This document shows positions 1 through 64,000 of a stretch of DNA of 64,000 nt, in pieces. Position 1 is the first letter of the stretch. Every line of letters starts with the position of its first letter. Origin of the DNA: Accumulibacter sp. (lineage in GTDB: Bacteria > Pseudomonadota > Gammaproteobacteria > Burkholderiales > Rhodocyclaceae); contig JACKLW010000005.1 in the NCBI GenBank assembly GCA_024235715.1, positions 682,001 through 746,000 of the forward strand. The letters run 5' to 3'. Position numbers and translations under genes: made by a program. Under the pieces are notes generated by a model, which did not search any database, was not told the origin of the DNA, and saw nothing but the letters and a program-made list of their open reading frames with translations.

Positions 1-2
1 CC

Positions 3-752
3 ACCCGGCACCTGCTCAACCAGTTGAAGGCGCGTGCCAAACGCGACAAGCTGGCCACGCCGGAAGCCATCCAGAAAGCGCTGTCGGATGCCATGTACGA
101 GCTGTTGCAGCCGCTCGAGGAAGCACTCGATCCCGCCTCGCACCGACCCTTCATCATCATGATTGCCGGCGTCAACGGTGCGGGCAAGACGACCTCCATC
201 GGCAAACTGGCCAAGCACTTCCAGGCGCAGGGGCTGTCGGTGCTGCTGGCCGCTGGCGACACCTTCCGCGCTGCAGCGCGGGAACAACTGCAGACCTGGG
301 GTGAGCGCAACAACGTCACGGTCATTGCCCAGCAGTCGGGCGACTCGGCGGCGGTGATTTTCGACGCCATCGCCGCAGCCAAGGCGCGCGGCATCGACAT
401 CGTCCTGGCCGACACCGCCGGTCGCCTGCCGACCCAGCTGCATCTGATGGATGAAATCGCCAAGGTGCGACGAGTCATCCAGAAAGCCGACCCTTCCGGA
501 CCACACGAGACCTTGCTGGTACTCGACGCCACTTTCGGCCAGAACACCCTGCAGCAGGTCATCGCTTTCGACAAGGCGATCAAGGTCAGCGGCCTGGTGT
601 TGACCAAGCTCGACGGTACCGCAAAAGGGGGAGTCGTCGCCGCGATCGCACGCCAGTGCCCGAAACCCGTCCGCTTCATCGGCGTCGGCGAAGGCATCGA
701 CGACCTGCGACCCTTCCATGCCCGTGACTTTGTCGATGCGCTGTTCGAGTGA
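3..752 (+). CDS. ftsY: Signal recognition particle receptor FtsY (5' end cut by window)
   Basis: C-terminal NG GTPase domain of FtsY, which docks ribosome-SRP complexes at the inner membrane for co-translational insertion. The frame is open to the left edge, so the true start and the acidic A domain lie outside; about 249 residues remain. Visible GTPase motifs are GVNGAGKTT (G1), DTAGR (G3) and TKLDGTAKGG (G4), with the typical ending FIGVGEGIDDL. Its stop overlaps the ftsE start by 4 bp (GTGA), so translation of ftsY, ftsE and ftsX is probably coupled. This gene order is common in proteobacteria. Confidence 0.97.
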   Translation, partial: TRHLLNQLKARAKRDKLATPEAIQKALSDAMYELLQPLEEALDPASHRPFIIMIAGVNGAGKTTSIGKLAKHFQAQGLSVLLAAGDTFRAAAREQLQTWGERNNVTVIAQQSGDSAAVIFDAIAAAKARGIDIVLADTAGRLPTQLHLMDEIAKVRRVIQKADPSGPHETLLVLDATFGQNTLQQVIAFDKAIKVSGLVLTKLDGTAKGGVVAAIARQCPKPVRFIGVGEGIDDLRPFHARDFVDALFE

Positions 753-1438
753 TTACTGCCAACGCCGTCACCAAACGCTACCCGCAAGGCCATGAAGCGC
801 TCAAGAATGTGAGCTTCGAGATCACTGCCGGGGAAATGGTCTTCCTGACCGGCCACTCGGGCGCCGGCAAATCGACGCTGTTCAAGCTGCTGGCGGCGAT
901 CGAGCGCCCGACCACGGGCAGCATCGTGATCAACGGCCAGAATCTCGCTGCCCTGCGCAGGAAGGCCATCCCTTACCTGCGACGCAAGCTGGGCCTCATT
1001 TTTCAGGACCAGAAGCTGCTATTCGACCGCTCGGTTCTCGACAACGTCCTCCTGCCGCTGTCGATCGTCGGCCATCCGCCCAAGGATGCGCCGCGCCGGG
1101 CGCAGGCTGCACTCGCCAAGGTCGGCCTGCACAACCGGGACCGGGCGTTTCCGATCACCCTCTCCGGCGGCGAGCAGCAGCGACTGGCAATTGCTCGCGC
1201 GGTGGTCAACCGCCCGGCAATCATCCTCGCCGACGAACCGACGGCCAACCTCGATGCCGCATCGGCGGTCGAAATCCTCGACATCTTTCACGCCTTCCAA
1301 CAGGTCGGGGTAACCGTGGTCATCGCTACCCACGACCCGCTGATCATGGCCAGGCTGAATCCACGCGTCCTCCGCCTCGATCAGGGCGAAATGAACGAAA
1401 TGACATGGGGTCAGTTCGCGGCCGGTCTCGCGCCATGA
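749..1438 (+). CDS. ftsE: Cell division ATP-binding protein FtsE
   Basis: ABC-type ATPase of about 229 residues, the normal family length. With FtsX it controls periplasmic peptidoglycan hydrolases at the division septum. Walker A is GHSGAGKST (near residue 35), the signature is LSGGEQQR and Walker B is ILADEPT, followed by the H-loop ATHD. It starts at GTG 749, overlapping the ftsY stop, and its stop overlaps the ftsX ATG (ATGA at 1435-1438). FtsE sits on the cytoplasmic face bound to FtsX. The call is secure from motifs and context. Confidence 0.97.
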
Positions 1439-2334
1439 CGACCTGGCTCATTCAGCATCTGACCGCCTTGCGTGATGCGCTGCGTCGCCTGGCCGGTGCG
1501 CCGCTGAATACCCTGCTCTCGCTAGTGGTGATCGGCGTCGCGCTGACTCTGCCGACGGCCGGCTGGCTGGCCATCGAGAACCTTCGTGCGGTCACCGGCG
1601 ACACGCCCGGTGTTCAGCAGATCAGCATCTTCCTGAGCGTCGATGCCAGTCAGGGCGAGGTCACCGAGATCGCTTCGCGACTGCAGGAAACGAACCCTGG
1701 AAGCTGGCGCTTCGTGGCACGCGACGAAGCGCTCAAGCGCTTGCAGCAATCCGAAGGGATGGCGGAAATCGTCGGCAGCCTGCCGAAAAACCCCCTGCCC
1801 GACGCCTTTGTCGTCACCCCGACGGATTCGCAGCCCGCGTCCCTCGAACGCCTGGCGCAGACCTTTGCCGGCTGGCCAAAGGTGGCGCACGTTCAGCTCG
1901 ATTCCGCCTGGGTAAAACGGCTCGACGCCCTGCTCCGTCTTGGCAGGCTGATCGTCATGCTGCTGGCCGTGCTTTTTGCCGGTGCGCTGGTGGCCATTAC
2001 CTTCAACACCATTCGCCTGCAGATCCTTGCGCGGGCGGCCGAGATCGAGGTGGCGAAACTGATCGGCGCGACGAATACCTACATCCAGCGGCCGCTGCAC
2101 TACTTCGGAATGCTGCAAGGTGCTCTTGGCGGCCTGTGCGCCGCACTGCTGGTCACCACCGGCAGCCATCTCCTGAGCGCGCCGGTCGCCGAACTGGCGC
2201 GGCTCTATGGTGGCACTTTCACGCTGCAGGGACTGTCGACGATCGATATCGCTGCCCTGGCGGCGGTCGGCGGCGGGCTCGGCTGGCTGGGGGCGAAGAT
2301 CTCGGCGCTGATTCACCTGCGGCGCATCAGCTAG
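1435..2334 (+). CDS. ftsX: Cell division protein FtsX
   Basis: Integral membrane partner of FtsE, about 299 residues. A long first transmembrane segment lies near residues 20-45. It is followed by a periplasmic domain of about 130 residues and three further hydrophobic segments near 175-200, 225-255 and 265-290, which is the MacB/FtsX topology. An upstream in-frame start at 1405 is possible, but ATG 1435 forms the ATGA overlap with ftsE and matches the usual N terminus, so it is preferred. It transmits ATP hydrolysis by FtsE to amidase activators outside the membrane. Confidence 0.95.
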   Translation: MTTWLIQHLTALRDALRRLAGAPLNTLLSLVVIGVALTLPTAGWLAIENLRAVTGDTPGVQQISIFLSVDASQGEVTEIASRLQETNPGSWRFVARDEALKRLQQSEGMAEIVGSLPKNPLPDAFVVTPTDSQPASLERLAQTFAGWPKVAHVQLDSAWVKRLDALLRLGRLIVMLLAVLFAGALVAITFNTIRLQILARAAEIEVAKLIGATNTYIQRPLHYFGMLQGALGGLCAALLVTTGSHLLSAPVAELARLYGGTFTLQGLSTIDIAALAAVGGGLGWLGAKISALIHLRRIS

Positions 2335-2378
2335 CCGCGCCCTGGCGACAGCGCGCAGGAAGCCGGGGGGAGGCTCAC

Positions 2379-2753
2379 CTACCCGAACAAGACGCAGGCC
2401 CAGATGGCGAGCACGTTGAGCAAGGCCAGCAGCACAGCCGCACTGCCAATGTCCTTGGCACGCTTCGCCAGGGGATGGCTGTCGAGGGAAATGCGGTCTA
2501 CGGTTGCCTCGATGGCAGAGTTGAGCAGTTCCACGATCAGCACCAGCAACACGCTGCCGACCATCAGGGCGAGCCCGACTCCGTGCGGCGCAAGAAAGAT
2601 CGCCAGCGGTATCAGCAGCGTGGCGAGCAGCACTTCCTGGCGAAAAGCGTCTTCGGCCAGATAGGCGGCGCGCAGCCCGGCCAGCGAATAGTGGAAAGCA
2701 TTCCACACTCGCCGCAGACCGGTCTGCCCCTTGAAGGGGCTTTCGTCCGACAC
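2379..2753 (-). CDS. dgkA: Diacylglycerol kinase (DgkA type)
   Basis: Small trimeric inner-membrane kinase, about 124 residues (the E. coli enzyme is about 121). It phosphorylates diacylglycerol released during membrane-derived glucan or lipid A modification. The catalytic signature ELLNSAIEATVDR and three hydrophobic helices are present. The reading frame extends further upstream, but GTG 2753 is preceded by a good ribosome site (AAGGAGA) and gives the family N terminus. It lies convergent to ftsX with only 44 bp between stops. Confidence 0.92.
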   Translation of the reverse strand: MSDESPFKGQTGLRRVWNAFHYSLAGLRAAYLAEDAFRQEVLLATLLIPLAIFLAPHGVGLALMVGSVLLVLIVELLNSAIEATVDRISLDSHPLAKRAKDIGSAAVLLALLNVLAIWACVLFG

Positions 2754-2844
2754 GCGACTCTCCTTGTCTTTGGTCGATGGCCGGCAAGTATAACTGCCAG
2801 GCCAGAGAGGGCGGCGGGCAATGCGGCATAGCCGCAGCGCCGAG

Positions 2845-2874
2845 CTGTCATCTCGCACAGCGCTTCGCTAAAAT
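2845..2874 (+). promoter_or_regulatory. Candidate sigma-70 promoter of rpiA
   Basis: CTGTCA (2845-2850) and TAAAAT (2869-2874) are spaced 18 bp apart, 36 bp before the chosen rpiA start. TA(A/G)AAT followed by G recurs before several genes in this window. It is a sequence match only. Confidence 0.4.
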
Positions 2875-2910
2875 GCCGGCTCTCCAGCAACGATGAGGCC
2901 GCGCTCGGCG

Positions 2911-3573
2911 ATGATCCAGGATGAACTGAAACGAAATGTCGCGCGCGCGGCTATCGCCCATATTGTCGCAGGCGAGATCGTCGGCGTCGGGACCGGCTCG
3001 ACGGCCAACTTCTTCATCGATGAACTGGCGGCAATCAGACATCTCATCCGCGGGGCGGTAGCGAGTTCCGAAGGAACCAGACGACGACTCGAAGGACACG
3101 GCATTGCCGTTCTCGATCTCAACGAAGTGGAGCGGATCCCGGTGTACGTGGACGGCGCCGACGAGATCAACGCCGCGCTGCAGATGATCAAGGGTGGTGG
3201 CGGTGCGCTGACCCGCGAAAAGATCGTCGCCGCGGTGTCCGGGAAATTCGTCTGCATCGCTGACGGCAGCAAGCTGGTGCCGACGCTCGGACACTTCCCG
3301 CTACCGGTTGAAGTCATTCCGATGGCCCTCGGCCACGTCCGCCGCGAGCTGACGGCGATCGGCGGACGGCCAGAACTGCGCGGGGATTTTGTCACCGACA
3401 ACGGCAACCTGATCGTCGACGTCCGGGGACTCGAGATCACCGACGCGATCGCACTGGAAACACGGCTCAACCAGATCGTCGGGGTGGTGACCAACGGCCT
3501 CTTCGCCCATCGGCCCGCGGATGTCTGCCTGCTCGGAACGGCGGACGGCGTGCAGACCCTGACTGCAAAGTGA
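2911..3573 (+). CDS. rpiA: Ribose-5-phosphate isomerase A
   Basis: Interconverts ribose 5-phosphate and ribulose 5-phosphate in the pentose phosphate pathway. About 220 residues, matching the usual 219. Family motifs are [12 protein letters not shown] (phosphate loop), YVDGADEIN (catalytic aspartates) and [11 protein letters not shown]. An ATG at 2893 is in frame, but ATG 2911 gives the standard start MIQDELKR and is preferred; neither has a strong ribosome site. It is a single cytoplasmic enzyme, divergent from dgkA and convergent with yggX. Confidence 0.95.
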
Positions 3574-3722
3574 CCAATCCACCCACCTGACTCGCGGCAG
3601 GCACTGGCCAACGCGATGCCGACCAGCGGTTATCACTGCCGCATCGAGGCACCGCGGTCAGCCTACGCCGTATCCGCCGTGCCTCGAAATGACGCTGGCG
3701 GCGCGCCACGGTCGGATGTCGA

Positions 3723-3995
3723 CTACGGCCTGGGTGGCACGTAGCCCTGCACCGCATCTGCACCGCTACCGAAGAAGTGCCTCTCCAACTGCTCGGCCAG
3801 ATACTTGCGATGTGCCGCATCGGCAAGGTTCAGACGATTCTCGTTGATGATCATGGTCTGCATGCGCACCCATTGCTGCCATCCTTCCTTGGACACCGAT
3901 TCATAAATCCGCTTGCCCAACTCGCCCGGATAGGGCGGAAAATCCAGGCCTTCAGCCTCACGACCCAGCTTGATGCAGTTAACCATTCTTGTCAT
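3723..3995 (-). CDS. yggX: Probable Fe(2+)-trafficking protein YggX
   Basis: About 90 residues starting [11 protein letters not shown] with the conserved Cys, then [13 protein letters not shown] and [11 protein letters not shown], all hallmarks of the YggX family. The protein helps protect or repair oxygen-sensitive Fe-S clusters. ATG 3995 is preceded by GGAGTGA; an upstream in-frame extension is ignored. It lies 96 bp downstream of argA on the same strand, with a perfect 10-bp hairpin in the gap, so co-transcription may be attenuated. Confidence 0.93.
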
Positions 3996-4012
3996 GCAAC
4001 TCACTCCTAGAG

Positions 4013-4037
4013 CACTCTGCGGCGTTCCCGCAGAGTG
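4013..4037. terminator. Perfect 10-bp stem-loop between argA and yggX
   Basis: CACTCTGCGG (4013-4022) pairs perfectly with CCGCAGAGTG (4028-4037) around a 5-nt loop. It lies after the argA stop and 18 bp before the yggX start, read leftward. No T-run follows on the minus strand, so this is either an imperfect terminator or attenuator, or an RNA-stability element. Confidence 0.45.
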
Positions 4038-4091
4038 AGACATTGTCCGCCCCCCTGGCCTGCTGGCCAGAAAGGAGCAACCGAAAAAAAC

Positions 4092-5411
4092 CTAAAGATC
4101 CTTGATCAGCACCTTGGAACGACGCTGCAGGTTATAGACCAGCCGCTTCTCGGCCGGCAACTGATCAATCGTACGCACGCGATACCCGCGCTCCTTGAAC
4201 CACTGCGAGGTCACTGTCGTGAGCACGAACAGGCGCTTGACGCCATCGGCACGCGCGCGGGCCTCGATGCGCTTCATCAGCAGGGCACCGTATCCCCAGC
4301 GACGGTAATGCGGATGTACAGCCACGCAAGCCAGTTCGGCCTCCTCTCCACCATAGGGATAGAGCGCGGCGCAGGCAACGATCACCCGATCGTGCTCAAC
4401 GACCGAAAAACGCGATATCTCACGTTCCAGCAACTCGCGTGAACGGCGTACCAGCGAGCCGTCTTCCTCGAGCGGTTCGATCAGCGCCACCAGGCCACCG
4501 ATGTCGTCGGGTCGTGCGTCGCGCAGTTGCTCGAGCGATTCGCGGCTGATCACCGTGCCCACGCCATCACGGGTAAATAATTCACGCAGCAGCGTGCCGT
4601 CCTCGTCGTAGCCGATCAGATGCACCCGGCCGACGCCCGCCCTGCCGGCACGCACCGCGCAAGGAAGATAGCGCTTGAGGTCGCTCGACAGCCAGTCGCC
4701 GAGGCTGAAAAGACGCTCGGCCGCGTCCACTGTCAATTCATCGAGCAGCGCCCCGTCAATGTCGGTGGCACCGGGGCTGTCGGTCAGAAAGATGAGCTTG
4801 TCCACCGGCAAGGCGGTGGCGACGGCCTCGGCCACCTGTTCCATGGCCAGGTTGAAGATCTCTCCGGTCGGACTCGAGCCGAGGCATGACAACAGAACGA
4901 TGTTGCCCAGGCCCAGCTGCGCGCGAATCCCGTCACCATCAACCTTGCGCACCTGGCCCGAATACTGCAGGTCAACGCCATCGACCACCCCGACCGGCCG
5001 CGCGGTGACGAAGTTGCCACCGACCACCCTGATCGTGCTGTTGGCCATCGGCGTATCCGCGAGGCCCTGCGAGAGCAGGGCCTCGATCCTCACGTAGATA
5101 CTGCCCACCGCGTCGATCGCGCAGTCGAGGGCGCTGGCATCGGTGACCCGATAGTTTCCGTGATAGACCGACTCCAGCCCTTTTTGCCGCAACAGGTCCT
5201 CGATCTGTGGCCGGGCGCCGTGTACCAGAACGAGGCGCACGCCGAGCGCCGCCAGGAGGTTGACGTCGTAGGCCAGGGTACGCGCCAGCGTCCCGGCAAT
5301 TGCCTTGCCGCCAAAAGCGATCAGAAAGGTCTTGCCGCGAAACAGATTGACGTACGGCGCGACCGAACGGAACCAGGCAACGAAGTGGGCAGAGCTGCAG
5401 TCGTCGGACAT
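4092..5411 (-). CDS. argA: Amino-acid N-acetyltransferase (N-acetylglutamate synthase)
   Basis: First step of arginine synthesis: acetyl-CoA plus glutamate gives N-acetylglutamate. At 439 residues it has the ArgA two-domain layout. An amino-acid-kinase-like domain covers roughly residues 20-290 (FGGKAIAG, LVHGARPQIE) and a C-terminal GNAT domain roughly 295-439 (acetyl-CoA loop RRWGYGALLMKRIE). The kinase-like domain is expected to bind arginine as feedback inhibitor. The start is one base from the pap stop upstream, so rsmE-pap-argA-yggX is probably one leftward transcript. Confidence 0.95.
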   Translation of the reverse strand: MSDDCSSAHFVAWFRSVAPYVNLFRGKTFLIAFGGKAIAGTLARTLAYDVNLLAALGVRLVLVHGARPQIEDLLRQKGLESVYHGNYRVTDASALDCAIDAVGSIYVRIEALLSQGLADTPMANSTIRVVGGNFVTARPVGVVDGVDLQYSGQVRKVDGDGIRAQLGLGNIVLLSCLGSSPTGEIFNLAMEQVAEAVATALPVDKLIFLTDSPGATDIDGALLDELTVDAAERLFSLGDWLSSDLKRYLPCAVRAGRAGVGRVHLIGYDEDGTLLRELFTRDGVGTVISRESLEQLRDARPDDIGGLVALIEPLEEDGSLVRRSRELLEREISRFSVVEHDRVIVACAALYPYGGEEAELACVAVHPHYRRWGYGALLMKRIEARARADGVKRLFVLTTVTSQWFKERGYRVRTIDQLPAEKRLVYNLQRRSKVLIKDL

Positions 5412-5412
5412 G

Positions 5413-7074
5413 TTACATCGCGGGTTCGGCCTTTTCGGAGGCCTGATCGTCCCTGGCCTCCTTCGGCGCCTTGGCCTCCCTGGCCTCCTTCGGCGCCTTG
5501 GCCTCCTTGGCCTCCTTGGCCTCCTTGGCCTCCTTGGCCTCCTTGGCCTCCTTGGACTTCGACTCCTTGGAAGCCTTCGGCTCCTTCATCGGCTCGACAT
5601 CCAACTCCTTCTCGACACGTTCGCAGATGGTGCGGATGATCTTGACGCGCGCAAAATACTTGTCGTTGGCCTCGACGACCGTCCACGGCGCGGTTCCCGA
5701 ACTGGTGCGGTCGATCATGTCGCAAACGGCCTCATGGTACTGCCCGGCTTTCTCGCGATTGCGCCAGTCTTCCTCGGTGATCTTGAAGCGCTTGTGCTCG
5801 ACCTCCGCGCGCCCCTCGAAACGGCTGAGTTGCTCCTCATCGCTGATCTGCAGCCAGAACTTGATGACGATTCCACCGGCATGCCAAATGTCGTGTTCGA
5901 AATCATTGATTTCGGCATAGGCCCTCGACCAGTCGGCTTCGCTGCAGAAGCCTTCGACCCGCTCGACGAGCACCCGGCCGTACCAGGTGCGGTCGAAAAT
6001 GGTTACCCGGCCGAGGCGCGGCATATGCCGCCAGAAACGCCACAGGTAGGGATGGGCGAGTTCCTCCTCGGTCGGTGCGGCAACCGGGATGATCCGGTAC
6101 TGGCGGGCGTCCATCGCCGACATCACCCGGCGAATGGCACCTCCCTTGCCGGCGGCATCCGAGCCCTCGAAAGCGAGGATCAATGCGCGCTTGCTGAATG
6201 CCGGGTGACGCATCAGCTCCGCCAGGCGCCCCTGCCATTTGGCAAGCTCGGTCGAATAGACATTCTTTGGCAGACTCTGCGACAGGTCAAGCGCACTGAG
6301 CACGTCCAGACTGTCGATGCGCGGCGTAAGCGGCGGAGCCACTGGCGCACTCTGCTCGCGCTTGTCAGCCAGGCGCTTCTGAATCGCTTCGAGTACGGTC
6401 TTGCCGACGGTCAGGGAGCGGTAACGGTCGTCCGTACCCTCGACGATGATCCATGGCGCGCCCGGAGTGCTCGTCGTACGCAACAGGTGTCCGGCGACTT
6501 CCTGCAACTTGTCGTAGGTCTTCAGGCGATCCCAGCTGGCCTTGGTCACCCGCCACTTGGTCAGGGGATTGGCTTCGATCGACTTCAGACGCTCCTGCTG
6601 CGCGTTCTTCGAGAGGTGTATCCAGAACTTGAGGATCAGGGCACCCTCGTTGACCAGCATCGCTTCGAAACGATTGAGCCGGTCCATCTTCTGGTCGAAG
6701 TCGGCACGCGAAATTTCGTTGGCGATGCGCTCGGCGATCGGGTGCGAATACCAGGAGCCGGCAAAGATCCCGACGCGGCCGTTGCGCGGCAGCGCCCGCC
6801 AGTAGCGCCACATCGACGGACGCGCCTTTTCTTCGGCGGTCGGCGCGTAGAAGGCATGGGTCGACAGGTAGCGCGGATCCATCCACTCGTAGAGCGCGTT
6901 GATCGTCTCGCCCTTGCCCGACCCATCGACGCCGCTGATCAGGATGATTACCGGAAAGCTGCCATTGTCGCGCAACAGCCCCTGTGCTTCGAGCAGGGCC
7001 GCGCGCAGCGCGGGCACCTCCTCGCGATACGTCGCCTTGTCGATCTTGTGTCCCAGCTCGGCCGATTCAAACAT
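5413..7074 (-). CDS. pap: Polyphosphate:AMP phosphotransferase (two-domain PPK2, class II)
   Basis: Uses polyphosphate to phosphorylate AMP to ADP. At 553 residues it holds two PPK2 domains, about 1-245 and 275-495. Domain 1 has a Walker A-like SGVDGSGKG, but at the Walker B position it reads IFAGSWYS, without the catalytic Asp. Domain 2 has EGSDAAGKGG and IFDRTWYGR and should be the active one, as in known PAP proteins. The last 60 residues are a Lys/Glu/Ala-rich tail coded by a minisatellite, absent from shorter family members of about 475. A strong ribosome site (GGAGGTGA) precedes ATG 7074, and the start overlaps the end of rsmE. The gene fits a polyphosphate-accumulating lifestyle (inference). 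Confidence 0.93.
   Translation of the reverse strand: MFESAELGHKIDKATYREEVPALRAALLEAQGLLRDNGSFPVIILISGVDGSGKGETINALYEWMDPRYLSTHAFYAPTAEEKARPSMWRYWRALPRNGRVGIFAGSWYSHPIAERIANEISRADFDQKMDRLNRFEAMLVNEGALILKFWIHLSKNAQQERLKSIEANPLTKWRVTKASWDRLKTYDKLQEVAGHLLRTTSTPGAPWIIVEGTDDRYRSLTVGKTVLEAIQKRLADKREQSAPVAPPLTPRIDSLDVLSALDLSQSLPKNVYSTELAKWQGRLAELMRHPAFSKRALILAFEGSDAAGKGGAIRRVMSAMDARQYRIIPVAAPTEEELAHPYLWRFWRHMPRLGRVTIFDRTWYGRVLVERVEGFCSEADWSRAYAEINDFEHDIWHAGGIVIKFWLQISDEEQLSRFEGRAEVEHKRFKITEEDWRNREKAGQYHEAVCDMIDRTSSGTAPWTVVEANDKYFARVKIIRTICERVEKELDVEPMKEPKASKESKSKEAKEAKEAKEAKEAKEAKAPKEAREAKAPKEARDDQASEKAEPAM
5501..5554. repeat. 9-bp minisatellite, six perfect copies
   Basis: Six head-to-tail copies of GCCTCCTTG, coding Lys-Glu-Ala units on the minus strand in the pap tail. 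Degenerate copies flank it on both sides (about 5460-5500 and 5555-5590). Perfect in-frame repeats like this commonly vary in copy number between strains. Confidence 0.95.
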
Positions 7075-7831
7075 CAGTCACCTCCTCCTTCAAGTCACCC
7101 CACAAAAACTGGATTGCCGCAAGCGCCGCCAAGCCAGCCGTCTCGGTGCGCAGAATACGCGGTCCGAGCCGTAGTGACAAAAAACCGCAGCGCGACGCCA
7201 GTTGCATCTCCTCCGGCGCCAGCCCTCCCTCGGCGCCAATCAACAGTTCAACATGCGCGCCGGCGACCGGCGCTGGCAGCGTCGCCAGAGAGCATCGAGC
7301 CGCTGGCGCGAGCATCAGGCGCACGGCGCCCGGCTGCGGCGCTCGCGACAGCCATTCCTCAAGGCTCTCGGGTGCGGCGACTTCCGGGAGACGGTTTCGT
7401 CCGCACTGTTCGCAGGCAGCCGTTACGACACCGCGCCAGTGCTCGAGCCGACGCTGGGCACGCTCATCGGCAAGGCGCACGACACTGCGCCGTGAAATTA
7501 CGGGCACGATCCGGTCAACGCCAAGTTCAACGGCCTTCTGAACCGTCAGGTCCATCTTTTCACCCGCCTGCAGGGCCTGCACAAGGGTGATCGAAAGCGT
7601 CGATTCGCGCTCGACGGCCAGCCAGTGGCGCACCTCGACGCTGACGCGCGCGCGCTCTACCGCGGTGATTCGGGCCGAATATTCGCCGCCAGCGCCGTTG
7701 AACAGGGTCAGGCCATCGCCGCTTCGCAGACGCAAAACCCTGGTCGCATGATGCGCGACACGTTCCGGCAAAGCGGTGCGTTCGCCAACCGCGAGCGGCA
7801 TGGGGCAATGAAAACGGGGATCATTCACCAT
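7067..7831 (-). CDS. rsmE: 16S rRNA (uracil(1498)-N(3))-methyltransferase
   Basis: SPOUT-fold methyltransferase that modifies U1498 in helix 44 of 16S rRNA. About 254 residues, normal length. Characteristic motifs are QALQAGEKMDLTVQKAVELGV, the SAM-binding knot LLIGAEGGLAPEE, and the ending LRLGPRILRTETAGLAALAAI. Its last 8 bp overlap the start of pap, so the two are likely coupled. It is divergent from the thioredoxin-like gene; a minus-strand TATAAT at 7835-7840 is too close to its ATG to be its promoter unless the mRNA is leaderless. Confidence 0.95.
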   Translation of the reverse strand: MVNDPRFHCPMPLAVGERTALPERVAHHATRVLRLRSGDGLTLFNGAGGEYSARITAVERARVSVEVRHWLAVERESTLSITLVQALQAGEKMDLTVQKAVELGVDRIVPVISRRSVVRLADERAQRRLEHWRGVVTAACEQCGRNRLPEVAAPESLEEWLSRAPQPGAVRLMLAPAARCSLATLPAPVAGAHVELLIGAEGGLAPEEMQLASRCGFLSLRLGPRILRTETAGLAALAAIQFLWGDLKEEVTDV

Positions 7832-7833
7832 GG

Positions 7834-7842
7834 TATTATAAA
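7834..7842 (+). promoter_or_regulatory. Candidate -10 region of the thioredoxin-like gene
   Basis: TATTATAAA lies in the 53-bp gap between the divergent genes, about 45 bp before ATG 7885. No convincing -35 is visible at 17 bp. Weak support. Confidence 0.3.
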
Positions 7843-7884
7843 AGCTGGCTAAGTGAATGTTCGTTCTTTGGAGGCGGCTTCGTC

Positions 7885-8436
7885 ATGGCGCTCAGTACAC
7901 CGGTGTGTGACTTCGGCTGGCAAGCCGTAGACTTCGAACTTGAAGACACCAGGAGATCACTGCACACCCCGGCCTCGCTGCGCGGCCCGAACGGCCTGCT
8001 CTTGATGTTCATCTGCAACCACTGCCCCTACGTCAAGGCGATCATCGATCGCCTTGTCCGCGACGCTCGCGAGGTGCAGGACATGGGCATCGGCGTCGCC
8101 GCGATAATGAGCAACGACGCGACTGAATACCCCGAGGATTCCTTTGAAAACATGCAACAACTGGCGAGCCGGCTCGCTTTTTCGTTCCCCTATCTTTACG
8201 ATGCCACGCAGAACGTCGCGCGCCGCTACGGTGCCATCTGCACGCCGGACTTTTTCGGCTTCAACAGCCAGCTCGAACTGCAGTACCGCGGACGTCTCGA
8301 CGCCAGTGGGCGCATGCCGGCGGCAGCCAACTCGCGACGCGAGCTGCTGGAAGCAATGCGCATGGTTGCCGAGACTGGACAGGGTCCGCGCGAGCAGGCT
8401 GCCAGCATCGGTTGCTCGATCAAATGGCGCGCGTAA
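7885..8436 (+). CDS. Thioredoxin-like / AhpC-TSA family protein
   Basis: About 183 residues with a thioredoxin fold like that of peroxiredoxin-related proteins. The redox motif is CNHC at residues 44-47 within LLLMFICNHCPYV, and a cis-Pro region lies near ICTPDFFGF. It has no signal peptide, so it is cytoplasmic. ATG 7885 is preceded by GGAGGCGG. Proteins with the CNHCPYV motif are widespread thiol-disulfide proteins of uncertain substrate. Its stop is 6 bp from the next gene, so the two are probably co-transcribed. Specific function unknown. Confidence 0.85.
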   Translation: MALSTPVCDFGWQAVDFELEDTRRSLHTPASLRGPNGLLLMFICNHCPYVKAIIDRLVRDAREVQDMGIGVAAIMSNDATEYPEDSFENMQQLASRLAFSFPYLYDATQNVARRYGAICTPDFFGFNSQLELQYRGRLDASGRMPAAANSRRELLEAMRMVAETGQGPREQAASIGCSIKWRA

Positions 8437-8442
8437 CTGCCG

Positions 8443-9393
8443 ATGATCGCTTTCGATAGCGCGGCCGGACAGGCGACCGCAGACAGCGAACTGAAGCGCA
8501 TGCTCGACGCGGTCGTGGCACTGGTTCGCGAGGTGGCGCAGCGCGAGATCATGCCGCGCTTCCTGCGCGTCATTCATGATCAGCGCAAGGACGACGGGTC
8601 GCTGTGCTCGGCGGCCGACCTGGCGGCAGAACACTTCCTGCATGGTCGACTGCAGGAGATCCGCCACTGTCCGGTCATCGGTGAAGAAATGACGCGCGCG
8701 GCACAGCGCGCGGCCTGGCACAGCGGCAGCACGGATGACGATGGGCTGTGGTGCATCGACCCGATCGACGGCACCACCAATTTCATCAACGGACTCCCCT
8801 TCTTTGCCGTTTCGATCGCCTGGATACGCGCGCGGCGAACACGGCTGGCAGTCACCTACAACCCGATCACGGACGAAATGTTCTATGCACGCGAAGGCAA
8901 CGGCGCCTACCTCAACGGCCGCCGGCTGCCGCTGCGCGAGGTCACCGCCGACATCGGGCGCGCCGTCGGCGGGGTGGATTTCAAGCGCATTCCGAAGCTG
9001 CTCGCTGACCGCATCGCTGTCAGCCCGCCGTTCTACTCGCAGCGCAATTTCGGCAGCTCGACGCTCGACTGGTGCAACCTCGCCGCTGGCCGGCTGGACC
9101 TCTACCTGCACGGCGGCCAGAAGCTCTGGGATTATGCCGCCGGCAGCCTCATTCTGCGAGAAAGCGGGGGGCAGGTATGCACGCTGACCCACGATGACTA
9201 CGACGCCGAGGATATCTGGCGCCGCTCGGTAATCGCCGCGCTGCATCCGGCAGTCTTCAAGGCGTGGCGTAACTGGGTGCGACAGAGAAATACACCGGCC
9301 GCGACTTCTGAACCCTTGCGGCGCGAGGTAAGAGCGGCGACTCACGACGCCGCCGGCAGCACGGAGACCGTGGGGACTGCCGGCAAGCGCTGA
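8443..9393 (+). CDS. Inositol monophosphatase family protein
   Basis: Mg-dependent sugar or polyol phosphatase fold, about 316 residues. Metal-binding motifs are GEEMT (residues 80-84), the signature WCIDPIDGTTN (103-113; D106 and D109 bind metal) and LWDYAAG near the C-terminal third. A tail of about 35 residues rich in Ala, Arg and Thr is not typical. The window's HisB has only the dehydratase half, so the cell needs a separate histidinol-phosphatase. Members of this family (HisN) can fill that role, so this is a candidate, though SuhB-like or CysQ-like substrates are equally possible. Confidence 0.85.
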   Translation: MIAFDSAAGQATADSELKRMLDAVVALVREVAQREIMPRFLRVIHDQRKDDGSLCSAADLAAEHFLHGRLQEIRHCPVIGEEMTRAAQRAAWHSGSTDDDGLWCIDPIDGTTNFINGLPFFAVSIAWIRARRTRLAVTYNPITDEMFYAREGNGAYLNGRRLPLREVTADIGRAVGGVDFKRIPKLLADRIAVSPPFYSQRNFGSSTLDWCNLAAGRLDLYLHGGQKLWDYAAGSLILRESGGQVCTLTHDDYDAEDIWRRSVIAALHPAVFKAWRNWVRQRNTPAATSEPLRREVRAATHDAAGSTETVGTAGKR

Positions 9394-9409
9394 CGGCCCT
9401 GCTCGCGGA

Positions 9410-10540
9410 TCAGAGTTCGCCAGCTGTCCGCCAGCTGGCGGCCAGCGCACCGGCGATCTGAGCGGAGTCGAGCGATGCCGCCACCGCGCCCCGTTCGACG
9501 GCACAATTCAGACCGGCACGCTGCAGCCAATCCTCACTGTAGTAGGTATGCGCATAGCGCTGCCCGGCATCACAGAGGAGGGTCACCACCGAACCGATTT
9601 CGCCGCTCTCGCGCATCCGGTTCATGCACGCCAGCGCGGCGACAAGATTGGTGCCGGTCGAAGGGCCGACGCCGCGACCCAGGCGCGCAGACAGTTCGTG
9701 CATCGCGGCGACTGACCAGACATCCGGGACCTTGACCATGGCGTCGATCACCTCGGGAAGGAACGACGCTTCGACGCGCGGCCGACCAATTCCTTCGATG
9801 CGGGAGCTCTCGCGCAAACCAAGGTCCGCGTTGCCATTGCAGTAGTGCTCGAAGAACACCGAGTATTCGGCATCGGCCGCACAGACACGCGTTGCGCGCG
9901 CACGGTAGCGCACGTAGCGGCCGAGGGTCGCGACGGTGCCACCGGTACCGGCGCTGGAGATCAGCCAACTCGGTACGGGATGCTTTTCGAGCCGCATCTG
10001 CTCGAAAATCGACTCGGCGATGTTGTTGTTGGCACGCCAGTCCGTCGCCCGTTCGGCATAGGTGAACTGGTCCATGTAATGGCCGCCGAGCCCGTCGGCC
10101 AGCCGTTGCGATTCCGCATAGATGCTCATCGGGTCGTCGATGAGGTGGCAGCGGCCACCCTGGAACTCGATTGCCCTGATCTTCTCGGGGGAGGTCGAGG
10201 AGGGCATGACGGCGAGAAACGGCAAGCCCACCAGACGGGCAAAATAGGCTTCGGAAACGGCCGTCGAGCCACTCGACGCTTCGACGACGGTCATGCCCTC
10301 ATGCAGCCAGCCGTTGCACAGCGCATAAAGAAACAAGGAACGCGCCAGACGGTGCTTGAGGCTGCCCGTCGGGTGACTCGACTCATCCTTGAGATAGAGA
10401 TCGATGCCCGGAAATCCCGCCAGCTGTAAAGGGATCAGATGCGTGTCGCTGGAGCGCTGAAAGTCGGCTTCGATGCGGTGAACGGCAGCCAGCACCCAGC
10501 CCCGGTCGGCGCGACGAGTGTGTCCCGAAAAGGTAGTCAT
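9410..10540 (-). CDS. PLP-dependent cysteine synthase-family enzyme
   Basis: Fold-type II PLP enzyme of 376 residues. The Schiff-base lysine is K62 in HPTGSLKHR. The substrate loop is [19 protein letters not shown] and the phosphate-binding glycines are [14 protein letters not shown]. It resembles cysteine synthase, cystathionine beta-synthase and L-cysteine desulfhydrase (Cds1-type) members that lack CBS domains. Substrate cannot be fixed from sequence. It is a monocistron convergent with the phosphatase gene (16 bp apart) and divergent from apbC. The start is the only suitable ATG before the conserved region. Confidence 0.82.
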
Positions 10541-10670
10541 GCCACGAGCTTAACAGGCGACGAGCGAGAAACAAAGGCGGCCGCAGACACGCCCGGGCGT
10601 GTGCAACGGCGCATTTTCAGGTAAACTTTACTAAATTACTCAGGTATCCATCACAGGAGCTTTGGCAGAC

Positions 10671-11762
10671 ATGGCTGTAACGACAGAAGCCGTACAGGCG
10701 GCACTTAAGGATCTGATCGATCCGAATACCGAAAAGGATTACATCTCGACCCGGTCGGCGAAGAACATCAAGGTCGACGGGACAGACGTCTCGCTGGACG
10801 TAGAACTCGGCTACCCCGCGAAGACACAGGTCGACGAAATCCGCCGTGCGGTAATCGAGAAGATCCGGACGATCGCCGGTGTCGGCAACGTCAGCGCCAA
10901 TGTCACGGTGAAGATCGTTGCCCACACCGTGCAGCGCGGCCTCAAGCCGCTGCCGGGCGTCAAGAACATCATCGCCGTGGCTTCCGGCAAAGGCGGTGTC
11001 GGCAAGAGCACGACCGCCGTCAACCTGGCGCTGGCACTGGCTCAGGAGGGCGCCACGGTCGGTCTGCTCGACGCTGACATCTATGGTCCTTCGCAGCCGC
11101 AGATGCTCGGCCTGGCTGGTCAGAAACCCGAGTCGGAGGACGGCACGACGATGGAGCCGCTGCGCGCCCACGGCCTGCAGGCGATGTCGATCGGCTTCAT
11201 GATCGACGTCGATTCACCGATGGTCTGGCGCGGACCGATGGTCACCCAGGCACTAGAGCAGTTGCTCAAGCAGACCAGTTGGGTCGATGTCGATTACCTG
11301 ATCGTCGACATGCCACCGGGAACCGGCGACACGCAACTGACACTGGCGCAGAAGGTCCCCGTGACCGGCGCGATCATTGTCACCACCCCACAGGACATCG
11401 CGCTGATCGACGCCCGCAAGGGCCTCAAGATGTTCGAAAAGGTCGGCATCCCGATTCTCGGTCTGGTTGAGAACATGAGCATCCACATCTGTTCGCAGTG
11501 TGGTCACGAGGAACACATTTTTGGCCACGGCGGCGGCGCGCAAATGTGCCGGGACTACGACACCGAATTCCTCGGCGCCCTGCCGCTTGAGCTTTCGATT
11601 CGCGAGCTGACCGACGCCGGCACGCCAACGGTCGTCGGCGCACCCGACTCGCGCGCGGCGGAAATCTACCGCACGATCGCCCGCCGCCTGGCGGTGAAGA
11701 TTGCCGAACGCAGCCGTGACATGAGCGCCAGGTTCCCGAATATCGTCGTCCAGAACACCTGA
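10671..11762 (+). CDS. apbC: Iron-sulfur cluster carrier protein (Mrp/ApbC)
   Basis: P-loop NTPase of about 363 residues that carries and transfers Fe-S clusters. The N-terminal DUF59/MIP18-like domain covers about 1-95. Next comes the deviant Walker A ASGKGGVGKSTT, then DMPPGTGD, and a C-terminal CxxC (ICSQCG) that binds the cluster. A TTG at 10662 is in frame, but AGGAG at 10655-10659 is correctly spaced only for ATG 10671. It stands alone upstream of dcd with a GC-rich hairpin behind it. Confidence 0.94.
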   Translation: MAVTTEAVQAALKDLIDPNTEKDYISTRSAKNIKVDGTDVSLDVELGYPAKTQVDEIRRAVIEKIRTIAGVGNVSANVTVKIVAHTVQRGLKPLPGVKNIIAVASGKGGVGKSTTAVNLALALAQEGATVGLLDADIYGPSQPQMLGLAGQKPESEDGTTMEPLRAHGLQAMSIGFMIDVDSPMVWRGPMVTQALEQLLKQTSWVDVDYLIVDMPPGTGDTQLTLAQKVPVTGAIIVTTPQDIALIDARKGLKMFEKVGIPILGLVENMSIHICSQCGHEEHIFGHGGGAQMCRDYDTEFLGALPLELSIRELTDAGTPTVVGAPDSRAAEIYRTIARRLAVKIAERSRDMSARFPNIVVQNT

Positions 11763-11778
11763 GGCGAGCAGCTGAAAT

Positions 11779-11812
11779 CGCGGCCAGCCGGGCACAACGC
11801 CGGCCGGCCGCG
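11779..11812. terminator. GC-rich hairpin after apbC
   Basis: CGCGGCC (11779-11785) pairs with GGCCGCG (11806-11812), and GCCGG (11787-11791) with CCGGC (11800-11804), leaving one bulge and an 8-nt loop. No T-run follows, so transcription termination is only a possibility. The rest of the 277-bp gap to dcd shows no gene. Confidence 0.35.
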
Positions 11813-11970
11813 GAGGAATGCCGCTCGTCGTGGCGCTCTGCGCGCAGAAACACAAGGCCAGTGAACGCGACGATCCCCGGGCAAGGGGGCTGACGAGCAC
11901 GCATCCCGCGTCCATGCCAGTTCCGGGCAAGGGCGGACCGACGGCAAGCGCGGGGCCGGCAGCGAAGCAG

Positions 11971-11999
11971 TTTCTTCTGCCGGCCGGACGCCGTAGAAT
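11971..11999 (+). promoter_or_regulatory. Candidate promoter of dcd
   Basis: TAGAAT at 11994-11999 has a weak TTTCTT 17 bp upstream (11971-11976). Transcription would begin about 35 bp before the dcd ATG. Confidence 0.4.
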
Positions 12000-12039
12000 G
12001 GGCATCTTTCCTGTTATGCCAAGGTTGGGGTGACCCGCA

Positions 12040-12606
12040 ATGTCGATCAAGTCTGATAGGTGGATCCGCCGCATGGCGGAAGAGCACGGCATGATCGACC
12101 CCTTCGAGCCGAATCAGGTGCGCGAAATGGACGGTCGCCGGATCGTCTCCTACGGCACCTCGAGCTACGGTTATGACATCCGCTGCTCAAATGAATTCAA
12201 GCTGTTCACCAACCTGAATTCGACGATCGTCGACCCGAAGAACTTCGATCCGAACTCCTTCGTCGAGGTCAAGAACGACTTCTGCATCATTCCGCCGAAC
12301 TCGTTCGCGCTGGCGCGAACCGTCGAATATTTCCGCATTCCGCGCAGCGTGCTTACCGTGTGCCTTGGCAAGAGCACCTACGCGCGCTGCGGAATCATCG
12401 TCAACGTCACGCCCTTCGAGCCCGAATGGGAAGGTCACGTGACGCTTGAGTTCTCGAATACAACACCATTGCCGGCGAAGATCTATGCCAACGAGGGCAT
12501 CGCGCAGGTCCTGTTCTTCGAATCAGACGAGGAATGTGAGACCTCGTACAAGGATCGTGCCGGCAAGTACCAGGGTCAGACCGGCGTGACGCTACCGAAA
12601 ATCTGA
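12040..12606 (+). CDS. dcd: dCTP deaminase
   Basis: Converts dCTP to dUTP, the main source of dUMP for thymidylate in many proteobacteria. It is 188 residues, exactly the family size. Motifs include [10 protein letters not shown], the nucleotide site [11 protein letters not shown] and the catalytic-glutamate region [16 protein letters not shown], plus the Q-rich end [10 protein letters not shown]. Monofunctional by length. It is preceded by its own promoter-like TAGAAT and followed after 109 bp by the decarboxylase. Confidence 0.96.
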
Positions 12607-12715
12607 CCGGCAAGCGACGACGCCAGCAGCACCGTCGCGCGGCACGCAGGCCGACCCAGATTCAATCGTCGCCTCCCCCGTGTCCCATCACTCCTGATTT
12701 CGTACTGGACTGGCC

Positions 12716-14953
12716 ATGCATTTCGACTTCCCGGTAATCATCATCGACAAGGACTACCGTTCGGAGAACACCGGCGGTCTGAGTATCCGGGCGCTGGCCA
12801 AGGCAATCGAGAAGAAGGGCTTTGATGCACTCGGGGTGACCAGCTACGGCGACCTGACGTCGTTTGCCCAGCAGCAGAGCCGCGCCTCGGCGTTCATCCT
12901 GTCGATCGACGACGAAGACTTCAGGGACGGCAAGGCCGAAACGACGGTCGCCAGCCTGCGCGCCTTCGTCAAGGAAATTCGCTGCCGCAACGAGGACATT
13001 CCGATTTTCCTCTACGGCGAGACACGCACCTCGGTGCATATCCCCAACGACGTGCTGCGTGAATTGCACGGCTTCATCCACATGTTCGAGGATACCGCCG
13101 AATTCATCGGCCGCTACGTGATACGTGAAGCAAAGGCCTACCTGGACAACCTGGCGCCCCCCTTCTTCCGGGCGCTGACGCACTACGCCGAAGACGGTTC
13201 GTATTCGTGGCATTGCCCCGGTCACTCGGGCGGCGTGGCCTTCCTGAAAAGTCCGGTCGGCTGCATGTTCCATCAGTTTTTTGGCGAGAACATGCTGCGT
13301 GCGGACGTCTGCAATGCGGTCGAGGAACTCGGCCAGTTGCTCGACCACACCGGCCCGGTGGCCGCCGCGGAGCGCAACGCAGCACGCATCTTCTGTGCCG
13401 ACCACCTTTTTTTCGTCACCAACGGCACCTCGACCTCGAACAAGATCGTCTGGCACTCGACCGTCGCGCCCGGCGACGTGGTCATCGTCGATCGCAACTG
13501 TCACAAGTCGATACTCCACTCGATCATCATGACCGGCGCGATACCGGTGTTTCTGATGCCGACCCGCAACCATTACGGGATCATCGGACCGATCCCGAAG
13601 GAGCAGTTCCGCTGGGAGAACATTCGCAAGAAGATCGAGGCGCATCCCTTTGCGCGCGACGTCAAGACCAAGCCACGGGTGCTCACCATCACCCAGAGCA
13701 CCTATGACGGGATCTTGTACAACGTCGAGGAAATCAAGGAAATGCTCGATGGCGCGATCGACACGCTGCACTTCGACGAAGCCTGGTTGCCACACGCGGC
13801 CTTTCACGATTTCTACGGCGACTACCACGCGATCGGCGCCGATCGGCCACGCTGCAGGGACACGATGATCTTCTCGACGCAGTCGACGCACAAACTGCTT
13901 GCCGGCCTGTCGCAGGCATCACAAATACTGGTGCAGGATTCGCAGGGGCGAAAACTCGATCGCGACATCTTCAACGAAGCCTATCTGATGCACACCTCGA
14001 CGTCCCCGCAGTACGCGATCATCGCATCCTGCGACGTCGCGGCGGCGATGATGGAAGCGCCGGGCGGCACCGCACTGGTCGAGGAGTCGATTGCCGAGGC
14101 GCTCAACTTCCGGCGTACGATGCGCAAGGTCGAGCACGAGTGGGGTGCGGACTGGTGGTTCAAGGTCTGGGGGCCGGACGATCTCTCCGAGGAAGGCATC
14201 GAAGAACGCGCGGCGTGGATCCTCAAGCCCGGCGAACGCTGGCATGGCTTCGGGATGCTCGCCGAAGGCTTCAACATGCTCGACCCGATCAAGGCGACGA
14301 TCATTACGCCTGGGCTCGATGTCGACGGCGATTTCGCCGACTGGGGAATTCCGGCAGCGATCGTCACCAAGTACCTGGCCGAACACGGCATCATCGTCGA
14401 GAAGTGCGGCCTGTACTCCTTCTTCATCATGTTTACCATCGGCATCACCAAGGGCCGATGGAACACAATGGTCACCGAACTGCAGCAGTTCAAGGACGGC
14501 TACGACCAGAACCTGCCCCTGTGGAAGGTGATGCCCGAGTTCCTGACGAAAAACCCGCGTTACGAGCGCCATGGTCTGAAAGACCTGTGCAAGCAGATCC
14601 ACGGCATCTACGCGGCCAACGATGTGGCCCACCTGACCACGCAGATGTACCTTTCCGACATGGAGCCGGCAATGAAACCGGCCGACGCCTTCGCCCGCAT
14701 GGCGCACCGCGAGATCGACCGGGTTCCGATCGATGATCTCGAAGGGCGGATTACCAGCACCCTGCTCACCCCCTACCCGCCGGGGATTCCGCTGCTGATC
14801 CCGGGCGAACGCTTCAACGCCACGATCGTTCGTTATCTGCGCTTCGCGCGCGACTTCAACGAACGATTTCCGGGCTTCGAAACCGACGTCCACGGTCTGG
14901 TCAAGGCGCTGGTCGACGGCAAGCCGGTCTACTCGGTGGACTGCGTTCGCTGA
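12716..14953 (+). CDS. Arginine/lysine/ornithine decarboxylase (AdiA/LdcI family)
   Basis: Fold-type I PLP decarboxylase of 745 residues, the size of inducible biodegradative decarboxylases. It has an N-terminal wing (receiver-like) domain (about 1-130), a PLP core (about 150-560; DGILYNVEEIKEM, HFDEAW, cofactor lysine K393 in STQSTHKLLAG) and a C-terminal domain. These enzymes consume cytoplasmic protons under acid stress and form decamers. The specific substrate (arginine, lysine or ornithine) is not decided by visible motifs. No adjacent antiporter gene is present, which is unlike classical acid-resistance operons. Confidence 0.9.
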   Translation: MHFDFPVIIIDKDYRSENTGGLSIRALAKAIEKKGFDALGVTSYGDLTSFAQQQSRASAFILSIDDEDFRDGKAETTVASLRAFVKEIRCRNEDIPIFLYGETRTSVHIPNDVLRELHGFIHMFEDTAEFIGRYVIREAKAYLDNLAPPFFRALTHYAEDGSYSWHCPGHSGGVAFLKSPVGCMFHQFFGENMLRADVCNAVEELGQLLDHTGPVAAAERNAARIFCADHLFFVTNGTSTSNKIVWHSTVAPGDVVIVDRNCHKSILHSIIMTGAIPVFLMPTRNHYGIIGPIPKEQFRWENIRKKIEAHPFARDVKTKPRVLTITQSTYDGILYNVEEIKEMLDGAIDTLHFDEAWLPHAAFHDFYGDYHAIGADRPRCRDTMIFSTQSTHKLLAGLSQASQILVQDSQGRKLDRDIFNEAYLMHTSTSPQYAIIASCDVAAAMMEAPGGTALVEESIAEALNFRRTMRKVEHEWGADWWFKVWGPDDLSEEGIEERAAWILKPGERWHGFGMLAEGFNMLDPIKATIITPGLDVDGDFADWGIPAAIVTKYLAEHGIIVEKCGLYSFFIMFTIGITKGRWNTMVTELQQFKDGYDQNLPLWKVMPEFLTKNPRYERHGLKDLCKQIHGIYAANDVAHLTTQMYLSDMEPAMKPADAFARMAHREIDRVPIDDLEGRITSTLLTPYPPGIPLLIPGERFNATIVRYLRFARDFNERFPGFETDVHGLVKALVDGKPVYSVDCVR

Positions 14954-15094
14954 GATAGCGTACGCGGTTTGTTGAAGCGCATGCGCGGTGGGCACCCTCA
15001 TCGGGAGCCGGTCCACGCGATCCACTGGCTGGCGGATGGCGGCGGTTGCCACCAGGGCTACTGTCGTTTCTGGGTGGAACCTGGACGTGCTTGC

Positions 15095-16525
15095 TCATGA
15101 CGTTGCTTGACTGATGGCGGCATCGGCCGCAGAAGAGTCCTCAACCAGGCGAACCACCCCATCGTCGCCGACCGCCGTATCTTCGAACTTCAACAGGGTG
15201 ATCCGGTGGTTGTCCATTTCCAGCACCGTCAGCCGGCCGCCTTCGAGTTCGACCGAGTCGCCGATCTTTGGCACATTGCCCAGTTTCTTGTAGAACAGGC
15301 CGGCCAGAGTGACGTAGTCGTCGTCCAGCGGGAACGGGAAATCGAGCAGGTTTTCCAGGTCGGTGACGCGCATCGACGCGTCGATCTCGTACTGGCTGCC
15401 GACCAGTTTCTTCAACCGTCTCCCCTGGCGCGTGAACTCGTCCTCGTACTCGCCGACGATCTCCTCGAGGATGTCTTCGAGCGTAATGATCCCTTCGGTA
15501 CCCCCGTATTCGTCGATCACGATCGCCATCTGCTGACGGGTGTGCTTGAATTCCTTGAGCAGATCGCTCAGTGACTTGCTGTTCGGCACAATGAACGGCG
15601 CCTGTGCGAAGTCACCGACCGGTCTCCTGCTCACCTCCTCAAGTGTCTGGCCGCTGCTTTCCGCCATGACCGTCAGCAGTTCCTTGATCGCCACCACGCC
15701 GGTAATCCGGTCGAGGCTCTTGTCGCAAATCGGAAAGCGCGCATGCGGCACGTCGCGGAAGACGCGCAGGGCGTCGGCAAGCGTGTCCTCCTGCGTCAAG
15801 GCGCGGATGGCCGTACGCGGAATCATCGCCTCGCGTACCGTGTGTTCGTCAAGCTTGAAAACGCCGCGGATCATCTGCGTTTCCTCGGGTGCCAGCGTAC
15901 CGTCCTTCTCGCTGGCCGAGAGAATCATGCGGATCTCCTCGACGGACATCGTGAAGTGGCTTTCCCCATGGCCTTCCAGATTTCGCTGCCCGAAAAGCCT
16001 GAGCAGCGCGTTCGAGGACATCTTCATGACGTGGATCAGCGGCTTGAAAGTCAGGTACAGGATGTTGATGGTCCCCCCGACAGCCATGCTCAGCTGTTCG
16101 GCTTTGTGGAAAGCGAGGACCTTGGGCGCCAGTTCGCCGGCAACCACGTGCAGAAAGGAAATGACGATGAACGCAAAGACATAGGACACGGTGTGCGCTG
16201 CCTTGGTCAGCGCAGCGCTGTCGCCGAAGAGCATGAACACGGTGACGAAGGTGGAATCGGTGAGGGTGCTGATGGTCTCCATGCCAACCGCCCCCAGGCC
16301 GAGAGAAACCAGAGTGATGCCGACCTGGGTCACCGAGTAGAAGCGTTCCGGTTCGTTGTGCAGCATTTCGACCCGTGCCGCTCGCTTGTCACCCATTTCG
16401 GCGAGCTGCTTGATGCGGCTACGACGCGCGGATGAGATGGCGATCTCCGAACCAACAAAAAAAGCATTGCCGGTGATGAAAACCAGAATGAGGACGAGAT
16501 TGATATAAAGGTTTATTTGTTCCAT
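15095..16525 (-). CDS. CNNM/CorC-HlyC family membrane protein (hemolysin C-like)
   Basis: A 476-residue membrane protein with an N-terminal CNNM (DUF21) domain of about four hydrophobic segments (residues 1-200). A CBS pair follows (about 215-340; MIPRTAIRAL, DEYGGTEGIITLEDILEEIVGE), then a C-terminal CorC_HlyC domain (about 360-440). Relatives are implicated in magnesium or cobalt efflux; no real hemolysin activity should be assumed. ATG 16525 has a strong upstream GGAGGAAT. It is convergent with the decarboxylase and divergent from hisG. Confidence 0.92.
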   Translation of the reverse strand: MEQINLYINLVLILVFITGNAFFVGSEIAISSARRSRIKQLAEMGDKRAARVEMLHNEPERFYSVTQVGITLVSLGLGAVGMETISTLTDSTFVTVFMLFGDSAALTKAAHTVSYVFAFIVISFLHVVAGELAPKVLAFHKAEQLSMAVGGTINILYLTFKPLIHVMKMSSNALLRLFGQRNLEGHGESHFTMSVEEIRMILSASEKDGTLAPEETQMIRGVFKLDEHTVREAMIPRTAIRALTQEDTLADALRVFRDVPHARFPICDKSLDRITGVVAIKELLTVMAESSGQTLEEVSRRPVGDFAQAPFIVPNSKSLSDLLKEFKHTRQQMAIVIDEYGGTEGIITLEDILEEIVGEYEDEFTRQGRRLKKLVGSQYEIDASMRVTDLENLLDFPFPLDDDYVTLAGLFYKKLGNVPKIGDSVELEGGRLTVLEMDNHRITLLKFEDTAVGDDGVVRLVEDSSAADAAISQATS

Positions 16526-16854
16526 GCCATAATTCCTCCGCTATCCGCGCTAACCGAAAAGTCCAGTGGAGCTTTGCTGTCAGCGATGGCGACGTTTGGG
16601 CTGCCCGCCTGCGTGCTCTCGGGCACTGCATGCTCCGCGCGTTTTTTGTCGATTTCCGCCTCGATTGTGCATTTGCGCGCGAATAGTACGCTATAAATGC
16701 TTGTGCATCGTGATTTCGACGCGCGCTCGGCGACGCCGGAATCTGCCGGCGGGCGAACGGATATCCCGCTGCGCAGCACACGAAAACGGGGTACCGGGCG
16801 ACCCCGCGCCATTGCGGTAGAATGCGCGCTTCGTCGTCGAGCAGGAAACGCGCC
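16526..16854. other. Divergent intergenic region corC-like / hisG
   Basis: No gene is supported in these 329 bp. An AT-richer patch near 16680-16700 could hold the leftward promoter. TAGAAT at 16818-16823 is the likely -10 for hisG, 31 bp before its GTG; a clear -35 is not visible. Confidence 0.5.
16818..16823 (+). promoter_or_regulatory. Candidate -10 element of the his operon
   Basis: TAGAATGCGCG matches the TAGAAT-G pattern seen before dcd and the alpha-2-macroglobulin gene. It would give a leader of only about 25 nt before the hisG start, so there is no room for a long attenuator. Confidence 0.4.
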
Positions 16855-17499
16855 GTGAATGGCATCACCATCGCCCTTTCGAAGGGGAGAATTTTTGAAG
16901 AGACACTGCCCTTGCTGGCAGCTGCCGGTATCGAACCCCTCGAGAATCCCGACACCTCGCGCAAACTGATCATCCCGACCACGCGCGAGGATGTGCGCCT
17001 GGTCATCGTTCGCGCCACCGATGCCCCGACCTACGTGCAGTACGGCGCGGCAGACCTCGGCGTGGCTGGCAAGGACGTCCTGCTCGAACACGGCAGCGAC
17101 GGCCTCTACCAGCCGATCGACCTGAAGATCGCCAAATGCCGGATGATGGTCGCCATCCCGGCCGGTTTCGACTACGCCAATGCCGTCCGTCAGGGCGCAC
17201 GCCTCAGGGTCGCCAGCAAATATGTCAACATCGCCCGCGAGCACTTCGCGGCCAAGGGCGTGCATGTCGACCTGATCAAGCTCTACGGCTCGATGGAACT
17301 GGCGCCGCTGGCGGGACTTGCCGACGCCATCGTCGACCTGGTATCCACCGGCAGCACGCTGAAAGCGAACGATCTGGTCGCGGTCGAGCACGTCATGGAC
17401 ATTTCCTCGCGCCTGATCGTCAATCAGGCCGCGCTCAAGCTGAAGCGCGAGACGCTGGAGCCGATTCTCGCGGCGATTGCGACGGTGGTCGAGCGATGA
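16855..17499 (+). CDS. hisG: ATP phosphoribosyltransferase, short form
   Basis: First and rate-limiting step of histidine synthesis (ATP plus PRPP). About 214 residues, the short form lacking the C-terminal regulatory domain. It should therefore need a HisZ partner for activity and feedback control; no hisZ is in the window. The frame extends to 16822, but GTG 16855 is preceded by AGGAAA and yields the canonical N terminus [11 protein letters not shown]. Motifs include the PRPP loop [12 protein letters not shown]. It overlaps hisD by 4 bp (ATGA). Confidence 0.96.
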
Positions 17500-18809
17500 T
17501 CGGAATCAAACGCCTGGACAGTAGTGACGCCGATTTCGACAGCCGCCTCGAGGCCCTGCTGGCTTTCGAGGCGACGCAGGACGAAGCGGTCGAGAAAACC
17601 GTCGCCGCCATCCTGGCCGACGTCAGGGCCCGCGGCGACGCGGCGGTAATCGACTACACGCAGCGTTTCGACGGCCTGCACGCCAGATCAATGGCTGAAC
17701 TGGAAATTCCGCAACAAGCACTGCGCGAAGCCCTCGCCGATCTTCCGTCCGGGCAGCGCCAGGCGCTCGAAGCTGCGGCCGGCCGGGTACGCGACTACCA
17801 CCAGCGGCAGACCGTGCACAGCTGGCAATACGAGGATGACTCCCCGGAAACACCGGGCACCATGCTCGGCCAGAAGGTCACGCCGCTCGACCGGGTCGGC
17901 CTGTACGTGCCTGGCGGCAAGGCCTCGTACCCGTCATCGGTACTGATGAACGCCATTCCGGCCCGGGTGGCCGGCGTCGGCGAGTTGATCATGGTCGTCC
18001 CGACACCGGCCGGCGAGCAGAACCCGCTGGTGCTCGCCGCGGCGGCGCTGGCCGGCGTCGATCGGGTGTTCACCATCGGTGGCGCGCAGGCCATCGCCGC
18101 ACTGGCCTATGGGACGCAGACGGTTCCACAGGTCGACAAGATCGTCGGTCCCGGAAACGCCTACGTCGCCGCTGCCAAACGCCGGGTCTTCGGCATCGTT
18201 GGCATCGACATGGTCGCCGGTCCGTCGGAGATACTGGTGATCTGCGACGGCCACACCGAGCCCGACTGGGTGGCCATGGATCTCTTCTCACAGGCCGAAC
18301 ACGACGAACTCGCGCAATCACTGCTGCTCTGTCCGGATGCCGCCTACATCGAGCGTGTCGCTGCGGCGCTTGACGAGCTCCTGCCAGGCATGCCGCGCCA
18401 GAAGGTGATTCGCGCGGCGCTGGAAAATCGCGGCGCGCTGATCAAGGTGCGCGATCTCGACGAGGCATGCCGGATCGCCAACCGCATAGCCCCCGAACAC
18501 CTGGAGCTGTCACTGGAGGATGCCGAGACCTGGGTGGAGAAGATCACGCACGCCGGCGCGATCTTCATCGGACGCTATACCTCGGAGTCGCTCGGCGACT
18601 ACTGCGCAGGCCCCAATCATGTCCTGCCGACCTCGGGCAGCGCGCGCTTCTCGTCACCGCTTGGCGTCTACGACTTTCAGAAGCGGACCAGCCTGATCCG
18701 CGTTTCACAGGCCGCCTCGAAGACGCTGGGGCGCATCGCGGCAACACTGGCCTACGGCGAAGGCCTGCCCGCGCATGCCAGATCGGCCGAGTATCGGGTC
18801 GATAGCTGA
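17496..18809 (+). CDS. hisD: Histidinol dehydrogenase
   Basis: Catalyses the last two oxidation steps, histidinol to histidine, using NAD and zinc. It is 437 residues, normal length. Zinc and active-site motifs [10 protein letters not shown] and [10 protein letters not shown] are present, with [12 protein letters not shown] and [11 protein letters not shown]. The start at ATG 17496 is coupled to hisG; the frame continues upstream inside hisG but that part is not used. The next gene in the usual order, hisC, follows only 13 bp later on the opposite strand, so hisG-hisD form a separate short transcript. Confidence 0.97.
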
Positions 18810-18822
18810 CCAAGCGCAGCCG

Positions 18823-19899
18823 TCAGGCGAGAATCTCGCGCAAGGCGTCGATCAGCAAGCCGCATTGGGCGTCGGTACCGATCGTGATGCGCAGGTGCTG
18901 ATCGATGCGTGGCAGCTTGAAGTGACGCACGATGATCCCGCGCAGGCGCAGCGCTGCCGCGAGTGCGTCGGCATCACGCTGTCCGTGGCGCGCGAAAACG
19001 AAGTTGGCGAATGATGGCAGGACCTCGAAGCCAAGCCCCCGCAAGGCGTCGCACAGCGCTGCGCGGGACCGCATGACCGCGTGCCGTGTGCCGTCGAAAT
19101 ACGCCTGGTCGCCGATCGCGGCGACCGCACCGGCGATCGCCAGACGATCGAGCGGATACGAATTGAAACTGTTCTTGACCCGTTCCAGCGCCTCGACCAG
19201 CTCGCTCTGGCCAACCGCGTAGCCGACCCGCAGACCGGCCAGCGAATGCGCCTTGGAAAGCGTGCGCACGACCAGCAGGTTGGGGTGCTCCTTGACCAGC
19301 GCCAGCGCCGATTCACCGCCAAAATCCACGTAAGCTTCATCGACGACGACCACCGACTGGCGATGCATCAACAGCAAGCGCTCGATCGCGCTCAATGGCA
19401 GCAGGCAACCGGTCGGCGCATTCGGGTTGGGAAAGATGATGCCCCCGTTCGGCACCGCATAGTCGTCGATGCGAATCGCGAAATTTTCATCAAGGGGTAC
19501 CGTCGCGTAGGCGACATCGTGCAAACCGCAGTAGACGGGATAGAAGCTGTAGCTGATGTCGGGGAAGAGAATCGGCAGTTCGTGCCTGAGCAGCGCCATG
19601 AACGCATGCGCCAGGACTTCGTCGGAGCCATTGCCGACGAAGACCTGCTCCCTCGTGATGCCGAAATCCGCAAAGCGGGTGGCGACGGCTTCCCTGAGGC
19701 GCTCTGCGGCGGGGTCCGGGTAGAGTCGCAGCAATTCGCCCGCATTGCGCAATTCCGCGTCGATCGCCGCGACCACCCGCGGTGACGGCGGGTAGGGATT
19801 TTCGTTGGTGTTCAGCTTGACCAGCCCGGACAGCTTCGGTTGCTCGCCAGGAATGTAGGGCGTCAGACGGTGAACGAGGGAACTCCAGTAGCGGCTCAT
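18823..19899 (-). CDS. hisC: Histidinol-phosphate aminotransferase, inverted within the his cluster
   Basis: PLP aminotransferase (about 358 residues) making histidinol phosphate from imidazole-acetol phosphate. Motifs are [28 protein letters not shown] and the cofactor-lysine loop [16 protein letters not shown] start at 19923 is possible, but ATG 19899 gives the usual N terminus MSRYWSSLV. It sits exactly between hisD and hisB, as in a standard his operon, yet runs leftward, so it must have its own promoter in the 164-bp gap before hisB. The coding sequence shows no damage. Confidence 0.95.
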
Positions 19900-19939
19900 G
19901 AAAGGCGGCTCAGTCGAATGCAAGGGAAGCTTGAAATGG

Positions 19940-19945
19940 TATCAT
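19940..19945 (+). promoter_or_regulatory. Candidate -10 for the hisB-to-hisE transcript
   Basis: TATCATGCGG in the hisC/hisB gap matches the TATCATGCGG preceding the SEC-C/TPR gene near 43.6 kb. No good -35 is visible. Confidence 0.3.
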
Positions 19946-19986
19946 GCGGGTCTGTCGATCGATGCGCGTCAGCGGATCATCGGCAC

Positions 19987-20022
19987 CGTTTCAGTGCATG
20001 CACACGAAACGCGATGTTTTTT
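19987..20022 (+). terminator. Stem-loop with T-run upstream of hisB (possible attenuator)
   Basis: CGTTTC (19987-19992) pairs with GAAACG (20006-20011), and the interior GTGCATGCAC (19994-20003) is itself a perfect palindrome. After five bases comes T6 (20017-20022); a second T-run lies near 20035. The shape resembles an intrinsic terminator placed 42 bp before hisB. I found no histidine-rich leader peptide. Confidence 0.4.
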
Positions 20023-20063
20023 CCCGACCCGACGTTTTTTTGCCACCCTGCGATGGTGTCCCG

Positions 20064-20651
20064 ATGCGGCAAGCAGAAGTCTCCAGGAATACGCTCGAAA
20101 CCCGGATCACCGTTCGACTGAATCTTGACGGCAGCGGCCAGGGCAGTTTTGCCACCGGCGTTCCCTTTCTCGATCACATGCTCGACCAGATTGCGCGCCA
20201 CGGGCTGATCGACCTCGATGTGCAGGCCGAGGGCGACCTGCACATCGACGCGCACCACACGGTCGAGGATATCGGCATCACCATTGGCCAGGCGCTGGCC
20301 AGCGCGCTCGGCGACAAGAAGGGCCTGCGCCGCTACGGGCATGCCTATGTCCCGCTCGACGAAGCGCTGTCGCGAGTGGTCATCGACCTTTCCGGACGGC
20401 CGGGCCTGGAGTTCCATGTCGACTTCAGGCGTGCCATGATCGGCGCCTTCGACGTCGATCTGGTTCACGAGTTCTTCCAGGGCCTGGTCAATCACGCGCT
20501 GCTCAGCCTGCACGTCGACAACCTGCGCGGAGAAAACGCTCACCACCAGGCCGAAACGATATTCAAGGCTTTCGGCCGCGCCTTGCGCGCCGCAGTCGAA
20601 ACGGATGGCCGTGCCGCAAGCAGCATTCCGTCGACCAAGGGCACGCTCTGA
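20064..20651 (+). CDS. hisB: Imidazoleglycerol-phosphate dehydratase
   Basis: Dehydrates IGP to imidazole-acetol phosphate. It is 195 residues, a monofunctional dehydratase without the histidinol-phosphatase half found in enterics. Mn-binding motifs [11 protein letters not shown] and [11 protein letters not shown] are present, with [13 protein letters not shown] and RPGLEFH. The frame is open upstream to 19944, but ATG 20064 ([13 protein letters not shown]) fits the family. Its stop overlaps hisH by 1 bp (TGATG). It heads the second his transcript. Confidence 0.96.
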
Positions 20652-21310
20652 TGGCGACGGTTGGCGCCCCGCAGGGGGCAATAGTGGTTGTCGACTACGG
20701 CATGGGCAACCTGCGCTCGGTCTGGCAGGCGCTGGCACATGTCGCCGATGGGCGTCAGGTACTGGTTTCGTCGGATCCGGCCCAGGTCGCTGCCGCCGAA
20801 CGCGTGGTATTCCCCGGGCAAGGGGCAATGCCTGACTGCATGCGCGAAATCGAGAGCCGCGGCTTGCGGAGTGCGGTCCTCGAGGCCGCCAGAAACAAGC
20901 CCTTTCTCGGCATCTGCATCGGCCAGCAGATGCTCTTCGACCATAGCGACGAAGGCGACGTCGCCGGACTTGGCGTAATCGCCGGTGGCGTGCACCGTTT
21001 TCCCGCCGAGCGGATGTTCGATGCTGCGGGCAACAGGCTCAAGGTGCCGCACATGGGCTGGAACGAAGTCAGACACACCAGGGAACACGCGCTGTGGAAA
21101 GGGATTGCCGACGGCGCACGCTTCTATTTTGTGCACAGTTACTTTGTCGACCCGCTTGCTGGTGATTGTGTTGTCGGAACGACTGCCTACGGCATCCCCT
21201 TTACCAGTGCGGTGGCTCGGGATAATATCTTCGCCATTCAATGCCACCCGGAAAAGAGCGCCGTTGACGGGCTCGCCCTATTGGCCAACTTCGTCGCCTG
21301 GAAGCCCTGA
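20651..21310 (+). CDS. hisH: Imidazole glycerol phosphate synthase, glutaminase subunit
   Basis: Class I glutamine amidotransferase (219 residues) that feeds ammonia to HisF. The catalytic Cys lies in GICIGQQMLF, and His and Glu in IQCHPEKSA. The oxyanion strand VFPGQGAMPDC is recognisable. It is coupled to hisB by overlap and followed after 72 bp by hisA, the usual betaproteobacterial order. Confidence 0.97.
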   Translation: MATVGAPQGAIVVVDYGMGNLRSVWQALAHVADGRQVLVSSDPAQVAAAERVVFPGQGAMPDCMREIESRGLRSAVLEAARNKPFLGICIGQQMLFDHSDEGDVAGLGVIAGGVHRFPAERMFDAAGNRLKVPHMGWNEVRHTREHALWKGIADGARFYFVHSYFVDPLAGDCVVGTTAYGIPFTSAVARDNIFAIQCHPEKSAVDGLALLANFVAWKP

Positions 21311-21382
21311 CCGCAGCCCGGTCGGCTGTTCCCGGCACCTTGCTCACCCGCCGTTCCAACTTCTCTAACTTGCGCTTTCGAC

Positions 21383-22126
21383 ATGCTGATTATTCCCGCG
21401 ATTGACCTCAAGGACGGACAGTGCGTCCGCCTCAAACAGGGTCTGATGGACCAGGTGACCGTCTTCTCGAACTCTCCCGGCGAACAGGCTCGCGACTGGC
21501 TGGCACAGGGGGCGCGACGCCTGCACGTGGTCGACCTTGACGGCGCCTTTGCCGGAAAACCAAAGAACGAAAGAGCGATCAAGGACATCGTCGAGGCCGT
21601 TGGCGAAGACATTCCCGTGCAGCTGGGCGGCGGCATCCGCGACCTGGACACCATCGAACGCTGCCTCGACGATGGTGTCAGCTACGTCATCATCGGCACT
21701 GCCGCCGTGAAGAACCCCGGCTTCCTGCACGACGCCTGTGGCGCCTTTCCCGGCCATATCATCGTCGGCATCGACGCGCGCGACGGCAAGGTCGCCGTTG
21801 ACGGCTGGTCCAAGATGACCGGGCATGACGTCATCGATCTGGCGAAGAAGTACGAGGACTACGGGGTCGAAGCGATCATTTACACCGACATCGGCCGCGA
21901 CGGCATGCTCTCGGGAATCAACATCGAGGCCACCGCAAAGCTTGCCCAGGCCCTGTTGATACCGGTAATTGCCAGTGGCGGACTGTCGAGCATCGACGAC
22001 ATCCGCCGGCTTTGCGCGCTCGAACAGGAAGGGATCAGCGCCGCAATTGCCGGTCGCGCGATTTACGACGGCTCACTGGATTTTGCCGTGGCACAGGCGG
22101 AAGCAGACCGTGCAGCGAATCCCTGA
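21383..22126 (+). CDS. hisA: Phosphoribosylformimino-5-aminoimidazole carboxamide ribotide isomerase
   Basis: TIM-barrel isomerase of 247 residues that converts ProFAR to PRFAR. Motifs are [15 protein letters not shown], the catalytic-Asp strands [11 protein letters not shown] and [10 protein letters not shown], and phosphate-binding glycines QLGGGIRD and ASGGLSS. Normal length; the ribosome site before ATG 21383 is weak. It lies between hisH and hisF, 39 bp from the latter. Confidence 0.97.
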
Positions 22127-22165
22127 ACGCCACCGGCAGCCCGTCAGACCAGGGCGTTGCTGAGC

Positions 22166-22927
22166 GTGGGCCTGGCCAAACGCATCATCCCGTGCCTTGA
22201 CGTGACCGCCGGTCGCGTCGTCAAGGGCACCAATTTCGTGGAGTTGCGCGACGCCGGGGATCCGGTGGAAATCGCTCGACGCTATGACCAGCAGGGCGCC
22301 GACGAAATCACTTTCCTCGACATCACCGCCTCGTCGGATCAGCGTGACATCATTCTGCACGTTGTCGAGGCCTGCGCTGCCGAGGTGTTCATCCCCTTGA
22401 CCGTCGGCGGCGGCGTACGTGCGGTTGCCGACGTAAGACGCCTGCTGAATGCCGGCGCCGACAAGGTGAGCATGAACACCGCGGCCGTCGAAAACCCGGA
22501 TCTGGTCGCCGAGGCGTCGGCCAAGGTCGGCAATCAGTGCATCGTCGTGGCCATCGACGCCAAGCAGTTGTCGCCGGGCGTGTGGCAGGTCTTCACCCAT
22601 GGCGGACGCAGGAATACCGGCATCGACGCCATTGCCTGGGCCCGCCGCGTACAGCAACTCGGCGCTGGCGAAATCCTGCTGACCAGCATGGACCGCGATG
22701 GCACGCGCAACGGTTTCGACCTGCCCTTGACGCGAGCGGTCGCCAACGCCGTCGACATTCCGGTGATCGCCAGTGGTGGTGTCGGCAATCTGCAACACCT
22801 CGCCGATGGCGTCTCGGAAGGTCGCGCCGACGCGGTTCTGGCAGCGAGCATCTTCCATTTTGGCGAGTTCACCATTCAGCAGGCAAAAACGCACATGCGC
22901 GAGCGGGGCATCGAGGTCCGCCTGTGA
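22166..22927 (+). CDS. hisF: Imidazole glycerol phosphate synthase, cyclase subunit
   Basis: TIM-barrel cyclase (about 253 residues) that uses HisH-derived ammonia to make IGP and AICAR. Motifs [45 protein letters not shown] and ASGGVGN are intact. A TTG at 22157 is in frame, but GTG 22166 yields the family N terminus [11 protein letters not shown]. The GTGA overlap at 22924-22927 couples it to hisI. Confidence 0.96.
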
Positions 22928-23328
22928 GCGATCTAAACGCCAGTCTGCCCTGGCTTGACGCTCTCAAATGGGACCAGCAGGGCATGATCCCGGCAATCGC
23001 GCAAGACGCCAGCAGTGGTCGGGTCGTGATGTTCGCATTCATGAACCGGCAGGCGCTGCAGGAGACGGTTGACAGCGGTACCGCGGTATACTGGTCACGT
23101 TCACGCCAGCGACTGTGGCGCAAAGGTGAAGAGTCGGGTCATGCGCAGCGGCTGCGTTCGATCCGCACCGACTGCGATGGCGACGTGCTGCTGCTGTCGA
23201 TCGAGCAGGAAGGCGGCATCGCCTGCCACACTGGTCGTGAAAGCTGTTTTTTCCATCAACTGCAAGGGAACCTATGGGTCGCTGTCGACCCGGTACTCAA
23301 GGACCCCAAGGATATTTACGGTACATGA
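22924..23328 (+). CDS. hisI: Phosphoribosyl-AMP cyclohydrolase
   Basis: Zinc- and magnesium-dependent ring opening of PR-AMP; 134 residues, a stand-alone HisI. The signature [19 protein letters not shown], metal aspartates in [11 protein letters not shown], and zinc cysteines in [11 protein letters not shown] are visible. The GTG start at 22924 overlaps the hisF stop, and its own stop overlaps the hisE ATG (ATGA). An apparent longer frame upstream runs inside hisF and is not used. Confidence 0.96.
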
Positions 23329-23645
23329 ACATGGACATGCTGCACCGGATCTCGGAGACCCTGCTCGCGCGCCGCAAGGCGGATCCGGAAACCTCCTACA
23401 CGGCGCAGTTGATGGCCAAGGGGCCGGACGCGATCCTAAAGAAGATCGGCGAGGAAACCGCCGAATTGATCATGGCCGGCAAGGAGGGCAATCGCCTGCA
23501 CGTCGTCTGGGAATCGACCGACGTGCTCTACCATACGATGGTGCTGCTCGCCTTCTACGGCCTGTCGATAGAAGATGTACTGCAGGAGATGCGCCGACGT
23601 GAGGGCGTCTCGGGAATCGACGAAAAGAAGTCGAGGAAAAGCTGA
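23325..23645 (+). CDS. hisE: Phosphoribosyl-ATP pyrophosphatase
   Basis: Hydrolyses PR-ATP to PR-AMP; 106 residues, an all-alpha MazG-like fold. The metal-binding helix [15 protein letters not shown] and the second conserved helix [18 protein letters not shown] are present. ATG 23325 overlaps the hisI stop; an upstream frame is ignored. It completes the his genes except hisZ and a histidinol-phosphatase, and is followed 3 bp later by hinT. Confidence 0.96.
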
Positions 23646-23648
23646 GCC

Positions 23649-23999
23649 ATGGAAGACTGCCTGTTCTGCAAGATCGCTGCCGGGCAGATCCCGGCGCGCA
23701 AGGTGTACGAGGACGACGAGATCTTTGCCTTCCACGACATCAAGCCGGCGCGCCCGGTGCATGTCCTGGTGATTCCGAAACGTCACATCACCTCGCTGGC
23801 CAGCACCAGCGATACCGACCTGCCCGTTCTCGGCAAGATGCTCGGCATCGCCAACCGCCTGGCCAGCGAACAGGGCAGCCCCGACGGCTTCCGACTGATC
23901 ATCAATACCGGCGCAATCGGCCATCAGGAGGTACAGCATCTGCACGCGCACATCGTCGGCGGCCCTGAACCGGTCGGGCCGATGCTCAAGCGGATCTGA
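23649..23999 (+). CDS. hinT: Histidine triad nucleotide-binding protein (HIT family)
   Basis: Purine nucleoside phosphoramidase of 116 residues. The histidine triad is HLHAHIVGG near the C terminus, and the N terminus DCLFCKIAAGQIPA is typical. Placement between hisE and tatA is characteristic of betaproteobacteria and does not imply a role in histidine synthesis. Probably co-transcribed with the his genes. Confidence 0.95.
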   Translation: MEDCLFCKIAAGQIPARKVYEDDEIFAFHDIKPARPVHVLVIPKRHITSLASTSDTDLPVLGKMLGIANRLASEQGSPDGFRLIINTGAIGHQEVQHLHAHIVGGPEPVGPMLKRI

Positions 24000-24083
24000 C
24001 GATCACCGCAGTGCGAGAGCGCTGCGGCCGGGATACGCCGATGGCAGGACGCGGCCGTTCTTACACATCAATGGAGACCTGAC

Positions 24084-24326
24084 ATGGGTTCTTTCAGCAT
24101 CTGGCACTGGTTGATCGTCCTGATCATCGTCCTGCTGATTTTCGGCACCAAGAAACTGCGCGGGCTGGGCTCGGATCTCGGTGGCGCGGTAAAGGGCTTC
24201 AAGGACGGTATCAAGGACGCAACGGCCGAGGACAAACCGGCCGAAACTGCCCCGCCTCCACAGCCGCAACAGGTCAACGACGCGCAAACCATCGAGGGCG
24301 AGGTCCGCGAAAAGACCCGCAGCTGA
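24084..24326 (+). CDS. tatA: Sec-independent protein translocase protein TatA
   Basis: Pore-forming subunit of the twin-arginine export pathway; 80 residues. It has an N-terminal transmembrane helix (about 4-21), the FG hinge ([10 protein letters not shown]) and an amphipathic helix ([13 protein letters not shown]), then a polar tail. GGAG lies correctly before ATG 24084. It is followed by tatB and tatC, so the full Tat system is encoded here. Confidence 0.95.
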
Positions 24327-24449
24327 CTGGCCGGCGGCCGGACGACGCCCGCCGGAGACCAGCCAGCCGCCAGTGCCGTCTTCTGCAGTGCGATCCGGTC
24401 ACCGCTCACGCTTGCTTCCTTCCGCCCCTTACTCGACCCGCGGCCGCCA

Positions 24450-24857
24450 ATGTTTGATATCAGCTTCAGCGAGATGATCCTCATTGCCGTCGTGGCGCTG
24501 GTGGTGATCGGTCCCGAGCGGCTGCCGAAAGTGGCCCGCACCGCCGGCCATCTGCTCGGACGGCTGCAGCGCTACGTCAGTGACGTGAAGTCCGATATCA
24601 GCCGCGAAATGCAGCTCGACGAACTGAAGAAGCTGCGCACCGAGATCCAGGATTCGGCGCGCACTGTCGAACAGACGCTGAGCAGCGAAATGCAGGCCGC
24701 AAGGCAGGCCGCGACGCAGACCGTACAAGCGGTCCGCGGCGACGCGCCGGCGGCAGCAAGCGAACAGTCGGCGGCACCGACAGCCACGGCAAGCAGCGCC
24801 ACATCACCGACAGCAGACACGGTCAGCGATCCGGACAAGCCGGCGGGAACGACTTGA
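24450..24857 (+). CDS. tatB: Sec-independent protein translocase protein TatB
   Basis: Substrate-receptor subunit with TatC; 135 residues. It begins with a membrane helix MFDISFSEMILIAVVALVVI, then GPERLPKVARTAG, a long amphipathic helix and an Ala/Thr/Ser-rich disordered tail. The GPERLP motif marks TatB rather than TatA. A 123-bp gap separates it from tatA; it ends 7 bp before tatC. Confidence 0.94.
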   Translation: MFDISFSEMILIAVVALVVIGPERLPKVARTAGHLLGRLQRYVSDVKSDISREMQLDELKKLRTEIQDSARTVEQTLSSEMQAARQAATQTVQAVRGDAPAAASEQSAAPTATASSATSPTADTVSDPDKPAGTT

Positions 24858-24864
24858 GCAAGCG

Positions 24865-25731
24865 ATGAGCGACGGCGAAGAGTCATTCCTCTCGCACCTG
24901 GTCGAGTTGCGCGACCGGCTGATACGGATGCTGATCGTCATCGGCGTCGTCTTCGTGTGCCTGTTCCCCTGGGCCAAGGAACTCTACTCCCTGCTCGCGC
25001 AACCCCTGCTGGCGACCCTGCCGCAGGGTGGCCAGATGATTGCAACCGATGTCGTCGGCGTCTTCCTGGTGCCGATGAAAGTGGCGCTGATGGTCGCCTT
25101 CCTGATCGCCCTTCCCTATGTCCTCTACCAGGGCTGGGCTTTCATCGCCCCCGGTCTCTACAGCCACGAGAAGCGGCTGGCATTGCCACTGGTTGCGGTC
25201 AGCGTCTTGCTGTTCTTCGTCGGCATGGCCTTCGCCTATTTTCTGGTGTTTCCGACGGTTTTCGGCTTCATGGCCAAGGTGGCACCGGAAGGCGTGGCCT
25301 GGATGACCGATATTGAAAAGTACCTGTCTTTCGTGATGACCACCTTCATCGCCTTCGGCGTGACCTTCGAGGTTCCCGTGCTGGTCGTCGTTCTGGTATA
25401 CGTCGGCATCGTCGATCTGACCACGCTCAAGGCGTGGCGGCCATATGTGATCGTTGGCTCGTTCGTCATTGCCGCCATCTTCACGCCTCCGGACGTGATT
25501 TCGCAGCTGATGATGGCCGTCCCGATGTGTCTGCTCTTTGAACTGGGCTTGCTGATGGCGCGCCTCGTCGCCAGGCGGTCGGCGCATCCGGACGATCAGG
25601 AGGAGATGCCGACTCCTGGCGGCGGCGCCGAGCCGACGGCCGATTGGGCGCCGGCGAGCGCCGACGAGATGGACAAGACCGTTGCCGAACTCGCCAGTCG
25701 AGCCGGCGCCGACCGGAAACCCGACGCCTGA
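24865..25731 (+). CDS. tatC: Sec-independent protein translocase protein TatC
   Basis: Core twin-arginine signal receptor, 288 residues with six hydrophobic segments. Conserved parts are SHLVELRDRLIR at the N terminus, the EKR-containing loop after FIAPGLYSHEKR, and FGVTFEVPV. A cytoplasmic tail of about 45 polar residues extends beyond the usual end. It is convergent with the amidotransferase gene, 39 bp apart. Confidence 0.96.
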   Translation: MSDGEESFLSHLVELRDRLIRMLIVIGVVFVCLFPWAKELYSLLAQPLLATLPQGGQMIATDVVGVFLVPMKVALMVAFLIALPYVLYQGWAFIAPGLYSHEKRLALPLVAVSVLLFFVGMAFAYFLVFPTVFGFMAKVAPEGVAWMTDIEKYLSFVMTTFIAFGVTFEVPVLVVVLVYVGIVDLTTLKAWRPYVIVGSFVIAAIFTPPDVISQLMMAVPMCLLFELGLLMARLVARRSAHPDDQEEMPTPGGGAEPTADWAPASADEMDKTVAELASRAGADRKPDA

Positions 25732-25770
25732 AATCCAGCAGGTCTGCTGCCCGTTGGCGTAACGCCAGCG

Positions 25771-26577
25771 TCAGGCAGGCGCTTTCTCCGGTCCGGCGAC
25801 CGTCGGCCGATGGAGCACCGGCAAACCGGCTTCGAACAACCACAGACTGCCACCCGGCATCGTCGTCCATTGCTCGTTGTCGGTCAGCGGCACGGTAGCG
25901 ATCACTGCAACGCGATCGTCCGGGGTCGTCACGTCGCTGAAATCGACACTCAGATCCTGGTCGCGCAGGTGGGCGACCGCAAACGGCGCCTGCCGAATGA
26001 TGTAGGTCAGCTGCGTCGAGCAGTGCGCAAACAGACAATCGCCGTTCGACAGCAGGTAGTTGCAGGCTCCCTGCGCGCCGAGATCCAGCGTCAACTGGTG
26101 CAGGGTCTCGAAGAGCAGTGTCTGGCTGGGCGGACGACTCCCGAAGCGCAGCCGCAGATTCTGCAAGAGCCAGCAGAACGCACGTTCGCTGTCGGTGTCG
26201 CCAACGGGCGTGAAACTGCCGTCGAGCTCCGGTTCGAAATCGGGCAGATGGCCGTTGTGCGCGAAGATCCAGTAGCGGCCCCAGAGTTCGCGCATGAAGG
26301 GATGGGTGTTCTCGAGCGCCACCCCGCCCTGCGTCGCCTTGCGGATATGCGCGATGACGTTTTCCGAGTGGATTGGATAGCTGCGCACCAGCCCGGCGAG
26401 CGGCGACGAGCATGACGGCTGCGGATCGAGGAGCACCCGCGTGCCACGCCCTTCGAAGAAGGCAATCCCCCAGCCGTCGGAATGGACGTCGGTGGCACCG
26501 CCGCGCGCCTGAAATCCGGCAAAGGAAAAACAGATGTCGGTCGGCACATTGCAGTTCATGCCAAGCAGCTGGCACAT
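25771..26577 (-). CDS. yafJ: Class II glutamine amidotransferase (YafJ-like)
   Basis: Ntn-type glutaminase domain protein, 268 residues, with the nucleophile Cys2 directly after Met1 (MCQLLGM). Motifs are HSDGWGIAFFEG and AHIRKATQGG, and the AHNGHLPDF glutamine-site loop. It lacks any synthase domain, so the acceptor is unknown; relatives include YafJ/DUG3-type enzymes possibly acting on glutathione or gamma-glutamyl compounds. It lies downstream of the protease gene on the same strand. Confidence 0.88.
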   Translation of the reverse strand: MCQLLGMNCNVPTDICFSFAGFQARGGATDVHSDGWGIAFFEGRGTRVLLDPQPSCSSPLAGLVRSYPIHSENVIAHIRKATQGGVALENTHPFMRELWGRYWIFAHNGHLPDFEPELDGSFTPVGDTDSERAFCWLLQNLRLRFGSRPPSQTLLFETLHQLTLDLGAQGACNYLLSNGDCLFAHCSTQLTYIIRQAPFAVAHLRDQDLSVDFSDVTTPDDRVAVIATVPLTDNEQWTTMPGGSLWLFEAGLPVLHRPTVAGPEKAPA

Positions 26578-26590
26578 GGGTTTTCCCCCG

Positions 26591-27769
26591 TTACTCGGGC
26601 TCGCGCGGCTGCGGCGCCCGCTTGCCGATCTTGACCATGGTGTCGAAGAGCTGGTTCTGGCGGCGCAACTGGAAGCTTATCGTTTCGCCAGGTTTCTGGC
26701 CGGCGATCAGATCGAGCATCCCCTGCGGATCCTTGACCGCGCTGCCATTCACGGCGAGCAGGATGTCGCCCGGCTTGATCCCCCCTGCGTCGGCCGGTCC
26801 ACCGCGCATGACGCCGGCAATCAGCGCGCCGCGCGTATCGGGCAGGCCGAAGGACTCCGCGAGATCAACGGTGATTTCCTGCGCCTCGACGCCGATCCAG
26901 CCACGCGTAACGGTCCCGGTCTGGATGATCTGTTCCATGACGTTGCGGGCAATGGAGATCGGAATCGCGAAGCCGATCCCGAGTGAGCCGCCGGAACGCG
27001 AGTAAATGGCCGTGTTGATGCCGATCAGGTTGCCCCGACTATCGACCAGCGCGCCACCCGAATTGCCGGGATTGATCGCTGCGTCGGTCTGGATGAAGTT
27101 CTCGAAGGTATTTATCCCGAGGTGCGAGCGACCGAGAGCGGAGATGATGCCCATGGTCACCGTCTGACCGACACCAAAGGGATTGCCGATGGCCAGCGTC
27201 ACGTCACCGACGACGACGTCGTCCATCCTGGCGAGCGTGATCGCCGGCAGGACCAGCGTCTCGCCGTGCGCGGCGATGATCTGCAGAACCGCAAGGTCGG
27301 ACTCCGGATCGCTACCGACCACGCGCGCATTGAGGTTGCGACCGTCGCTGAGCGCGATCTCGATCTGGTCGGCGGCTTCGACAACATGGAAGTTCGTGAG
27401 AACATAGCCGTTGGGGCTGACAATGACCCCAGAGCCCAGACTCGAGCTGCTCGGCCCATCGCCCTCCTCGCCGTCACCAAAGAAGTGACGGAACGCCGGG
27501 TCGTCGAACAAGGGATGACGGCGCGCCTTGATCTTTTGCGAGGTGAAGATATGCACCACCGACGGCAGCGCCTTCTGCGCCGCTTCGCGATACGATGGCG
27601 CAACATGCCCCTGCTCGCCCGCCGCCGTAGCCGGCTCGCGCAGCGCAACGATGCTGGCGCCGAGCAGCGGCCCCTTGCCCAGCCATTCCGGTTTGAGCGT
27701 ACTGACTACGAAGAGAATGGCGACACCGAGGGTCACCGTTTGTGCAAAAATCAGCCAGAGCCTGCGCAT
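26591..27769 (-). CDS. algW: Periplasmic serine protease of the HtrA family, AlgW/DegS type
   Basis: A 392-residue membrane-anchored protease. It has one N-terminal hydrophobic anchor (MRRLWLIFAQTVTLGVAILF). The trypsin-like domain carries the triad His in NFHVVEAAD, Asp in ESDLAVL and Ser in NPGNSGGAL. A single PDZ domain (about 285-380) suggests regulated intramembrane signalling, as in DegS/AlgW, rather than two-PDZ DegP. The frame is open far upstream, but ATG 27769 matches the family start. It is divergent from the Nif3-family gene with 21 bp between start codons, so the promoters must overlap coding DNA. Confidence 0.92.
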   Translation of the reverse strand: MRRLWLIFAQTVTLGVAILFVVSTLKPEWLGKGPLLGASIVALREPATAAGEQGHVAPSYREAAQKALPSVVHIFTSQKIKARRHPLFDDPAFRHFFGDGEEGDGPSSSSLGSGVIVSPNGYVLTNFHVVEAADQIEIALSDGRNLNARVVGSDPESDLAVLQIIAAHGETLVLPAITLARMDDVVVGDVTLAIGNPFGVGQTVTMGIISALGRSHLGINTFENFIQTDAAINPGNSGGALVDSRGNLIGINTAIYSRSGGSLGIGFAIPISIARNVMEQIIQTGTVTRGWIGVEAQEITVDLAESFGLPDTRGALIAGVMRGGPADAGGIKPGDILLAVNGSAVKDPQGMLDLIAGQKPGETISFQLRRQNQLFDTMVKIGKRAPQPREPE

Positions 27770-27790
27770 GGGCGAAACCGGAGCCGGTAA

Positions 27791-28537
27791 ATGGAACGCG
27801 AAGAATTGACACGCTACCTGGACGAGATCCTGGACGCAGGGCGCTTCCGGGATTATTGCCCAAACGGTCTGCAAGTGGAAGGTCGGCCTGTCGTCGAGCG
27901 CCTGGTCGCTGGCGTCACGGCCTGCCAGGCTCTGCTTGACGTCGCCGCCGCGCGTGCTGCCGATGCCATCCTGGTCCATCACGGATGGTTCTGGCGCGGT
28001 GAAGACGGGCGCGTCAGCGGTATCCGCAAAACCCGCCTGCAGACCTTGCTGCGAACTGACATCAACCTGATCGCCTATCATTTGCCGCTCGACAGCCATC
28101 CCGAGTACGGCAACAACGCACAACTTGCCAGGCGGTTGGGCTGGCTGCCGGACGCGCGCTTCGGCGAGCAGGAGATTGGCTGGCTGGGACACCTGGATGA
28201 ACCGGGCACGCTGGCCTCGGTTGCTGAACGAGTCGCCGGCGAACTGCAGCGCGCGCCGCTGGTCATCGGCGACAGCCAACGCCGGATACGCCGCGTCGCC
28301 TGGTGTTCCGGCGGCGCACAGGGACTGTTCGAGGAAGCCATCGCACTCGGCGTTGACCTCTACCTGAGCGGCGAGATCTCCGAACAGACGGTCCACCTCG
28401 CGCGCGAGTCCGGCGTCGCCTACCTGGCGGCCGGTCACCACGCCAGCGAACGTTTCGGCGTACAGGCGCTCGCCGAACACCTGGCCGAACGTTTCGGCCT
28501 CGACTGTCAATTCGTCGACATCGACAACCCTGTCTGA
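27791..28537 (+). CDS. Nif3-like dinuclear metal centre protein (YbgI family)
   Basis: Hexameric metal-binding protein of 248 residues. Histidine/acid ligands lie in [24 protein letters not shown] and the C-terminal GHHASERFG. Family members resemble GTP cyclohydrolase I type 2, but no biochemical role is settled. GGAG precedes ATG 27791. The gene commonly neighbours the AlgW-type protease in betaproteobacteria, as here. Confidence 0.92.
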
Positions 28538-28561
28538 AGCCCCCAACCACAAGGAGCAATC

Positions 28562-29254
28562 ATGCGCTACGTCTTTCCGCCCGCCGCTCAGGTGAGCGTC
28601 CCTGTCGCTGGCAGCGATGCCCTGTTCCCCGTTCGCCGGGTCTACTGTGTCGGCCAGAATTACGCTGATCACGCCGCCGAGATGGGTGCTGACGGCCGCC
28701 AGCCGCCATTCTTCTTCAGCAAGCCCGCCGACGCCCTGGTGCCCGGAGGCGACGACGTGCGCGATGTGCGGTTTCCACCGGCGACCAGCAACCTGCAGCA
28801 CGAGGTCGAACTGGTCGTCGCGTTGGCCGGCGGCGGCGCAGATGCCTCGCCGGCGCAGGCGCTCGAATGGGTCTATGGTTACGCCGTCGGTCTTGACCTG
28901 ACCCGCCGCGACCTGCAGCGGGCAGCAAAGGACAAGGGCCACCCCTGGGACATGGCCAAGGGCTTTGATCAGAGCGCACCCATCGCCGCGCTCCAGCCGC
29001 TCGCCAGTGTCGGCCATCCGTCAAGGGGAGCAATCTGGCTCAAGGTCAACGGCCAACTGCAGCAGAGTGGCGATCTCGAACAGATGTCCTGGAAAGTTGG
29101 CGAGGTGATCGCCAACCTGTCCTCCTACGTCACCCTTGCGCCAGGCGACCTGATCTTCACCGGCACCCCGGCCGGCGTATCGAAGGTGCAGCGAGGCGAC
29201 CTGCTTGAAGCAGGCATCGCCGGCGTCGGCGAGCTGAGCGTGCGACTCGTCTGA
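28562..29254 (+). CDS. Fumarylacetoacetate hydrolase family protein
   Basis: About 230 residues with the FAH fold. The N-terminal NYADHAAEMG, metal-binding Glu in LQHEVELVV and Asp in AVGLDLTRRD, and FTGTPAGVSKVQRGD are visible. Such single-domain proteins include acylpyruvases, oxaloacetate decarboxylases and isomerases of aromatic degradation, so the substrate is open. A clear AAGGAG precedes ATG 28562, 24 bp after the Nif3-family gene. Confidence 0.9.
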   Translation: MRYVFPPAAQVSVPVAGSDALFPVRRVYCVGQNYADHAAEMGADGRQPPFFFSKPADALVPGGDDVRDVRFPPATSNLQHEVELVVALAGGGADASPAQALEWVYGYAVGLDLTRRDLQRAAKDKGHPWDMAKGFDQSAPIAALQPLASVGHPSRGAIWLKVNGQLQQSGDLEQMSWKVGEVIANLSSYVTLAPGDLIFTGTPAGVSKVQRGDLLEAGIAGVGELSVRLV

Positions 29255-29371
29255 AGTCCGCACAAACCCCGTTCATTGCTGCCGCGGCCCCGCCGGCGAG
29301 CGGCGCCATGCAGCTTGCTGCCTGCGCGCAAGCGCGCGGGGCCTCGTTCGCGCCGAACGTTCGCTGACCCG

Positions 29372-29992
29372 ATGACCGACCAGCCGCAGCGTATACGCCT
29401 CCTCGCGACGCCCGAAGACCACCGCATCGCCCAGCTTGCAGCAGCGGCGATCGGCCTGTCCCTGATCGACGCCGCGATCCCGTTGCCGCTGCCCGGCGTC
29501 AAACCCGGGCTGGCGAACATCGTCACGCTGATTGTCCTGGCCCGCTACGGCTGGACCGCCGCCGCCTGGGTGAGCGGCCTGCGCGTCTTTGCCGGCAGCC
29601 TGCTGCTCGGCTACTTCCTGTCGCCGGGCTTCTTCATGAGCCTCACCGGGGCAGTGTGCAGCCTGCTGACGCTGGCCATCGTCCACCGCCTGCCTGGTCG
29701 CTGGTTCGGACCGGTCAGCTGGAGCATCCTGGCGTCGTTTGCACATATCGGCGGCCAACTGCTGTTGGCCCGGCTGTGGCTGATTCCACACAACGGCCTG
29801 TTTCTGCTGGTGCCGTTCTTTTCGGCGGCGGCACTCACTTTCGGTATCATCAACGGCCTGCTTGCCGCGCGCCTGCTCGACGAGCTGCCGGCCGACGGCC
29901 ATGACACGGGAGACATCGCCAATCATGGAAGTCATCACAATTCCCCGATTTCCCGACCCCTCTCCCACACCGGGAAGAAGGGGGATTCCTGA
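29372..29992 (+). CDS. Gx transporter family membrane protein
   Basis: About 206 residues with five or six hydrophobic segments and the start region LGLSLIDAAIPLPLPGVKPGLANIVTL, diagnostic of the Gx-transporter / heptaprenyl-diphosphate-synthase-component-I-like family, here reading IGLSLIDAAIP. The frame is open to 29276, but ATG 29372 is the first sensible start before the conserved region. Function unproven; related to ECF-type substrate-binding subunits. The C-terminal tail is polar and His/Ser-rich. Confidence 0.8.
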   Translation: MTDQPQRIRLLATPEDHRIAQLAAAAIGLSLIDAAIPLPLPGVKPGLANIVTLIVLARYGWTAAAWVSGLRVFAGSLLLGYFLSPGFFMSLTGAVCSLLTLAIVHRLPGRWFGPVSWSILASFAHIGGQLLLARLWLIPHNGLFLLVPFFSAAALTFGIINGLLAARLLDELPADGHDTGDIANHGSHHNSPISRPLSHTGKKGDS

Positions 29993-30033
29993 GTCCCGTA
30001 CGCGGCTTTCACGGTATGAAGCGGAGGGCGAAA

Positions 30034-30651
30034 ATGACTGAGAACATCTGTCTGGCCTTCACCGGCGCCTCCGGCATGCCCTACGGCATGCGTCTGCTCG
30101 AATGCCTGCTGGCGGCCGGTTGTCGCGTCCAGCTGCTCTATTCGCAAGTGGCGCAAATCGTCGCCAGGCAGGAAATGGATCTGGACCTGCCGGCGCGCGC
30201 CAGCGATGCGCGCATTTTGCTGCGCGAGCGCTACCGGACCTTGCCCGGCATACTGGACGTTTACGGTCGCGACGAATGGTTTGCGCCAGTCGCCAGCGGT
30301 TCCAATCCGCCAGACGCGATGGTCGTCTGCCCCTGCTCGATGGGAACGCTGGCGGCAATCTCGCAGGGGTTGGCAAGCAAGCTGATCGAGCGCGCCGCTG
30401 ACGTGGTACTCAAGGAGCGTCGCCCGCTGATCCTGGTTCCGCGCGAGACACCACTTTCGGCCATCCATCTGGAGAACATGTTGCGCCTGGTACGCGCGGG
30501 GGCGGTAATCCTGCCCCCAAACCCGGGCTTTTATCACCACCCGCAGCGAGTCGAGGACCTGGTGGACTTCGTCGTCGCCCGCATCCTCGATCAACTGCGC
30601 GTGCCGCACACGCTGATCGAGCGCTGGGGAGAAGCTGGCCGAGCCAGTTGA
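30034..30651 (+). CDS. ubiX: Flavin prenyltransferase UbiX
   Basis: Makes the prenylated FMN cofactor used by UbiD decarboxylases in ubiquinone synthesis. It is 205 residues. FMN-site motifs are AFTGASGMPYGMRLLE, VCPCSMGTLAAISQG, LVPRETPLSAIHLENM and PPNPGFYHHP. GGAGG lies well before ATG 30034; a start at 30016 is less likely. No ubiD is in the window. Confidence 0.95.
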   Translation: MTENICLAFTGASGMPYGMRLLECLLAAGCRVQLLYSQVAQIVARQEMDLDLPARASDARILLRERYRTLPGILDVYGRDEWFAPVASGSNPPDAMVVCPCSMGTLAAISQGLASKLIERAADVVLKERRPLILVPRETPLSAIHLENMLRLVRAGAVILPPNPGFYHHPQRVEDLVDFVVARILDQLRVPHTLIERWGEAGRAS

Positions 30652-30794
30652 TGTGCATGCCGGGCACGCGGCGCACGAAGTGACCGTCGTCCCCTGCGCG
30701 AGAAGGTCGGCGTGAGGCGGGGAATTCGGGTCGCATGCGCCCGGCAAGCGAGGGGGCCGGTCATGGCTTACGTGATCCCGGGAATCTCGCCATG

Positions 30795-31865
30795 TCATGA
30801 CCCCTGGCCTGATCTGGCGGCCGCCAGCAGTAGCTTCTTGATCGGTGCCGGCAACGCGGCCGCGCCGACGTCGTCGAGTGGCAACCATTCGCGAAGCCCT
30901 TCTCCGGCCTGCAGGCTGATCACTTCGACATCGCAGCGCAGCACCTGCATGGTCAGCTGAAAATGGGTGAAGCCGTGCCTGATTGGCGCCAGCGCGCAGC
31001 TGTTCAACAGGCGACAGCCGTGCCGCCGGGCAAAAGCTTCCGCCGCTTCGCCGGCCACTTCGGGCAAACTCAGCAAGCCCCCCCAGATACCCGCTGGCGG
31101 CCTTCGTTCGAGCAGAACGCGCCGGCCGTCGGTGAGCAGCAGCAGACTGCTCACGCGCTGCGGCAGCGGTCGTCTGCTCCGGCGCATGGGCAGTTCGGCT
31201 TGCCGGCCATCACGAAAGGCGAGACAGATGGTCCCGAGAGGACACGCATCACAAGCAGGCCTGCTGCGGGTACACAGCGTCGCCCCCAGATCCATCATGC
31301 CCTGGGTGTAGCTTTCGATTCCCTTCTCGGCCGGCAACAGCGATTCGGCAAGCGCCCACATCTGACGTTCGTCCTGCGCCGCAGAGGCAGCGCTGTCGAT
31401 CGCGAAGCAGCGCGCCAGAACGCGTTTGACATTGCCGTCGAGAATGGCCGCCCGGCGGCCGAACGCGAAAACGCTGATCGCGGCAGCCGTCGAACGACCG
31501 ATCCCGGGCAGACTGACGTTTTCCGCCGGATCGGGCGAGAATGTCCCGGCGCCTTCGGCAATGGTCTGCGCGCAGAGGTGAAGATGTCGCGCCCGAGCGT
31601 AATAGCCCAAGCCGGACCACAGCTCGAGGACGCTTTCGAGTGGCGCACCGGCAAGTGCTTCGAGCGTCGGGAAACGTGTCAGGAACCTTGCGAAATAGGG
31701 AAGCACTGTCTGCACCTGCGTCTGCTGCAGCATGATCTCGGACAGCCAGATGCGGTACGGGTCGCGAGTCTTCTGCCACGGCAGGTCGTGGCGGCCGTTG
31801 CGCTTCTGCCAGGCGATTACGCGGCTGGCAAAGTCATCCCTTGCGCAGTGCCGAGCGTCAACCAC
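30795..31865 (-). CDS. mutY: A/G-specific adenine glycosylase
   Basis: Removes adenine mispaired with 8-oxoguanine; 356 residues. The HhH-GPD core is seen in LPWQKTRDPYRIWLSEIMLQ and LPGIGRSTAAAI. The Fe-S ligand pattern C-X6-C-X2-C-X5-C is intact in CTRSRPACDACPLGTIC. A C-terminal NUDIX-like domain (about 225-350) recognises 8-oxoG. It starts at GTG 31865 with AAGGCGAG upstream, and is convergent with ubiX. Confidence 0.95.
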   Translation of the reverse strand: MVDARHCARDDFASRVIAWQKRNGRHDLPWQKTRDPYRIWLSEIMLQQTQVQTVLPYFARFLTRFPTLEALAGAPLESVLELWSGLGYYARARHLHLCAQTIAEGAGTFSPDPAENVSLPGIGRSTAAAISVFAFGRRAAILDGNVKRVLARCFAIDSAASAAQDERQMWALAESLLPAEKGIESYTQGMMDLGATLCTRSRPACDACPLGTICLAFRDGRQAELPMRRSRRPLPQRVSSLLLLTDGRRVLLERRPPAGIWGGLLSLPEVAGEAAEAFARRHGCRLLNSCALAPIRHGFTHFQLTMQVLRCDVEVISLQAGEGLREWLPLDDVGAAALPAPIKKLLLAAARSGQGS

Positions 31866-32492
31866 GTGTCACTCGCCTTACTGGTGAATTGCGCGCCGCA
31901 GTTGCCCAATGCCGGGCGTCGGCTTGCCACGAGGCCGCCAGCCAATGCGACGGCTCCCGTCCTGTTGCTTTCACGATAACGGCCTGTGCGATGCTGACGA
32001 ACATCATCCGACTATAGAATGATTACCGTCATTCGCCAATACAGCTTGCCGCCAGCGCCCGCCAGGCTCGAGGAAATAACAGCGGACAAAAGGGCCTATC
32101 GTCAAAAACGCGCCGCATGACACGCGTTCGCGACTGTCAACGACAGAAGGATTCGCAATGACACGGCTGCAGAATCGCGTCGACACAAAAACATCACGCA
32201 ACAATAATCCCGCTTCTGGTATTATTTCGTCTGCCGTAGACGAGAGCGCCGGGATAACCCATAATCCCTGGAGTGTCAAATTTCGCTATGGGTAAAGTGT
32301 ACACATCAGCTGTTTATTGATCACCGAGGACTCACGAATCTTACTGCCGACCACGAATCCCAGCACGCCCACGTCGGGCAACCGGACTGTCTGATGCGCC
32401 AGCGCTTTGTCTCTCCGGAATGCACAACAGCCTCCACTGCAGTGGCCGAGTTGCCCTGTGAGGCTTGTGATGCGGGTCGCGCACTGGCAGCG
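31866..32492. other. 627-bp region between mutY and flavin reductase with AT-richer core
   Basis: No large gene is supported. The part from about 32010 to 32330 is noticeably poorer in GC than its surroundings, with -10-like words (TATAGAAT at 32013-32020, TATTAT near 32219) and a palindrome GTGTACAC near 32297-32304. One short frame with a ribosome site is listed separately. The flavin reductase frame is open from 32394, but its family start is 32493. Confidence 0.45.
32158..32295 (+). CDS. Possible 45-residue small protein
   Basis: ATG 32158 is preceded at the right distance by AAGGA (32147-32151) and opens 45 codons to TAA 32295. The predicted peptide is polar, rich in Asn/Ser/Thr, and ends HNPWSVKFRYG. 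It has no signal peptide or membrane segment. Its base composition is less GC-rich than the neighbouring genes and third positions are not strongly G/C, so it is either recently acquired or not coding. No family recognised. Confidence 0.3.
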   Translation: MTRLQNRVDTKTSRNNNPASGIISSAVDESAGITHNPWSVKFRYG

Positions 32493-32987
32493 ATGGATCT
32501 CGTCTGCCGTGACTTCCGCGACGCGCTGGGCAGCTTCGCCACGGGCGTTACAGTACTTACGGCGCTTGCGCCGGGCGGCCAACCGATTGGCGTAACCATC
32601 AGTTCCTTCAACTCGGTCTCGCTGGAACCGCCGCTGATCCTCTGGAGCCTGTCAAACAACTCACCAAGGCTGGCAGCCTTCCGGCGTGCAACCCACTATG
32701 CGGTCAATGTGCTGGCCGCGGATCAGCAGTGGATCTCGGATTGCTTCGCGACGCCGGACGACAGTGATCGTTTCGCGGGCGTGGCCACCAGCCGCGGACT
32801 CGGTGATGTCCCGTTAATTGAAGGCTGCTCGGCCTGGTTCGAGTGCGCCAACGAGAGACAGTATCCGGGCGGCGACCATCTGGTATTCATGGGCCGCGTG
32901 CGCCGCTTTGCCCGCGGAGATGCCCGCGAGCCGCTTATCTTCCATGCTGGTGGCTATCGCCAGCTGCGCGAAGATGCGCAGCGATAA
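32493..32987 (+). CDS. Flavin reductase family protein
   Basis: About 164 residues of the flavin reductase-like (FMN-binding split barrel) fold. The typical pattern FRDALGSFATGVTVLTA and GVTISSFNSVSLEPPLILWSL, with NVLAADQQ and a C-terminal FHAGGYR, is present. Such proteins supply reduced flavin to two-component monooxygenases or bind FMN themselves; no monooxygenase gene is nearby. ATG 32493 is chosen because the conserved region begins immediately after it. Confidence 0.88.
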   Translation: MDLVCRDFRDALGSFATGVTVLTALAPGGQPIGVTISSFNSVSLEPPLILWSLSNNSPRLAAFRRATHYAVNVLAADQQWISDCFATPDDSDRFAGVATSRGLGDVPLIEGCSAWFECANERQYPGGDHLVFMGRVRRFARGDAREPLIFHAGGYRQLREDAQR

Positions 32988-33250
32988 CGCTGACGGGTTC
33001 ACCTCGCGACCTGGCCCAGGCGGTACCGGCTCGGCCGCGCGCGCTGTTCGAGCTTTGCTTCGGGTTGGGAAAGGGCAAGGCGATGGTTTTTCCATCGGCC
33101 GGAACGCGATGCCCTGCTGCTGTTCTGCGTGTCTGCAGAGAGTAAGAACATGGGTTGGTGAGATTCCCCCTTGACGAATGACTTGCTGCCTGCTGAAGTC
33201 GCGGGCTTTTCGTGTATCACATAACAATCTTTTTACCCCAGGAGAAGAAA

Positions 33251-33559
33251 ATGGCGACTTATAGAGAACTGCTGGAGCAACGCGATTCTTTGGAACAACA
33301 GATTGCCGAGGCTCGACGGTCGGAGGTGGCGTCGGCGATCGCCCAGGCGAAGCAGTTGATTGCCGAGTATGGTCTGAGCGCTGCGGACTGCGGCTTCAGA
33401 GGCTTGGGCGCGTCGTCAGGAAAGGCACGCACGACTGTTGCCGTCAAGTACCGTGGGCCGAACGGCGAAAGCTGGTCGGGTCGCGGCAAGGCGCCCAACT
33501 GGTTGACCAGCCTTGAAGCCCAGGATCGGCGCAGGGACGAGTTCCTCGTCTCCCGCTAG
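33251..33559 (+). CDS. H-NS family nucleoid-associated protein
   Basis: 102 residues. An N-terminal coiled-coil oligomerisation region (LEQRDSLEQQIAEARRSEVA) precedes the H-NS C-terminal DNA-binding motif YRGPNGESWSGRGKAPNWL. AGGAG lies 6 bp before ATG 33251. Proteins of this type bind AT-rich or curved DNA and often silence acquired genes. It is monocistronic, with 263 bp of mostly featureless DNA before it. Confidence 0.9.
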   Translation: MATYRELLEQRDSLEQQIAEARRSEVASAIAQAKQLIAEYGLSAADCGFRGLGASSGKARTTVAVKYRGPNGESWSGRGKAPNWLTSLEAQDRRRDEFLVSR

Positions 33560-34094
33560 GGCGAACGCCCGTCGCAGTTTCGCCAGGCAAGCCCGAGCGA
33601 CCCAGCCGGGCGGTGCCGGCGAGGAAAACACGCAGCGCATCGTGCCTGCAGCGCCCACCAGCGTCGGAGTCGCCGCGCGAGCGATGCTGGCGCTGCCCGT
33701 TTTCCGCCAGTAGGCGAGACGTCACCGGATGGACCGCAGCAAGCTCGGCACGGGCGTCGCCCGTGCCGCTGCGCGCCTGCGACCGGCTTGCCGCGACTCG
33801 GCGCAGCCCGCCAACCCTGGACGATCTTCCACGCCGGGACGCGAGCATTGCGATCTCCCGGCGGATACGGCATGCTTGGCGAGAAGGTACTCGATGGTGA
33901 TCATCGCCGACCCGGCGCGGGCGTGGTGACGTGACGCGTAACGGCACGGCAGGAGAACAAATCCCGGCATCGTGGTCGCCGTCGTGGACGAACGGAAGAC
34001 GTTCTGCGCCGACGCGCGTCATCCCTGCCGAGAACTTTGCCGGCTTCCGGAACAGACCCGCAAGCGCGTCGGCAACTCCTTTAGAGGCTGAACA
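33560..34094. other. 535-bp gap between the H-NS gene and galE
   Basis: Codon use and amino-acid patterns of the short frames here look like random GC-rich DNA, and none resembles a protein family. The only structure I see is the perfect hairpin at 33746-33768. Confidence 0.5.
33746..33768. repeat. Perfect 10-bp hairpin with 3-nt loop
   Basis: CGGCACGGGC (33746-33755) and GCCCGTGCCG (33759-33768) are exact complements around GTC. No T-run flanks it on either side. It might stop or stabilise the H-NS transcript, about 190 bp after its stop. Confidence 0.5.
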
Positions 34095-35099
34095 ATGAAC
34101 ATCCTCGTAACCGGCGGCAGCGGCTACATCGGCTCGCACGCCTGTGTCGCCTTGCGCGCGGCAGGCCACAGCGTGACCGTCGTCGATAATCTCGCGAACA
34201 GTCGACCCGAGGTTCTCGATCGCGTCGCCCGGATTTCTGGCGAAAGACCGATATTCTACGAGGGCGATGTCCGTGACCGGACCCTCTTGCGACGGATCTT
34301 CGCGGCGTCTCCAATCGACGCGGTAATTCATTTCGCCGGCTTGAAAGCCGTTGGCGAATCGGTTGCACAACCGCTCAGCTATTACGACTGCAACGTCGGT
34401 GGGGCGATCACGCTCTGCGAGGCGATGGCCGAAAGCGCGGTCAAGACGCTGATCTTCAGTTCGTCGGCAACCGTCTATGGCGACCCGGCTTCGGTCCCCA
34501 TCCGCGAGGACTTCCCGCGCTCGGCGACCAACCCCTACGGTGCCAGCAAACTGATGATCGAGGACATCCTTGCGGACGTGGCGCAGGCCGACCCGGGGTG
34601 GCGAATCGGCCGCCTGCGCTACTTCAACCCGGTGGGCGCGCACGCCAGCGGCCTGATTGGTGAAGAGCCGAAGGGCGTTCCCAACAACCTCTTGCCGTAC
34701 GTCGCCCAGGTGGCGGCCGGGAAACGTCAGCGACTGAGTGTCTTCGGCAACGATTATCCGACGCCCGACGGCACCGGCGTGCGCGATTACATTCACGTCA
34801 TGGATCTCGTCGAAGGTCATCTGTCGGCACTGGACTACCTGCTCGCCAAAGGGGGCATGCTGACGGTCAATCTCGGCACCGGTTGCGGTTATTCGGTTCT
34901 GGACATGGTCCGCGCCTTCGAAGTCGCCAGCAAGCGCCCGATACCCTTCGCTGTGGAACCACGCCGACCGGGTGACATTGCCGCGTGCTTCGCCGACCCG
35001 GCGCTCGCCCGGCAACTGCTCGGCTGGCAAGCGCGACGTGGCATCGAAGAGATGTGCAGCGACGCCTGGCGGTGGCAGCAACAGTGCGAACGGAGTTGA
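34095..35099 (+). CDS. galE: UDP-glucose 4-epimerase
   Basis: Extended short-chain dehydrogenase, 334 residues, that interconverts UDP-glucose and UDP-galactose for exopolysaccharide or LPS. The NAD loop is TGGSGYIGSHA, the catalytic Ser lies in SSSATVYG, and Tyr/Lys in NPYGASKLMIED. RPGDIAACFADP near the end is typical. ATG 34095 follows GAGG. ApaH starts 9 bp after its stop. Confidence 0.95.
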   Translation: MNILVTGGSGYIGSHACVALRAAGHSVTVVDNLANSRPEVLDRVARISGERPIFYEGDVRDRTLLRRIFAASPIDAVIHFAGLKAVGESVAQPLSYYDCNVGGAITLCEAMAESAVKTLIFSSSATVYGDPASVPIREDFPRSATNPYGASKLMIEDILADVAQADPGWRIGRLRYFNPVGAHASGLIGEEPKGVPNNLLPYVAQVAAGKRQRLSVFGNDYPTPDGTGVRDYIHVMDLVEGHLSALDYLLAKGGMLTVNLGTGCGYSVLDMVRAFEVASKRPIPFAVEPRRPGDIAACFADPALARQLLGWQARRGIEEMCSDAWRWQQQCERS

Positions 35100-35108
35100 C
35101 CGGCAGTC

Positions 35109-35927
35109 ATGGCGACTTACGCAATTGGCGACGTCCAGGGCTGCTTCGACTCCTTGCAGCAACTGCTCGAGAAGTGCCGTTTCGATCCTTCCAGCGATCG
35201 CCTCTGGCTGGTCGGCGATCTGGTGAACCGCGGCCCACGCTCATTGGAGACCCTGCGTTTCGTGCGCGACCTGGGCGCCTCCGCGGTCGCCGTACTGGGC
35301 AACCACGACCTCTACCTGCTGATGGCAGCGGCCGGCTTCGACCGGCGCAGCAAGGGCGATACGCTCGACGACATTCTCGATGCACCCGACCGCGAGGAAT
35401 TGCTGGGCTGGCTGCGTCATCGCCCCCTGTGCCACCGCGAAGGCGAATTCTGCCTGGTGCATGCCGGACTGCTCCCGCAGTGGACGGTGGCCAGAGCGCG
35501 AGAACTGGCCGCCGAGGTGGAAGCGGCGCTGGCCGGTCCCACCTATCTCGATTTCATGGCGAACATGTGGGGTAGCGAACCGGCGGCGTGGAGTGACGAC
35601 CTGGAAGGCTGGCCGCGCTTGCGGGTGATCGTCAATGCGATGACGCGCATGCGCTTCTGCACGCCGGAAGGGGAGATGGACTTCAAGACCAAGGGCGAGC
35701 TGAGTGGCGCTCCGCCCGGCCTCGTGCCCTGGTTCGAGCTTTCCGGCCGGCGCAGTGCCACCGACGTCCTGGTCACCGGTCATTGGTCGGCCCTCGGTCT
35801 GAAGATCGAGCCCAATCTGCTGGCGCTGGACTCAGGTTGCCTCTGGGGTCGCCATCTGACAGCCGTTCGCCTCGAGGACCGTGAAATTTTCCAGGTGGAC
35901 TGCGCCTTCGGCGAAGCACGTACGTGA
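35109..35927 (+). CDS. apaH: Symmetrical bis(5'-nucleosyl)-tetraphosphatase
   Basis: Metallophosphatase of 272 residues that hydrolyses Ap4A to two ADP and also removes Np4 caps from RNA. The signature metal motifs GDVQG, GDLVNRGP and GNHD are in order, with LVHAGLLPQW further on. Normal length. Probably co-transcribed with galE. Confidence 0.96.
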   Translation: MATYAIGDVQGCFDSLQQLLEKCRFDPSSDRLWLVGDLVNRGPRSLETLRFVRDLGASAVAVLGNHDLYLLMAAAGFDRRSKGDTLDDILDAPDREELLGWLRHRPLCHREGEFCLVHAGLLPQWTVARARELAAEVEAALAGPTYLDFMANMWGSEPAAWSDDLEGWPRLRVIVNAMTRMRFCTPEGEMDFKTKGELSGAPPGLVPWFELSGRRSATDVLVTGHWSALGLKIEPNLLALDSGCLWGRHLTAVRLEDREIFQVDCAFGEART

Positions 35928-36016
35928 GCTGAGCATCCGCCGCTATGGGGGTCGCGCCGCCGCTCCTGGCCGGGCGCCCGCGTCACGAACACCGGCGGCG
36001 CCCGGCATCCGCCTGC

Positions 36017-36022
36017 TAGAAT
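36017..36022 (+). promoter_or_regulatory. Candidate -10 of the alpha-2-macroglobulin/pbpC operon
   Basis: TAGAAT lies 28 bp before the start at 36050, with GGAGG in between. No convincing -35 is visible. Confidence 0.4.
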
Positions 36023-36049
36023 CGCTGGAGTACTTCCCCGGAGGATGAC

Positions 36050-39000
36050 ATGCAGATCGGAAGGCAAGGCAGGCAGCAGGGACGGACGTCGATGCGCGCC
36101 GTATTCGCAGCCGTGGCGCTGGCCATAGCCGGCCTTCTGGCGATCGCCAGCCTGCCGGAGTCCGGGGACGACCAGGGAGCGGGCGCCGGCGTTCGCTTCG
36201 AGGTCGTCGACGGCGCGTATCGCGAACTCGACGGCTCGCCGGCACTGGCGCTCTCCTTCAGTCTGCCCCTGGACAGCAAGGGGAATTACGACAGGTTCGT
36301 CCAGGTACTGGAAATGCCCGCCGCGATCCAGGCAGCGACTGCGCATGACGGCGACGATGCCGATCGGCGTGGCGAGCTTGACGATGAGAACGATACCGGC
36401 TCGCCGACAGACACCAGCACCAGCCCGGAGGACACCAGGCTCGACGGCGGCAAACCGGTTGCCGGCGCCTGGGTCGTCGGTGACAACCGGCACCTGCTGT
36501 TCTTCCCGCACATCAAGCCGCAAGTGCGCTATGTGGTGCGCGTTCAGCCGGGACTGATGGCCAGGAGCGGCAGCAGGCTCGAACAGGAAACGCGCTTCTC
36601 GATCCGTACCGCAGCCGTTGCGCCCGCTTTCTATTTCGCCAGCCGCGGAATGGTCCTGCCGGCGGCGCAAAATGGCGGTCTGCCGGTCACCACGGTCAAT
36701 GTTCCCGAGGTGGACATCCAGTTCCTCAAGGTCAAGCCCGATCAACTCGCCCGCTTTCTCGACAAGGTCGTCGCCCGCGGCGCGGCGGCGAGCGACGTGC
36801 AGAGCGACCCGGCTGATGATGATGACCATGACTACTACGACCGTCGGACGCGCCTGAAAGGCGCGGTCAGCTACTGGGATCTCGACCAGCTGCACAAGCT
36901 GACCACCAGCGCCTTCGTCGGCCGCTTCCTCACCGAACAGAAGGCCGATCGCCGGCGGGTGACCTTCATCCCGGTCGAGAACATCCCTGCACTGCGCGAA
37001 CCCGGAGTCTATGTCGCCGTGATGTCGCAACCGAACCGCTTCCGGGGCGACTATCAGACGACCTACTTCTACGTCAGCGACCTCGGCCTGCACCTGCGCC
37101 AGTATGCCGGTCGCGGCGCCGACGCCTACATCAGTTCGCTGATCGACGGCAGAGCCCGCTCGGGTGTCGAGGTCAGCTGGATCGACGGCAGCGGCAGGAT
37201 ACTGGCCCGCGGCGAGAGCGACGACAACGGCCGCGTCAGCTTCGCCGAGAGGCCGGCAGCCGCGCGCGTGCTGATGGCCAGGAAGGGCGGGCAGATGTCG
37301 CTGATCGCACTGCGTGAAGCGGCGCTCGACCTGGCCGAATTCGATATCGCCGGGATGCCCTACGTACCGGTGCGCCTCTTTGCCTACAGCGGTCGCAACC
37401 TCTACCGGCCGGGCGAAAAGTTCGAGGTGTCGGTAATCGCCCGCGATGCCGACGGCCATCCCGTGCCACCACAGCCGATCCAGGCGATTCTGCGCCGCCC
37501 CGACGGCAAGGCGCAGTGGACGGCGACCTGGCATGCGGAGCAGGCCTTTGCCGGCTACTACCGGCGCACCATCGACTTGCCGATCGACGCAGCCACCGGA
37601 TCCTGGCAGCTCGAACTGCGCGCCGATCCGGCGGCCAGGATTGCCAGCACCAGCATGTCCTTCGCCGTCGAGGAATTCCTGCCGGAGCGAATGAAGCTCG
37701 AGCTGAGCACCGCCAGCGAACGACTGGGCAAGGACAGCCTGGCTTGGCAGGTCGACGTCAGCGGCCGCTACCTCTATGGCGCCCCCGCTGCCGGCAACAG
37801 TCTGGTCGGCGTGGTGACCAGCGAGCGCAACCGCAATCCGCTGAGCAGGGAACTGCCCGGCTTCGTCTTCGGCGACGCCAACGAGGACAGCGTCCGCGCA
37901 CGCAGCGAACTTCCCGCACTGACCATGGACGAGCAGGGCCAGGCGATAGTCGAGGTCGACCTCGAGGCGGTCGTCAAGCGGCGCTCGCCGTTCACCGTGC
38001 GCACCACCCTGAGCCTGCTCGAAAGCGGCGGTCGACCGGTGATCCGCAGCATCGAGCGCGTCTTCTGGCCGGCACCGGTGCTGGTCGGCCTGCGGCCAAT
38101 GTTCGTCGGCGCCTACGCGCGCGAAGGCGCGCCGGCCGAGTTCGAGGTCGTTCGTGCCGATGCCGGCGCGGCACTGCACGCGGGAACCGCACTGCCGGTA
38201 CGGCTCTTCCGCGAGGATCGTCACTACTACTGGCGCTTCGACGACCAGCGCGGCTGGCATTCGGGATTCAGCGAAGGCAACGAACTGGTGGCGACGACAC
38301 AGGTCTCGGTGCCCGCCGGCGGTCGTGGCATGCTCAGCCTGCCGGTCCGTTACGGTCGCTACCGGCTCGAGGTCTTTGACCCGGAAAGTGGCCAGACGAC
38401 GCGCTTCCGCTTCTACGCCGGCTGGTCGGCCAAGGACGACGAGACGCAGGGCGTTCGCCCCGACCGGGTGGCGCTCAAGCTCGACAAGCCATCCTACACG
38501 ACAGGTGAAACGGCGCGCCTGACGATTAGCCCGCCACATGCCGGCGAAGCGCTGGTCACGGTGGAAGGTGATCGCGGTCTATGGGCGCGGCGCCTGTCGA
38601 TCGCTGCCGACGGCACGACCATCGACATCCCCATCGACAAGGACTGGCAGCGGCACGATCTTTATGTCGCGGTAATGGTGCTGCGTCCCGGCGACAGCGG
38701 CGAGAAGGTGACACCCGCCCGGGCGCTGGGCGTGCTGCACCTGCCACTCGACCGCGGCAGCCGCAAGCTGACGGTGAACATCGAAGCCGTGCAGAAGATG
38801 GAACCCGAGCAGCCGTTGAAAGTGAAGGTCAGCGTCCCCGAGGCCAAGGGTCGGACGACCATGCTGACCCTGTCGGCGGTCGACGTCGGCATCCTCAACA
38901 TCACCGGTTTCGCCAGCCCGGATCCCTTCGCTTTCTTCTTTGCCAAGCTGCGCTACGGCGCCGACCTCTACGACATCTACGGCCGTGTGATCGAAAAGAT

Positions 39001-41194
39001 GGCTGGCGACAAGGGCCGGCTCAAGTTCGGTGGCGACAGCGGGCCCAAGCCGACGCAGAGCCTGCCGAAGAAGGTGCGTCTGGTCGACCTGTTCAGTGGC
39101 CCGGTCATGCTTGATGACAATGGCCAGGCCGAGGTTTCGCTGCCGGTCCCCGATTTCAACGGCAGCCTGCGTCTGATGGCCGTCGTCGCCGGTGGCGAGC
39201 GCTTCGGCTGGCAGGAAGCGGAAGTCACCGTCGTCGCGCCGCTGCTCGTCGAACTGGCGACACCGCGCTTCCTTTCGGTCGGCGACAGCGCCGTGCTGGC
39301 GCTCGACGTGCAGAACCTGGCCGGCAGCGCGCAGGCAATCCGCCTCGCCGTCAGCAACGCCGATGGACTGCTGATCAAGGGCGGCGAGCAGCAGTTTTCA
39401 CTCCAGGATCGGCAGAAGCGTACCCTGCGCATCCCGATCGAAGCCGGTAGCGCGCTCGGCCTGAGCGAAGTGACGGTGCGCATCGACAGCCCGCGCGTCA
39501 GGATCAATCGCAGCTTCCCGCTACAGGTGCAGCCACCCACCCCGCGCCAGTCGGTGCTCAGGCGAGTGGCCATCGCGCCCGGCGACAGCGTCACCATCCG
39601 CGATGCCGAGCTGGGAGGCTTCCTGCCCGAGAGCGTCGCGGCAACGCTGGCCGTCTCGAACCAGCCGCCGATCGACGTTCGCAGCGCGGTGCAGGGCCTG
39701 TTGCGCTACCCCTACGGCTGCGCCGAGCAGACGGCCAGCAGCGCCTACCCGCACCTGTTCATCGATGAAGCGGCAGCACGAAAATTCGGCCTCAAGCCCT
39801 ACACGCGGGTGCAGCGAACGGAGGCGCTCGACAGGGCGATCGCCCGCCTGGCGGGCATGCAGGCGCCGAACGGCGGCTTCAGCCTGTGGGGCAACCTCGC
39901 CGAGTACCAGTACTGGCTGTCGGCCTACGTCAGCAACTTCCTGCTCGATGCGCGCGAACAAGGCTTCAACGTTCCACCGGAGGTCGAGAAGCGCGCCCTG
40001 GAGTTCCTGCTCAAGGGCCTGCAGGAAGGCGTCGCCGGCCTGCCGACAGGCGTCGTCAAGTACAACGAGAACTCGGTCTGGAACGACTACCGCTATGCCG
40101 GATCGGGGCGTTTCGCGGTGCTCGCCTACGGCGCCTACGTGCTCGCCCGCCAGGGCAAGGCGCCGTTGTCGACACTGCGCCAGCTGGCAGAGTCGCAGGC
40201 CGCAGCGCACTCCGGACTGGCGCTGGTCCATCTCGGCCTGGCGCTGCAGCTGATGGGTGACGAGACGCGCGCCAGCAGCGCCATCGCCGCCGGTCTCGTA
40301 AAACGGCGCGCCGGCCCGGAGTACGCCTGGTGGGGTGACTACGGCAGCAATCTGCGCGACTGGGCGCTGATCGACGTGCTGCTCGGCAAGCATCAGCTGA
40401 CGCCAGCCGGGCGCGAGAACCTGGTCAATCAGGTAGCCGGCGAAATGGTTGGCAGGCGCTACTACAGCACGCAGGAAAAGCTGGCCCTGTTCCTCCTCGG
40501 ACGCAGTTTCGCTACCGACGCAGCCAGCGAATGGCGCGGCGAAATGCTGTCGGCAGGCAAGACACAAGCGATCGGCGGCCGCGGAATACAGTACCTGCCG
40601 CTGTCGGCCGAGCAGCTGGCGACCGGAGTCACGCTCAGGAACGGTGACAAGGAACGCCTGTTCACCGAACTCAACTTCGCCGGCAACCCGGCGAGCATGC
40701 CTGCCGCGCGACGCGATGACTTCGATCTGCGCCGTGACTGGTTCACCGCCGACGGCAAGCCGCTCGGCGATCGCCCCCTGCACGTCGGCGAAACCGCCAT
40801 CGTTCGCGTACAGGTGAAAAGCGCCGGACGCTACGCCAATGGCCTGGTGGTCGACTACATCCCGGCCGGCCTCGAAATCGAAAACGCCAATCTCGTCCAG
40901 GGCGAGCAGTCCGTGGTCATGGTCGATGGCGTCGATCCGCGGCAGGCGATGCTGAACAGCAACATCCAGCACGTCGAGTTCCGCGACGACCGTTTCGTCG
41001 TCGCCGCCAGGCTCGCCGGAACGATGCAGTTCTTCTACCGCGTGCGCGTCGTCACCCCCGGGCGTTTCGTGGTGCCCCCGACCTACGCCGAAGACATGTA
41101 CCAGCCGCAGGTCTATGGGCTGGCCGGCGGCAAGGAAACAATGCTCATCAACGACGGCAGGGAAGAACAGGCACGGGCCAGCAGCGGGCAATGA
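36050..41194 (+). CDS. Bacterial alpha-2-macroglobulin family protein (YfhM-like)
   Basis: Giant periplasmic protease trap, 1714 residues. An N-terminal hydrophobic stretch (about residues 15-35) should export or anchor it; I see no lipobox cysteine. The thioester motif CAEQ lies at residues 1224-1227 (PYGCAEQTA), followed by the helical thioester-domain repeats, so it should crosslink attacking proteases as in YfhM. GGAGG precedes ATG 36050; ATG 36092 is an alternative. Two acidic inserts, near residues 98-130 and 255-265, look unusual. Its last 4 bp overlap pbpC, the classical partner that repairs peptidoglycan after breach. Confidence 0.94.
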   Translation: MQIGRQGRQQGRTSMRAVFAAVALAIAGLLAIASLPESGDDQGAGAGVRFEVVDGAYRELDGSPALALSFSLPLDSKGNYDRFVQVLEMPAAIQAATAHDGDDADRRGELDDENDTGSPTDTSTSPEDTRLDGGKPVAGAWVVGDNRHLLFFPHIKPQVRYVVRVQPGLMARSGSRLEQETRFSIRTAAVAPAFYFASRGMVLPAAQNGGLPVTTVNVPEVDIQFLKVKPDQLARFLDKVVARGAAASDVQSDPADDDDHDYYDRRTRLKGAVSYWDLDQLHKLTTSAFVGRFLTEQKADRRRVTFIPVENIPALREPGVYVAVMSQPNRFRGDYQTTYFYVSDLGLHLRQYAGRGADAYISSLIDGRARSGVEVSWIDGSGRILARGESDDNGRVSFAERPAAARVLMARKGGQMSLIALREAALDLAEFDIAGMPYVPVRLFAYSGRNLYRPGEKFEVSVIARDADGHPVPPQPIQAILRRPDGKAQWTATWHAEQAFAGYYRRTIDLPIDAATGSWQLELRADPAARIASTSMSFAVEEFLPERMKLELSTASERLGKDSLAWQVDVSGRYLYGAPAAGNSLVGVVTSERNRNPLSRELPGFVFGDANEDSVRARSELPALTMDEQGQAIVEVDLEAVVKRRSPFTVRTTLSLLESGGRPVIRSIERVFWPAPVLVGLRPMFVGAYAREGAPAEFEVVRADAGAALHAGTALPVRLFREDRHYYWRFDDQRGWHSGFSEGNELVATTQVSVPAGGRGMLSLPVRYGRYRLEVFDPESGQTTRFRFYAGWSAKDDETQGVRPDRVALKLDKPSYTTGETARLTISPPHAGEALVTVEGDRGLWARRLSIAADGTTIDIPIDKDWQRHDLYVAVMVLRPGDSGEKVTPARALGVLHLPLDRGSRKLTVNIEAVQKMEPEQPLKVKVSVPEAKGRTTMLTLSAVDVGILNITGFASPDPFAFFFAKLRYGADLYDIYGRVIEKMAGDKGRLKFGGDSGPKPTQSLPKKVRLVDLFSGPVMLDDNGQAEVSLPVPDFNGSLRLMAVVAGGERFGWQEAEVTVVAPLLVELATPRFLSVGDSAVLALDVQNLAGSAQAIRLAVSNADGLLIKGGEQQFSLQDRQKRTLRIPIEAGSALGLSEVTVRIDSPRVRINRSFPLQVQPPTPRQSVLRRVAIAPGDSVTIRDAELGGFLPESVAATLAVSNQPPIDVRSAVQGLLRYPYGCAEQTASSAYPHLFIDEAAARKFGLKPYTRVQRTEALDRAIARLAGMQAPNGGFSLWGNLAEYQYWLSAYVSNFLLDAREQGFNVPPEVEKRALEFLLKGLQEGVAGLPTGVVKYNENSVWNDYRYAGSGRFAVLAYGAYVLARQGKAPLSTLRQLAESQAAAHSGLALVHLGLALQLMGDETRASSAIAAGLVKRRAGPEYAWWGDYGSNLRDWALIDVLLGKHQLTPAGRENLVNQVAGEMVGRRYYSTQEKLALFLLGRSFATDAASEWRGEMLSAGKTQAIGGRGIQYLPLSAEQLATGVTLRNGDKERLFTELNFAGNPASMPAARRDDFDLRRDWFTADGKPLGDRPLHVGETAIVRVQVKSAGRYANGLVVDYIPAGLEIENANLVQGEQSVVMVDGVDPRQAMLNSNIQHVEFRDDRFVVAARLAGTMQFFYRVRVVTPGRFVVPPTYAEDMYQPQVYGLAGGKETMLINDGREEQARASSGQ

Positions 41195-43506
41195 CGCCGA
41201 ACATGCCGCTCGGGCGCAAGCTGCAGCTTGCGCTGGCAGCAGCCCTCGGCCTGCTGCTGTTGGCCGACCAGCTCTGGCCGCCGCCGCTGCCCGGCCGCTC
41301 CGCGCCACGCGCCCAGCTGGTTCTCGCCCGCGACGGAACGCCGCTGCGCGCCTTCCCCGACCGTGCGCACGTCTGGCGCCACCCGATGCGGGTCGAAGAC
41401 GTCTCGCCACGCTACATCGAAGCGCTGGTCGCCTACGAGGACCGCGCTTTCTGGTGGCATCCCGGCGTCAATCCCTGGGCGCTGCTGCGCGCCGCGTGGC
41501 AATGGCAGAGAAGCGGGCAGATCGTCTCCGGTGGCTCGACGCTGAGCATGCAGGTGGCGCGCCTGCTGGAACCGGTACCGCGCAGCGTCGCCGGCAAGCT
41601 GCGCCAGATAGCCCGCGCGCTGCAGCTCGAACTGCGCCTCTCGAAGCGCGAAATTCTCGAGATCTACCTCAGCTATGCGCCGATGGGCGGCGTCGTCGAA
41701 GGCGTCGAGGCGGCCAGCCGCGCCTACCTCGGCAAACCGGCGCTACGGCTGAGCCATTCCGAAGCAGCATTGCTGACGGTGCTGCCGCAGGCGCCGTCGC
41801 GACTGCGGCCGGACCGCTATCCGGAACGCGCCCGCCAGGCGCGCGACAAGGTCCTCGAACGCCTGCAATCGCGCTGGGGCAGCGCCGCGATCGCCGACGC
41901 CCGTCAGGAACCGGTGATCGCCCAGAGTATCCGCGAGCCGCTGCTGGCACCGCTGCTCGCCGAACGCCTGCGCCGTCTGCGACCGCACGCGGCACGCATC
42001 GACAGCACCATCGACGCCGGCATGCAGCAGTCCGTCGAATACCTGCTCGCCGCACGCCTGCCGGTCCTGCCGCCACGCGTCTCCATGGCCGCGCTGGTGG
42101 TCGACAACCGGACGCTGGAGGTACGCGCCTACGCCGGCTCGGCCGATTTTTCCGACAACGCGCGCTTCGCGCACGTGGACATGGTGCAGGCAGCGCGTTC
42201 GCCCGGTTCGACCCTGAAGCCCTTTCTCTACGGGCTGGCGCTCGATGAAGGGCTGACGCACTCCGAATCGCTGCTCGCCGACGCGCCGCAATCGTTCTCG
42301 GGTTACCAGCCGGGCAACTTCCAGGCCAACTTCAGCGGCCCGGTGAGCGTCTCGGAGGCCTTGCAGAAATCGCTCAACGTCCCGGCCGTGGAAGTGCTCG
42401 AACAGCTCGGGCCGCGTCGCTTCGTCGCGCTGCTTCGCCGCGGCGGCCTCAAGCTCGAACTGCCGCGTGCCGCCGCGCCCAATCTCAGCGTCATCCTCGG
42501 TGGCACGGCGGTGAACCTGGAAGGACTGGTCGGCGCCTATACCGCGCTGGCCCGCGCCGGCGTCAGCGGCCAGCCGCGCTTCTTTTCGGACGCGCCGCTG
42601 CGCGAGGCGCGAATGATGAGCGAAGGCGCCGCCTTCATCATTCGCGACATACTCGAAGCCGGCGGCCCGGTCGCCCGCCTGGTCAACGACGGCGTCGGCG
42701 CGCGCCGCGGCATCGCCTGGAAGACCGGCACCAGTTTCGGTTTTCGCGACGCCTGGGCGGTCGGCGTCAGCGACCGCTTCAGCGTCGGCGTCTGGATCGG
42801 CCGCCCCGATGGCACGCCGAATCCGGGCTTTTTCGGCGCCAACATCGCGGCGCCACTGCTGGTCGACATCTTCTCGGTCGTCGACGACGCACCGCCAGCG
42901 CCACGCACGCCGCCGGAGAGCGTTTCGGCGACGCGCATCTGCTGGCCGCTTGGAACGCGCAGCGATGCAACGCCGCCCGACCTATGCCATCAGGAAAGAA
43001 CGGCCTGGATTCTCGACGACACCGCGCCGCCGACCTTCCCCGACCGGCTGCGCGGTGGTGCCGCGCGCTACCGCGATTACCGCGACGCCGGCAGCGGCCT
43101 GCGCGTGCGCGCCGCCTGTGCCGCGGGCGAGATACGGGCCGTCGACATGGCGCGCTGGCCAGCGACCCTCGAACCCTGGCTGGACGCGGCGACACGAGCA
43201 CGCGCGCTGCCACCCGCCTGGGCGCCCGACTGCGATGGCGCACGCGCCCCGGAAGGCGGCCTGCGCATCGTCGGCGTCAGCGACGGCGAAACGATCCGCC
43301 GCGCCGGCAACGGCCCGGCGCCCGAGCTGCACCTCGAAGCGCGCGGTGGCCAGGAGGAACTGATCTGGTTGCTGAACGGCCGCCAGATCGGCCGCGTGCC
43401 CGCCGGGCACACGCTGCGCCAGCGCTTCAGCGACGCCGGTCGCTACCGGATCACGGTCATGGACGACGCCGGCCGCTACGACCGGGTCGACATCAGCGTG
43501 CGCTGA
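41191..43506 (+). CDS. pbpC: Penicillin-binding protein 1C
   Basis: Bifunctional class A PBP, 771 residues. It has an N-terminal anchor, then the transglycosylase domain with YEDRAFWWHPGVNP and GGSTLSMQVARLL. The transpeptidase domain has STLK in SPGSTLKPF, SLN in KSLNVP and KTGT in AWKTGTSFG. A C-terminal BiPBP_C domain follows. It is coupled to the alpha-2-macroglobulin gene by an ATGA overlap, a conserved pair thought to defend the periplasm. Confidence 0.96.
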   Translation: MTPNMPLGRKLQLALAAALGLLLLADQLWPPPLPGRSAPRAQLVLARDGTPLRAFPDRAHVWRHPMRVEDVSPRYIEALVAYEDRAFWWHPGVNPWALLRAAWQWQRSGQIVSGGSTLSMQVARLLEPVPRSVAGKLRQIARALQLELRLSKREILEIYLSYAPMGGVVEGVEAASRAYLGKPALRLSHSEAALLTVLPQAPSRLRPDRYPERARQARDKVLERLQSRWGSAAIADARQEPVIAQSIREPLLAPLLAERLRRLRPHAARIDSTIDAGMQQSVEYLLAARLPVLPPRVSMAALVVDNRTLEVRAYAGSADFSDNARFAHVDMVQAARSPGSTLKPFLYGLALDEGLTHSESLLADAPQSFSGYQPGNFQANFSGPVSVSEALQKSLNVPAVEVLEQLGPRRFVALLRRGGLKLELPRAAAPNLSVILGGTAVNLEGLVGAYTALARAGVSGQPRFFSDAPLREARMMSEGAAFIIRDILEAGGPVARLVNDGVGARRGIAWKTGTSFGFRDAWAVGVSDRFSVGVWIGRPDGTPNPGFFGANIAAPLLVDIFSVVDDAPPAPRTPPESVSATRICWPLGTRSDATPPDLCHQERTAWILDDTAPPTFPDRLRGGAARYRDYRDAGSGLRVRAACAAGEIRAVDMARWPATLEPWLDAATRARALPPAWAPDCDGARAPEGGLRIVGVSDGETIRRAGNGPAPELHLEARGGQEELIWLLNGRQIGRVPAGHTLRQRFSDAGRYRITVMDDAGRYDRVDISVR

Positions 43507-43555
43507 ATGCTGACCGGGCGACGGCACAACCGGCATCGGGAGAAGCACGTGGCCG

Positions 43556-43584
43556 TTCAGCAAAGGTGAAGAATTGCCTATCAT
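43556..43584 (+). promoter_or_regulatory. Candidate promoter before the SEC-C/TPR gene
   Basis: TTCAGC (43556-43561) and TATCAT (43579-43584) are spaced 17 bp. The latter sits in TATCATGCGG, also seen before hisB. Confidence 0.35.
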
Positions 43585-43658
43585 GCGGCTTTCCCGACCA
43601 GCAGGTAATCACCGATGCGCACCACCACAGCGGGCAGGGGCACGCGGAGCACTCGCCG

Positions 43659-45938
43659 ATGAAACCAGGGCGAAACGAGCCATGTCCATGCGGCAGTGGC
43701 AGGAAGTACAAGAGCTGCTGCCTGGGCAGGGAAACGGCACGGCCGGCAACGACGCCGTCGCCCCGGGACTTCGACGCCCAGATCGCCCTGGGCAGGGCCC
43801 TTCTCGAACGTGGCAGCTTCCCCGAAGCGGTTGACTGTTTCCGGCGGGCAGTGGCGATTCAGCCCGGGAATCCGGTCGCGCTGTTCCATCTTGGCGATAC
43901 GCTGCGCCTGCTCGAACGCTTTGCCGAAGCAGAAGGCCACCTCAGACGGGTTCTGGCCAGCGCTCCGGACTTCGTCGAAAGCCTCGTCTCCCTGGCTGAC
44001 ACGCTCGCCGAGCAAGGGGCGTCCGACGAAGCGGCGCGCGTCTGCCGGCGGGCGCTCGCGCTGGCACCGGACTACGCCGCAGCGCACTTCTGCCTGGGCA
44101 ACATCCTGCGCAATTCGGCCCGTCTAGACGAAGCCAGAGACTGCTTTGTCGCGGCGCTGCAGCTGGCACCGGATCTCGTTCCCGCGCTGGGCAATCTCGG
44201 CAACGTCCTTCAGGAACTCGGCGATTTTGCCCAGGCCGAGAAATGCTACCGGCGGGCGCTCGAACTCAACCCCGGCTACAGCAATGCCGCCAAGAACCTG
44301 GGCCGGCTTTTCGTCGAACAGAACCGCTTTGTCGACGCCGAAGCCGCGTATCGCGATGCGCTGCGAAGTCAGCCGCAGAACGCCGAGATTCTCGAACGAC
44401 TGGGCGGTGTCCTGCTCGAACTCGGCCGCGCCGACGCAGCCAGGAAGTCGTACCTGCAGGCGCTGGCGGTGCAGCCCGCGCGCACCAGCACGCGCCTGGC
44501 GCTGGCCACCGCGGCGCTGCCGGTAATCGCCCAGAGCAGCACGGAAGCGGCCGCCGTAGCGGGTCGTTTCGCGCAGGCGCTCGACGAGCTGGCAGCCTGG
44601 CTGCACGCCAACCCGGGTCGGCAGGTCGGTGCCGCTGACCTGGCGGCCGCGCAGCAACCGTTCTTTCTTGCCTACCGCGACGGCAATCACGTCGAACTGC
44701 TGTCACGCTACGGCGATCTCGTCCGCGAATGCCTGGCTGCGCAAACGGCGACGGTTCGCCCGCAGCGGGAGCGGCCGCGGCTGCTGATCGTTTCGCACCA
44801 CGTCCGGCGGCACTCGGTATGGGATATCGTCCTGCGCGGCCTGTTGCGCGATCTCGATCGCACGCGTTTCGAAGTGTTCATCTATCACCTCGGCAACGTC
44901 GAGGACCAGGAAACCGCCTTCGCGCGCTCGCAGGCCGAGGGCTGGCGCGACCGGAAAACCATCGCCGACCCGGAAGGCTGGCTCGCTGCCGCAGCGGAAG
45001 ACTGCCCGGACATCGTTTTCTACCCGGAGATCGGCATGTCGTCGATCTCCTACTTCCTCGCGGCGCATCGACTCGCCCCGCTGCAGGTGGCGAGTTGGGG
45101 ACACCCGGTCAGCACCGGCCTGCCGACCATCGACGTCTTTCTTTCCGGCGAGTTGCTCGAGGCGCCGGACGCCGACGCCCATTATCGCGAACGCCTGCTC
45201 CGTCTGCCCGGCACCGGCTGCTGTACGGCGCCCCAGGCGCTGGTCGCCGAAGCGATCCCCGACATCGAAGCCACCCTGCGCTGCATGGACGGCCCGCGCC
45301 TGGTGATCGCGCAACGGGCCATCAAGTTCGATCCCGGCGATGATGCGCTCTACGCACGGATAGCGCTCAGCGCTGGCGCGAGCGTCTTCATCCTGCTCAG
45401 GGATCCGCTGTGCCCGTGGGCGACCGACCAGATCATGACGCGCCTGCGCTCGGTGTTTCGCGCGCACGGGCTCGATGCGGATCGGCACCTGCTGGTGATT
45501 CCCTGGCTTGCACCGGCGAAGTTTCTTGCCTTGCTCGATCTCTGCGACGTCTATCTCGACTGCCCGGCCTTCTCCGGATACACGACCGCCTGGCAGGCGC
45601 TGCATCGCGGCCTGCCCATCGTCGCGCTGGAAGGTCGCTTCATGCGCCAGCGCCTCGCTGCCGGCCTGCTGCGCAAGGCCGGCTTGCCGGAGACCATTGC
45701 CGCGTCGCCCGACGATTACGTGGCCATCGCCGCAGGCCTGGCTGCCGAATGCCGCGATGCGCAGCGCAAACGCGAACGACGCGCAGCGATTCTGGCGGCT
45801 GCGCCCTCTGTTGATGGCGACGTCAGCGTCGTGCGCGCGTTCGAGCAGGGCCTGACGGCGGCGCTCGCAGCGGCCGACGGGCAGCGCTGGTTGCGCGACG
45901 ACCTTTCGCCAGGGGGGCTGCCGCGGGTTCGAGCGTGA
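43659..45938 (+). CDS. SEC-C / TPR / GT41-like glycosyltransferase fusion
   Basis: About 759 residues. The first 22 residues are a SEC-C zinc-binding motif (GRNEPCPCGSGRKYKSCC; ligands C9, C11, C20, C21), like that at the end of SecA. Roughly seven TPR units follow (about 38-285; repeats such as ALALAPDYAAAHFCLGNIL). The rest (about 350-740) resembles the O-GlcNAc transferase / SPINDLY-type catalytic region, with HPVSTGLPTIDVFLSG and DCPAFSGYTTAWQALHRGLPIV. The frame is open upstream inside pbpC, but ATG 43659 starts the SEC-C motif. The acceptor is unknown; protein or cell-surface glycosylation is likely. It probably has its own promoter. Confidence 0.82.
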   Translation: MKPGRNEPCPCGSGRKYKSCCLGRETARPATTPSPRDFDAQIALGRALLERGSFPEAVDCFRRAVAIQPGNPVALFHLGDTLRLLERFAEAEGHLRRVLASAPDFVESLVSLADTLAEQGASDEAARVCRRALALAPDYAAAHFCLGNILRNSARLDEARDCFVAALQLAPDLVPALGNLGNVLQELGDFAQAEKCYRRALELNPGYSNAAKNLGRLFVEQNRFVDAEAAYRDALRSQPQNAEILERLGGVLLELGRADAARKSYLQALAVQPARTSTRLALATAALPVIAQSSTEAAAVAGRFAQALDELAAWLHANPGRQVGAADLAAAQQPFFLAYRDGNHVELLSRYGDLVRECLAAQTATVRPQRERPRLLIVSHHVRRHSVWDIVLRGLLRDLDRTRFEVFIYHLGNVEDQETAFARSQAEGWRDRKTIADPEGWLAAAAEDCPDIVFYPEIGMSSISYFLAAHRLAPLQVASWGHPVSTGLPTIDVFLSGELLEAPDADAHYRERLLRLPGTGCCTAPQALVAEAIPDIEATLRCMDGPRLVIAQRAIKFDPGDDALYARIALSAGASVFILLRDPLCPWATDQIMTRLRSVFRAHGLDADRHLLVIPWLAPAKFLALLDLCDVYLDCPAFSGYTTAWQALHRGLPIVALEGRFMRQRLAAGLLRKAGLPETIAASPDDYVAIAAGLAAECRDAQRKRERRAAILAAAPSVDGDVSVVRAFEQGLTAALAAADGQRWLRDDLSPGGLPRVRA

Positions 45939-46044
45939 AGCTCGGCTAGCGCGCGGGCGGTGGCTGGGCGAGCAGGATGTCCGCCTGTGGGGTCTTCATT
46001 TCCAGCCCATTTCCGGTTTGTGGAGCAGCCCGTCAGGACGGTGG

Positions 46045-46338
46045 TCAGCGAGTGGCAATCTGCGCAAACCCGGTACGCGAAGCGAGTTCTCCGGCGTTGC
46101 CTTCGTTACAGAATACGCTGTCGACGCGGGCCATCGACGGTCCGCGATGCGCCCAGACGACAAGTGCCTCGACAGCCTCGACGGGGCCGTACACCAACGC
46201 TTCGACACTGCCATCGCGACGATTGCGCACCCAGCCGGAAAGCCCGAGCCGCGATGCTTCTGCGCATAGCGCCCAACGGTAACCGACGCCCTGGACACGG
46301 CCGTGAATGCGCAGATTCCGGCAGACTGCTTCACTCAT
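46045..46338 (-). CDS. acyP: Acylphosphatase
   Basis: About 97 residues, typical size. The catalytic Arg lies in the signature [14 protein letters not shown] and the catalytic Asn in [14 protein letters not shown]. It hydrolyses acyl phosphates such as carbamoyl phosphate or acetyl phosphate. ATG 46338 gives the expected N terminus; a longer frame reaching 46359 is less likely. It stands alone, convergent with the glycosyltransferase gene. Confidence 0.9.
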
Positions 46339-46363
46339 CTTCGACTCCGGCATTGCCACTGCG

Positions 46364-46430
46364 GCGGGAAATGCCGCCTTTTTACTGGCACAATCGCGGG
46401 CCTGTCAAGAGTACTTTCAAGGGGATCCGG
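46364..46430 (+). promoter_or_regulatory. Promoter-like module B
   Basis: A 67-bp segment similar to 54531-54597, allowing one gap in each. The best-conserved part is CTGGCA-Y-AATCG-Y-GG and a GGG(A)ATCCGG end. It contains an extended -10-like TGG-CACAAT (46386-46394) pointing right. No gene follows closely on the plus strand; hyfB lies about 680 bp downstream. Confidence 0.4.
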
Positions 46431-46549
46431 CTCACCATCGGGCGCCACGAAATCGCGCCTGCTGTTCGAGCGGCCGCTCTACGGCTCAGCCCGGCGACGC
46501 CCTCCGTGCCTCCCGCTCGCCTGGCGTCTGTCCTTCGTTGCATCGCCTG

Positions 46550-46750
46550 CTAGGCGCCTTCGTCCGATGACGAGCGCCCCCTTAGCCACTCGGGCAGTTC
46601 CCGGTCGCCAGCATTTTCAATTATGTATTGGCGGATCAGTTTCCTGACCACCTGCGACGGCGTCAGATCCTGCAGCACGCAGATCTCCTCGAAGATTTGC
46701 TTCTTGAGAGGGTCGATGAGGATGGTCAGGCGTGCGGTTCGGTTTTCCAT
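46550..46750 (-). CDS. Ribbon-helix-helix (CopG-like) regulator
   Basis: 66 residues. The N-terminal beta-strand ARLTILIDPLKKQIFEE, followed by a helix-turn-helix (DLTPSQVVRKLIRQYI), fits the ribbon-helix-helix fold of CopG/Arc/MetJ-type DNA-binding dimers. Short polar tail. No toxin-like partner is adjacent, so it is more likely a stand-alone repressor than half of a toxin-antitoxin pair. The AT-rich DNA just upstream holds an inverted repeat that could be its operator. Confidence 0.75.
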   Translation of the reverse strand: MENRTARLTILIDPLKKQIFEEICVLQDLTPSQVVRKLIRQYIIENAGDRELPEWLRGRSSSDEGA

Positions 46751-46767
46751 GTCAGCGCATTCGATGT

Positions 46768-46826
46768 GTGTGAAATTAGAATAGAACTGCTGTCAAAAAC
46801 GCATATAATTACTAACAGATTCACAC
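46768..46826. promoter_or_regulatory. Inverted repeat around AT-rich promoter region
   Basis: GTGTGAA (46768-46774) and TTCACAC (46820-46826) flank 45 bp of AT-rich DNA with promoter-like words on both strands. The place and symmetry suit an operator for the adjacent ribbon-helix-helix protein. Confidence 0.3.
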
Positions 46827-47094
46827 GATAGCAGAAAATGATGTTGGTGATGGCAGCTCTGACTTACGTTTCCAGCATCGAGAAGCACCCATGGCGTGAG
46901 CCATTTCGCGCGTTTCCGACGGCGTTTCCTGGAATTTTGAACGGACTTTGAACGCTATTTGTGTGCCCGCGTGTCGTACAGACAGGTAGTGACCGAGACG
47001 TGCTGACTCCACACGAATACGAAACCATTGCCAGCGCTCCCGGCTGGTCGCCGACGCTGCGTCCGCGCGCAAGCGGCACCGGCAAGAGGCGGTG

Positions 47095-47103
47095 GGGGGT
47101 GAT
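47095..47103 (+). promoter_or_regulatory. Ribosome binding site deciding the hyfB start
   Basis: GGGGGTGAT differs by one base from the ideal GGAGGTGAT and lies 6 bp before GTG 47110, favouring that codon over GTG 47092. Confidence 0.7.
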
Positions 47104-47109
47104 CGACCA

Positions 47110-49139
47110 GTGACCGGCGCGAGCGTCTTCCTCGACCCGGCGAGCTGGCGGCATATCGACTGGGTCCTCCTGGCTGTTTCCGCCTGGCTGCTGATTGGCG
47201 TCGCAGGGGTGTTCGGCTTGCACCGCCTGGCCCTGGTGGCCAGAGTGCTGTTTCCCGCCGGCGGGGCCTGCGGCCTGCTCTTGTTCGGCGTCGCTCTGAG
47301 CGCGATCGTCAGCGCGCCGGAGGTGGCGGTGTTGCCCTTGGGGCTGCCAGGTCTGCCCTTCCATTTTCGCCTCGACAGCCTGTCTGCCTTCTTCCTGATG
47401 ATTATCGGCGGCGTTGCGGCCGGTGTGTCGGCGTTCGCGGCCGGCTACTTCCGCAAGGGCGAAGGCACGCCGCCCGGCTTGCTGGCGCTCGAGTACCACA
47501 TCTTTCTGGCCAGCATGACGCTGGTCGTTCTCGCTGACGACGCCTACGCGTTCATGGTGATGTGGGAAACCATGGCCTTGTCGTCGTTCTTCCTGGTCAC
47601 CGCCAACCATCGCATCGTCGAGATTCAGCGTGCCGGCTACCTCTACCTGCTGATCGCCCATGTCGGTGCTCTCGGTATCCTGTTGTGCTTCGGCATCCTG
47701 CAGGCGGATACCGGCGACTACACTTTTGCCAACATGCGCTCGCAGGAGATTTTGCCCGCGCGGGCGTCGATCGCTTTCCTGCTGGCGCTGTTCGGTTTCG
47801 GCGCCAAGGCGGGCATCGTACCGCTGCATGTATGGCTTCCCGAGGCACATCCGGCGGCGCCGTCGCCCGTCTCCGCGCTGATGAGCGCAGTCATGTTGAA
47901 GACCGCCGTGTACGGCGTACTGCGGGTCGTTTTCGACCTCCTCGGTACGCAGCTGTGGTGGTGGAGTCTGGTGCTGCTTGCGGTCGGTTTGTCGACCGCG
48001 CTGTTCGGTGTCGTCTTCGCCGCGGTGCAGGTCGATATGAAACGCCTGCTGGCCTACTCATCGATCGAAAACATCGGCCTGCTGTTCACCGGCGTCGGGC
48101 TGGCCGTGCTGTTCTCCACGCATGGCATGCATCTGATGGCAGCGCTGGCGCTGACCGCCGTCCTCTATCACGCGGCCAGTCATGCCTTTTTCAAAGGGCT
48201 GCTCTTTGTCGGCACCGGCGCGGTCCTGCATGCCACCCTCGAACGCAACCTCGGCAAGCTCGGTGGTTTGATCCGCTACATGCCCTGGGTGGCCTGGGCC
48301 ATGCTGATTGGTGTTCTGGCCAGCGCCGGCTTGCCGCCCTTTGGTGGCTTTGTCTCCGAGTGGCTGCTGCTGCAGAGCTTCCTCTTCTCGCCGGATTTGC
48401 CGAGTTCATTCCTCAACATGCTGATTCCCGTGGTCGCCGCCCTGATCGCACTGGTCGCAGCGCTCGCCGGCTATACCATGGTCAAGTTCTTCGGGGTCAT
48501 CTTCCTCGGCCAGCCACGCGAGGAGAAGCTGGCGCAGGCGCACGATGCCGGACGGTGGGAGCGCGTCGGCATGGCCTGGCTGGTCGCCGGATGCATTGCG
48601 CTCGGACTGTTTCCCGTACAGTTCATCGCCCTCATCGATCCGGTGACGCAGTTGCTGGTGGGCTCTGGTCTTGCCAGGACGGTCAGCGGCAGCGGCTGGC
48701 TGCTGGCGCCGGTGGCGATCGAGCGCGCGAGCTACGGGCCGGCGATTTTCCTGCTCGGCGTCGCTGCAAGCTTCGCGCTCGCCTTCCTGCTGGTGCGCAT
48801 CTTCTATCACGGCCGCGTGCGGCGCTCGGCGCCCTGGGACTGCGGCTTCCCCTGGCAGAACGCGCGCATGCAGGATACCGCCGAGGGTTTCGGACAACCG
48901 ATTCGGCAAATCTTCGAGCCCTTCTTCCGCTGGGAGCGCGAGTTGCCGACGGCTTTCGATGCCGAGCCACGCTATCGCGTCAGCGTCACCGACCACTTCT
49001 GGCACTGGCTTTACCTGCCGCTGGCCACCGTCGTCGAGCGTCTGGCACGGCTCATCGGGCTGTTGCAGCAGGGACGGATTGCGGTCTACCTGTTGTACAG
49101 CTTCGTGACCCTGATCACCGTGCTGGTGGTGGTCGAGCT

Positions 49140-49143
<4 letters not shown>
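47110..49143 (+). CDS. hyfB: Hydrogenase-4 component B-like antiporter subunit (Ehr complex)
   Basis: About 677 residues with some 16 hydrophobic segments, homologous to HyfB/HycC and complex I NuoL/M/N. The helix-5 glutamate lies in MWETMALSSFFLV, and the channel lysines in FGAKAGIVPLHVWLPEAH and MSAVMLKTAVYG. It should translocate protons or sodium ions across the inner membrane. It starts at GTG 47110 and overlaps the next gene by 4 bp (ATGA). It is first of six tightly packed genes; the complex lacks a functional NiFe site (see the large subunit), so hydrogenase names are used by homology only. Confidence 0.9.
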
Positions 49144-50087
<944 letters not shown>

Positions 50088-50088
50088 G

Positions 50089-50748
50089 ATGAGCGAATTC
50101 GTCGCCCAACTGATCAATCTGCTGGCGTCAACGCTCCTGATCCTCGCCTTCGCGATGATCTCGCAGCGACGGATTCTGTCGCTGATCCACCTGTTCACCG
50201 CGCAGGGTGCAACGCTGGTCGCGGCGACGCTGGTGGTCGGCTACGCGACGGATCAGCCGCACCTCTACCTGTCGGCCGGCATCACCCTGGTGGTCAAGGT
50301 GATCCTGATTCCCTTGTTGCTGCATCGGGTGATCAATCGTCTAAACGTGCGCTGGGACATTGAAACGCTGATCAACATCCCGACGACGATGATCATCGGC
50401 ATCGTGCTGGTCATTTTCGCCTTCGACCTGGCGCTGCCGATCTCCAGGCTGTCGGCCAGTATCGCCCGCGGCACGCTCGGCATCGCGCTGGCCTGCGTGC
50501 TGCTCTCGTTCCTGATGATGATTACCCGGGCCAAGGCGGTGCCACAGGTGATCGGCTTCCTGTCGATGGAAAACGGCCTGTTCTTCGCCGCCACTTCGGC
50601 CACCTACGGCATGCCGATGGTCGTCGAACTCGGCATCGCTCTCGACGTGCTGGTCGGCATACTGATTCTCGGCGTCTTCATGTTCCAGATTCGCGAACAG
50701 TTCGACAGCCTCGACATCAGCCACCTCGAAAAGCTCAAGGAGGACTGA
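50089..50748 (+). CDS. hyfE: Hydrogenase-4 component E-like membrane subunit
   Basis: 219 residues with about seven hydrophobic helices. It is homologous to HyfE, whose C-terminal part resembles NuoK. Conserved segments GFLSMENGLFFAATSATYGMP and VELGIALDVLVGI (containing membrane acidic residues) are present. It overlaps nothing but is one base from hyfC, and its end carries the ribosome site of hyfF (AAGGAGGA). Confidence 0.9.
   Translation: MSEFVAQLINLLASTLLILAFAMISQRRILSLIHLFTAQGATLVAATLVVGYATDQPHLYLSAGITLVVKVILIPLLLHRVINRLNVRWDIETLINIPTTMIIGIVLVIFAFDLALPISRLSASIARGTLGIALACVLLSFLMMITRAKAVPQVIGFLSMENGLFFAATSATYGMPMVVELGIALDVLVGILILGVFMFQIREQFDSLDISHLEKLKED
50737..50744 (+). promoter_or_regulatory. 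Strong ribosome site pointing to a CTG start for hyfF
   Basis: AAGGAGGA is followed after 5 bp by CTG 50750, the only initiator-like codon in that frame until ATG 50879. Confidence 0.65.
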
Positions 50749-50749
50749 C

Positions 50750-52207
50750 CTGGAAACGCTGTTCTACGTCCTCGGCATTCCCCTGCTTGGCAGCCTGGTT
50801 CTGGCGTTCACCGGGCAGCGCGACAGCGCACGCGAAATCAACGTCGCCTTCAGCCTCGCGACTTTCATTGCCACCTGCATGTTGACCGTCGAGATTGTCT
50901 CGGGTGGGCCGCAGCTGGTCTGGCACCACGAGTTCTTCATTGACCCGCTGAACGTCTTCCTGGTCACCCTGACCAGCTTTGTCGGCCTGACCACGGCCAT
51001 CTTCTCGCGGCCTTACATGCGCATCGAGCAGGACCACGGCAAGATGACGCCGCATCGGCAGCGCCTCTACCACAGCATGTATCAATTGTTCAATTTCACC
51101 ATGCTGCTGGCGCTGACCACCAACAACATGGGTATCCTGTGGGTGGCCATGGAGGCGGCGACACTGACCACCGTGCTGCTGGTCAGCGTGTACCGGACCG
51201 CCGCCAGTCTCGAAGCCGCGTGGAAATACTTCATCCTCTGCGGCGTCGGCATCGCCCAGGCCCTGTTCGGGACGGTATTGCTGTACATGGCCGCGGAAAA
51301 AGTGATCGGCACCGAGGCTGGTGCCTTGTTGTGGACCAATCTCGACGCGGTCAAGACACAGCTCGATCCGACCATCATCACCCTGGCTTTCGCTTTCCTG
51401 TTCATCGGCTACGGCACCAAGGTCGGCCTGGTGCCGATGCACAACTGGCTACCGGATGCACACGCGGAGGGACCGACGCCGGTTTCTGCCGTGCTGTCGG
51501 GCCTGCTGTTGAACGTCGCGGTCTATGCCCTCTTGCGCTGCAAGGTGCTTACCGACGGAGCGCTGGGCAACCAGCTCGCCGGCGAGCTGATGATGGGCTT
51601 CGGTCTGCTGTCAGTGGTCGTGGCGGCGTTCTTCCTGTCCCGCCAGAAGGACGTCAAGCGCATGTTTGCCTACTCTTCGATCGAGCACATGGGGCTGATC
51701 ACCTTCGCCTTCGGCATGGGCGGCGCGATCGCCAACTATGCCGGCCTGCTGCACATGACGGTGCATTCGCTGATCAAGTCGGCAATCTTCTTTGCCGTCG
51801 GCCATGCCACGCAGAAAGCCGGAACACAGAACATGGCTGACATCCGCGGGCTCATCAAGGTCAGTCCGCGGCTGGCCTGGGGGATGATGCTCGGCTCGCT
51901 GGCCATTCTCGGGATGCCGCCTTTCGGCGTCTTCGCCAGCGAATTCCTGATTCTCACGACGGCCATGCGCGACCATTCCTGGGCCACGCCGTTTCTGCTG
52001 CTGGCGCTCGGCGTCGCTTTCGCCGCCGTCTTCAGCCGGGTCCAACCGATGGTCTTCGGCGAAACCTCGCTCAGGAAAACATTGGGCCACACGCCAGCAC
52101 TGCTGCCGGTGTTCGCGCACCTGGGTCTGGGCCTGATGCTCGGCCTGTATATCCCGCCGTACCTGCACGACTGGTATCGTCAGGCGGCGGCGATGATCGG
52201 AGGTTGA
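50750..52207 (+). CDS. hyfF: Hydrogenase-4 component F-like antiporter subunit, apparent CTG start
   Basis: About 485 residues from CTG 50750, homologous to HyfF and NuoN/M-type pumps. Starting at ATG 50879 would remove the first transmembrane helix (FYVLGIPLLGSLVLAF), so the CTG, directly behind a strong ribosome site, is favoured; a base error in an ATG is the alternative. The helix-5 Glu lies in VAMEAATLTTVLL, and lysine in YGTKVGLVPMHNWLPDAH. The second channel lysine is replaced by Asn (SGLLLNVAVYALL). hyfG follows 4 bp later. Confidence 0.85.
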   Translation: METLFYVLGIPLLGSLVLAFTGQRDSAREINVAFSLATFIATCMLTVEIVSGGPQLVWHHEFFIDPLNVFLVTLTSFVGLTTAIFSRPYMRIEQDHGKMTPHRQRLYHSMYQLFNFTMLLALTTNNMGILWVAMEAATLTTVLLVSVYRTAASLEAAWKYFILCGVGIAQALFGTVLLYMAAEKVIGTEAGALLWTNLDAVKTQLDPTIITLAFAFLFIGYGTKVGLVPMHNWLPDAHAEGPTPVSAVLSGLLLNVAVYALLRCKVLTDGALGNQLAGELMMGFGLLSVVVAAFFLSRQKDVKRMFAYSSIEHMGLITFAFGMGGAIANYAGLLHMTVHSLIKSAIFFAVGHATQKAGTQNMADIRGLIKVSPRLAWGMMLGSLAILGMPPFGVFASEFLILTTAMRDHSWATPFLLLALGVAFAAVFSRVQPMVFGETSLRKTLGHTPALLPVFAHLGLGLMLGLYIPPYLHDWYRQAAAMIGG

Positions 52208-52211
52208 GGCG

Positions 52212-53774
52212 ATGCAAATCTACGGGTTCAGCCTCGATTGCGAACGCCTGCCGGCACCTCTGCCGATCTGGCGCGCCACGGTGCGCGCCGAAACCTGGCA
52301 GGTGATCGCCCGCGCGCTATCCGAGAACGGCGGACGACTGCTCGCTCTCTGGGGGTCCGATCGCACCGAGGGCGCAGCGGGCGGTCTGGTGATATCGGCG
52401 GCCTACTCCGGTCGCGACGGTCTGCTGTGGATCGATCTGCCACTCGCCGAGCGGGCCGCGACCTATCCTGACCTGCTGCCATTCTTTCCCTGCGCAGGCC
52501 GCCTGCAGCGGGCGGCAGCCGATCTGCTCGGTGTCGTCGCGGAAGGCGTTTGCGACCGGCGCCCGTGGCTCGACCACGGCGCCTGGCCGGAAAACTACCG
52601 GCCGCTGCGCCGTGATCAATCACCGCGAGCCGCTGGTCCACATCGAGAAGTCACCGACTACGCATTCGTTCGCGTCGAAGGCGATGGCGTGCACGAGATC
52701 CCGGTCGGGCCGGTACATGCGGGGATCATTGAACCAGGGCACTTCCGTTTTTCGGTCGTCGGCGAGAAGGTACAGCGCCTTGAGCAACGCCTGGGCTACA
52801 AACACAAAGGGATCGAAAAACGCTTCACCGAGTTGTCCCCACTGCAGGCGCATCGACTGGCCGGGCGGATTTCGGGCGATTCGACGGTTGCTTACACCTG
52901 GGCCTACTGCATGGCGCTGGAATCGCTGGCGGGCTGCCAGATTGCCGCGCGCGCCAGTTGGCTGCGGGCGCTACTGCTCGAACGCGAACGGGTGGCAAAC
53001 CACCTCGGCGACCTCGGCGCACTTGGCAACGATGCGGCGTTCGCCTTCGGGCTGGCCCAGTTCTCGAGGCTCAGGGAAGACTGGCTTCGCCTCTCCAGGG
53101 ACGCTCTTGGTCACCGCCTGCTGATGGACCTTGTCGTTCCGGGTGGCGTGACGGCGGATGTCGATCAAGCGACCGCCGCCAGGCTGGCCGACCAGTGCGA
53201 CCGGATCGAGCGTGAAGTGCGGGAACTGCATCAGGTTTACGACGAGCACCCCGGCCTGCAAGACCGCTTCCTGACCACCGGTCGGGTGTCGCCGGACCTT
53301 GCCGCCCGACTGGGACTCACCGGCCTGGCGGGTCGTGCCAGCGGCCAGGCTGCGGACCTGCGCAGCGATTGGCCCTGGCCGCCCTATGACCAGTTGGATG
53401 TGAAAGTCGCAACGCAGCACAACGGCGACGTCGCCGCCCGCGTCAGCGTACGTTTCGATGAACTGCTCGAATCGCTGCGGCTGATTCGCGTGCTGCTTTC
53501 CGGGCTTCCAGAAGGTCCGACGCGCAGCGAATTGAGGTTACCGAACAAGGTCGCGTTCGGTGCCGGATGGGTCGAAGGCTGGCGCGGCGAGATCTTCGTC
53601 GCCCTCGAATATGATGGTCAGCAAGGCGCCAACTGTATCCGCCGCTGTCACTGCCACGACCCCTCGTGGCAGAACTGGCCGGTACTCGAACACGCAGTCA
53701 TGGGAAACATCGTTCCCGACTTTCCGTTGATCAACAAATCCTTCAACCTCAGCTACTCGGGACACGACCTCTGA
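52212..53774 (+). CDS. hyfG: Hydrogenase large-subunit-like protein without NiFe ligands (Ehr, HyfG-like)
   Basis: 520 residues: a NuoC-like N-terminal part (about 1-135) fused to a NuoD/HycE-like domain. In true hydrogenases the nickel is held by RxCGxC near the start of that domain and DPCxxC at the end. Here the first reads GRISGDST and the second NKSFNLSYSGHDL, so all four cysteines are gone. The protein therefore cannot make a NiFe centre and belongs to the energy-converting-hydrogenase-related (Ehr) class. GGAGG precedes ATG 52212. Its stop overlaps hyfI by one base. Confidence 0.9.
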   Translation: MQIYGFSLDCERLPAPLPIWRATVRAETWQVIARALSENGGRLLALWGSDRTEGAAGGLVISAAYSGRDGLLWIDLPLAERAATYPDLLPFFPCAGRLQRAAADLLGVVAEGVCDRRPWLDHGAWPENYRPLRRDQSPRAAGPHREVTDYAFVRVEGDGVHEIPVGPVHAGIIEPGHFRFSVVGEKVQRLEQRLGYKHKGIEKRFTELSPLQAHRLAGRISGDSTVAYTWAYCMALESLAGCQIAARASWLRALLLERERVANHLGDLGALGNDAAFAFGLAQFSRLREDWLRLSRDALGHRLLMDLVVPGGVTADVDQATAARLADQCDRIEREVRELHQVYDEHPGLQDRFLTTGRVSPDLAARLGLTGLAGRASGQAADLRSDWPWPPYDQLDVKVATQHNGDVAARVSVRFDELLESLRLIRVLLSGLPEGPTRSELRLPNKVAFGAGWVEGWRGEIFVALEYDGQQGANCIRRCHCHDPSWQNWPVLEHAVMGNIVPDFPLINKSFNLSYSGHDL

Positions 53775-54298
53775 TGTGGCGCATCCTCAAACAGATCGCG
53801 AAAAACGGCATCCGCAGCGAAGCGCCACCCGAGTGCAGCGATGAGCTGCGCGTCGAAGGGGAGCGCATTCAGCACGCACTCCTCGAGATTCTCGGCCAGG
53901 CGCTGAGCATTCGCCAGGTCGACGCCGGATCGTGCAACGGCTGCGAGCTGGAAATCAACGCGCTCAACAATCCTTACCACAACATCGAAGGACTGGGCAT
54001 CAGGTTCGTCGCCAGCCCACGCCACGCCGACATGCTGCTGGTGACCGGGCCGGTTTCACGGCACATGGAGCAGGCCTTGCGCCGCACCTACGATGCCACT
54101 CCCGACCCCAAGCTGGTTGTCGCAGTCGGCGACTGCGGTTGTGACGGTGGCATTTTCGGCGAGAGCTACGCCAGCTGCGGACGCGTGGCCAATGTCATTC
54201 CGGTCGACGTCGCGGTGCCTGGCTGCCCGCCGCCACCGATCGAGATTGTGCGCGGCATTCTGACCGCGGTGCAACGATGCCGAACCTTGCCAGGATAG
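53774..54298 (+). CDS. hyfI: Hydrogenase small-subunit-like / NuoB-like Fe-S protein (HyfI-like)
   Basis: 174 residues, homologous to HyfI and NuoB. The four cysteines of the N2-type [4Fe-4S] cluster are kept: CNGCE, GDCGCDGG and PGCPPPP. It should still carry electrons next to the degenerate large subunit. ATG 53774 overlaps the hyfG stop; a longer frame upstream is not used. It is last in the operon. No ferredoxin-like HyfH/NuoI subunit is present, so the electron route into this complex is unknown. Confidence 0.92.
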   Translation: MWRILKQIAKNGIRSEAPPECSDELRVEGERIQHALLEILGQALSIRQVDAGSCNGCELEINALNNPYHNIEGLGIRFVASPRHADMLLVTGPVSRHMEQALRRTYDATPDPKLVVAVGDCGCDGGIFGESYASCGRVANVIPVDVAVPGCPPPPIEIVRGILTAVQRCRTLPG

Positions 54299-54624
54299 CG
54301 GCGCCCTGTCGCCTCCCGGGCACCGGAAAAGTGCTCTCGGCGCCAAGCGCGTAAGCCTCGACAAGGCGTCGACCCTGCCGTCGCCGCGCTTGCGCAGCGC
54401 ACCGCACAAGCCCGAGCGGCAAGGCGTCTGCCGACAGCAAGCAGTTGCAAGCAACACCCTCGACAAGGCGGCGCGGACGCGTGTTCCTGCGGATGTCTCG
54501 TGCAGCAACGGCGGCGGCGCGCGCACCCGGGCGAAAAACGCTGCCCTTTGCTGGCATAATCGTGGTCCACTAAAAGAATAATTTCAGGGGAATCCGGTTC
54601 GCTGCCGGCCACCGCCGCTCGTTC
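54299..54624. other. Gap between Ehr and DAB-like operons
   Basis: These 326 bp hold no supported gene. CCTCGACAAGGCG occurs twice (54356 and 54458). The right end carries promoter-like module A. No intrinsic terminator is obvious after hyfI. Confidence 0.5.
54531..54597 (+). promoter_or_regulatory. Promoter-like module A of the DAB-like operon
   Basis: Contains an extended -10 TGG-CATAAT (54552-54560), giving a predicted transcript start about 58 bp before ATG 54625. The whole 67-bp segment resembles 46364-46430. The spacing to any -35 is unclear, as expected for extended -10 promoters. Confidence 0.45.
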
Positions 54625-56097
54625 ATGCTGAAAACTCTGTTGCTACTGCCGCTTCTTGGTGCGGGCCTCCTGTTGCTCTTGCCGAGCCGCCGCATCGACC
54701 TGCTGCGCAATGTCGCGAGCATGGTCGCTGCAGCGACCACGCTCTGTGCCGGCCTCCTGCTGCTGAACTTCGACCCGGCCAGCAGCGAAATGCAGTTCTT
54801 CGAGACAAGGCCCTGGAACCCGCGTGTCGGATCGAACCTGGCGCTTGGCGTCGACGGCATCTCGATGCCGATGCTGCTGCTGGCAAGCGTGCTGTGCTTC
54901 GTCGCCATCTTCACGTCGACCGGCGTGCGCAACGGCGCCAAGCTCTACTTCTCGCTGATCCTGGCGCTCGAAAGTTCGATGCTGGTGGTCTTCGCCGCAC
55001 GCGACTGGTCGCTGTTCTACGTTTTCTGGGAACTGACGCTGATCCCGCTGTTCTTCCTGATCGACCGCCTCGGTGGCGCCAATCGTCACCGGGCGGCGCT
55101 CAATTTCGTCCTGTATACGCTCGGTGGCTCGGTATTCATGCTGATCGCCCTGCTGCTGCTCTACGACGTCGCCCCCGAGCACAGTTTCGCGATGGCCGAC
55201 ATGGCCGCCGGCAGCGCGCAGTTGCCGGAGAGGACTCAGATCCTGGTCTTTCTCGGACTGCTGCTCGGGTTCGGCGTCAAGATGCCGATCGTCCCGCTGC
55301 ACGGCTGGCTGCCGCTGGCGCACGTCGAAGCGCCGAGTCCGATCTCGGTGCTGCTCTCCGGGATTCTGCTCAAGATGGGCGCCTACGGGCTGATTCGCGC
55401 GGCCTGGACGCTGCCGGGAGCAGTACAGGCCCTGCAGGACTGGCTGGCGCTGCTGGCCCTGGTCAGCGTGGTGTACGGCGCGGTGCTGGCCTGGCGACAG
55501 AGCGATCTGAAAGCGATGATCGCCTACTCGTCGATCTCGCACATGGGCGTCGTGCTGCTCGGCATCGCCGCGCTCAACGAAGCCGGGCTGAACGGCGCCG
55601 TGACGCAGATGGTCGCGCACGGCCTGGCAGCCGGTCTGCTGTTCATGCTCATCGGCCTGCTCTACGAACGAACGCACAGCCGCGACCTCGCGGCCTTCGG
55701 TTCGCTGAACCGCGTCGCGCCGCGCTTCGCGGCGTTCATCGTCCTCACCCTGCTGGCGTCGGTCGGCCTGCCGGGCAGTGCCGGCTTCATCGCCGAACTG
55801 CAGGTGCTGATCGGCGCCTATGGCCGCTGGGGCGGCTGGCTGGCAGTGCTCTCGATCGGCGTCCTGATTTCCGCCGCCTATGCCCTGCGCGCAGTTCGCC
55901 GCCTGTCGACCGGTCCCGAGAGACCTTTCGGCGGCGCAGCCGCCGGCGTTGCCACTTTCGCCGACCTCAATCGCGGCGAAACGGCGACTGCCGCCGCGCT
56001 CAGCGCGGGAATCGTCATCATCGGCTTCTACCCGGGCCCCCTGCTCGGCCTGATGGCCTCGTCGGTGAGCCGACTGGCGCAGCAGTTCGGCGGCTGA
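54625..56097 (+). CDS. NuoM-like proton antiporter subunit of the DAB-like operon (1)
   Basis: 490 residues with about 14 membrane helices. It resembles NuoM more than NuoL: helix-5 glutamate in FYVFWELTLIPLFFLI, channel lysines in FGVKMPIVPLHGWLP and SGILLKMGAYGLIRA, so the ion path looks intact. The ribosome site before ATG 54625 is weak. Its stop is immediately followed by the dabA GTG. Nothing else of complex I is encoded in this operon, so it presumably serves DabA as an energy-coupling subunit (inference). Confidence 0.88.
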   Translation: MLKTLLLLPLLGAGLLLLLPSRRIDLLRNVASMVAAATTLCAGLLLLNFDPASSEMQFFETRPWNPRVGSNLALGVDGISMPMLLLASVLCFVAIFTSTGVRNGAKLYFSLILALESSMLVVFAARDWSLFYVFWELTLIPLFFLIDRLGGANRHRAALNFVLYTLGGSVFMLIALLLLYDVAPEHSFAMADMAAGSAQLPERTQILVFLGLLLGFGVKMPIVPLHGWLPLAHVEAPSPISVLLSGILLKMGAYGLIRAAWTLPGAVQALQDWLALLALVSVVYGAVLAWRQSDLKAMIAYSSISHMGVVLLGIAALNEAGLNGAVTQMVAHGLAAGLLFMLIGLLYERTHSRDLAAFGSLNRVAPRFAAFIVLTLLASVGLPGSAGFIAELQVLIGAYGRWGGWLAVLSIGVLISAAYALRAVRRLSTGPERPFGGAAAGVATFADLNRGETATAAALSAGIVIIGFYPGPLLGLMASSVSRLAQQFGG

Positions 56098-59000
56098 GTG
56101 AGCACGCCCGTGCAGCCTCCCCGAAGCGGCGCGGCAGATGCTGCGCCGATCGACCCGCTGGCGCGGATCGCCGCCTGCCTGGCGCATCTCGAACATGTGC
56201 TGCCGGCACAGGCACCGCTACGCGACTTCGTCCACCACAATACCCTGCACGCCTTCCAGCATCTGCGCTTCGCCGACGCCTGCCGCGAGGCTTCCCGGCT
56301 GACCGGCGCCAGCACCTGGCTTGACGAGGATCGCTGTCGCCAGCTCTTCCGGCAGGGACGCGTCAGCTCGGCCGACCTCGACGCCGCCCTGAGGCAGGTG
56401 CCGGCGGCGCGGGCCGACGAAGCCCTCCTTTCTGTCGCGACGCGCGAACTGCACCGTGGTGAGGTCCTGCAGGTGGCGCTGCGCTATCCGGCGCGCAGGC
56501 TTTCGGCAGCGCAGTTGCGCTGGCAGGCCGAGGAAGAAGCGGCTTTCGAGCGCTGGCAGGACGACCTCGCCCCGGACACGCGGCAGCGTCTGCTGACCGC
56601 CGCCAGTGCTGACGGTCGTGGCGAGGCAGCGGCGGTCGCCGATCTGTGGGATGCGGCGCGCGCGTTGCGGGCGCCTTCGGCCGGAGATCCAGTCGAACCC
56701 GAGCATGCTGGAGGCCATGTTGCCTGGCCCGGCCCCGCGGTGGGACAGCCTTCACCGGAAGCCGCAACAGCGCTCTGGCAGGACCTGCTTGGCGGCCTGG
56801 GAGAGCGCTGGACGGTGGCCGCCCTACTGGCCCACCTGAGCGGCGACGACCTGCGCGAGGCGCTGCAGCCGACGCTGATTCGTCATCTCGGCGCGCATCT
56901 CGACCAGGGACTGGCGGCCTGGCGAAATCCGGCGCGGACCGAGGGCTTCCTTGCCGCCTGGCGGCTGAGTTGCGGCACCGACTGGACCTGGGAGCTGGAC
57001 GAGTTCGTCGGCGCACGCGACGAGATCGCGCAACTGCCTGATGAGCCGCGGCAGGTGATTGCCGGCGAACTGCTGCGCCTCGGTATCGAGGCCGAGAAGT
57101 GGGACGCCTATCTGCAAGGACTGGTGCTCGAACTGCCGGGCTGGGCGGGTATGTGCTGCTGGCGAGAGTCGCACCCGCGTAGCGGTGAACCGCCGGTCGC
57201 CCTGGCCGATTTCCTGGCCGTGCGGCTGGTTCTCGAACGGCTCTGCGCGGCACAGCTGATGCGTCGCATCTGGGATCTGCCGCTCAGTCTCGCCGAACTC
57301 GGCGACTACTTTGCGGCCAACGCCGCCGAACTGTTCGTGCGCCATGCCCATGGCCGCGGGGAACTGGACGAAGAACTCCTCGAAGCGGTGACGCCACATC
57401 TCGGCGCAGCATCCAACGCCACGGCCGGCGTCTGGCAGCGCTTCGCCGCCCGCCTCGCTGCCCGCGGCGCGTCGCCCCGCGGCGATTCACGAAACGCCGC
57501 GGACCCGGCAAGCGATCGCCTGGCCGTTGCTGCCTGGCCGCTGTTCGTCCTCGCACAGCGCCTGGGTCTCGGCGCGCGGGATCTGCGCGAGATCGGCGTA
57601 TCCGGCGCGCAGACCCTGCTCGACTGCGCCGGGTCGCTGGACCGCAACCAGCGCGGCGAGGTCTGGCTGCTGGCCTACGAACGGCACTACCGGCAACAGA
57701 TCCTGGCCGCGCTGACAGCCAATCACGGTCGCGCCGCGGCGCTCGCCGGCCGGGCCGAGGCACAGTTCGTGTTTTGCATGGATGACCGGGAGGAAGGCTC
57801 GCGCCGACACCTCGAAGAAGTCAATCCGGCTTTCGAGACCTTCGGCGCGGCCGGTTTTTTTGGCGTGCCGATGCTCTGGCAAGGTCTCGACGACGAGACA
57901 GCGGCGGCGCTTTGCCCGATCGTCGTGCGACCGACAAACGCGGTGAGCGAGGAAGTGCCGACCGGCAGCGAGGCAGCACACCGGCGCCACCGGCGGCGTC
58001 TGAAATTGCGGCTCGACTGGCGCGAGCGGCTGCACCAGGGCAGCCGCCGCGGCTTGCTGCAGACAGCGTTGCTGGCCGCCGCCTCGGGCCCCGTGGCCTT
58101 GCTGACCCTGCTCGCCAGGACGCTTGCGCCGGGCCGCTTCGGCGAACTGCTGGCGGCTCGCCGCGAGGCCTTCGACCAGCCCCTTGCGGGAACACTCCGG
58201 CTGACGGCCGACGCCGGCGAGGCCGGCCGCGTCGCCAGCGCCGACGCGCCGCGCCTCGGATTCAGCGAGGACGAGCAGCTGACGCGGGTCGCCGGCTTCC
58301 TGCGCAGCATCGGCCTGACCGACCATTTCGCGCCGCTGGTGGTGATCGTCGGTCACGGCTCGGACAGCCGCAACAACCCGCATCTGGCGGCCTACGATTG
58401 CGGCGCCTGTTCCGGCCGGCACGGCGGGCCGAATGCGCGGGTTTTTGCAGCCATGGCCAACCGGCCGGCAGTTCGCGCCGGACTCGCCGAGCTGGGCCTG
58501 CCGATTCCCGAAACAACCCATTTCGTCGGTGCCGAGCACAACACCTGCGACGAGAGCTATACCTGGTATGACCTCGAACATCTGCCGGAAAGTCACCAGC
58601 AGGCCTTCGCGGCATTGCGCCGCGACTGTGCGCAGGCGACCAGCCTGCATGCCGTCGAGCGCTGTCGCCGCTTTGCCTCGGCGCCGCGCCATCCCTCACC
58701 GGCGCAGGCGCGGCAGCATCTGGCAGACCGCTGCCAGGATCTCGCGCAGGCGCGACCCGAACTCGGGCATGCGACGGTCGCCACGGCTTTCGTCGGCCGC
58801 CGGACGATGAGCCGGCGCGCCTTTTTCGATCGCCGCGTCTTCCTGATTTCCTACGACCCGCTTCCCGATGTCGAGGGCCGCATTCTCGAAGCGACCCTGC
58901 TCGCCGCCGGCCCGGTCGGCGCCGGCATCAATCTCGAGTATTACTTCTCGACGGTCGATAACGAGGGTTTCGGCTGTGGAACCAAGGTCATGCACAACCT

Positions 59001-59382
59001 GGCCGGGCTGTTCGCCGTGATGCAAGGCGCCAGTTCGGACCTGCGCACCGGCCTGCCGCTGCAGATGATCGAAATCCACGAGCCGATGCGGCTGCTGGTG
59101 ATCGTCGAGCAGACGCTGGAATTGCTGACCGCCATCTACCTGCGGCAGCCACCGCTGCAGGAACTGATCGGCAACGGCTGGATCGTCCTGGCCGCCAAGC
59201 ACCCGCACACCGGCGCCATTCATCTCTTCGATCCGGCAGGCGGCTGGCAGCCATGGCATGACGAGGCGGCCGGCGACACGACGCCACCGCTGCCCGAAGT
59301 CGAGCGTTCGATCGACTGGTTCGCCGGCCAGCGCGAGGCCCTGCCGCCGGCGCTCCTGCGCCACCCGCCGCTGCCCGCATGA
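56098..59382 (+). CDS. dabA: Probable inorganic carbon transporter subunit DabA (DUF2309/UPF0753)
   Basis: 1094 residues, larger than many DabA proteins. DabA is a beta-carbonic-anhydrase-like zinc protein thought to hydrate CO2 vectorially when energised by its membrane partner. The residues corresponding to the zinc site are all present: C560 and D562 (FCMDDRE), H753 (VGHGSDS) and C768 (DCGACSG). The 15-residue His-to-Cys spacing is the same as I recall for the characterised DabA. The N-terminal FVHHNTLHAF is a subfamily signature. No signal peptide; peripheral on the cytoplasmic face. The GTG start abuts the previous stop and the end overlaps dabB by 4 bp. Confidence 0.9.
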   Translation: MSTPVQPPRSGAADAAPIDPLARIAACLAHLEHVLPAQAPLRDFVHHNTLHAFQHLRFADACREASRLTGASTWLDEDRCRQLFRQGRVSSADLDAALRQVPAARADEALLSVATRELHRGEVLQVALRYPARRLSAAQLRWQAEEEAAFERWQDDLAPDTRQRLLTAASADGRGEAAAVADLWDAARALRAPSAGDPVEPEHAGGHVAWPGPAVGQPSPEAATALWQDLLGGLGERWTVAALLAHLSGDDLREALQPTLIRHLGAHLDQGLAAWRNPARTEGFLAAWRLSCGTDWTWELDEFVGARDEIAQLPDEPRQVIAGELLRLGIEAEKWDAYLQGLVLELPGWAGMCCWRESHPRSGEPPVALADFLAVRLVLERLCAAQLMRRIWDLPLSLAELGDYFAANAAELFVRHAHGRGELDEELLEAVTPHLGAASNATAGVWQRFAARLAARGASPRGDSRNAADPASDRLAVAAWPLFVLAQRLGLGARDLREIGVSGAQTLLDCAGSLDRNQRGEVWLLAYERHYRQQILAALTANHGRAAALAGRAEAQFVFCMDDREEGSRRHLEEVNPAFETFGAAGFFGVPMLWQGLDDETAAALCPIVVRPTNAVSEEVPTGSEAAHRRHRRRLKLRLDWRERLHQGSRRGLLQTALLAAASGPVALLTLLARTLAPGRFGELLAARREAFDQPLAGTLRLTADAGEAGRVASADAPRLGFSEDEQLTRVAGFLRSIGLTDHFAPLVVIVGHGSDSRNNPHLAAYDCGACSGRHGGPNARVFAAMANRPAVRAGLAELGLPIPETTHFVGAEHNTCDESYTWYDLEHLPESHQQAFAALRRDCAQATSLHAVERCRRFASAPRHPSPAQARQHLADRCQDLAQARPELGHATVATAFVGRRTMSRRAFFDRRVFLISYDPLPDVEGRILEATLLAAGPVGAGINLEYYFSTVDNEGFGCGTKVMHNLAGLFAVMQGASSDLRTGLPLQMIEIHEPMRLLVIVEQTLELLTAIYLRQPPLQELIGNGWIVLAAKHPHTGAIHLFDPAGGWQPWHDEAAGDTTPPLPEVERSIDWFAGQREALPPALLRHPPLPA

Positions 59383-60932
59383 ACGTCGTCGACGCACTGC
59401 TCGGCGCACTCGCCGTCAGCACCCGCCTGGTGTGGCTGGTGCCGGTGCTGCCATTGCTGGCGGCGACGGCAATCGGCATGCGCATGTTCTTCCGGTCCCA
59501 GCACGCTGACCAGCACGAGCCGCTGACCGCCGGCCTGGCCAGCGGCGCCGCGCTCGCTGCCCTGCTCCTGCTGCTGCTCTGCGACCTGGCGGCGGTGCTC
59601 ACTGGCGTCCCGGAGAGCGTGCGCGCCGGCGAATGGCTGGCGATCGACCGGGTGCCGGTCGGCCTGTCGTTCGCGCTCGACGCGGTCAGCCTGCCGATGG
59701 CCACGCTGGTGACCCTGATCGGCTGGATCGCGCTGCGCTTCTCGGCGACCTACCTGCACCGCGAGAGAGGCTTCCAGCGCTTCTTCCTCGGCATGAGCCT
59801 GTTTCTCGCCGGCATGCTGCTGATCGTCCTGGCCGGCAACGCCGTACTTGCTTTCGTTGGCTGGGAACTGGCCGGCATCAGCTCCTGGCTGCTCATCGCC
59901 TACGCCTGGGAGAGACCCGTGGCGACCGGCAACGCCTTGTTCGTCTTCGTCGCCAACCGCGTCGGTGACGCCGGTTTTCTGCTCGCCATCGGTCTCGCGG
60001 TATGGTCGGTGGGCAGTGTCGAATGGACCGGGCTGGCCGGCGACGGAAGAATGAGCGTGGTCAGCGCACGCCTGCTGGCCGCCGGTTTCGTGCTTGCCGC
60101 GCTGGTCAAGTCGGCGCAGCTGCCGTTCTCACCGTGGATCGCGCGCGCGCTCGAAGGACCCACGCCATCGTCGGCCGTCTTCTACGGCTCGCTGATGGTA
60201 CATGCCGGCGTCTTCCTGCTTTTTCGCCTGCAGGAACTGCTCGTGCAGGTGCCCGACATGCTCGCGCTGCTGGTCGTCATCGGCCTGGCGACCAGCTTGT
60301 ACGGCGGCCTTTGCGCGCTGGTGCAGAGTGACGTCAAGTCGGCGCTGATCTTCTCGACGGTGACCCAGGTCGGGCTGATGTTCATCCTCTGCGGCTTTGG
60401 CCAGTTTGCGCTGGCGGTTGGCTACTCCGGGCTGCATGCGGCATGGCGCGCATACCAGTTTCTGCTGGCACCGAGCTACATGCAGCTGGTTCGCCGCCCG
60501 GCGCGCCCGGTCCCGCGCTGGCTGGCCGGGCAGCACTGGCTGTACACGGCGGCACTGCAACGCTTCTGGATCGAAGCGCTGGCGGGCAGCCTGCTGACGC
60601 GGCCGACGCTGGCGCTGGGCAGGGATGTGCGCGCGCTCGACGAGCGCGTCATTGACGGACTGGTCGGCACGCCGCGCGGTGACCAGGGGGCTGTCGCAGG
60701 CGACGCCAGCGCCGACGAGCTGATTCGCGGCCACGGCCTCGCCGGTCGCACCCTGCTGCTCTTCGCCGAGCGCCTGCAGGCGCTCGAGAACCGTCTGCTG
60801 CTCAGCGATGACGACGCAATGATGAAGCCGCTGCGCCTTGTCGGCCGCTATGCGGACGCCATCGAATCCCTGCTCGAACAGCCGCGCTACCTGATGCTGA
60901 TGGTGATGGCGACTTTCGTGGTGATCCTGTGA
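59379..60932 (+). CDS. dabB: DabB-like / NuoL-like membrane subunit
   Basis: 517 residues, the NuoL-type protein coupled to DabA by an ATGA overlap. The helix-5 glutamate lies in FVGWELAGISSWLL, and the ion-path lysine and histidine in ALVKSAQLPFSPWI and GSLMVHAG. After about residue 360 the normal NuoL pump helices give way to a long, mostly polar region, with one last hydrophobic helix at the end (YLMLMVMATFVVIL). That is the shape of DabB proteins. It should dock DabA and supply the ion gradient. Confidence 0.88.
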   Translation: MNVVDALLGALAVSTRLVWLVPVLPLLAATAIGMRMFFRSQHADQHEPLTAGLASGAALAALLLLLLCDLAAVLTGVPESVRAGEWLAIDRVPVGLSFALDAVSLPMATLVTLIGWIALRFSATYLHRERGFQRFFLGMSLFLAGMLLIVLAGNAVLAFVGWELAGISSWLLIAYAWERPVATGNALFVFVANRVGDAGFLLAIGLAVWSVGSVEWTGLAGDGRMSVVSARLLAAGFVLAALVKSAQLPFSPWIARALEGPTPSSAVFYGSLMVHAGVFLLFRLQELLVQVPDMLALLVVIGLATSLYGGLCALVQSDVKSALIFSTVTQVGLMFILCGFGQFALAVGYSGLHAAWRAYQFLLAPSYMQLVRRPARPVPRWLAGQHWLYTAALQRFWIEALAGSLLTRPTLALGRDVRALDERVIDGLVGTPRGDQGAVAGDASADELIRGHGLAGRTLLLFAERLQALENRLLLSDDDAMMKPLRLVGRYADAIESLLEQPRYLMLMVMATFVVIL

Positions 60933-62428
60933 ACGAAGTGCACTGGGCCGCGCTCGCCGGCTACCCCGTGCTGGCAGCGCTGCAGCTGCTGCCGCTGGCC
61001 GCTGCGCTGTTGTTGACGATCATCCGCAAGACCGCCCTGGCGGTCGCCGTCGGTCGCCTGTTCGCCGTTGCCGAACTGCTGGTTGCGCTCGATCTCTACC
61101 TGCGCATCGACGTCTCGACCGGCGTCATGCAGTTCGCCGAGCGGCCCGATCTGCTCGCCTATCATGCCGCCGCCGACGGCATCAGCGTCCTGTTCATCCT
61201 GCTCACGGCGCTGCTGGGCGTGTTGCTCGCGTTTTACGGAATGGCGCGCCAGCAGGTCACGCCGGTACACCTGCTTGGCGTGCTGTTGCTCATCGAGTCG
61301 TCGCTGATGACCATGCTGACGACGATGAACCTGCTCTGGTTTGCCGCCGCATCGGCGCTGCAACTGGCGCTGATCGGCTACCTGCTGTGGCGCTGGGCTT
61401 CGGCAAGCGAGGAGAAGCTGGCGCTTTCACGCTTCCTGCAGTACCAGTTCTTCGGCTGGTGCCTGTTCGTCGCCGGCGCCGTGGTCGTCGTCTGGAGCCA
61501 CGCCGACGTCGCCGGCGGCAGCTGGAGCTTCGACGTCTTCGACCTGCTGGCAACGCCGCAGATCGGCAAGTACCAGTCGGCGGCCTTCTATCTCTTGTTC
61601 TACGGCCTGGCTGTGCGCACGCCGCTCTTTCCGCTGCATGGCTGGCTGCCCAACGCCGCCGGCTACGGGCTGATCGCCGTCGGCCCGGTACTCCTGCTCG
61701 GCGTCAAGGTGGGGATCTACGGCATGGCACGTTTTCTGATGCCGCTGACCAGCGACGCCTTGTTCGTCTGGCAGCCCTATGTGGTGGCCTTCGCCATGGT
61801 CGGCGTTTTCTACGCGGCGCTGCTCGCTTTCCGGCAGGTGAACCTGCGCCGCCTGTTGGCCTTTGCGGTGGTCAGCCATACCAGCCTGATCGTCATCGGC
61901 CTGTTCACCCTGCACCCCGCCGGCATCCAGGGCGCGCTGCTGCTGGCGGTCAACTTCGGTCTGGCAATCACCGTCATGCTGCTGATGATCGGCTACGTCT
62001 ACCGTCGCGCCGGAACCACCAACCTCGACCGGCTCGGCGGCCTCTTCGACCGCGTCCCCTTCATCGCCATCGCCTTCCTGCTCGGTGGCCTGGCGCTGCT
62101 CGGCATGCCCGGAACGCCGGGTTTCGATGCCGTCCATCTGGTGCTCGAAGCGTCGATCGAGACCTTCGGTGCCCTGCCGACGATTGCCACCGCACTCGGC
62201 AACGTTGCCGCCGCCGGCTTCCTGCTGTGGGCTTTTCAGCGCGCTTTTCTGGCACAGCGGCCAAAGGACCTGCCGGCACGCCGAATCGCCCGCACCAGCG
62301 CCATGGAGTATGCCGTCGGCGGCGCCGCGTTGCTGGTCCTGCTGGCTGCCGGCTTCTACCCCGAGCCCTGGCTAAGGCTGACCGATACCGCGACGCAGGC
62401 GCTCGCCGCCCATTTCAGACATGGCTGA
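60929..62428 (+). CDS. Antiporter-like membrane subunit with degenerate ion path
   Basis: 499 residues, about 14 hydrophobic helices, related to NuoM/NuoN. At the helix-5 position, where relatives have WE, it reads LLWFAAASALQLALIG, so the key glutamate is missing. The first channel lysine is replaced by Arg in AVRTPLFPLHGWLP, though the lysine in LLGVKVGIYG remains. It probably acts as a structural rather than pumping subunit (inference). ATG overlap with dabB and an 8-bp overlap with the next gene show tight coupling. Confidence 0.85.
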   Translation: MNEVHWAALAGYPVLAALQLLPLAAALLLTIIRKTALAVAVGRLFAVAELLVALDLYLRIDVSTGVMQFAERPDLLAYHAAADGISVLFILLTALLGVLLAFYGMARQQVTPVHLLGVLLLIESSLMTMLTTMNLLWFAAASALQLALIGYLLWRWASASEEKLALSRFLQYQFFGWCLFVAGAVVVVWSHADVAGGSWSFDVFDLLATPQIGKYQSAAFYLLFYGLAVRTPLFPLHGWLPNAAGYGLIAVGPVLLLGVKVGIYGMARFLMPLTSDALFVWQPYVVAFAMVGVFYAALLAFRQVNLRRLLAFAVVSHTSLIVIGLFTLHPAGIQGALLLAVNFGLAITVMLLMIGYVYRRAGTTNLDRLGGLFDRVPFIAIAFLLGGLALLGMPGTPGFDAVHLVLEASIETFGALPTIATALGNVAAAGFLLWAFQRAFLAQRPKDLPARRIARTSAMEYAVGGAALLVLLAAGFYPEPWLRLTDTATQALAAHFRHG

Positions 62429-63920
62429 CCTGGCTTCCTATCCCCTGCTCAGCACGCTGCTGGCCTTGCCGGTGCTCGGCGCGCTGGCCACCACCCTGCT
62501 GCGCCGTGCGCCGTGGGCGCAGCGGATGGCTCTGGGCAGCACGCTGCTCACGCTGTTGCAGTCGCTGCTCATCGTCGCCGCTTTCGATGGCCAGGACGCC
62601 GGCTTCCAGTTGCTCGACTCGGCGACCTGGATCGGCGGGCTGAACATCGCCTATCTGGTCGGTGTCGACGGCATTTCGCTGCTCTTTCTCCCGGCAACGG
62701 CCCTGCTCTTCTGCGCTGCAGTGCTCGCCGGCTGGCGTATTCGTGCCACGGCTTCGCCGCTCTCCCCGGGACTGTACTTCGCCTTGCTGTTGTGGCTTGA
62801 GGCGGCGACGCTCGGTGTGTTCTGCGCGCTCGACGTCGTTTTCTTCTTCTTCTGCTGGGAACTGACGCTGCTGCCGCTGTACTTCCTGATCAGCCTGTGG
62901 GGCGTCGGCAGCAGCCGCCAGACCGCGGCCGTACGTTACTTCCTGCTCATGCTGGCGAGCGGCGTGCCGCTGCTCTTCGGCCTGCTGGCACTGGCCTTCG
63001 GGCACGCCGCGAGTGCCGGCTCGCTGGTCTTCGACCTGCCAACGCTGCTGGCGACACCACTGCCGGAGGGAACGCAATATGCGGTATTCCTGCTGCTGCT
63101 CGCCGGCTTCGCCGCCAAGGTGCCGCTGGTCCCGCTGCATACCTGGCTGCCTGCGCTGGCCATGGGCGCACCGGCGGCAGTCACCGCGCTGATCGTCGGC
63201 CTGAAGCTCGGCGCCTTTGGCCTGATCCGCCTGGCCATTCCGCTGGCGCCGATCGCCGCGCGCGACCTGCACTGGCTGCTCGCCGGCTGCGGCACGCTGG
63301 CCATCCTCTACGGCGGCGTGGCGGCGATTGCGCACAGCAATCTGCGCGGCGTACTGGCGTACTCAAGCCTGTCACACGTCGGACTGGTGGTGCTCGGTCT
63401 GGCGACTTTCTCGGCATCGGCGCTGCAGGGCGCCCTGCTGCAGTTGCTCAATTTCAGCGTCGCCGCCGCTGGCGGCTTCCTGGCGCTGGCCTTCCTGCAG
63501 CGGCGCAGCGGCTCGACCGATATTGCGCAACTCGGCGGCGTCATGCGCAGCATGCCGCTGCTGTCCGGCTGCTTCCTGTTGTTCGGCCTGGCCGGCATCG
63601 GCCTGCCGGGCACCAGCGGTTTCCCCGGCGAGTTGCTGATCATCGTCGCCGCCCTGCACAGCCATACGGGCGCCGGCCTGGCAGCGCTGTTCGGTACGGT
63701 GCTCGCCGCTGCCGCCTTTTTGGCGCCTTTCCGGCGCGCTTTCCTCGGGCCGCTGCGCAATGCCGATGTCGCGGCAGGCCGCGATCTGCTGCCGCGCGAA
63801 AAGGCAATCCTCCTGCTGCCTGCCTTACTGATCCTGGTGGTTGGCCTTCATCCGATGCCGATACTGGAATTGCTGCGACCGACCGCCGAGGCATGGGTGG
63901 CGGCGCTGGCCGGCCTGTAG
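62421..63920 (+). CDS. NuoM-like proton antiporter subunit of the DAB-like operon (2)
   Basis: 499 residues with about 14 helices. The helix-5 glutamate is present in FFFFCWELTLLPLYFL, and channel lysines in FAAKVPLVPLHTWLP and IVGLKLGAFGLIRL. It is closest in plan to the first antiporter gene of this operon, suggesting an old duplication. Its start overlaps the preceding gene by 8 bp. The operon may continue to the right beyond the window. Confidence 0.88.
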   Translation: MADLASYPLLSTLLALPVLGALATTLLRRAPWAQRMALGSTLLTLLQSLLIVAAFDGQDAGFQLLDSATWIGGLNIAYLVGVDGISLLFLPATALLFCAAVLAGWRIRATASPLSPGLYFALLLWLEAATLGVFCALDVVFFFFCWELTLLPLYFLISLWGVGSSRQTAAVRYFLLMLASGVPLLFGLLALAFGHAASAGSLVFDLPTLLATPLPEGTQYAVFLLLLAGFAAKVPLVPLHTWLPALAMGAPAAVTALIVGLKLGAFGLIRLAIPLAPIAARDLHWLLAGCGTLAILYGGVAAIAHSNLRGVLAYSSLSHVGLVVLGLATFSASALQGALLQLLNFSVAAAGGFLALAFLQRRSGSTDIAQLGGVMRSMPLLSGCFLLFGLAGIGLPGTSGFPGELLIIVAALHSHTGAGLAALFGTVLAAAAFLAPFRRAFLGPLRNADVAAGRDLLPREKAILLLPALLILVVGLHPMPILELLRPTAEAWVAALAGL

Positions 63921-63973
63921 ATGCCCGGCGAGCTACCTGCAGCAGCGCCGTACTCCGCCAGGAGCCCAAAGCG

Positions 63974-64000
63974 ATGATGCACATCCGGTCGAGCCTGCAG
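63974..64000 (+). CDS. Start of a further gene, cut by the window
   Basis: AGGAG (63960-63964) lies 9 bp before ATG 63974, which opens MMHIRSSLQ up to the right edge. Too short to identify; it would continue the DAB-like operon. Confidence 0.35.

Follow-up and report, generated by a model that had tools for sequence, protein, structure and literature searches.

DAB pumps are one known bacterial route to concentrate CO2. DAB2 of H. neapolitanus (DabA2-DabB2, PDB 9rd0) has two subunits encoded by adjoining genes, and it takes up CO2 in a process sensitive to CCCP (PMC13144422). In its cryo-EM structure, the zinc ligands are two Cys and one His, with the Asp of the site belonging to an Asp-Arg dyad (PMC13144422). 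DAB1 of H. neapolitanus is encoded by three genes (Hneap_0907-0909) for DabA, DabB and an added membrane protein (PMC13144422), by description a small transmembrane protein, unlike the three NuoM-like subunits of the locus studied here. In its available text, the 2017 COGNAT paper (PMC5700660) places ybcC (= dabA) upstream of a nuoL homologue, often with adjoining NuoM (COG1008) and SulP (COG0659) genes, and proposes that how many ions are moved depends on how many membrane genes are present. This arrangement, that of YbcC clade C, is also found here; that text does not define a five-gene set for the clade, and gives it neither subunit clades nor a residue signature nor a part in CO2 metabolism. 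Cyanobacterial NDH-1MS (NDH-1_3/NDH-1_4) likewise couples a CO2-hydrating protein to NuoL/NuoM-like subunits, but has 20-21 subunits and requires reduced ferredoxin, according to the available text of PMC8438413.

We have analysed a 64,000-nucleotide stretch of Accumulibacter sp. DNA (the window), in which five plus-strand genes at 54625-63920 follow the order M1-DabA-DabB-M2-M3 (Table 1). Judging from the sequences, we consider it likely that these genes specify a five-subunit DAB, which would act as a proton-driven CO2 hydrase and contain four antiporter units in an array. The reading of the window from sequence alone (hereafter, the sequence-only reading) had described a five-gene operon of overlapping or abutting genes, and the ORFs and junction sequences bore this out. 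The M1 stop codon TGA is followed at once by the DabA start codon GTG, the DabA/DabB and DabB/M2 junctions are 4-base overlaps (ATGA and GTGA, respectively), and M2 and M3 overlap by 8 bases. A promoter scan returned no promoter-like site (0.6 expected), and a terminator scan returned nine terminator-like sites (6.5 expected).

Table 1. Genes of the five-gene locus, with positions in the window.
Gene product	Position	Strand	Supporting data
M1, NuoM-like antiporter subunit, 490 aa	54625..56097	+	TIGR01972 487.9 bits; own clade, support 100
DabA, beta-carbonic-anhydrase-like subunit, 1094 aa	56098..59382	+	PF10070, 790 bits, E 2.5e-237
DabB, 517 aa, NuoL-like over ~residues 1-370	59379..60932	+	best NCBIfam model NuoL
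M2, altered NuoM-like subunit, 499 aa	60929..62428	+	NuoM model 268.8 bits (cut-off 263.8)
M3, NuoM-like subunit, 499 aa	62421..63920	+	TIGR01972 404.9 bits; own clade, support 98

The locus has the sequence features of a DAB: a PF10070 protein with the zinc site and dyad, and an adjacent NuoL/Mrp-like DabB. It shares with DAB2 the PF10070 site, the NuoL-like DabB and the adjoining genes, but carries three further NuoM-like genes and a longer DabA (870 aa in DAB2). None of the features of the two-subunit DAB2 subtype was found, these being Glu444, Leu658, His260/Lys347 without Glu151, and two subunits. PF10070, PF00361 and PF00662 were the only Pfam domains in the five genes, among which there was no NuoH-like or redox-arm (NuoB, C, D, I) domain and no small Mrp subunit; the MrpA and MrpD of this genome lie on contig C8 and score over the NCBIfam cut-offs.

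For residue counts, DabA proteins scoring at least 640 bits against the window protein were taken as the five-gene type, and the others as the comparison group. The 97 five-gene-type DabA rows (95 distinct sequences) comprised 17 from a class-genome sample and 80 relatives from a GTDB scan, with a few genomes possibly in both; the 80 were the best of at least 589, so near relatives are favoured. The class survey yielded 83 genomes with DabA, and longer flanks were fetched for 59 of them (60 regions); G094, which holds M2, is among the 24 left out of this set.

DabA was matched to PDB 9rd0_A, with C560, D562, H753 and C768 aligning with DAB2 C351, D353, H524 and C539 and with identical spacings of 2 and 15. 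The expected spacing in the sequence-only reading was thus correct, but the four zinc ligands it counted are three ligands plus the dyad Asp (D562). The zinc-site Cys/His/Cys and the Asp-Arg dyad (C560, H753, C768, D562 and R564 in the window) were kept in 96-97 of the 97 five-gene-type proteins. At the position of the DAB2 finger Glu444, none of the 97 has Glu, 16 have Asp and 81 are non-acidic (A661 in the window); Glu was found in 40 of 43 comparison DabA proteins. The Leu658 position is His in all 97 (H891 in the window) versus Leu in 41/43 of the comparison group, and E565 of the window protein occupies the DAB2 Ser356 position. The AlphaFold2 model of DabA (pLDDT 83) has helices at 625-648 and 653-676 in the finger position. 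Foldseek with this model (library to April 2026) gave no match at E<=0.001, and DAB2 was absent among the 50 matches listed of 140.

DabB matched PDB 9rd0_B (E 4.1e-26), and its score with the NuoL model of NCBIfam was under the cut-off of that model. With the AlphaFold2 model of DabB (pLDDT 85), all 50 Foldseek matches listed were NuoL-type, from complex I or NDH. DabB holds the ion-pair set E163, R194, D197 and K244, with gaps at the positions of NuoL Lys399/Asp400. For this and the other membrane subunits, length limits were applied before counting (400 aa for DabB, 430 aa for the M subunits), dropping 2 of 88 DabB, 2 of 88 M1, 2 of 74 M2 and 8 of 72 M3 rows. DAB2 Ile151, His260 and Lys347 are replaced by Glu (85/86), Tyr (86/86) and Arg (86/86) in five-gene-type DabB (E163, Y269 and R357 in the window). 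The coupling Glu was found in only 4 of 43 comparison proteins, two of them NuoL genes of other clusters picked wrongly (L065 and L085) and two of the sister clade; two further loci of this set, L045 and L086, overlap within one genome. Since residues important in DAB2 (finger Glu444, His260 and Lys347) are changed, the DAB2 mechanism is not transferable unaltered, which suggests that results from DAB2, the only solved member, should not be extended to all DabA proteins.

We have then compared the membrane subunits with each other and with complex I. In a quick tree of 86 proteins, M1, M2, M3 and five-gene-type DabB each formed one clade (support 98-100), such trees having been proposed as a check in the sequence-only reading; the DabA tree was made with FastTree. 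Of the complex I membrane-arm subunits (NuoL, NuoM, NuoN), M1-M3 joined NuoM and DabB joined NuoL. The description of four antiporter-like subunits consequently needs qualification: three are of NuoM lineage, and DabB is a shortened member of the NuoL lineage, NuoL-like, by tree and Foldseek, over only its first ~370 residues. The key residues E144, K234, K265 and E407 of E. coli NuoM correspond to E136, K219, K250 and E391 in M1 (kept in 86/86) and to E147, K233, K262 and E404 in M3 (64/64).

M2 departs from this pattern, with R230 in place of the TM7 Lys, K260 kept and Glu absent at the NuoM E144 and E407 columns; its TM12 region contains D400, H403 and E407. A simple lack of the TM5 Glu was rejected, for the E. 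coli NuoN Glu133 column, two residues on, has Glu or Asp in 41/72 (Glu 40, Gln 28, His 3, Asp 1; Q145 in the window). R230, K260 and H403 are invariant (72/72), so we regard M2 as altered and not as a decaying gene; of the "degenerate NuoM/N-like" label given to it, the alteration stands and the decay does not.

These data bear on whether DabA-DabB could be an ordinary two-subunit pump, with M1-M3 as scaffold or stability subunits moving no ions. The Arg and the missing Glu residues of M2 would fit such a role, as would the fact that two-subunit DABs function alone (PMC13144422). We find this unlikely, given that the four NuoM residues conserved throughout M1 and M3 would be needless in scaffolds, that M2 carries its own set of polar residues that are invariant or nearly so, as well as Glu or Asp at the NuoN Glu133 column in 41/72, and that DabA-DabB is without some of the channel residues of DAB2.

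The same five-gene order around DabA was sought in other genomes, a check also proposed in the sequence-only reading, and it was found at 57 of 80 loci of DabA relatives (the best 80 of at least 589), which excludes chance. Of the other 23 loci, 18 had short flanks by limits that we set at 1500 bases upstream and 4700 downstream, and five deviated, three of these by fusion of DabB to M2; two short-flank loci (L127 and L130) likewise differ from the order within the DNA that they cover. Among the 17 fetched five-gene-type class genomes, 11 had the same order and four more had the operon split or fused with all parts present. At one locus (L171), DabA stands alone within 21 kb. The DabB-M2 fusions (L126, L130, L134 and L139) contain two PF00361 stretches each, the C-terminal halves of the two fusions put in the tree (L050 and L134) grouped with the M2 clade, and fusion of M2 to DabB occurs in the Competibacter group. 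Across 369 class genomes, with up to four candidates scored per genome, M2 at 540 bits or more was present in 17, 16 of which also carry DabA (G094 counted as five-gene type); G051 is without a high-scoring M2. The 43 comparison DabA loci had no M2 or M3 at the score threshold used, and M1-class neighbours only at L065 and L085, in complex I-type or Mrp-type clusters. The conserved order, the fusions and the near confinement of M2 to DabA-bearing genomes support the proposal that DabA belongs to a conserved, putative membrane module of several subunits in the style of complex I. As for its being an undescribed DAB variant, the NuoM neighbours and the ion-number idea are already present in the available text of PMC5700660; no account of the five-gene set or the residue signature was found in the open-licence literature, which does not include the main DAB paper (Desmarais 2019).

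The NuoH-, NuoCD- and NuoB-like genes upstream of M1 in the window belong to a hydrogenase-4-like cluster (47092-54298), the end of which is 326 bp before M1. Such proximity could mean that M1-M3 are a separate antiporter, or part of this Hyf-like complex, merely sharing the operon. Against this, only 2 of the 88 five-gene-type loci with M1, the window included and with short upstream DNA in some, have Hyf-like genes nearby, and both the DabB-M2 fusions and the tracking of DabA by M2 over 369 genomes tie M2 to the DAB genes. We have therefore set aside Hyf ownership of M1-M3, the least plausible of the alternatives considered.

In the five-subunit DAB that we favour, all five proteins would form one complex, with CO2 as the presumed substrate. 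A zinc-dependent, beta-CA-like DabA would be seated on the shortened NuoL-like DabB, itself coupled side by side to the three NuoM-lineage subunits, resembling a complex I antiporter arm without the redox arm. Protons entering under the proton motive force would power one-way cytoplasmic hydration of CO2 to bicarbonate, destined for the carboxylases of the cell. We place the putative complete proton paths in M1 and M3, because DabA-DabB is mostly without the finger acid and always without the NuoL TM12 charges; DabB, which keeps the NuoL-type Glu-Arg-Asp-Lys coupling set, would for that reason hand a conformational or electrostatic signal, together with M2, to DabA. A counterpoint to a four-unit array is its price, since spending at least four protons on each CO2 would be wasteful. 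More tentatively, the complex may be a redox-free, complex-I-like machine with a carbonic anhydrase end, in which DabA-DabB has lost its own exit (finger acid, TM12 charges, His260 and Lys347), M1 and M3 provide the paths and the Arg-bearing M2 relays between DabB and M3, using at least two protons per CO2. If true, and with His at the canonical beta-CA Gln/His position in five-gene-type DabA, such a machine would represent a second class of vectorial carbonic anhydrase, separate in mechanism from the first.

The retained complex-I-like coupling residues and that same His would also suit a complex running in reverse or on another reaction, with DabA chemistry driving ion export, as the available text of PMC5700660 proposed for the family. 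We judge this very improbable, since by established thermodynamics the free energy of CO2 hydration is too small for exporting several protons, and since DAB2 takes up CO2 with CCCP sensitivity (PMC13144422). A widespread variant with three added subunits and fewer DAB2 channel residues would offer a natural test of the coupling between ion flow and CO2 hydration, and also of complex-I-type subunit communication without electron transfer.

The link between the residue signature and the extra subunits is not strict. A sister-clade genome (G248, 88% complete) has Tyr260, Arg347 and His658 as in the five-gene type and is without Glu444, and antiporter genes besides complex I and DabB were not found in it at that completeness. 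The RuBisCO family (PF00016, which also covers RuBisCO-like proteins, so that counts are upper bounds) was present in 14 of 17 five-gene-type genomes and absent from three, and was present in 44/66 other DabA genomes (G094 among them in this count) and 129/286 without DabA. Since the other DabA genomes are also enriched, the RuBisCO link is not special to the five-gene type. Near 22 of the 80 loci (the best 80 of at least 589 relatives) lies a member of a family in which one protein, tested with Pfam, is SulP. The hosts named for the five-gene type are nitrifiers, methanotrophs, sulfur oxidisers, Magnetococcales and Accumulibacter.

The sequence-only reading had described DabA, the beta-carbonic-anhydrase-like protein, as one of five genes with overlapping or abutting ends, and this was borne out, the junctions between the five genes abutting or overlapping by 4-8 bases in the window sequence. 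DabA matched PF10070 with an E-value of 2.5e-237, and PF00361 was found in the NuoL-like DabB and in the antiporter-type subunits M1, M2 and M3, for which the nearest NCBIfam model was NuoM (NuoL for DabB). The window (C5:682001-746000 of genome G000, 4.14 Mb, 90.5% complete) holds the single PF10070 match of that genome. The top DabA relatives were Candidatus Accumulibacter sequences, with 76% identity (best segment among the matches listed), which makes a relative of Accumulibacter the probable source.

Features of the DAB region
Feature	Position	Strand	Basis	Remark
Five genes, M1-DabA-DabB-M2-M3	54625-63920	+	Pfam and NCBIfam profiles	
Hydrogenase-4-like cluster	47092-54298		Pfam and NCBIfam	Directly upstream of the DAB genes

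PF10070 was present in 83 of the 369 genomes of the same class, and longer flanks were taken for 59 of the 83, giving 60 regions. A window-like ("five-type") DabA, scoring at least 640 bits to that of the window, occurred in 17 of the 59. The same gene order, which the earlier reading had proposed to look for around DabA elsewhere, was kept in 11 of these 17, including a genome whose M1 is truncated where the contig begins and another whose M3 is split between two reading frames. Contig ends interrupt two loci (L073 and L079) and four are rearranged, with all parts recovered in each of the four genomes: in G074, dabA and M1-DabB-M2-M3 lie on different contigs; in G330, the parts are split over three places; and in G068 and G199, DabB is fused to M2 and the M1 and M3 genes are located elsewhere.

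Among the best 80 of at least 589 DabA relatives in GTDB, 57 had the five genes in order, the named hosts including Accumulibacter, Rhodocyclaceae, Sulfuricellaceae, Thiobacillus, Nitrosomonas, Nitrosospira, Nitrotoga, Methylobacter, Crenothrix, Thiodiazotropha and Magnetococcales. Flanks were short at 18 loci, two of which (L127 and L130) also had the order broken within the stretch covered, and five deviated (three DabB-M2 fusions, one duplicated DabA-DabB and one DabA alone). As a control, M1-class neighbours were found at only 2 of 43 comparison DabA loci (L065 and L085), and M2 or M3 at 0 of 43 with the same threshold. Locus L180 (Thiothrix sp. STA_22) reads M1-DabA-DabB-DabA-DabB-M2-M3, a doubled DabA-DabB pair within the five-gene frame.

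The M2 profile, with up to four candidates scored per genome, reached at least 540 bits in 17 of the 369 class genomes, the next matches scoring 323 bits or less. DabA was present in 16 of the 17; the exception, G215, is 77% complete, has M2 at a contig start and gave no DabA match. M2 was not found at this threshold in G051 and G319 despite a window-like DabA, and a contig end cuts the DabA locus in both. The M2-DabA co-occurrence is far from chance (Fisher p ~1e-22 over the 369 class genomes, a value that ignores kinship and overstates independence because the genomes are related). The trees, also suggested beforehand, separated the components. In that of 86 antiporter-type proteins, M1, M2, M3 and the five-type DabB were each set apart by a branch with support of 98-100. 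M1, M2 and M3 grouped with NuoM, and DabB grouped with NuoL; of two fusions, one half was placed with DabB and the other with M2. In the DabA tree (75 rows), a branch with support of 85 divided the five-type proteins from the others, with L080 and L082 adjoining them.

At the NuoM reference positions (E. coli numbering), Glu144, Lys234, Lys265 and Glu407 were all kept in M1 (86/86) and M3 (64/64). M2 has Arg at the Lys234 column and keeps Lys265 (72/72), and neither NuoM Glu144 nor NuoM Glu407 has a Glu counterpart in it. The column of NuoN Glu133 holds Glu or Asp in 41/72 and Gln in 28/72 M2 sequences, and near TM12 M2 has Asp400 (71/72), His403 (72/72) and Glu407 (69/72; window numbering).

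The window DabB carries the complete NuoL-type ion-pair set (E163, R194, D197 and K244), which is thought to carry sideways signalling between complex I subunits. For its AlphaFold2 model (pLDDT 85, C-terminal part weakly modelled), each of the 50 Foldseek matches listed was to a NuoL-type chain of complex I or NDH, in many cases over ~360 residues. Residues were counted in 86 five-type and 43 comparison DabB rows, using the numbering of DAB2, the two-subunit DabA2-DabB2 pump of Halothiobacillus neapolitanus, with reference positions taken from its cryo-EM study (PMC13144422). The Ile151 column is Glu in 85/86 five-type rows, His260 is replaced by Tyr and Lys347 by Arg in 86/86, and the NuoL Lys399 and Asp400 columns are gaps in 86/86. 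According to the available text of PMC13144422, I151E halves the growth yield of DAB2 mutants, and H260A and K347A impair it.

Of 97 five-type DabA rows, compared with 43 others in DAB2 numbering, all kept Cys351, His524 and Cys539, and 96 kept Asp353 and Arg355. The column of the finger residue Glu444, whose loss abolished DAB2 activity (available text of PMC13144422), holds Glu in 40/43 comparison and 0/97 five-type rows; the latter are non-acidic in 81 cases and Asp in 16 (methanotroph, nitrifier and Competibacter-type loci, plus G136 and G051). The Leu658 column is His in 97/97. The same available text describes Leu658 as strictly conserved among 150 homologues, with Gln or His in beta-carbonic anhydrases, and its substitution in DAB2 as not impairing in vivo activity. 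The AlphaFold2 model of DabA (pLDDT 83) has two helices, one basic (625-648) and one hydrophobic (653-676), at the position of the DAB2 membrane finger. A fold search of this model against the PDB gave no significant match; the only PDB sequence match of the window DabA at E 0.001 was DabA2.

The locus most likely encodes a vectorial carbonic anhydrase driven by protons, where an array of antiporter-type subunits would take the place of the single DabB channel. In most five-type rows, the DabA-DabB pair lacks the exit-side acid of DAB2; two DAB2 channel residues are changed, but the NuoL-type ion pairs are complete. Because M1 and M3 hold all key residues and DabA-DabB is altered, protons probably enter via M1 and M3, with M2 and DabB passing the change on to DabA. 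We infer this relay, as well as the stoichiometry and assembly of the five subunits. Against this reading, the use of several protons for each CO2 would be costly, and the RuBisCO link is common to other DabA genomes: RuBisCO-family genes were found in 14/17 five-type genomes, 44/66 other DabA genomes and 129/286 genomes without DabA. A single RuBisCO large subunit (459 aa) is encoded in the window genome, next to a CbbQ-domain and a VWA-domain protein; the size of this subunit suggests form II.

A sister lineage also complicates this reading. In it, G070 (L080, 78% complete) carries a single divergent antiporter-like gene besides DabA-DabB, and L080 may thus represent a step between DABs of two and of five genes; G248 (L082, 88% complete) has DabA-DabB, no further antiporter gene being found in it beyond complex I. 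Both have Tyr260, Arg347 and His658 as in the five-type and no Glu444, and thus these substitutions may be older than the added subunits. The antiporter-like gene of L080 follows DabA-DabB and encodes 504 aa, with 68 bits to the M3 profile.

The proposal of an undescribed variant was upheld in part. The gene association had been glimpsed in the 2017 COGNAT paper, the available text of which describes a ybcC-nuoL operon family, records NuoM and SulP genes beside one of its clades and proposes that more membrane genes move more ions (PMC5700660). However, within the literature searched, a set fixed at five subunits, the co-occurrence of its members, the fusion of DabB to M2 and the signature residues all appear to be new, and the available portions of PMC10880623 and PMC12628692 contain no multi-NuoM DAB form. 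A neighbour family with one Pfam-tested SulP member lies near 22 of the best 80 GTDB loci.

A second neighbour family, present at five loci, gave no match in a Pfam search of its example (L122, 7249-8457). Another similarity cluster spanning five loci, searched through its L176 member (7045-8190, near the five genes), gave an LCIB/C-type beta-carbonic anhydrase match (PF18599, 25.6 bits, just above the cut-off). The hydrogenase-4-like cluster of the window has HyfB and HyfF above and a HyfE-like gene below the NCBIfam cut-offs, together with NuoCD-like and NuoB-like genes and a NuoH-family gene, the sole such match in G000. Canonical NuoL, NuoM and NuoN of complex I were not found in G000, an absence made uncertain by its 90.5% completeness; its eight PF00361 matches comprise six in the window and two (MrpA and MrpD) on contig C8. 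At L115, HyfB/HyfF-like genes likewise lie upstream of the five DAB genes. Another multi-subunit setting is seen at L085 (G025), where a comparison-type DabA lies between a SulP transporter and an Mrp-like cluster with MnhE, MbhD/E, MnhB, Oxidored_q2 and three PF00361 proteins.
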